Origin: a virus | Length of the DNA: 20,881 nucleotides | Virus record (IMG/VR): IMGVR_UViG_3300047550_006818 | Span: 1-20,881 of that record | Reading direction: 5' to 3' (one strand) | Shown: one piece after another, positions 1-20,881 of the stretch | Numbering within the stretch: position 1 is the stretch's first letter | Layout of the letters: each line of letters begins with the position of its first letter | Notes under the pieces: model-generated | What the model was told of the DNA's origin: nothing | Databases searched by the model: none | Seen by the model: the letters and a program-made list of their open reading frames with translations, nothing else | Translations under genes and position numbers: made by a program

Positions 1-851
1 GTAATTACAGTATTATCGTTATTATGTGAAAATTTTTTATTAATTAAATCTAATACATCAGAAGAATTGACCTCAATCGATTCTGGTTTTTCGTTTTCTT
101 CAGGTGTTTTAATGCTTGATGCTCCATCATCAATAATCACGCCTTGAACATCAGCCGCAGGATTCGTTGTAAATCCAATACCCAATGGATAAATTCTTCC
201 TGTTACTAAACGGTAAACAGGAGTACCATCATTTAATTTTCCGGGACCATCGAAACCTTTTAGATATTTTTTAAACTCATTTATATGTTCTTTTTTGCTG
301 ATAATTTCAGCATCTTTCAAATCTAAACTTCCAACAGCAATAAGATAATCATTAAATCCAATTTCCCAACTTGCACTAATTCTTTGATATAAATTTGATT
401 CTGGATCGTTTGAGCTTTCTAATGCATCTGCGAAATCTCTATCAACTGTTCTATAAACAACAGCTGCTAAAGCTATATTAAAAGGATTTAAGCTTCCTTT
501 TACATCTTCTTCAAACAATAATTTATTATCATCGAAAGAAGAAAATGCAGAATTAACAATATGACCAACTACTCTTTGCTTCTTATGCTCAATATTAGTT
601 GGTTTATGAATAAAATATTTTTTAAAAGCAATCGCAGTATTTGTATCAATGCCGTCTCCATTCTTATTAAATTTATTAACAACAGCCGCATTAAATGCAG
701 CACCAACCAAATCAATATTTTTATCTAAATTAACAGAAGATGGAATTAATGATTTGAGAGGCTCTAATGAAGCGACAGATAAGAGAGCGTTGTTTTCAAA
801 ATTTAATGAGGCTGTAACAATATTCTCAAATTTTGTTTTATAAAGAAACAT
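1..851 (-). CDS. Probable prohead (capsid maturation) protease, N-terminal part, cut by the window edge
   Basis: The reading frame is open from ATG at 851 to base 1, giving 283 full codons, with no stop before the edge. It follows the portal gene by 15 nt, the usual place for a prohead protease in tailed phages. Residues 83-103 read KPTNIEHKKQRVVGHIVNSAF, resembling the segment around the catalytic histidine of prohead proteases (candidate H89). ISASWEIGF at 158-166 resembles the segment around the catalytic serine (candidate S161). These proteases cut scaffold and capsid proteins during head maturation. After about residue 240 the protein becomes acidic and polar, so a scaffold-like C-terminal part may follow outside the window. 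No Shine-Dalgarno sequence precedes the ATG; the leader is A and T only. The family call rests on motif resemblance and gene order. Confidence 0.72.
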   Translation of the reverse strand, partial: MFLYKTKFENIVTASLNFENNALLSVASLEPLKSLIPSSVNLDKNIDLVGAAFNAAVVNKFNKNGDGIDTNTAIAFKKYFIHKPTNIEHKKQRVVGHIVNSAFSSFDDNKLLFEEDVKGSLNPFNIALAAVVYRTVDRDFADALESSNDPESNLYQRISASWEIGFNDYLIAVGSLDLKDAEIISKKEHINEFKKYLKGFDGPGKLNDGTPVYRLVTGRIYPLGIGFTTNPAADVQGVIIDDGASSIKTPEENEKPESIEVNSSDVLDLINKKFSHNNDNTVI

Positions 852-866
852 AAATAATATATATAT

Positions 867-2903
867 TTACACAGAATATTTTGTGCTGTGATATAATAAA
901 CTAGCAGAATAAATATCCAACTGATGTTCTGTTGCAAGTTCTTGTATTGAATTTAAAATTCCTAATTTATCTAAAACAGAAGGATCATTAACAACTTGAC
1001 CTGCCAATTCATTCCATTTAGCATTTTCAGCGCCAACAATAATTGCTTCGCTAATACTGGCGGCTATTTTCTTTTGATCGCTAGATAAAGATTTCTTAGA
1101 ATATTTTTTTCTTAATGCTGTTTCTACTAAAGCATTTAAATTTTTTGTTTCATCCATTGTTTTAGCAATAGCTTCTTTAGCGAATACAGAAGCTTTTGCA
1201 CCAAGCGGCCTACCTCTTTCATTAGGAGTAGATGTCTTCTTTATTGGTGCAGCTGGAGCAACATCAGGAACAGGTGGTGGTATCATGGGAACGCCACCAA
1301 CAATTGGATTATAATAACCCTGTTCTCTTTGTTGAACAAATTTTTCCTGAGCAGCAACTAATTCTTCAGGAGTTGGATAAATACCAGTTTCAATAACTTT
1401 AATGCCTTCTTCTGGTGGAAGAATACCAAGCTCCATCATTCTTGTGACAACGCGATTAAATTGAGTTTCATCTTTAATGGAAACTTCTTCAAACTTCGCC
1501 TGTGGGCATTTACCTTTAAATCCTAAATTTCTAAAAATTAAATCAAGTTGCGGTTGCAAGAAATCATTGAGGAATGCATTTCTCGCTTCTTTAAGTCTTT
1601 CAAAAAATACCTGAGCTTTAACTGTTGTATTTGCAAATTTTTCAGAACCAATTAAAATATTTTGTAAACCTTCTTTGATGTCTTCATTAACAATTCTATA
1701 TTTTTCGTATCCTAATACTTTATTCATATCAGGAATTAAGAATTCTGCTTTAGTTGTATAATCTGCAACAAGCACGCGACCAACAGATTGATTGCGCAAA
1801 AGATTTTGCATTGCTTGAATATTTTTATGATTAATTCCGCCCTTAGATGGTTCATTACCCATCGTAATTAATAGAATAACATTCTCAATTGTACGACAAA
1901 TAGCTTGATCAATCTTCTTCATTTCAAGCTTGAAGTTAATATCATCAAGAACAGGAAAACCAAAAGGAACAGCAAATGGCTCGTAATCTTGCTTTTTATA
2001 AAATGAATAAATTACATCAGTTGGATTCAATTGAATCTTCAAACCATCTTGTGACCACTGACCATTTTTGATTTTATTTTGTGTTTCTTTATCTAAATTT
2101 TGAAACACTAATTTATCATGATCGTTTTTTGGATTCTGTAATCTTTCCAACTCATATTCAGAAAGAATCTTTTGATAAACAACATACTTCCAAGAGCTTG
2201 TTCTATTAACTGTTAGATAATATGGATTTAAAAGAATATATTGAACTGGAATTTCGTTTTTAACATTATATTTAGTGGGATAATCTTTATTAAGGATTAA
2301 GTCCGTAGTATAAGATGACCCATCATACGAAGCATAGCTCTCAAGAATCTTAGAGAAATCATCAATAGTAAATTTAGCATTTATCTTATAAAAGAAAACA
2401 TTGCCGCTTCGATAGTATTCACGAAAATACTGATCTTTTACGTTCCACATTTGAACGTACTTCATCCACTTACTGAAAAAATCTCTAGCTTTTTGACTAC
2501 CGCCTTCTAAATAGATTTCAGCATTTGCAAATTCTGACATGATATCAATTGCATTTCTAAAAATAGCAATATTGGCATAAGCTTTTTGGCACAACTCAAT
2601 TGCATCGCGAATATTATAACCATTAATCGACATCTCAAATGGCAACAATCCTTCGCGAATATTTCCGTATTTATAAATCTTAGGACCAACATAAGCCAAA
2701 TTACGTCTTATTTCAGAATTGCTAGTTGCGCCACCTCTTTCATAAGTAGCATTACTTTCTGACTGATAAAATGGATCGCCAACTAAAGAGGGTTCTGAAT
2801 CATTGGTTTTTAGCAGTGATTCTAAAGGCAAATTGCCATTGTTATCATCTCCTTTAGAAAACTGATTCCAATAATCAGATTTTTTTGTATATTTACGAGT
2901 CAT
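867..2903 (-). CDS. Portal protein
   Basis: This 678-residue protein would form the dodecameric ring at one head vertex through which DNA is packaged and to which the tail attaches. It lies directly downstream of the large terminase (gap 39 nt) and upstream of the protease. Portal-like stretches include REYYRSGNVFFYKI (about 161-174), IPVQYILLNP (218-227), an alpha-helical stem region with KKIDQAICRTIENVILLITMG (329-349), and TPEELVAAQEKF (511-522). A proline-rich linker (about 540-560) leads to a C-terminal extension of about 110 residues that begins near NERGRPLGAK and is rich in Lys, Ala and Ser; it is not needed for the basic portal fold. Start: the ATG at 2903 is preceded by an AT-rich leader with no Shine-Dalgarno sequence. 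Confidence 0.93.
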   Translation of the reverse strand: MTRKYTKKSDYWNQFSKGDDNNGNLPLESLLKTNDSEPSLVGDPFYQSESNATYERGGATSNSEIRRNLAYVGPKIYKYGNIREGLLPFEMSINGYNIRDAIELCQKAYANIAIFRNAIDIMSEFANAEIYLEGGSQKARDFFSKWMKYVQMWNVKDQYFREYYRSGNVFFYKINAKFTIDDFSKILESYASYDGSSYTTDLILNKDYPTKYNVKNEIPVQYILLNPYYLTVNRTSSWKYVVYQKILSEYELERLQNPKNDHDKLVFQNLDKETQNKIKNGQWSQDGLKIQLNPTDVIYSFYKKQDYEPFAVPFGFPVLDDINFKLEMKKIDQAICRTIENVILLITMGNEPSKGGINHKNIQAMQNLLRNQSVGRVLVADYTTKAEFLIPDMNKVLGYEKYRIVNEDIKEGLQNILIGSEKFANTTVKAQVFFERLKEARNAFLNDFLQPQLDLIFRNLGFKGKCPQAKFEEVSIKDETQFNRVVTRMMELGILPPEEGIKVIETGIYPTPEELVAAQEKFVQQREQGYYNPIVGGVPMIPPPVPDVAPAAPIKKTSTPNERGRPLGAKASVFAKEAIAKTMDETKNLNALVETALRKKYSKKSLSSDQKKIAASISEAIIVGAENAKWNELAGQVVNDPSVLDKLGILNSIQELATEHQLDIYSASLLYHSTKYSV

Positions 2904-2913
2904 GTTATTAATA

Positions 2914-2944
2914 GTTACACATAGTAACTTTAAAAGTGACTTTT
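2914..2944. repeat. Two small inverted repeats between terL and portal
   Basis: GTTAC-ACATA-GTAAC (2914-2928) can form a 5-bp hairpin. AAAAGT-G-ACTTTT (2932-2944) is a perfect 13-base palindrome overlapping the terminase stop codon. The core AGT(A/G)ACTTT also occurs twice as a direct repeat. They fill most of the 39-nt gap before the portal start, one of the few real gaps in this tightly packed operon. They could be an operator, an RNA-processing or translation-control hairpin, or a weak attenuator. There is no U-run typical of an intrinsic terminator. Confidence 0.5.
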
Positions 2945-4808
2945 AACCAATAAAAAGTGGCTGAAATGTTTCTGTTATATCTTCAATATGAACCTGTTGC
3001 ATATCAAAATAAATTTTGCACATCCAATTTCCCAAAACCAAAGCCGAATAACTATCTTTTCTTGGTTTATCTGGACCGGTCTTGCGTTTTAAATTAGGTG
3101 GTAAATCAAAATTCTGCAATCCTTGTGCAGATGTGGTAATTTGTATTAAAGCGCATTCTGTTTTAGTTAACAATATCATATCAGTTAAATGTTCTACAAA
3201 ATCAATCATTTTAGCTTCTTCATTTTCTTTTTCTGAATCGAGAGCATTAGAAAATTTTAAGTTATTAATATTTATTTTTTGTCTGGTTTGACTACGAAAA
3301 TTATCATCAATAGCGCGACTTGCGAAATAAGTTCTTTGATGATCGAAGTTTGCTTGCAATAATTCATTAGCTAATCGAATCCAACTGGAAGTTGGTTTAC
3401 GAAGCATAACATATCGATAATCAGACTTATTATATTCTGATTTTGCAGTTAATAAATTCTGCTGATATTCTTCTGGACGTTCGAATTCAGTAACTATTTG
3501 TTTTAGATTTATTTTAGCCGCTTTAAATACTTCACTTTCGTTACAAGAATTCATAAACTGAACTCCGCCGTTATAGTCCATACAAACTCCAACAACATTA
3601 AAATTATTTAAAATATATAAGAAATACTGAATATGATCTTTTAGTGATGAACCAGACAAAGCATAAGAATGAACCAATGTGCAAATTTGTTTTTCTCTAT
3701 TAATTTTTAAAACTTGAATAGCGAAATCATCAGAAGATTCTGTTTCAGACCAAGATGGGTCAACGGAAACAATGTATTCATCTTCAGGCTTGCCAACTAC
3801 TTCGATTGAAGGCTGTTCACCATCAGGAACAGTACAAAGAGCCATTTTAGAAATTTTAAAATAACCGGAACTATCATCTGTAAATTGTGCGCCGAATTCT
3901 CTTAAGAACTGAGATTCGCTCATTGTAGATTTGGCTTGATTAATTAGATTTTGATCGTATAACTGCTCTGGAGCGCAGTCATAAGAAAATTGCATAACGC
4001 ATCTTTTTGTTTTTTCTTTATTTTTCGGATTATAAATTAGCTGTTCGTATTGTTCATATAATTTATATAAATATTCAAATTTAAAAGATGCTGAAGATAA
4101 AGCTATCAATTTATTATTAGGCCATTGATAACGATCTTCTTCTTTCATATCTCCTTGAGCAATTAATTTAGATTCTACTTTATACAAATCTTCTCTTTGT
4201 GTTGGGTTTTGGACAACAGAAAGAAAGGGTACAATAACTTCGTTATAAATTCTTTCAGGCATCAAAAGAAACTCATCAATAATAATACGATGAAAACGAA
4301 AACCGCGAAGTTTTTCGCCATCGCCCAGTGGTAATGCGCGAATTCTACTTCTGCCTATTTCCATCACCCATTCATCGTTGCTCTTAGAAACGTGAGTAAT
4401 GCATTGTTTAAGCAAATAAGCTTCAGGTTTAGCGGCAATATCTTCAATCTTTTTAAATATCATTTTCGACTGACGAAAAGATCTTGATAATATACCTGTT
4501 TCTACTCCTTGATTTAAAATTGCATCCAATACAGCGTAAATACCTGTCGTATAAGATTTACTCATACCGCGAGACCAAACACCTAAAAAATAATCACTTT
4601 CCAACATACCTTTAATAGCCATGTGCTGAAAAGGAAATAGCTTTACTCCAGTTATTAAATCAGTAGCGAAAGTGATATTGTTTCTTAAAAACTGATAAAA
4701 TAAAAGTTTTGCTTCTCGCTCTTCTATGTATCCAGAAATATTATTTAATTCATCATTGCTGATGAATTTCGATTTTCTTTCTGTCTGGTTTCCCGGTTCC
4801 CAACTCAT
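2943..4808 (-). CDS. terL: Terminase large subunit (packaging ATPase and nuclease)
   Basis: This 621-residue protein is the motor that pumps DNA into the head and cuts it. The N-terminal ATPase has a variant Walker A, WSRGMSKSYTT (78-88), which lacks the usual GKT/S, and a Walker B with catalytic acid, IIIDEF (175-180). A coupling-motif-like IALSSA lies at 235-240. The C-terminal RNase H-like nuclease has its three expected acidic residues in context: SVDPSW (D350), VCMDYN (D411) and PRKDSYSAL (D585). Length and motif order are those of T4 gp17-type terminases. The ATG at 4808 lies inside the 3' end of the nuclease gene (56-nt overlap), which suggests translational coupling. All catalytic residues appear intact. 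Confidence 0.96.
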   Translation of the reverse strand: MSWEPGNQTERKSKFISNDELNNISGYIEEREAKLLFYQFLRNNITFATDLITGVKLFPFQHMAIKGMLESDYFLGVWSRGMSKSYTTGIYAVLDAILNQGVETGILSRSFRQSKMIFKKIEDIAAKPEAYLLKQCITHVSKSNDEWVMEIGRSRIRALPLGDGEKLRGFRFHRIIIDEFLLMPERIYNEVIVPFLSVVQNPTQREDLYKVESKLIAQGDMKEEDRYQWPNNKLIALSSASFKFEYLYKLYEQYEQLIYNPKNKEKTKRCVMQFSYDCAPEQLYDQNLINQAKSTMSESQFLREFGAQFTDDSSGYFKISKMALCTVPDGEQPSIEVVGKPEDEYIVSVDPSWSETESSDDFAIQVLKINREKQICTLVHSYALSGSSLKDHIQYFLYILNNFNVVGVCMDYNGGVQFMNSCNESEVFKAAKINLKQIVTEFERPEEYQQNLLTAKSEYNKSDYRYVMLRKPTSSWIRLANELLQANFDHQRTYFASRAIDDNFRSQTRQKININNLKFSNALDSEKENEEAKMIDFVEHLTDMILLTKTECALIQITTSAQGLQNFDLPPNLKRKTGPDKPRKDSYSALVLGNWMCKIYFDMQQVHIEDITETFQPLFIG

Positions 4809-5709
4809 TATCTAAAAAATATTGTAAATCTACCTGCCAAAGCTTACTACCATGATATAATAATTTTGGTATAATATCTAATGATTTATCACGATCACCA
4901 GTAAATACGAATTGAATTCTGCGAGCGTACTTATGAGATAAATATCTCATATTATGAAAAACATATTCTAAACTCGTTTTTCGACTAAACTTTTTTTGAT
5001 TATATTTTATCTTGCCTATATTGCTCTCTACAACCACAAACAAATAACCACCTAAATCTATTGCTTTTTGTATTTCTCTTTCGAATCTAGATAATCCAGA
5101 AGATAATGTTCCAAGGAAATCAGACTCTGCTTTTCGATCAACAAATGTATAACTATATTCTTTTTTGTTTAATAAATAATCTCCAATAAATAATTTTTCT
5201 ATTTTTGTATTTTCGAACTGCAATGGATCTTGCTCCCTTGTATCAACAAGTATTTCAGCATCAGATAAATCAATATCATTAAAATCTTTAGGAATATTTT
5301 TATTAAACAATGGTTCTATATTTATAAATTGACATGCGGCATTATAAGAACCAAAATATTTTTTATATATATTGATTGGCGGCAAATCTAAAGTGCTCAA
5401 TTCATTTGAAAAAGGAGCGTATTGATAACTCTTTTCTTTTATTCTAGTCTGAAGCATCTCAAGAATCTTCTGTTTAACAATTTCTTGTTTTTCATTTTTT
5501 TCCCATAATAAAAATTCTTGGAGATCCAAAAATTCTGTTTGGAAATATTCTTTTTTACTTTTGTATGGAATTTGCTTTTTATAAAATAAAGAATATCTTG
5601 GAAAATACTTACAATAATACTCTGCTTGATAAATTTCATGTTTTTTTAGATGAGCATGTAAACTTTTATCACTGTTAAATTCTTCATTACAGGCTGCACA
5701 TTTGATCAT
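4753..5709 (-). CDS. C2H2 zinc-finger ERCC4/XPF-type nuclease
   Basis: This 318-residue protein has two recognisable parts. Residues 4-24 form a classic C2H2 finger (C4-x2-C7-x12-H20-x3-H24, with F11 and L17 at the structural positions). Residues about 153-290 form an ERCC4 nuclease domain: LVDTREQDP (D156, R158, E159), IGDY (G176-D177), VDRKAESD (D191-R192-K193, D197) and SRFEREIQKA (208-211 core). This matches the GD-Xn-(E/D)RK-X3-D signature of XPF/Mus81 nucleases, which cut branched DNA. No helicase domain or C-terminal HhH is visible. The gene starts by ATGA overlap with the gene upstream and runs 56 nt into terL. A role in clearing branches or Holliday junctions before packaging, like T4 gp49, is inferred from the context. 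Confidence 0.9.
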   Translation of the reverse strand: MIKCAACNEEFNSDKSLHAHLKKHEIYQAEYYCKYFPRYSLFYKKQIPYKSKKEYFQTEFLDLQEFLLWEKNEKQEIVKQKILEMLQTRIKEKSYQYAPFSNELSTLDLPPINIYKKYFGSYNAACQFINIEPLFNKNIPKDFNDIDLSDAEILVDTREQDPLQFENTKIEKLFIGDYLLNKKEYSYTFVDRKAESDFLGTLSSGLSRFEREIQKAIDLGGYLFVVVESNIGKIKYNQKKFSRKTSLEYVFHNMRYLSHKYARRIQFVFTGDRDKSLDIIPKLLYHGSKLWQVDLQYFLDNELGTGKPDRKKIEIHQQ

Positions 5710-6782
5710 ATAGCATCTTCTTTAGAAATACCTAAAATTCTAGCTTTCCATGAAGACATGTTTTCGAATTTATCAGCTTCATCACGAACCGCTTTCTTTT
5801 GCATTTCAGCGATTTGAATCATCATCTTTCTTTCTTGCTCGTCTTGGAAAAGCTCAACAAGATTAATAATCGAAGCATTTTTTTGATGATGCATTTCTAC
5901 TCTTTTAGCTCTTTCACCATTTAATTTTTGCAACGACTTGTCGATACGTTGAGCACATTGATTATATTCTTCACTAATTGTTTTTAATATTTCTGTTAAA
6001 CGAATTGTCAAATCTTTTTGATCTTGCACATCATGAAACATTTCATTAACGGTGTTTTTCTTATTATCAATCTGTTTTAAATTTATATAATCCATGCATA
6101 CATTAATATATAAATTAATTTCATCGATTGTTAAATCTGGTTTATCCCAAGTCGAACGCACAAATTCCGCTTCAAATAAGTCTTTATCAGTGGCGCTACG
6201 ATAAGTATCGTAATTTTGTATAAATCTTGGACTAGAAAGATAAACCAATAACCTCTCTAAACATTTTCTATGTTGAAGGCTTAATTTATTTTCATCTATA
6301 TCTTGCCCACACCATTTATTAACTTTTTTAATTACTGAATTAATACTACGTGGAACAACATATTTTTCATTAACCGCTGATTCGTTTTCAACCAAATAGT
6401 CTGGATATTTTTCTTTAATAAATTTATGAATCGCTCTATATTGTGGAGTGATAAAAATATTAACACTCTTAACGTCTTGAAAATCTTTATTAAATAATAA
6501 TTCTGTAATCTGCTTGGGAGAAATACCTGTTTTAATATTTTGCTCAATAAATTCAATATGGTTTGGAGTTAAAGAAAATTCTTGAACAGTGTTTTTATTT
6601 TTTTGTTTCTTATTTAAAACTCCAGATTCAATCATGAAGTCACGAACCAATTTACAAGGTTTATCGCGTCCAGTTAGATTTTCTTGTCCAAGCATTAAAT
6701 TAGCAATAACTACATAATCCGTAAAACCTTCTTCAATTTTTTTAGAAATAAATATTTTTTGATCTTCTGTTAGATTATTCAT
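5706..6782 (-). CDS. Hypothetical protein with two HTH-like repeats and a coiled-coil tail; candidate small terminase
   Basis: This 358-residue protein is not recognised with certainty. The N-terminus carries two similar helical segments, LTEDQKIFISKKIEEGF (4-20) and LTPNHIEFIEQNIKTGIS (71-88). Each is followed by a stretch that could complete a helix-turn-helix. The middle (about 140-240) is helical. The C-terminus (about 255-345) is strongly charged and looks coiled-coil. A DNA-binding N-terminus, a helical oligomerisation region and a place two genes upstream of terL would suit a small terminase that recognises phage DNA, but it is longer than most. It overlaps the sigma factor gene by 8 nt and the nuclease gene by 4 nt. 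The gene itself is secure; the function is an inference. Confidence 0.85.
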   Translation of the reverse strand: MNNLTEDQKIFISKKIEEGFTDYVVIANLMLGQENLTGRDKPCKLVRDFMIESGVLNKKQKNKNTVQEFSLTPNHIEFIEQNIKTGISPKQITELLFNKDFQDVKSVNIFITPQYRAIHKFIKEKYPDYLVENESAVNEKYVVPRSINSVIKKVNKWCGQDIDENKLSLQHRKCLERLLVYLSSPRFIQNYDTYRSATDKDLFEAEFVRSTWDKPDLTIDEINLYINVCMDYINLKQIDNKKNTVNEMFHDVQDQKDLTIRLTEILKTISEEYNQCAQRIDKSLQKLNGERAKRVEMHHQKNASIINLVELFQDEQERKMMIQIAEMQKKAVRDEADKFENMSSWKARILGISKEDAI

Positions 6783-7497
6783 TGGAGAAAATATCGTGTT
6801 CTTCTAAAATTTGTTTCGCTTTTAAATAAAGTAATTTCTTTAAATTTTTTATTTGCTTATAACCCGCCTTACGACCTTTTTCTGATGTTCTAAATTTCAA
6901 AAATCTTGCAACTTCATCATCAGTTAAACAATCAATAAAAAACATTTTATAAATAAAAAAATATTTATCATTTAAATTAGCTTTCATAAGAGAATGTAAT
7001 TTATTTTCAGCATTTAAAAAATCCACGCTATCAGCTTGCTTGATATTTAAATGATAATTTTTATGATTTTCTAAACTAACAGGAATTTTTAAATCATAAG
7101 CACTTTTTTTAGTTTTTTCCCATTTAGCAAATAATGGACATTCACTACATTGTTTTTTACTAGGAGTGAAACCACAAGAATCTTCTATGCCTTTATCTAA
7201 TGATGTTTTATTTTGATTAAAAGAACATGATAAACAAGGTTTAGCAAAAGAGCTGTAATTATTTCTTATAATATTACGTAATTGATTCGTAACAATTCTA
7301 TTTATCCAAGGCTCAATAGCGCGAGATTGATCCCATAAATGCCACTTATTATAAATATGAAGCTTAATCATTTGCTCAATATCTTGAAAGTCAAACCAAG
7401 CAATGGCTTTAAGCTTCCATTTCATTTGGCGCTTTTTGATTATTTGATCAATCACTTCATACATTTCCTCAAATTTTTTTTTATTTTTACGGCTCAT
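6775..7497 (-). CDS. Phage late sigma factor, gp55-like, with a cysteine cluster
   Basis: This 240-residue protein resembles sigma-70 family factors. Residues about 30-85 look like region 2: FDFQDIEQMIKLHIYNKW followed by IEPWINRIVTNQLRNIIRNNY, with the conserved W, N and R pattern of the core-binding and -10-recognition helices. Residues about 189-232 look like a region 4-type helix-turn-helix (DCLTDDEVARFL, then a Lys-rich helix). Between them lies a cysteine cluster, C88-x2-C91, C108 and C117-x2-C120, likely to bind zinc. T4 gp55 (185 residues) directs host RNA polymerase to late promoters; this protein is longer mainly through the insert. It overlaps the zinc-ribbon gene by 11 nt. Which promoters it reads cannot be told here, since no convincing TATAAATA site precedes the genes in this window. 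Confidence 0.85.
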   Translation of the reverse strand: MSRKNKKKFEEMYEVIDQIIKKRQMKWKLKAIAWFDFQDIEQMIKLHIYNKWHLWDQSRAIEPWINRIVTNQLRNIIRNNYSSFAKPCLSCSFNQNKTSLDKGIEDSCGFTPSKKQCSECPLFAKWEKTKKSAYDLKIPVSLENHKNYHLNIKQADSVDFLNAENKLHSLMKANLNDKYFFIYKMFFIDCLTDDEVARFLKFRTSEKGRKAGYKQIKNLKKLLYLKAKQILEEHDIFSNE

Positions 7498-7864
7498 TCA
7501 CGTCCTCAAAATTACGACTCGACTGACATTCTTTTAGTGATTGAGCTAAATATTCTTCTTTTGATAGAGATCGAGAAACAGAAGATGGACGATCAAATTT
7601 TTCCGAAGAAGGTTTTTGGCTAATAATTTCATTAACACTAAATTTATTTCGACCTTCTTTTTGAATTTCGTAATCTAATCTATTTGGTCTTATAAAAGTT
7701 GTTGGCAAACCATCTTCATCTAATTCAGGCCCTCTGCTAGGCTGAATAATAGCTCTATTAGATTTTGCTAAAATTTGACCACCTAATGATGATCCACAAT
7801 TTGAACAAAATTTTGAACCAACCATATGTTTTGTTCCACAGCTAGAACAATAGATATTAGCCAT
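7487..7864 (-). CDS. Small zinc-ribbon protein
   Basis: This 125-residue protein begins with a compact zinc ribbon, C6-x2-C9-x10-C20-x2-C23, in the CxxCG...FCxxCG form of the double-zinc-ribbon/zf-ribbon class. The rest is polar and probably disordered (Ser, Arg, Glu-rich), with a short motif SLSKEEYLAQSLKEC near residues 99-113. No enzyme domain is seen. It lies between PhoH and the late sigma factor, overlapping the latter by 11 nt, so an adaptor role in transcription or RNA metabolism is possible but unproven. The ATG at 7864 is the only sensible start, because the ribbon begins at residue 6. Confidence 0.85.
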   Translation of the reverse strand: MANIYCSSCGTKHMVGSKFCSNCGSSLGGQILAKSNRAIIQPSRGPELDEDGLPTTFIRPNRLDYEIQKEGRNKFSVNEIISQKPSSEKFDRPSSVSRSLSKEEYLAQSLKECQSSRNFEDVNEP

Positions 7865-7875
7865 ATTCTATTATA

Positions 7876-8622
7876 TTAATGATGATTGAGTTTCTCTAAT
7901 TTCTTAAACTGATGAACAATGAATTTTAGAATCTCACTTCGCATGATATCTTCTTCTGTAAATTCGAAACAGAAAATACCTTTTTCTCGACTTTCTTCGT
8001 TATGAAATAAATCATATATCTTCATAAAACCTGATTTATTTCCAACATCAGATTGCATAGAATCGCCGCAAATAAAGATTTTAGTATTTTCACCAATTCT
8101 TGTTATTGCTGTTATTAATTCTTTAGTAGAAAAATTTTGACATTCATCAATTAAAATAATCATGTCTTTCCAAGTTGCACCTCTTAAAAAATTAACAGGC
8201 AAAGCTTCTATCAGTTTATGCTGCTCTAAATATTTTGTTTGATTAATAGGTATTAATTCATCCAATTTATCATATAAAGGTATCATAAATGGATTAAACT
8301 TTTCATCAACTGTACCGGGCAATGCACCCAAAGCTCTTTCTCCAGACTCAGCTATTGTACGAATGTATTTGATTTCAGAATGCTGGCCAGTATTAAATAA
8401 ATGAAGAGCACAATATACACTAATAAAACTTTTTGCTGATCCTGCGGGTCCATTTATAAATATTATTTTTGTATTTTTATCGAAAGCTATTTGAACAATA
8501 TGTCTTTGTTTTTCAGTTAATTTAAAATCCTTAATATTTAATTTTATATTTTTAAAATTATTAATTTCAATTGCTTCATCAATTTCAGACTTTATATGTT
8601 TTTTCTTCTTTTTATTTGACAT
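7876..8622 (-). CDS. phoH: PhoH-like ATPase
   Basis: This 248-residue P-loop ATPase has a Walker A GPAGSAKS (58-65), a Walker B IILIDECQN (155-163) and a sensor-like ICGDSMQSD (184-192). The downstream GFMKIYDLF and the insert IRTIAESGERALGALPG (87-103) are typical of PhoH proteins. A Lys-rich tail (residues 4-9) precedes the domain. PhoH-like genes are common in marine and freshwater phages. Their biochemical role is thought to concern RNA handling or phosphate stress, and it is not settled. The gene is divergent from the plus-strand glycosyltransferase, with only 26 nt between the two start codons, and lies 11 nt upstream of the zinc-ribbon gene. Confidence 0.93.
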   Translation of the reverse strand: MSNKKKKKHIKSEIDEAIEINNFKNIKLNIKDFKLTEKQRHIVQIAFDKNTKIIFINGPAGSAKSFISVYCALHLFNTGQHSEIKYIRTIAESGERALGALPGTVDEKFNPFMIPLYDKLDELIPINQTKYLEQHKLIEALPVNFLRGATWKDMIILIDECQNFSTKELITAITRIGENTKIFICGDSMQSDVGNKSGFMKIYDLFHNEESREKGIFCFEFTEEDIMRSEILKFIVHQFKKLEKLNHH

Positions 8623-8646
8623 GTTAAATAAGAATTACACTATGAT
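8616..8646 (+). promoter_or_regulatory. Weak candidate sigma-70 promoter for the lone plus-strand gene
   Basis: TTGACA (8616-8621) and TATGAT (8641-8646) are separated by 19 bases, longer than the usual 16-18. The -35 overlaps the PhoH start codon. The predicted start of transcription (about 8652-8654) falls at or just after the ATG at 8649. Either the true -10 differs or the match is chance. It is listed because an isolated plus-strand gene needs its own promoter. Confidence 0.25.
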
Positions 8647-8648
8647 AT

Positions 8649-9692
8649 ATGGTTTTTCACTGTCTAAGTATTCCGTATGCACCCACAAGAAAAGAAATTT
8701 CTTTATGCGCTTTTATTCAAAAAGTATATAAATTTTGTGACGAAATGACAAAAAGAGGCCACACTGTTTATCATTATGGTCATGAAAATTCTATTGTTAA
8801 TTGCACTAAACATATTAATGTTACTAATGATGATATTTTAAAAAATGATTATGGCAACTTAAATTATTGGCAACAAACAGGTTTTGATCAAAATGTTGAA
8901 ACACAAACATTTAAAATATTTAATAAAAATTGTATCACAGAAATAGAAAAAAGATTAAAAGATAAAAATGAATTTATACTTTGCTGGTTTGGATTCGGAC
9001 ATCTTGAATGCGCTGAACACTTTAAAGACAGAGCAATTATTATAGAACCTAGCATTGGATATGATTCAATGTTTGCACCAATTAAAATTTTTGAAACAAA
9101 AAGTCAATTAAGCAAGATGCATGGAATGGCACAAACCAATGTAAATTTTGAAAGAGAATATGTTGTATATCCCGGTTTTGATAGAAATGATTTCGAATAT
9201 AAATCTGAAAAATCTAATACAGCATTATTTTTGGGTCGAATTATATCAGAAAAAGGCGCAAAACTTGCATATGATATTTGCAATCATATAGGACAAGAAA
9301 TTATTTTTGCAGGACCAAATATAATGAATTTACAAGATACTGAATACTGTAAATTTATTGGATTTGTAGAACCGAAACAAAGAAAACAATTATTGAGCAA
9401 TGCAAAATTTTTATTTGCACCGAGTTTATTTATTGAGCCTTGTAATTGGACCGTTATTGAAGCTCAATTTTCAGGAACACCCACAATAACCACAGATTTT
9501 GGCGGCTTTGCAGAAACAGTAGCTCAATTAAAAACTGGATTTCGATGTTTTGACGCTGCAACTATGATTCATTCTATATTAAATATTAAAGACATAAATC
9601 CAACAGAATGTTATAAAAATGCAATAGATAAATTTACAATAGAAAAGCAGTGTGATAATTATGAATTTATTTTTAATTCATTGATGCACTGA
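8649..9692 (+). CDS. GT4-family glycosyltransferase, the only plus-strand gene
   Basis: This 347-residue GT-B enzyme of the GT4 type transfers a sugar from a nucleotide-sugar donor. The C-terminal donor domain shows LFLGRIISEKGAK (193-205), then FAPSLFIEPCNWTVIEAQF (256-274), which contains the EX7E pair E263/E271, and a following GTP...TDFGGFAETV. The N-terminal domain is less conserved and includes a GHTVYHYGHE motif (37-46). No membrane segment or signal peptide is seen, so it acts in the cytoplasm. The ATG at 8649 is used because the ATG at 8642 is out of frame. No Shine-Dalgarno is visible. The gene runs against the rest of the operon and its 3' end overlaps the neighbouring O-heptosyltransferase-like gene tail to tail by 34 nt, which suggests separate acquisition. 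Confidence 0.9.
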   Translation: MVFHCLSIPYAPTRKEISLCAFIQKVYKFCDEMTKRGHTVYHYGHENSIVNCTKHINVTNDDILKNDYGNLNYWQQTGFDQNVETQTFKIFNKNCITEIEKRLKDKNEFILCWFGFGHLECAEHFKDRAIIIEPSIGYDSMFAPIKIFETKSQLSKMHGMAQTNVNFEREYVVYPGFDRNDFEYKSEKSNTALFLGRIISEKGAKLAYDICNHIGQEIIFAGPNIMNLQDTEYCKFIGFVEPKQRKQLLSNAKFLFAPSLFIEPCNWTVIEAQFSGTPTITTDFGGFAETVAQLKTGFRCFDAATMIHSILNIKDINPTECYKNAIDKFTIEKQCDNYEFIFNSLMH

Positions 9693-10519
9693 TCTATTTT
9701 TTGTTTAACCATATCAAAAGAAATTTCTTTACTGCATTCAAATTTTTTATTATTTGGACAGTACAACCAACCTTCCGATAAAATCCTATCTTTATTGTTT
9801 ATAGATTCATCGTTCAAACAACCATGACAAACATTTTTATTTATTACCCTATAATTATTAGAAATAAATTCATTATTTTCTTGGGTGCAACCGGAAATCA
9901 TTACGACTTTTTTATTTAAAGCCCATGCTAACCAACTTAATCCACTGCTTAAGCCAATAAAAAATTCACAATTTTTAAGCTGTTCTATTCTGTATTCAAT
10001 AGGATAATTTCCTGTTTCATTAAATGCTTTTTGAGGTATATGATTCCAATGGCCAGATATGCCAAAAATCTCATCTTTATCAATTGCATAAACATCATAA
10101 CCATTATCTTTTAGATACTTAATAGTTTTATTCCATCCTGAATTGTTATTCCAATATTTCATTTGACAAGTAGATTGAATTCCAATGCATACATATTTTT
10201 TCTTTTTCTTAAATTTATATTTATCAAAATTTTTTATTGAAGGAATTATTTCTTTATAATCAATTCCCAATTGATCGCAAATTAATTTTTGTATTGGACA
10301 ATTTTTAAAATGAAAATTAATTTCAAATATTTTATCATATGAAATATTCTCAGATTTATTAATGAAATGAACATTTTCATTATTTGACTGAAGAATATTA
10401 TGCCATTTTGTTTTTACAAAAACTTTTCCGCCATATTTTTTTTGATATAAATCTGCATATGGAGAAAAAGCGATATTGTCACCAAGAGCTTCTGTTATAA
10501 AAATAATACAAGTAGTCAT
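9659..10519 (-). CDS. Stand-alone O-heptosyltransferase-like protein (TibC/Aah type)
   Basis: This 286-residue protein resembles the bacterial autotransporter heptosyltransferase family, GT9-like enzymes that attach heptose from ADP-heptose to Ser residues. Key stretches are ALGDNIAFSP (11-20), GIQSTCQMKYWNN (113-125), FIGLSSGLSWLAWAL (187-201) and VVMISG (205-210). Four cysteines lie in C231-x2-C234-x19-C254-x7-C262; in TibC-type enzymes such a set binds iron. It is a paralogue of residues 1222-1503 of the 1733-residue protein encoded just upstream (3-nt gap). The usual N-terminal part of TibC/Aah is missing, which is common for phage versions. No ADP-heptose synthesis gene is seen here, so the donor may come from the host or be another sugar. 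Confidence 0.87.
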   Translation of the reverse strand: MTTCIIFITEALGDNIAFSPYADLYQKKYGGKVFVKTKWHNILQSNNENVHFINKSENISYDKIFEINFHFKNCPIQKLICDQLGIDYKEIIPSIKNFDKYKFKKKKKYVCIGIQSTCQMKYWNNNSGWNKTIKYLKDNGYDVYAIDKDEIFGISGHWNHIPQKAFNETGNYPIEYRIEQLKNCEFFIGLSSGLSWLAWALNKKVVMISGCTQENNEFISNNYRVINKNVCHGCLNDESINNKDRILSEGWLYCPNNKKFECSKEISFDMVKQKIDQCINELKINS

Positions 10520-10522
10520 TGA

Positions 10523-13500
10523 TTATGAATATTTTTTTTCTGTTTTATCGATATAAGAATATCCCTCAAATTCAAAACAAATTTTATCAGTGTTAAATCT
10601 TAAAAACTTTTCACCTTCTCTTTCAAAACAATAATTTAACCACCAATCAAAAGCATGAAAATCATATTTATTAAAAATATATTTATAAAAATATTTATGT
10701 TTTTTAGAAATAATATATAAATGTGCTCCCCATATATTTTCAATAGAATAAATATCATCTATTATTTTATTTTCACTTTTAATTTCATCTACGCTTCTTC
10801 CAAATGTGAAAAGTTTATAATTAGTTTTTTCTAATATTTGGATAGCTTTTTCGAAAAAAGTTTTAAAAGATTTAGAATCAGTTAAAATTTTACTATCTCC
10901 TTCGGAAACAACTAAATAATCATAATCGTTTTCATTTTCAAAAAAATCTAAAATAGCATCAGTATGGGCTTTGTAACAGCCATAATGTCGAGGAGTTAAA
11001 CCAAACTCATCAGATTTTTTATCGATTTTAATCCAATGTGTATTGTTTTCAAAAACTTTCAAATTTTCAGGGAAAGCATCGTAAATTTTTGAATTTTTTA
11101 TACAATAATTAACATACGGCATTAAAGAAAAACCATTAATAATATTTTCAATAGATAATTTTTCTTTGTTTCCGTTTTTATCAGAAATTAAATGAGCCAA
11201 TAGGATCTTTGGATTCTTAAGATCAGATAACAATAAATCTATTTTTTCTTTTACCATTTCAAAAGTTATTTCTTTGGTACATTCAAAATTTTTATTTCTA
11301 GGGCACCAAGACCAATTTCCTTTGTCGAATAAAATTTCTGGATCGTTCCAGCAACTATTACAAATATTTTTATTATGAACTCTATATGGAGTATAGAATT
11401 CAGATTTTGGATCTGAAAAACCAGAGATCATAACAACTGGTTTTCCAATCGCCCAAGCTAACCATGATAAACCTGAACCAAGGCCAATAAAAAAATCGCA
11501 AAAATAAAGATCGTTAATTCTCTCCTCCAAGGAAATATCTCCTGTTTTATCTAATGAATTATAAGGAATAGAATTAACATATTGACCATAACCTATATTA
11601 TTATGCTTATCAATAGATACGACTTCGTATCCTAAAGATTTTAAATAATCAACTAATTTAATCCAACCGCCTTCATTATTCCAAAATTTTGCTTGCGCAG
11701 TAGATAAAGATCCAATGCAAATATATTTTTTATTAAAATTATTTCTAAGATTTTTTGGTAAAGAAATTTTTGGACGAATTTCAATATACTCTAAACCTAA
11801 AATTTTAAATGCCAGTTCTTGTAAATTAAATTCATTCCATTTTTTATTATTAATATCAAAACATCCTAACGAATAATCAACCGTATTAGGTTTTTCATTA
11901 TAATTATAAAAATTTATATTTGAATATTCTTTTTCAAACAATTCTTTATATGGAGTATAATATTTTACTTTGCAGCGATGAATTTTTTGAAAATGATCAA
12001 CTACTGGAACCCAAGCTATATTGTCTCCAAGAGATCCAGATTCATTAACAATTGAAATTGTTTTTTCTGAATAAGCGTAAATAACGCCTTTCTTTTGATT
12101 AAAATCATCAGTTAATTCATAATTTAAATTAAAATGCTCAATTAAAAAATTATTTGATTGCAGTTTATTTAAAATACAATCACGCAATAGATGACCATCA
12201 TTATGATGATACTCAATAATAAATGATTTAAATTTTTTAATGATATCATCAGTTAAATATTTAAATATTTCATATTCAAAACCTTCAATATCTATTTTTA
12301 AAACATCAATTTTTTCTAATTTATATTTTTTAAAAATAGAATCAATTGTACAAGTTGGAACTGAAATTGTTTCAATATTTTGCAAATCATTTCCATCCGC
12401 TTCAGTTTGTTTATCAAAATAAAAAGATGTTAAAGTGGAATTACCGCAAGTAGTTAAATTAACTGTTTCTTCTTTAAAAGATAAAGCTTTATTTTCTAAA
12501 TAAACTTGTTGGATATTTTTAAAAGTTTCTTGTAAAACACCAAAAGATTTTGAAGGTTCTATAGCAATAATTTTACTAGCTTTTTTAGATAAACAAAAAT
12601 CAACAAAAGTACCACAACTAGCTCCAACATCTAAAACAATATCATTTTCTTTAATAATTGATTTATAAAAATCTTTTGAATAAAAATCAAAACTCTGAGA
12701 AAAGAAATTATCATATAAACATAAATCCAAATCAGTAGAAAATTTAAACTGCCTTTCATGTTTATTAGTATGGCAATCAGGATTTATCGGAATTTCAATA
12801 TCAAAAAGAAGTTTATTATTTCTGTAAGCAATAAATTTAAAACCAGTAAAAATATCTATATCTAGTTCTTTTTCTAAATATGGGCTTGTAAAATATTCCC
12901 AGCCTTGAATAATCGAAAAACTCTGTCTATTATTTATATAAGATAAATTTAAATTCTTTTTTAAATCTTTAACGATTAAAATAAAATCGCGAATATCTTT
13001 TGTTGTGTAAAAGAATAATTTATTTTTTGATTTTTCGTATTTAAAATATAAACCCGATAAATCAACAGACGCATCACAATAAATAATTTTATGATTTATA
13101 TTTTTAAGTATTGAATTTGAATGGTTATTAAACTTTTTAGATACAGAAAATTGCAAATTATCGTTTGAATCATAAACATTAAATAACACTTCATTAACTG
13201 AAGATTTTAACTCCGCTAATGCAGAAAAATACTCACATCCATATTCGCAAGTTATTTTATCTTCAAAAAGAATAGAATTATCATCGGCATTTAAAAATTT
13301 TATTTTAGCATCTACATTAAAAATTGAATTATTTGTATATCTAATTCCTAAATTATTATGAGTAAAACCTACAAAAGAAATTGATGCAGATGATAAAGTT
13401 TTTTGTAATTCCATGATATTATTAAATGCGATTTTAGCTGAGTTGATCCAAGAAAAATTCTTAATTATAATAGAAGATTCATCGATACTTTTCTTTAAAA

Positions 13501-15724
13501 ATTTATCATAATTTTCATAAATTTCAATCATTTTATTTTTCAAATCATCAAAATCAGGAATATAATAATCACCTTGAATGCTTTTACAAAATTGTTCTGA
13601 AATGAATTTGTCCGCTTTTTCTTGTGATTTGATTTTGATTGGAATGCCTAAATTTTTTGCAAACTCTAATTGACCACTGCATTCAGAATAAATTGAAGGA
13701 ACTCCACATGCCATTGCCTCTATCAATGGCAAATTCCAACCTTCTCCTTTTGAACAAGATAAAAATACATGAATAGATTTCAAACAATCAACATAATCTT
13801 GTTTAGTTAAAAAATTCAAAATACGAATATTTTTGCTTTCAAGATTATAATGCTTTAATCTATTTTGTGTATTTTTTAAACCATCTATATCATATGGATT
13901 ATCAACAGATAATAAAAGTTCAACATTTTCATTATTTTTAAATAAATTATTAAAACATCGAATCAAATCGATAGTACTTTTTCTTTGATCCCAGCGACCA
14001 AAAATCGCAAAAGTAAATTTATTTTTTAATTTTTTATTTTTAGTATTGAAAACATTTTCGTCAACACCCAAAGGTACAATTCGGATTTTATCAGATGGAA
14101 ACCCTTGTTCAATCAAACAATTTTTTTGCCATTCAGATGGAACCCAAAATTGATTAAATTTTTTAATTTGATCTAAAAAGTCATTTGGAAACTCAGTTGT
14201 TTCATACATGCTATAAGCAATTTTTGGACCTTTATAATCATCATAAAAATAATGATGATAAGATTCATTTATGACTAAATTAATATCAGGTTGATAATTT
14301 GCTTGATAATTATATATTGGATAATCAGTTCTTGAACCATCTTGATTATATAAAGTTTGTGAATGCAATATTTTCTTATGATTCTCTTCTATATCTAAAT
14401 CATGGGGAGTTAAATTATAACTTTTCCAATTATTAAAAATAGTATAATTTCTAACTTTAACATCGCATATATTATTTAATTCCAGTAATAAATTTTGACA
14501 GACAGCATTAAAACCCCCATTACCGACAAAACTGCAACTCGTTAAAACTTTCAATTTATTTTTATCTAAATCTTTTAGGTAATCGAAAGCTAAAGAAGCG
14601 GCATTTTCCCAAGTAAATGTTTTAGCAATATCTTTTGCCTCATCTAAAGCTTTTTGTTTATAAAAACTATAATTTTTATAAACATCTAGCATTTTATTTT
14701 TTAAATCATCAAAATCCGGTTCGTACCAATAACCAGGAGAAATTTGATTTTTATTTTGTAAAAAATCTTGAGCTAAAACTCTGTTTTTAATTTTTACTGA
14801 AATACCTTTTCCTTCTGCAAATTCCAATTGACCACTGCATTCCGAATAAATAGATGGAGTGCCACACGCCATTGCCTCAAGCAAAGGAATATTCCATCCC
14901 TCACCTCTGGCACAAGATAAAAATACATGTCCCTTTTGTAAATATTCTATATAATCTTTACGGTCTGGAAAATTTAAAACTTTAATATTCGGAGCAATTA
15001 AATTATATTTTTTGAGTCTTTCATTTGTATTAGAACATCCATCATTATAAAATCCGCTTTCAGTTGATAAAACTAATTCAACATTTTCATTTTTTCCAAA
15101 AACATCAATAAAACATTTAATTATTTCTTTAGTACTTTTACGATCACACCAAGCCCCAAAAACCAAAAATCTAAATTTATTATCATCATAATTAATATCT
15201 TTTGGATAATAAACAGTTGAATCAACCGCTTCGGGAACAACTTTTATTTTATTCTCGAACATTCCTTGTTCAATCAACATTTGACGTTGCCATTTTGAAG
15301 CGACCCAAACTTGATCAAATTCTTTCAATTTTTCAAAAAAATTTTCTGGGTATAATGAATTTTCCCAAACATTATAAGCTATTTTATATCCTTTATAAGA
15401 ATCATAAAAATAATAATGATCTACAGTATTTAAAATAATATTGATATCAGGTTCAAAATTACTATCGTAATTATAAATCGGAAAATCTTTTCTTTGATTA
15501 TTAATATCCCATAACGTTTGAAGATGAAGAAGATTTTTATCTAAATCCGAGGCATCGATTCCATGATAATCATAATCTGTACATGGATAACCTTTCCAAT
15601 TTTTCCCTACTGTGAAATTTCTTATTTTTAAATTTACTTTTTCACTTAATTTTCTAAAAAACCCCTGTGAGTGAGCATTATATCCGGTCGTGCCGATGTG
15701 GCTTGTATGAGCTAAAACATTCAT
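10523..15724 (-). CDS. 1733-residue multi-enzyme: GT4-GT4-beta linker-FkbM methyltransferase-O-heptosyltransferase-like-GT25-like
   Basis: One uninterrupted frame joins five enzyme-like domains. GT4 copy 1 (1-385) has EX7E E275/E283 in GEGWNIPLLEAMACG, and GT4 copy 2 (391-775) has E661/E669. A beta-rich linker spans about 780-1000. An FkbM-type SAM methyltransferase (about 1015-1220) shows VLDVGASCGTF (1030-1040), IAIEPS (1053-1058) and LKIDIEGFEYEIF (1142-1154). The O-heptosyltransferase-like domain (about 1222-1503) has GSLGDNIAW, FIGLGSGLSWLAWAIGKP and the four-cysteine set C1455, C1458, C1474, C1482. A GT25-like domain (about 1505-1733) has LTPRHYGCYKAHTDA (1576-1590) and VVSEGD (1605-1610), where GT25 enzymes usually have EDD. 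The start overlaps the upstream stop as ATGA. No transmembrane segment or signal is seen. It probably builds and methylates an oligosaccharide in steps; the acceptor is unknown. Confidence 0.92.
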   Translation of the reverse strand: MNVLAHTSHIGTTGYNAHSQGFFRKLSEKVNLKIRNFTVGKNWKGYPCTDYDYHGIDASDLDKNLLHLQTLWDINNQRKDFPIYNYDSNFEPDINIILNTVDHYYFYDSYKGYKIAYNVWENSLYPENFFEKLKEFDQVWVASKWQRQMLIEQGMFENKIKVVPEAVDSTVYYPKDINYDDNKFRFLVFGAWCDRKSTKEIIKCFIDVFGKNENVELVLSTESGFYNDGCSNTNERLKKYNLIAPNIKVLNFPDRKDYIEYLQKGHVFLSCARGEGWNIPLLEAMACGTPSIYSECSGQLEFAEGKGISVKIKNRVLAQDFLQNKNQISPGYWYEPDFDDLKNKMLDVYKNYSFYKQKALDEAKDIAKTFTWENAASLAFDYLKDLDKNKLKVLTSCSFVGNGGFNAVCQNLLLELNNICDVKVRNYTIFNNWKSYNLTPHDLDIEENHKKILHSQTLYNQDGSRTDYPIYNYQANYQPDINLVINESYHHYFYDDYKGPKIAYSMYETTEFPNDFLDQIKKFNQFWVPSEWQKNCLIEQGFPSDKIRIVPLGVDENVFNTKNKKLKNKFTFAIFGRWDQRKSTIDLIRCFNNLFKNNENVELLLSVDNPYDIDGLKNTQNRLKHYNLESKNIRILNFLTKQDYVDCLKSIHVFLSCSKGEGWNLPLIEAMACGVPSIYSECSGQLEFAKNLGIPIKIKSQEKADKFISEQFCKSIQGDYYIPDFDDLKNKMIEIYENYDKFLKKSIDESSIIIKNFSWINSAKIAFNNIMELQKTLSSASISFVGFTHNNLGIRYTNNSIFNVDAKIKFLNADDNSILFEDKITCEYGCEYFSALAELKSSVNEVLFNVYDSNDNLQFSVSKKFNNHSNSILKNINHKIIYCDASVDLSGLYFKYEKSKNKLFFYTTKDIRDFILIVKDLKKNLNLSYINNRQSFSIIQGWEYFTSPYLEKELDIDIFTGFKFIAYRNNKLLFDIEIPINPDCHTNKHERQFKFSTDLDLCLYDNFFSQSFDFYSKDFYKSIIKENDIVLDVGASCGTFVDFCLSKKASKIIAIEPSKSFGVLQETFKNIQQVYLENKALSFKEETVNLTTCGNSTLTSFYFDKQTEADGNDLQNIETISVPTCTIDSIFKKYKLEKIDVLKIDIEGFEYEIFKYLTDDIIKKFKSFIIEYHHNDGHLLRDCILNKLQSNNFLIEHFNLNYELTDDFNQKKGVIYAYSEKTISIVNESGSLGDNIAWVPVVDHFQKIHRCKVKYYTPYKELFEKEYSNINFYNYNEKPNTVDYSLGCFDINNKKWNEFNLQELAFKILGLEYIEIRPKISLPKNLRNNFNKKYICIGSLSTAQAKFWNNEGGWIKLVDYLKSLGYEVVSIDKHNNIGYGQYVNSIPYNSLDKTGDISLEERINDLYFCDFFIGLGSGLSWLAWAIGKPVVMISGFSDPKSEFYTPYRVHNKNICNSCWNDPEILFDKGNWSWCPRNKNFECTKEITFEMVKEKIDLLLSDLKNPKILLAHLISDKNGNKEKLSIENIINGFSLMPYVNYCIKNSKIYDAFPENLKVFENNTHWIKIDKKSDEFGLTPRHYGCYKAHTDAILDFFENENDYDYLVVSEGDSKILTDSKSFKTFFEKAIQILEKTNYKLFTFGRSVDEIKSENKIIDDIYSIENIWGAHLYIISKKHKYFYKYIFNKYDFHAFDWWLNYCFEREGEKFLRFNTDKICFEFEGYSYIDKTEKKYS
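13400..15724 (-). repeat. Tandem duplication of the GT4 domain inside the 1733-residue protein
   Basis: Residues 1-385 and 391-775 align along their whole length, including YNYD/YNYQ, CARGEGWNIP/CSKGEGWNLP and a shared stretch EAMACG(T/V)PSIYSECSGQLEF. At DNA level, short blocks are identical in both copies (for example ACAAGATAAAAATACATG near 14920 and near 13752). This points to a fairly recent duplication or to gene conversion. Both copies keep the EX7E pair, so both may be active, perhaps with different donors or acceptors. Confidence 0.85.
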
Positions 15725-17604
15725 CCTAAAAATTTTAATAAATTATTATAAATAATTTTTCCAGTTTGTTTCTCGATTATTCTAACAGAAAAATCCTTAG
15801 ATGTCAACAAACTTTCTTCTATAAAATCAATATAATAAAGCTGATAATCATAAATATTTTGATTATCAAGAGTCAAAAAAACTTGATTGTTTTCATTATC
15901 AAAAACCTCAAAATAAACTAATTGATTAAAAGTTTTAGAATTAAAAAATCCTTTTTTATGAAAAATTAAACTTTTTTTGCGTGTAGTATAATAACAAATT
16001 ATTTCATTTTGCACTATAATTTGATTTAGATATTTATTTTTAATATCTTCAAATTCTTTAGCAGTTTTCATTTTATGGAAACATAATATATCATTTACGT
16101 GTTCTGGAAGTTTTTTATTAATTGATGATTCAATATTTTTACCGTATCCATAATTAGAAAAAATATCTAAATTATTTATATCATCAGTTTCTTCGATATC
16201 TACAGTGGGCAATGAATTAATATAATTATATTTCGCAAGTAATATATTATCGGCATCTTCATCATGAATTGCAAAAATTCCAAATTCTGTATTTTTATAT
16301 TTTACATAAAGCTCAATAGCTTCGTTAAAAAAAGATAAAGACTTACTGTCATAAACAATAAAATTGGCTTTTCTTCTTGGAAATAAATAATTTTCAACAC
16401 CAATCTTTTTACCCAAAATAGCAATAGGAGAAATGCATTGGCCACTATTTTGATAATTATTCACAACGATATAATCATAAAGATTTAAATTAAATAATGG
16501 ATAATTTTCTAGTTGATTAAAATATTTAGTCACTGAATCACAATTGACAGTTAAAAATAAATCGGAATCGATATAAACCATTTTTTTATCTGCAAATCTT
16601 TCACAAGAATCTTTTAAAATGTAAGATTTTATATTTTTTATTAAATCTACATCATTTTTCGCATCAAAATCAAATCTAATCGATACAAATTGATCATCAT
16701 TTAAATCTAAATCTTTAATGACATCAATTTTATAATCTATGGAGTAAATAATTATTTTTCTATTCGAAAACATACGCAATGAATTCAACATTTCTTTTGC
16801 AAATTGTTCGTAGTTTTTATCAAAATAAGTTACCCAATAAAAATCATCTTTTAATATTTTAGAGCAATACGTTTTTAAACAATCTTCAGTTTCAAAAAAT
16901 TTTAAATCATTTTTAAAATAAAAATGAAATAATAATTTTTCTTCGTTATTTATATAAAGTTTTTTATTTTTTACAATAGAACAATCAAGATGTTTTCCAT
17001 TTGAACCGACATTTATTAAGTGGCCTAGATCACAAATAGAAACATTATTTTGCTCTAGTATTTTTACTAAATATGTCTCATCCAATGATTGATATTTTGA
17101 ATGTTGTAATAGTAATTTATAATCATTTATGTTTTTATAAAAAGTATTGAAAATTAAATTATTTTTCCATATACAAAATGGACCACGAATACCCGGAAAA
17201 TAAACCTTATCTCCAATTGAAATAAATTCTTGATTTAAATGAGGTTCAAGCAAATTGTAAATATCTCCCCATAAAATATCGATATCATAAAATCCTACAT
17301 AGTCATAATTCAAAAGATAATCACTAAAAATATCAGCATAAATTATTTTATGATCACAAAGTTTGTAAAAATTTGTTAACTCAATTTTAAAACCTAATTT
17401 TTTAAATATAAACTGCTTATATATTTCAGGGTTTAAATATTTTATCTTAATATTAGAAGCTGCATTTTGAAAAATTGAATCTTCCGATTGATCTGTAAAA
17501 AATAAAAAATCAATATTTTTTTGATTATTGCATGTTTGCAAATGAAATTTAAAATAATCCGGTAATTTTCCAAACCAAACTTGAATAAGACAAATTTTTT
17601 TCAT
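15721..17604 (-). CDS. Two-domain GT-A glycosyltransferase with C-terminal beta module
   Basis: This 627-residue protein has an N-terminal domain (about 1-250) resembling the DUF6625-type glycosyltransferases: CLIQVWFGKLPDYF (5-18), DFLFFTDQ (32-39) and YVGFYDIDILWGD (102-114), with D107/D109 as a candidate metal-binding DxD. A second GT-A domain (about 255-510), GT8-like, has YWVTYFDKNYEQFA (256-269) and MVYIDSDLF (342-350) with DxD D346/D348. The last 75 residues (about 549-625) form a predicted all-beta module similar to parts of two neighbouring enzymes. It starts directly after the stop of the methyltransferase gene (TAAATG) and overlaps the 1733-residue gene by ATGA, so the three are probably translationally coupled. 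Sugar and acceptor are unknown. Confidence 0.88.
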   Translation of the reverse strand: MKKICLIQVWFGKLPDYFKFHLQTCNNQKNIDFLFFTDQSEDSIFQNAASNIKIKYLNPEIYKQFIFKKLGFKIELTNFYKLCDHKIIYADIFSDYLLNYDYVGFYDIDILWGDIYNLLEPHLNQEFISIGDKVYFPGIRGPFCIWKNNLIFNTFYKNINDYKLLLQHSKYQSLDETYLVKILEQNNVSICDLGHLINVGSNGKHLDCSIVKNKKLYINNEEKLLFHFYFKNDLKFFETEDCLKTYCSKILKDDFYWVTYFDKNYEQFAKEMLNSLRMFSNRKIIIYSIDYKIDVIKDLDLNDDQFVSIRFDFDAKNDVDLIKNIKSYILKDSCERFADKKMVYIDSDLFLTVNCDSVTKYFNQLENYPLFNLNLYDYIVVNNYQNSGQCISPIAILGKKIGVENYLFPRRKANFIVYDSKSLSFFNEAIELYVKYKNTEFGIFAIHDEDADNILLAKYNYINSLPTVDIEETDDINNLDIFSNYGYGKNIESSINKKLPEHVNDILCFHKMKTAKEFEDIKNKYLNQIIVQNEIICYYTTRKKSLIFHKKGFFNSKTFNQLVYFEVFDNENNQVFLTLDNQNIYDYQLYYIDFIEESLLTSKDFSVRIIEKQTGKIIYNNLLKFLG

Positions 17605-18243
17605 TTATTTGATGAAATACCAAGAACCAAACCATTCTTCAGTAGTGTAAAATTTAGTATTTATTTCTGAACAAAATTCATCAACTGCTGGGTTCACACC
17701 AAATAAACCAGCATAATGAGGAAATTCATTGTTATTTTCAATTGCTGAAGCCCAAATATGTTTATCTTTTTTGTTTTCATGGAAATTAGGATCTGTATAC
17801 CAATCTATTTTTAAATAATCATGACCAGCAACAACTCCACCTTTTCTTACTTTCGGATACCATAATGATATATCTTGTTTTATAAAATCGTATTGATGAT
17901 TAGCGTCTATGTAAACAAAGTCTAGACTTTCATCATTAAACAAATCAAATGCATTTAAACTCGTAGCGCGAATTAAAAAACATCTATCTTGATGATTATT
18001 TATATTATCAACGCATTTATTTATGATATTATGGTAATTATTTTTATTTTGATGATAATTGTATTCTTTTTCGGAAATTTCATTCCATATATCAATTAAA
18101 TATAATTTGCCACTCCATTTTTCTAAAATTGATTTGGCAAAAAAGCCTTCATGAGAGCCAATTTCGACACCTTTATTTAATAAGCGTTTTTCTTCGAATA
18201 AGTTAGTTAACTCTTCTCTTGTTTTATAAGCGCCTAAATTCAT
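17605..18243 (-). CDS. Class I SAM-dependent methyltransferase
   Basis: This 212-residue protein has the glycine-rich SAM motif GVEIGSHEGFFA (25-36), an acidic second motif LYLIDIW (47-53) and LDFVYIDANHQYDF (106-119), followed by KVRKGGVVAGHDY. This is the pattern of Methyltransf_24 / TylF-like small-molecule or sugar O-methyltransferases. The length is normal. It sits between the PLOD-like enzyme (4-nt gap) and the two-domain glycosyltransferase, whose ATG directly follows its stop. It may methylate a sugar in the glycan made by its neighbours. It differs from the two FkbM domains of the block, so more than one methylation position is possible. The target is inferred. Confidence 0.87.
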   Translation of the reverse strand: MNLGAYKTREELTNLFEEKRLLNKGVEIGSHEGFFAKSILEKWSGKLYLIDIWNEISEKEYNYHQNKNNYHNIINKCVDNINNHQDRCFLIRATSLNAFDLFNDESLDFVYIDANHQYDFIKQDISLWYPKVRKGGVVAGHDYLKIDWYTDPNFHENKKDKHIWASAIENNNEFPHYAGLFGVNPAVDEFCSEINTKFYTTEEWFGSWYFIK

Positions 18244-18247
18244 ATTC

Positions 18248-19237
18248 TTAATTAATCGATATTTTATTTAAAAAATCAAAAATATTTTCTTCGTATTCAT
18301 TATCAAACTCGGCAATAAGATTATTATCGATATCATAAAACATAAATTTGAATCTACCAACTAAATCTTTACGCAAAGAAATATAATAATTATACATGTA
18401 TTGTAAGTTCATTTCTGTTTCATAAATTATTTCATTCAATTTATTAAAAACTTTAACCTTTGTATATATATCATCGAAAGGATGAGAAGCGTTTGTAAAA
18501 TACATTCCATTTTTATTTTCTAACCAATTCAAAAGTGCAATTTCAGGATTTTTAAATCCAAAAAGAGTATTAATTTTATCGAAACCATCAGTACCGTTTC
18601 CATGAAAAACACAAGGTTGTGTATTAGTTATTTTGTTTAAAAATCTATTGTTTTGTTTTTCGAAATTCGATAGATTTTCAAAAATCAAAGATTGGAAAAT
18701 TTGATTTTCAGTATCAGCTTTTATTTTTATATTATTTAACGTAGGAAAAGCAAAAATATTATATAAATATTGATCATCTGAAAGCAAACGAGTATCTGAT
18801 AAAACTGCGTTCGAAAAATACGATAAAAAGTCCAAATATTTTTTTAACATTGCATTTTTAAATATCAAACATCCAGCATTGATAAAAGTATCATAAGAAC
18901 AATAAGTTTTTAATTTTTCATCAGGCCAACAGTTCTTTTCGACAGAATGAAGAATATCAATATTCATATTCAAGAATTTCTGTTCTATCTCAAGGTCGGG
19001 CGCTACTGTGATAGTATCAAATGCGTCCACGCACATAATCACTTCATCATCAGGATAATCATCAAGAATTTTTCTTAATTTATTAATTTTTAAATCTAGA
19101 TACGATATAAAAACATCATCATCAATATATAAATTATAATCGTTGCCGTTTTCTAAAAAACGATTGATGTTTTTACATAGAAATGGAAACTTAGGATGAT
19201 CACGAAAGTTCTTATCAGCTTGCAGAATTATTTTCAT
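18248..19237 (-). CDS. PLOD/LH3-like glycosyltransferase with C-terminal beta module
   Basis: This 329-residue protein resembles the glycosyltransferase domain of procollagen lysyl hydroxylase LH3 and its viral relatives. Markers in order are VIMCVDAFDTI (67-77, metal-binding DxxD D71/D74), ILHSVEKNCWPDEKL (95-109), TFINAGCLIF (117-126), LSDDQYLY (152-159), a following ADTENQIFQSL (174-184) and CVFHGNG (209-215). LH3-type domains add galactose or glucose to hydroxylysine in collagen-like sequence. No lysyl hydroxylase domain is present here, so the acceptor may differ. Residues about 246-312 form a beta module like that of the 627-residue protein. The ATG at 19237 lies 26 nt after the FkbM gene. 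The family call rests on several shared motifs. Confidence 0.87.
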   Translation of the reverse strand: MKIILQADKNFRDHPKFPFLCKNINRFLENGNDYNLYIDDDVFISYLDLKINKLRKILDDYPDDEVIMCVDAFDTITVAPDLEIEQKFLNMNIDILHSVEKNCWPDEKLKTYCSYDTFINAGCLIFKNAMLKKYLDFLSYFSNAVLSDTRLLSDDQYLYNIFAFPTLNNIKIKADTENQIFQSLIFENLSNFEKQNNRFLNKITNTQPCVFHGNGTDGFDKINTLFGFKNPEIALLNWLENKNGMYFTNASHPFDDIYTKVKVFNKLNEIIYETEMNLQYMYNYYISLRKDLVGRFKFMFYDIDNNLIAEFDNEYEENIFDFLNKISIN

Positions 19238-19263
19238 TGTATTTATTATTCTTCGTCAATATA

Positions 19264-20238
19264 TCATTTTTCAATAAATTTGTTGTTATATTTTAAATTT
19301 TTAGCGTAAATCATGCCGCTATCTTCATTAAAATATTTAATTTCATAAATAAAATTATTTTTTTCAAAAAAGTTTATTATTTTTTGGCATTGTCCGTGGT
19401 ATTCTAAAACAATTTTATTAACATTTTCACAAATAAAAGATTCATTTTTATCTGTAAAAATATAATGTTCGCCGCCTTCACAATCTATTTTTAGAAAATC
19501 TATAAATTTTATGTCATTTAATTCAATAAAATTTAAGAAATCAATACCTTGAATTTTTTGGATTTTATAGTTTGAATGGATTTCTTGATTCGTTAAAATA
19601 AAATTTCTGCCATCAGTATCATCTAAAAGCATCAAATTTTTTTCTTCTGTTCTGTCTGAAATAGCATAATTATTAATAAAAATGTGTGGATAAATGTCAA
19701 AATGACTTTTTAATATATTTATGCATTCAATATTTGGTTCGCAGCAATATATTTTAGAAGCTTTATGCTTCATGGCATAATAAATAAATCCGCCAACATT
19801 AGAGCCAATATCAACAACAACATCGTTTTTATTTAATGGAGTTATTTTAGATTCATATATGTTTTCGCAAAAAATTTCACTAACTATTGTTTTATCAATA
19901 TAATGGTTATAATAATTTAAAAGATAAGGAAATTTCTTTAATAAAGATAAATCTTGTTCTTTTTTGAGTTGAACTGTTTTATAGAAAATTTTTCCATTTT
20001 CGTGAAACATTTCGATGCAAACAGTATCTGAATAAGGCAATGGAAAAGCCGCCCAATAAATTACATCTTTAGAGAAACAAGCATTATACCAATACAAAGA
20101 AACATAAAACTTCGGATCGGAAAATTTTATTTTTATATTCTTGTTGCTGAATTCGTTATTTAAAAGTTTGAAATCTAATTTAACAGCTTGATTCTCTGTA
20201 ATAACACAGTCAACAATAGAAAAATTATCATTAGTCAT
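19264..20238 (-). CDS. FkbM-family methyltransferase with N-terminal beta domain
   Basis: Residues about 130-310 of this 324-residue protein form an FkbM methyltransferase: VVDIGSNVGGFIYYA (141-155) binds SAM, CCEPNIECI (165-173) is the second motif, and FLKIDCEGGEHYIF (248-261) and VLEYHG (277-282) are diagnostic of the family. FkbM enzymes O-methylate hydroxyl groups of polyketides and sugars. The first 100 residues are predicted beta and may bind a glycan. A similar layout, beta region then FkbM, occurs at residues 880-1220 of the 1733-residue protein, and the residues just before the SAM motif also look related. The gene lies 17 nt downstream of the small acidic protein gene. No Shine-Dalgarno is seen. 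Confidence 0.88.
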   Translation of the reverse strand: MTNDNFSIVDCVITENQAVKLDFKLLNNEFSNKNIKIKFSDPKFYVSLYWYNACFSKDVIYWAAFPLPYSDTVCIEMFHENGKIFYKTVQLKKEQDLSLLKKFPYLLNYYNHYIDKTIVSEIFCENIYESKITPLNKNDVVVDIGSNVGGFIYYAMKHKASKIYCCEPNIECINILKSHFDIYPHIFINNYAISDRTEEKNLMLLDDTDGRNFILTNQEIHSNYKIQKIQGIDFLNFIELNDIKFIDFLKIDCEGGEHYIFTDKNESFICENVNKIVLEYHGQCQKIINFFEKNNFIYEIKYFNEDSGMIYAKNLKYNNKFIEK

Positions 20239-20255
20239 ATAGTAAATAAAAAAGG

Positions 20256-20576
20256 TTAGTCTGATTCTTTCTCAATAAATTTCTTGATCATAGATGTAAA
20301 AAACTTCTCAAAGCCAATGTTTTTAATGCATTCGCTGATCTTTCTGCTCGCGACAAACTTACCAACAATCTCGCCCTCAAAACAATCATCTTCATCTTCT
20401 TCTGGTAAAGTAGTAAGCAGACTCAAGTCATCCACTTTCATGATGATGACCTCTATTGTAGTTATATCTTCGCCAAATTCAAGAAAAGGTATCTTCTTGC
20501 GGTAAACGCCTTCGGCGTCAGGGAGGGCGGCCATCCTTTTGCCCCGGCCATCCTTATATATTAATATATAATCCAC
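20256..20576 (-). CDS. Small acidic protein of unknown function
   Basis: This 106-residue frame starts with GTG at 20576; an alternative in-frame ATG lies at 20534 (residue 15), directly preceded by AAAAGG, too close for a normal ribosome site. The product is acidic in the middle (LPEEDEDDCFEGE, 57-69) and ends with a helical, lysine-rich segment. No domain is recognised. The DNA is visibly GC-richer than its neighbours and uses more C- and G-ending codons. That could mean a different origin or strong constraint. It is the first gene of the leftward series before the non-coding stretch. It is likely but not certainly a real gene. Confidence 0.6.
   Translation of the reverse strand: MDYILIYKDGRGKRMAALPDAEGVYRKKIPFLEFGEDITTIEVIIMKVDDLSLLTTLPEEDEDDCFEGEIVGKFVASRKISECIKNIGFEKFFTSMIKKFIEKESD
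20528..20555. repeat. Pair of 11-bp direct repeats near the start of the small acidic gene
   Basis: CGGCCATCCTT occurs at 20528-20538 and again at 20545-20555, with a 17-bp period. On the minus strand each reads AAGGATGGCCG, which places AAGG next to ATGG in two different frames. Because 17 is not a multiple of three, the repeat does not reflect a protein repeat. Two protein-binding sites or a small tandem duplication are possible. Confidence 0.6.
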
Positions 20577-20692
20577 ATTTATAATCGTATTTAAGAGTGC
20601 GTTTTAAATAAATAAGTTTATGAGAAAAAAGAGCGTTTATTTTTTTTGATGTTCAATATATAAAGCAGATATAATGAAATGATGTTTTTTTG

Positions 20693-20851
20693 GAAAAAGG
20701 GGGGGGTATATGTATGTAATGTATATGATATATATGTATATATTGTAGGATTGATATAATGTATATGATTAAAAAAATTGGAGATTGAGGAAACCCTCCC
20801 CCCCCCGTAACGCAAAACTGCGTCAAGGGAAAAATTTTAGAAAAAGGGGGG
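20693..20851. repeat. 12-bp direct repeat GAAAAAGGGGGG
   Basis: The sequence GAAAAAGGGGGG is found at 20693-20704 and 20840-20851, with 147 bp from start to start. It is unlikely by chance in DNA this AT-rich. The two copies flank the AT-rich repeats and the C tract. Confidence 0.6.
20717..20769. repeat. 13-bp AT-rich direct repeat
   Basis: TAATGTATATGAT occurs at 20717-20729 and 20757-20769, 40 bp apart. A weaker relative, GATATAATGAAATGAT, begins near 20669. The regular spacing could reflect binding sites, but low complexity makes chance plausible. Confidence 0.45.
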
Positions 20852-20854
20852 AGG
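20795..20854. repeat. Inverted repeat with an inner hairpin
   Basis: CCTCCCCCC (20795-20803) is complementary to GGGGGGAGG (20846-20854). Between them lies a second small hairpin, ACGCA-AAAC-TGCGT (20810-20823). The structure ends one base before the sigma-54-like promoter. It could be a cruciform, a regulator site or an RNA structure; no U-run follows to make it a standard terminator. Confidence 0.5.
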
Positions 20855-20871
20855 TTGGCACGATCCTTGCT
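20855..20871 (+). promoter_or_regulatory. Sigma-54-type (-24/-12) promoter, rightward
   Basis: TTGGCACGATCCTTGCT contains TGGCACG-N4-TTGC(A/T), an exact match to the sigma-54 consensus with the GG (-24) and GC (-12) pairs correctly spaced. Transcription would start about 12 bases downstream, just past the window edge, and run right, away from the leftward operon. No enhancer-binding protein gene is seen in the window, and the needed upstream activator sites cannot be assigned. Confidence 0.5.
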
Positions 20872-20881
20872 CTCAGCAGTG

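Follow-up and report, generated by a model that had tools for sequence, protein, structure and literature searches.

The block of glycosyltransferase and methyltransferase genes at positions 8649–20238 of the window, the whole stretch of DNA analysed (a 20,881-base IMG/VR virus fragment), is probably a phage protein-glycosylation locus, with which the phage would glycosylate a collagen-like fibre of its own virion by means of TibC-type, extending, and methylating enzymes. Domains, conserved catalytic residues, synteny, and a recurrent linkage to collagen-like genes form the observed basis of this reading.

Seven open reading frames (ORFs; 347, 286, 1733, 627, 212, 329, and 324 aa) cover 99.7% of the interval, confirming the seven nearly gap-free genes of the original prediction at their coordinates. 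Its statement that six of the seven run with the head and packaging genes also holds: six lie on the minus strand, as do PhoH, terL, and the 678-aa gene adjoining terL, and the 347-aa GT4 gene is convergent. The features are given below.

8649–9692, plus strand: GT4 glycosyltransferase, 347 aa (Pfam PF00534, 3e-14; PHROG 3408 glycosyltransferase, 2.5e-63; synteny).
9659–10519, minus strand: TibC-type O-heptosyltransferase, 286 aa (PDB 4rap TibC; NCBIfam TIGR04414 hepto_Aah_TibC; residue check).
10523–15724, minus strand: polyprotein of 1733 aa, GT4-GT4-beta linker-FkbM-TibC-like-GT25-like (Pfam; PDB TibC; GT25/COLGALT1 C-terminus).
14555–15724 (boundaries approximate), minus strand: polyprotein GT4 domain 1, EX7E at residues 275–283 (PF00534 in two stretches; motif).
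13355–14554, minus strand: polyprotein GT4 domain 2, EX7E at residues 661–669 (PF00534 at 562–693; motif).
12695–13354, minus strand: polyprotein all-beta linker region (AlphaFold2 model, low confidence here).
12071–12694, minus strand: polyprotein FkbM methyltransferase domain (PF05050, 6.7e-17; SAM motif VLDVGASCG; methyltransferase fold).
11213–12070, minus strand: polyprotein TibC-like O-heptosyltransferase domain (PDB 4rap; aligned catalytic residues).
10526–11212, minus strand: polyprotein GT25-like domain, related to procollagen galactosyltransferase (COLGALT1 and GT25 profiles; Foldseek).
15721–17604, minus strand: 627-aa protein with DUF6625 (GT-A-like, DID; PF20330, 8e-38), a probable second GT-A domain (DSD), and a C-terminal extension.
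17605–18243, minus strand: Methyltransf_24 family methyltransferase, 212 aa (PF13578, 2.2e-17; relatives of 55–59% in blocks L093, L096, and L101).
18248–19237, minus strand: PLOD/LH3-type glycosyltransferase domain with C-terminal extension (PF25342; LH3).
19264–20238, minus strand: FkbM methyltransferase with N-terminal extension (PF05050, 1.4e-9; TIGR01444, 3e-17, over cut-off).
20256–20576, minus strand: 106-aa conserved gene at the 5' border of the slot (relatives of 33–77% in L055, L083, L087, L097, L098, L103, and L104).

The seven ORFs carry some twelve domains of glycosyltransferase or methyltransferase type, of which one has weak support; roughly eleven catalytic domains had been predicted, and these were largely confirmed by Pfam, profile, and fold comparison, with the count corrected to twelve. 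Pfam profiles confirmed three GT4 domains (one stand-alone gene and two in the 1733-aa protein), two GT9/TibC-like, two FkbM, one Methyltransf_24, one PLOD/LH3-type, and one DUF6625 domain, and the GT4 EX7E, DxD, and FkbM SAM motifs are intact. Membrane segments were found in no block protein and in no other protein of the window, and Pfam detected neither a lysyl or prolyl hydroxylase nor an autotransporter there. The window likewise holds no donor-sugar genes, so that the predicted "complete pathway" could not be upheld; heptose-pathway-like genes occur in some TibC-carrying relatives. A fold assignment for the beta linker was dropped, the confidence of the AlphaFold2 model being too low, and the T4-type late promoter TATAAATA was uninformative (13 sites against 7 expected, on both strands).

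TibC of Escherichia coli is an O-heptosyltransferase for Ser residues in autotransporter adhesins. Both GT9 regions of the block match it far better than they match LPS heptosyltransferases: polyprotein residues 1222–1498 align with PDB 4rap at E=4.6e-60 and the 286-aa gene at E=3.1e-44, the TibC-type catalytic domain scoring 206 bits against 4rap. With TIGR04414 the 286-aa gene reaches 212.4 bits (equivalog cut-off 200), and with the LPS heptosyltransferase I profile 24 bits. Asp110 is catalytic in TibC, and Cys339, 342, 358, and 370 form its iron finger, positions that the enzyme requires (PMC4358343). The 286-aa gene keeps them as D14 (D110) and C231, C234, C254, and C262 (iron finger), and the catalytic Asp and four Cys of the polyprotein domain align with TibC as well. 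Among 44 domains of the family the Asp and Cys342 are each conserved in 43, Cys358 and Cys370 in 41, and Cys339 in 37, the first iron-finger Cys being replaced by Ser in six. By profile and residue evidence, both "heptosyltransferases" are predicted TibC-type protein O-heptosyltransferase domains. The label "TibC-type", rather than true bacterial autotransporter heptosyltransferase (BAHT), is used because the 286-aa gene lacks the N-terminal beta-barrel (TibC residues 1–97) and matches TIGR04414 only from profile position 87 on; a full-length form is present in L195.

The predicted PLOD-like and GT25-like domains were both recovered. For the former, PF25342 matches at 1.7e-20 and the LH3 glycosyltransferase domain (6wfv) at 9.6e-10. 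The latter, at the C-terminus of the 1733-aa protein, is undetected by Pfam, matches structure-based profiles of COLGALT1 (E=1.5e-4) and GT25 (E=7.6e-4), and in Foldseek has COLGALT1 at the top and a PBCV-1 capsid glycosyltransferase (2p6w) at rank 17. As to two other predicted GT-A domains, DUF6625 is confirmed; the second, in the 627-aa protein, is suggested by a recurrent weak similarity in relatives (22–28%) and a DxD motif, the 627-aa protein having no match in PDB or among phages. Hydroxylysine, or a sugar already bound to it, is the substrate of LH3 and COLGALT1. The repeats of the candidate fibre hold almost no Lys, so the LH3-type and GT25-type domains here more probably act on the growing glycan.

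Relatives were gathered by a terL scan (at least 598 matches in one collection), and the slot was compared in the 24 relatives with enough sequence; terL and the TibC domain were used because the 1733-aa and 627-aa proteins, as IMG/VR queries, gave no confirmed relatives. The slot, which precedes PhoH-zinc ribbon-sigma-like gene-358 aa-ERCC4-terL, holds a glycosyltransferase/methyltransferase block in all 24. Every block has between one and three TibC-like domains, most include an ORF longer than 900 aa, and GT2, GT4, TibC, FkbM, and other domains are combined differently from one to the next. TibC-like domains occur in only one of 65 random viral loci, and the occupancy of the slot is therefore not chance. 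The convergent GT4 gene (65–81% identity in most relatives) is lost in L084 and L091. In the closest long relative (L003/L083; terL 91%, polyprotein 69%) the LH3-type catalytic domain has been lost, and an 82-aa ORF, 46% like its C-terminus, remains. Judged from these gene contents, the reshuffled block looks like a diversifying cassette. Searching beside terL of related phages for the same block had been proposed as a check, and its result points to virion fibres. Genome contigs yielded only three terL matches, in two Flavobacteria-labelled MAGs and one Patescibacteria MAG; naming a host from these was rejected as too weak.

Twenty relatives extend at least 7.2 kb beyond terL. In 17 of them a Ser/Thr-rich collagen-like (Gly-Thr/Ser-Ser)n protein is encoded 6.4–7.4 kb past terL, and two more have a version with GGS-type repeats, so that all but one carry a collagen-like fibre 6–10 kb past terL. 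The exception, L053 (contig G019), has no GXY within 10 kb and GXY repeats only at the far end of the contig; L003, the closest long relative, has the gene. In the fibre of L055 the GXY repeats span 690 aa, among them 419 Ser/Thr and only 3 Lys. These proteins match PHROG tail-fibre and collagen-like minor-tail families, and collagen-like adhesin models. The window is cut off within the gene that follows the 678-aa neighbour of terL, several kb before the fibre locus of the relatives, and the fibre gene is therefore not visible in it. Of the predicted "glycan on a virion protein", the protein acceptor is now the best reading, because of the TibC-type chemistry, the absence of membrane segments from the window, and the recurrent linkage to Ser/Thr-rich collagen-like virion genes; the acceptor, likely the collagen-like fibre, would be encoded outside the window's sequence.

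As the collagen idea came from the relatives, the linkage was tested elsewhere, in TibC-domain relatives without the core genes of the window (20 clusters) and in 65 random viral contigs as control (44 clusters). Ser/Thr-rich GXY repeats accompany five of the 20 TibC clusters against one of the 44 random clusters (Fisher p=0.01) and are absent within the fetched flanks of the other 15, counts that are not fully independent, given how often tailed phages carry collagen-like genes and given the virion module common to sister lineages. In L166, L185, and L153 a glycosyltransferase polyprotein is followed by one or two small genes and then by a collagen-like gene, that of L166 being 963 aa long with 711 aa of GXY. 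L195 has, in order, a collagen-like gene, tandem GT4, full-length TibC (322 bits, fused to a dehydrogenase), and alcohol dehydrogenase-like, transketolase-like, and heptose-7-phosphate-kinase-like genes; L178 has a TibC polyprotein, alcohol dehydrogenase-like and heptose-kinase-like genes, and a collagen-like gene. The heptose kinases of both are best hits below the equivalog cut-off. The random contigs also served as a blind control: L264, the only one of the 65 with TibC-like domains, has a collagen-like gene as well, and the gene directly after it belongs to GT25, with human procollagen galactosyltransferase 1 and mimivirus R655 as relatives.

Among annotated phages, only four records have a TibC-like match. 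In Microcystis phage Mel-JY01 a collagen-like frame and, after it, a structural protein precede a GT4-GT4-FkbM-TibC protein; in the huge phage LR756501 (735 kb; sister record LR756503, of equal length) the TibC polyprotein adjoins a collagen-like gene. LR756504 has no Ser/Thr-rich GXY repeat within 20 kb of its TibC-like locus; a true GmhA gene lies at a distance of about 27 kb, this being the only record with GmhA/SIS genes. A nucleotidyltransferase of G025 and G044, below every equivalog cut-off, was rejected as a heptose synthesis gene, since it scores better as glycerol-3-phosphate cytidylyltransferase. The convergent GT4 gene has its best relatives in cyanophages. That of S-CAM7 immediately follows a pair of collagen-like genes and is itself followed by a 2OG-Fe(II) oxygenase and a tail protein; that of ACG-2014f is preceded by a gene annotated as collagen triple helix repeat protein and followed by one for a putative short tail fibre. 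The relative in a Streptomyces phage (25%) has no annotated collagen gene as its neighbour.

From this evidence we infer the donor, the acceptor, the order of steps, the methyl caps, and the biological role as follows. The soluble enzymes of the block would most likely act inside the infected cell, in its cytoplasm, either ahead of assembly or while it proceeds. TibC-type domains would start on the many Ser/Thr of the (Gly-Thr/Ser-Ser)n fibre, encoded just downstream in the late operon, the first sugar being most likely heptose from ADP-heptose, which probably comes from the host or, in some phages, in part from genes of their own. GT4, LH3-type, GT25-type, and GT-A domains would extend the chain, FkbM and Methyltransf_24 enzymes would O-methylate it, fusion into proteins of more than 1000 aa may channel the steps, and reshuffling of activities between phages could vary the coat. 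Protection, adhesion, or antigenic variation are the probable roles of such a glycan coat.

The customary view of glycosyltransferase clusters in phages is that they are directed against host DNA defences or the sugars of the host surface. One rival reading is accordingly that the enzymes, in the course of infection, alter the surface polysaccharide of the host (O-antigen or exopolysaccharide), for instance to keep competing phages out, the linkage to virion genes being only incidental. It is the usual reading of such clusters in related aquatic phages (Pelagimyophage paper, PMC7029224), and the mosaic variability of the block resembles that of polysaccharide loci. Membrane-bound partners would be expected in that case, whereas the window has no flippase, polymerase, ligase, membrane-bound transferase, or Gtr proteins; the TibC-type domains, which by the bit scores above are protein O-heptosyltransferases rather than LPS enzymes, and their recurrent adjacency to collagen-like virion genes are left unexplained, and we regard this reading as rather improbable. 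Acceptors among other virion or host proteins (major capsid protein, tail tube, tail sheath) have precedent in the capsid and tail-tube glycans of mycobacteriophages (Freeman 2023, as cited in PMC12619734 and PMC11256854), and a 1317-aa gene, by eye a putative tail sheath, comes after the closest TibC-like gene (71%) in L127. It is the collagen-like gene, though, that recurs as partner across lineages and has the densest Ser/Thr repeats, which makes another acceptor improbable to a somewhat greater degree.

Phage glycosyltransferases can also hypermodify DNA. Such hypermodification is cited in PMC12619734; for the present block it is unlikely, and we attach very little probability to it: no member of the thymidylate-synthase/hydroxymethylase family was found in ten records of the own and sister lineages (some of more than 100 kb, all fragments), and the relatives TibC, LH3, and COLGALT1 act on proteins.

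Glycosylation of the collagen-like fibre, the preferred reading, has its closest enzymatic parallel in the TibC/Aah O-heptosyltransferases (BAHT, TIGR04414), with which the block shares the catalytic domain, catalytic Asp, four-Cys iron finger, and, as proposed, a repeat-rich Ser acceptor. It differs in the beta-barrel missing from the window gene, in the fusion of the polyprotein domain to GT4, FkbM, and GT25, and in the proposed acceptor, a collagen-like phage fibre instead of an autotransporter. BclA-type exosporium glycoproteins have collagen-like, Thr-rich repeats with O-glycans bearing O-methyl sugars. They resemble the fibre in these repeats and differ in being bacterial spore proteins served by other glycosyltransferases; their glycan is a tetrasaccharide (PMC6222408). 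Soluble multi-domain GT-GT-methyltransferase proteins are also found in the capsid glycan system of chlorovirus PBCV-1 (A064R/A061L; PMC9614988), of which one glycosyltransferase domain, 2p6w, is a fold match of the GT25-like domain; they build a methyl-capped virion glycan in PBCV-1, as the enzymes of the block would do here. The families here are GT4, TibC, and FkbM, and an O-glycan on a fibre is proposed in place of the N-glycan on the PBCV-1 capsid protein. Mycobacteriophage glycosyltransferases likewise decorate virion proteins, with capsid and tail tube as acceptors, and no TibC-type or collagen-linked block is reported for them in the accounts cited above.

Phage virion glycosylation, TibC heptosylation, viral collagen glycosylation, and GT-GT-methyltransferase enzymes of virion glycans are each already known; the literature searched contained no account of their combination in tailed phages, with a tie to collagen-like fibres and diversification at one fixed locus, and a search for phage, heptosyltransferase, and collagen gave nothing relevant. 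The proposed system would join TibC protein heptosylation to collagen glycosylation and to the self-glycosylation of giant viruses, all three known themes, and a large group of uncultured aquatic phages, that of the terL relatives, gains a concrete candidate acceptor together with a candidate enzyme for initiating the glycosylation of virions. Surface variation among phages of the group could be due to the mosaic block. We see an even chance that several lineages of aquatic tailed phages have a dedicated, modular, fast-diversifying O-glycosylation of collagen-like virion fibres, TibC-type-initiated and with heptose synthesis partly phage-encoded, as a "coat-switching" locus comparable to a bacterial O-antigen locus.

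Viral collagen glycosylation is described for mimivirus L230 (PMC4691112). Mimivirus (L230, R655) and the animal enzymes LH3 and COLGALT1 share with the present phages LH3-type and GT25-type domains, near viral collagen-like structural genes. The present system differs in belonging to a phage, in lacking a fused lysyl hydroxylase domain, in having Ser/Thr-rich repeats with almost no Lys, and in the TibC-type enzyme present in every block examined here. 2OG-Fe(II) oxygenases lie in the equivalent loci of S-CAM7 and L264.

Among relatives of the window phage, the 240-aa gene on the packaging side is conserved at 64-86%; judged from its sequence, it could encode a T4 gp55-like late sigma factor.

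Window 6775-7497, 240-aa gene, weak match to sigma-70 region 2 (E=0.027)

Within the packaging operon, about eight relatives have an additional FkbM methyltransferase gene, flanked by the 358-aa gene on one side and the ERCC4 gene on the other.

L086:13586-14254, extra FkbM methyltransferase gene
L088:10997-11662, extra FkbM methyltransferase gene
L092:12707-13369, extra FkbM methyltransferase gene
L098 and others, extra FkbM methyltransferase gene

In L070, a near-identical relative (terL 97-99%), terL (L070:1590-4667) is interrupted in frame by an insertion of about 404 codons, placed at residue 78/79. Pfam detects a LAGLIDADG domain there, along with an intein splicing domain that scores close to the threshold, so terL of this phage group can, on domain content, host an intein. 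Two other terL relatives, L119 and L120 (61% and 81% identity, respectively), lie on contigs whose bins are labelled Flavobacteriaceae and Flavobacteriales, which points only weakly to the host.

In L195, a relative by its TibC domain that lacks the core genes of the window, a short-chain dehydrogenase is fused to a TibC-type enzyme (L195:2927-5671); transketolase-like and heptose-kinase-like genes are its neighbours, and the set possibly represents a phage heptose pathway.

The collagen-like frame of Microcystis phage Mel-JY01 (L082:2-3052) is split in the deposited record into two hypothetical genes on the antisense strand plus a C-terminal fragment; low-complexity coding DNA has probably been misannotated here. 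Two 2OG-Fe(II) oxygenase genes, one in cyanophage S-CAM7 and one in a random viral contig (L264), adjoin collagen-like genes and glycosyltransferases; the collagen-like repeats might be hydroxylated by their products.

L274:16978-17571, 2OG-Fe(II) oxygenase, cyanophage S-CAM7
L264:5086-5784, 2OG-Fe(II) oxygenase

Follow-up and report, generated by a model that had tools for sequence, protein, structure and literature searches.

Viral proteins that unite several glycosyltransferase (GT) activities are known from chloroviruses: the PBCV-1 protein A064R (638 aa) combines two rhamnosyltransferases with a methyltransferase and builds the end of the capsid glycan, as assayed in vitro (PMC9614988), and the chlorovirus protein A111/114R (860 aa) carries three GTs (PMC7826918). 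In mycobacteriophages, capsid and tail proteins are glycosylated (PMC12619734). A further point of reference is TibC, which heptosylates autotransporter adhesins using Asp-110 as catalytic base, and in which the donor residues Thr-226, Lys-230, Arg-286 and Trp-305 as well as the iron-finger cysteines 339, 342, 358 and 370 are needed for function (PMC4358343). Here, we compare these systems with a gene from a window of 20,881 nucleotides, a 20.9-kb metagenomic fragment from IMG/VR (record IMGVR_UViG_3300047550_006818).

The gene occupies positions 10523-15724 on the minus strand of the window and forms a single open frame from ATG to stop, encoding 1733 aa with 0 internal stops. Its start overlaps the stop of the gene at 15721-17604 by 4 bp and its end is separated by 3 bp from the gene at 9659-10519, so that it lies within a tightly packed minus-strand run extending from 20576 to 9659; a plus-strand GT4 gene (8649-9692) is convergent with this run. 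The conserved core flank (867-9692) comprises a portal-sized gene (presumably the portal gene, a reading that we base on its size), TerL, four small genes and PhoH on the minus strand, followed by the plus-strand GT4 gene. The TerL-like terminase near PhoH (PHROG, 1.5e-27), PhoH itself and the portal-sized gene together identify the contig as a tailed phage. An earlier note on this DNA had claimed an uninterrupted frame with two GT4 domains, an FkbM methyltransferase, an O-heptosyltransferase-like domain and a GT25-like domain, with catalytic motifs largely kept: every one of these elements was recovered, the catalytic signatures being intact in all enzyme domains, and the strand, which that note did not give, can now be added. 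Signatures and models together show five complete predicted enzyme domains in one chain.

The two GT4 domains, the FkbM domain and the GT9 domain were named using Pfam, PHROGs and NCBIfam. GT4 domain a (residues 1-388; 14561-15724, minus strand; EGWNIPLLE at 275) and GT4 domain b (residues 390-775; 13400-14557, minus strand; EGWNLPLIE at 661) share a PF00534 match (1.8e-25) in two stretches and are paralogues with 47% identity over 389 columns; the E-x7-E donor motif is present in both and in their orthologues. The FkbM-type SAM methyltransferase (residues 1005-1216; 12077-12712, minus strand; DVGASCG at 1032, KIDIEGFE at 1143) matches PF05050 (6.7e-17), possesses the SAM motif and adopts a class I fold in its model. 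What had been described as one beta-rich linker, residues 776-1004, resolves into two beta modules: LINK1 (residues 776-895; 13040-13399, minus strand) is confidently modelled as beta strands with a pLDDT of about 70-91 over its first 90 residues, and LINK2 (residues 896-1004; 12713-13039, minus strand) has a low-confidence model and is missing, along with FkbM, in the related contig L017. LINK1 resembles the C-terminal module of a PLOD-type GT encoded three genes upstream (18248-19237, minus strand; hhalign 90%, 27% identity over 75 columns) and, with less certainty, the N-terminal beta domain of a second FkbM methyltransferase (19264-20238, minus strand; hhalign 80%). This suggests a beta module common to neighbouring glycan enzymes, which may act as a docking or acceptor-binding part. 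A relocated TibC beta-barrel was also considered for LINK1, for which hhalign gives only 23%; models built from orthologues only revealed no wider relatives of the linkers, and the results of iterated HMM searches with them were dropped because these strayed into GT4 regions.

The fourth enzyme domain (residues 1217-1505; 11210-12076, minus strand) matches the GT9 heptosyltransferase family PF01075 (1.7e-8) and, over residues 1216-1496, TIGR04414 (hepto_Aah_TibC) with 281.3 bits, where the curated cut-off is 200: by sequence family it is a TibC/AAH-type domain and not a general heptosyltransferase. The equivalent of the TibC catalytic base is D1234, those of the donor-site residues T226, K230, R286 and W305 are T1342, K1346, R1402 and W1421, and all four iron-finger cysteines are present (C1455, C1458, C1474 and C1482). 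Among 42 non-identical fused phage copies, the equivalents of D110, T226, K230, W305 and the four cysteines occur in all 42 and that of R286 in 38. The model of the domain superimposes on TibC with 2.0 A over 283 residues (Z 31.6). The TIGR04414 profile match begins at position 78 of 374, and the N-terminal beta-barrel of TibC (PF21129), present in other phage copies, gave no match in the 1733-aa protein. At the position of Pro-300, the site of heptose stereoselectivity in TibC, alignments place Gly in the fused domain and Ser in its short neighbour; the hydrophobic thumb tip F265/V266, which serves ring assembly in TibC, aligns with Q and Y, then V.

These data bear on what the enzyme might modify. 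Since GT9 includes LPS heptosyltransferases, and weak matches to heptosyltransferases I and II were obtained, the protein could modify a host surface polysaccharide (LPS or capsule) in the course of infection, perhaps as a barrier to superinfection, instead of a phage protein. GT4 and GT25 enzymes are likewise frequent in LPS pathways. We nevertheless regard this as unlikely, although worth keeping in mind: the domain scores 281 bits for the protein-modifying TibC type against 17 for LPS heptosyltransferase II and carries the iron finger, the locus adjoins late virion genes, and the fast swapping described below also fits a virion surface. Glycosylation of phage DNA bases as hypermodification against restriction is very improbable: DNA is a frequent target of phage glycosyltransferases (PMC12619734), but TibC-type domains act on proteins and no homologue of the thymidylate synthase/hydroxymethylase family PF00303 was found (0 of 12 related records, which are incomplete; positive controls matched). 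PF12851, searched without a positive control, also gave no match in related records.

In case of the acceptor and donor, no autotransporter substrate of the kind used by TibC/AAH was found in the related phage records, most of which are fragments, and the TIGR04415 repeats that mark such substrates were seen in 0 of 16 of these mostly fragmentary records. GmhA had no match in the related records, again mostly fragments, and HldE kinase-like genes occurred only in contig L026 and in a 735-kb phage. As most related records are devoid of ADP-heptose synthesis genes, the donor would come from the host or would not be heptose. L026, which bears a GT4-FkbM-TibC fusion, encodes both the HldE kinase-like protein (14884-15615) and an RmlA-like nucleotidyltransferase (5784-6635), hinting that some of these phages make sugar donors themselves.

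The C-terminal domain (residues 1507-1733; 10526-11206, minus strand; HYG at 1580, E1608-x-D1610) had no direct Pfam match, PF01755 included, and only a weak match to a PHROG annotated as glucosyltransferase. We therefore built its family by alignment searches bridging through L023 and a 735-kb phage, which yielded 92 phage relatives with invariant H-Y-G, E-x-D, D and G-x-S positions. PF01755 (Glyco_transf_25) is matched by 13 of 40 family members (best 4.3e-6), and the only PDB sequence match is a GT25 enzyme (E 0.21). Both fold searches with the AlphaFold model of the domain (pLDDT 91.6, pTM 0.90) were topped by the GT25 enzyme COLGALT1 (Z 17.9, 3.0 A, 205 residues; E 5e-8). The PF01755 matches of relatives, the confident model and the rank of COLGALT1 thus bear out the original GT25-like assignment. 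The family is common in phages (92 loci, L168-L197 among them), mostly without a Pfam name, and several members form fusions with GT4 or FkbM; two loci (L204 and L205) encode a TibC-type and a GT25-like domain only, in 623 aa, a minimal pair well suited to assays.

Whether the fusion is real can be judged from its relatives. A search of IMG/VR with the whole protein as single sequence gave no matches because of the pattern choice, and an alignment search with the TibC-type domain returned 442 relatives. Contigs L006 and L007 contain all seven modules in identical order (1736 aa; 53-79% identity per module), which answers the suggestion that the same order be sought in other phages; eight further contigs (L008-L015) encode six modules in the same order, minus GT25, in 1490-1495 aa. 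In L017, LINK2 and FkbM are missing cleanly and in frame. Amongst the closest pairs every module has a dN/dS well under 1, with values < 0.55 in all modules for the pair of the window and L006: judged by these ratios, the modules are under purifying selection. Fusion in independent contigs and purifying selection together exclude misassembly or a chance junction. An artefact or decaying fusion in the wider sense, with misjoined reads or inactive domains, could be suspected since the window is a metagenomic fragment and L006 retains no more than pieces of the short partner gene, but is scarcely credible given the recurring junctions, the dN/dS values below 1 across all modules in the closest pairs and the kept catalytic residues.

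The earlier note had also held that bacteria usually spread such domains over separate genes, and the comparison agrees: within the best 80 bacterial genome loci the longest complete TibC-type ORF measures 577 aa, whereas complete viral ones have a median of 711 aa and a maximum of 1736 aa. As these 80 loci are the best-scoring only, rarer bacterial fusions may exist. In the tree of TibC-type domains, bacteria fall on one side of a fully supported branch; long and short phage copies are largely apart, with the short copy of the window placed among the short ones.

The surroundings of the gene vary between related phages. The PhoH core is common to 33 loci (PhoH, terminase and small genes are about 64-92% identical), and variable sets of glycan enzymes sit between the gene for a 106-aa protein, where present, and the convergent GT4 gene. 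In the window this 106-aa protein (20256-20576, minus strand) borders the variable cassette, and homologues occupy the same place in L006, L007, L028-L030, L034, L053 and L079. The architectures found in PhoH-core loci range from a TibC-type domain alone (395-398 aa) through GT4+TibC (663-887 aa), GT4+GT4+TibC (1150 aa) and GT4+GT4+FkbM+TibC (1490-1495 aa) to the complete GT4+GT4+FkbM+TibC+GT25 (1733-1736 aa), and further include GT4+FkbM+TibC+GT25 (1544-1549 aa), GT9+GT4+TibC (1314-1316 aa) and GT9+FkbM+GT4+TibC (1639 aa). Mapped onto a five-gene core tree, the architectures require no fewer than 9 changes. The core proteins of L023, L025 and L041 are near-identical and their cassettes different: at the DNA level, the flanks of L023 and L025 are 91-98% identical, whilst matched cassette parts reach only 66-76% and the rest is unalignable. 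Likewise, the core proteins of L011 and L017 differ by <1%, yet L017 is devoid of LINK2 and FkbM. Comparison of predicted architectures hence shows that related phages exchange domain make-up at one locus while the core flanks stay nearly constant.

The same comparison speaks to the proposed match between the order of the domains and that of the reactions, as on an assembly line. FkbM precedes the TibC-type domain in the window and in L023, follows it in L027 and L045-L047, and lies between two GT9-type domains in L079; GT4 stands before or after the GT9-type domains depending on the phage. Furthermore, the TibC-type domain, the likeliest starter of a protein-linked glycan, is the fourth of five enzymes here. 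Because domain positions permute amongst related phages, linear order cannot be read as reaction order and this part of the earlier interpretation is not supported; the comparison addresses a fixed domain order and not the chemistry. A true vectorial line, in which the domains act from N- to C-terminus on one chain, has a precedent in A064R, whose domains act in the order D1, D2, D3 (PMC9614988), but is improbable here given the permuted positions of FkbM and GT domains relative to the TibC-type domain and the clean absence of LINK2-FkbM from L017. A looser assembly line, with several steps on one chain carried out by one polypeptide, is plausible.

Directly downstream of the 1733-aa gene lies a short stand-alone TibC-type protein of 286 aa (9659-10519, minus strand), 43-44% identical to the fused copy and belonging to a separate clade. 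In many phages (L010, L011, L018, L024, L042 and others) the long protein has such a short one (about 274-304 aa, without beta-barrel) behind it, and the short copies keep most catalytic residues; the gene is absent from L017 and present as fragments only in L006. Short and long proteins might assemble into a mixed ring, or the short one might take a different donor. Upstream, a 627-aa protein (15721-17604, minus strand) consists of DUF6625 and a second domain, the latter resembling the N-terminal domains of the fusions in L028-L032 and L079; acidic motifs and the glycan context suggest that DUF6625 is a glycosyltransferase. Further upstream in the same cassette lie a class I methyltransferase (PF13578; 17605-18243, minus strand) and the PLOD-type and second FkbM genes described above. 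Elsewhere, the cassette of L030 includes a NodU-like carbamoyltransferase gene (5343-6917, recognised by eye), suggesting further sugar decorations, and in L018 (10875-15766), from another phage group, a TibC-type gene pair stands directly upstream of a 1317-aa gene that appears tail-sheath-like by eye and whose product is a possible acceptor.

Our preferred explanation, to which we give an even chance, is that the protein serves its tailed phage as a modular O-glycan synthase with a phage protein as substrate, encoded at a locus where cassettes are swapped. In such a synthase, the TibC-type domain would transfer the first sugar, heptose or similar, from a nucleotide donor onto Ser/Thr of a phage protein, the GT4a, GT4b and GT25-like domains would add further sugars and the FkbM domain would O-methylate, and so cap, a sugar. 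The beta modules would tie the modules to one another or bind the acceptor, and thanks to the fusion several activities would stay with a single acceptor; module swapping would alter the glycan shown by the virion, comparable to O-antigen loci and bacterial surfaces. This explanation draws on the score, residues and fold of the TibC-type domain, the FkbM and GT25-like folds, purifying selection, cassette exchange, the terminase and PhoH neighbours and the A064R precedent; to be counted against it are the lack of TIGR04415 in 16 mostly fragmentary records, the few ADP-heptose genes, Gly at the Pro-300 position and the missing beta-barrel. We infer that synthesis begins on a protein and that it targets the virion, and likewise the sugars and what is gained by swapping. 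Tentatively, and as an idea that may well not hold, the locus could serve as a switch of glycan type: whole modules (GT4, TibC-type, GT25, and FkbM together with its beta module) would join, leave or replace one another within a single protein responsible for starting, extending and capping a virion-protein O-glycan, and phages that are otherwise near-identical would wear different sugar coats.

Comparison with described systems places the TibC/AAH autotransporter heptosyltransferases (BAHT, TIGR04414; PDB 4rap, 4rb4) closest at the level of the domain, with the same catalytic domain, base, donor-site residues, iron-finger cysteines and fold; an ADP-heptose donor and a dodecameric ring further characterise that family. 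The phage copy differs as a domain within a 1733-aa chain, without N-terminal beta-barrel and with Gly at Pro-300. No paper describing phage O-heptosyltransferases of TibC type was found in the open-access literature. Microcystis phage Mel-JY01 does encode a fused protein (WWT39291.1, 1226 aa, annotated as "methyltransferase FkbM") of GT4 (46%), TibC-type (41%) and methyltransferase domains, which differs in its single GT4, a Methyltransf_24-type domain instead of FkbM, the presence of the TibC beta-barrel and the absence of GT25. The GT25 galactosyltransferases (COLGALT1, PF01755) share with the C-terminal domain the GT-A fold and the family signature around HYG and E-x-D; at 12% identity to COLGALT1, the window domain represents a phage-specific branch without its own Pfam match. 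Mycobacteriophage virion glycosylation employs separate enzymes, unlike the fused phage gene, and we know of no TibC-type initiator in it. A064R and A111/114R likewise are single viral proteins that unite several GTs to make a virion glycan, with a methyltransferase after the GTs in the case of A064R, but comprise other GT families, have no TibC-type domain and belong to a eukaryotic algal virus. Taken as a functional kind, defined by a viral ORF that combines two or more GT domains with a methyltransferase, A064R has a counterpart in the 1733-aa protein and is the nearest kind in the open literature searched, in which the phage version with its TibC-type domain, five predicted enzymes and cassette exchange was not found. 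If our explanation is correct, phage glycans would be changed through cassette swaps, phage glycan coats could be tested module by module, with possible effects on adsorption, host defence and immune recognition, and one-polypeptide glycan synthases could be used as tools. Tailed phages would then make complex protein-linked glycans with single modular enzymes, such as have so far been assayed in algal viruses.
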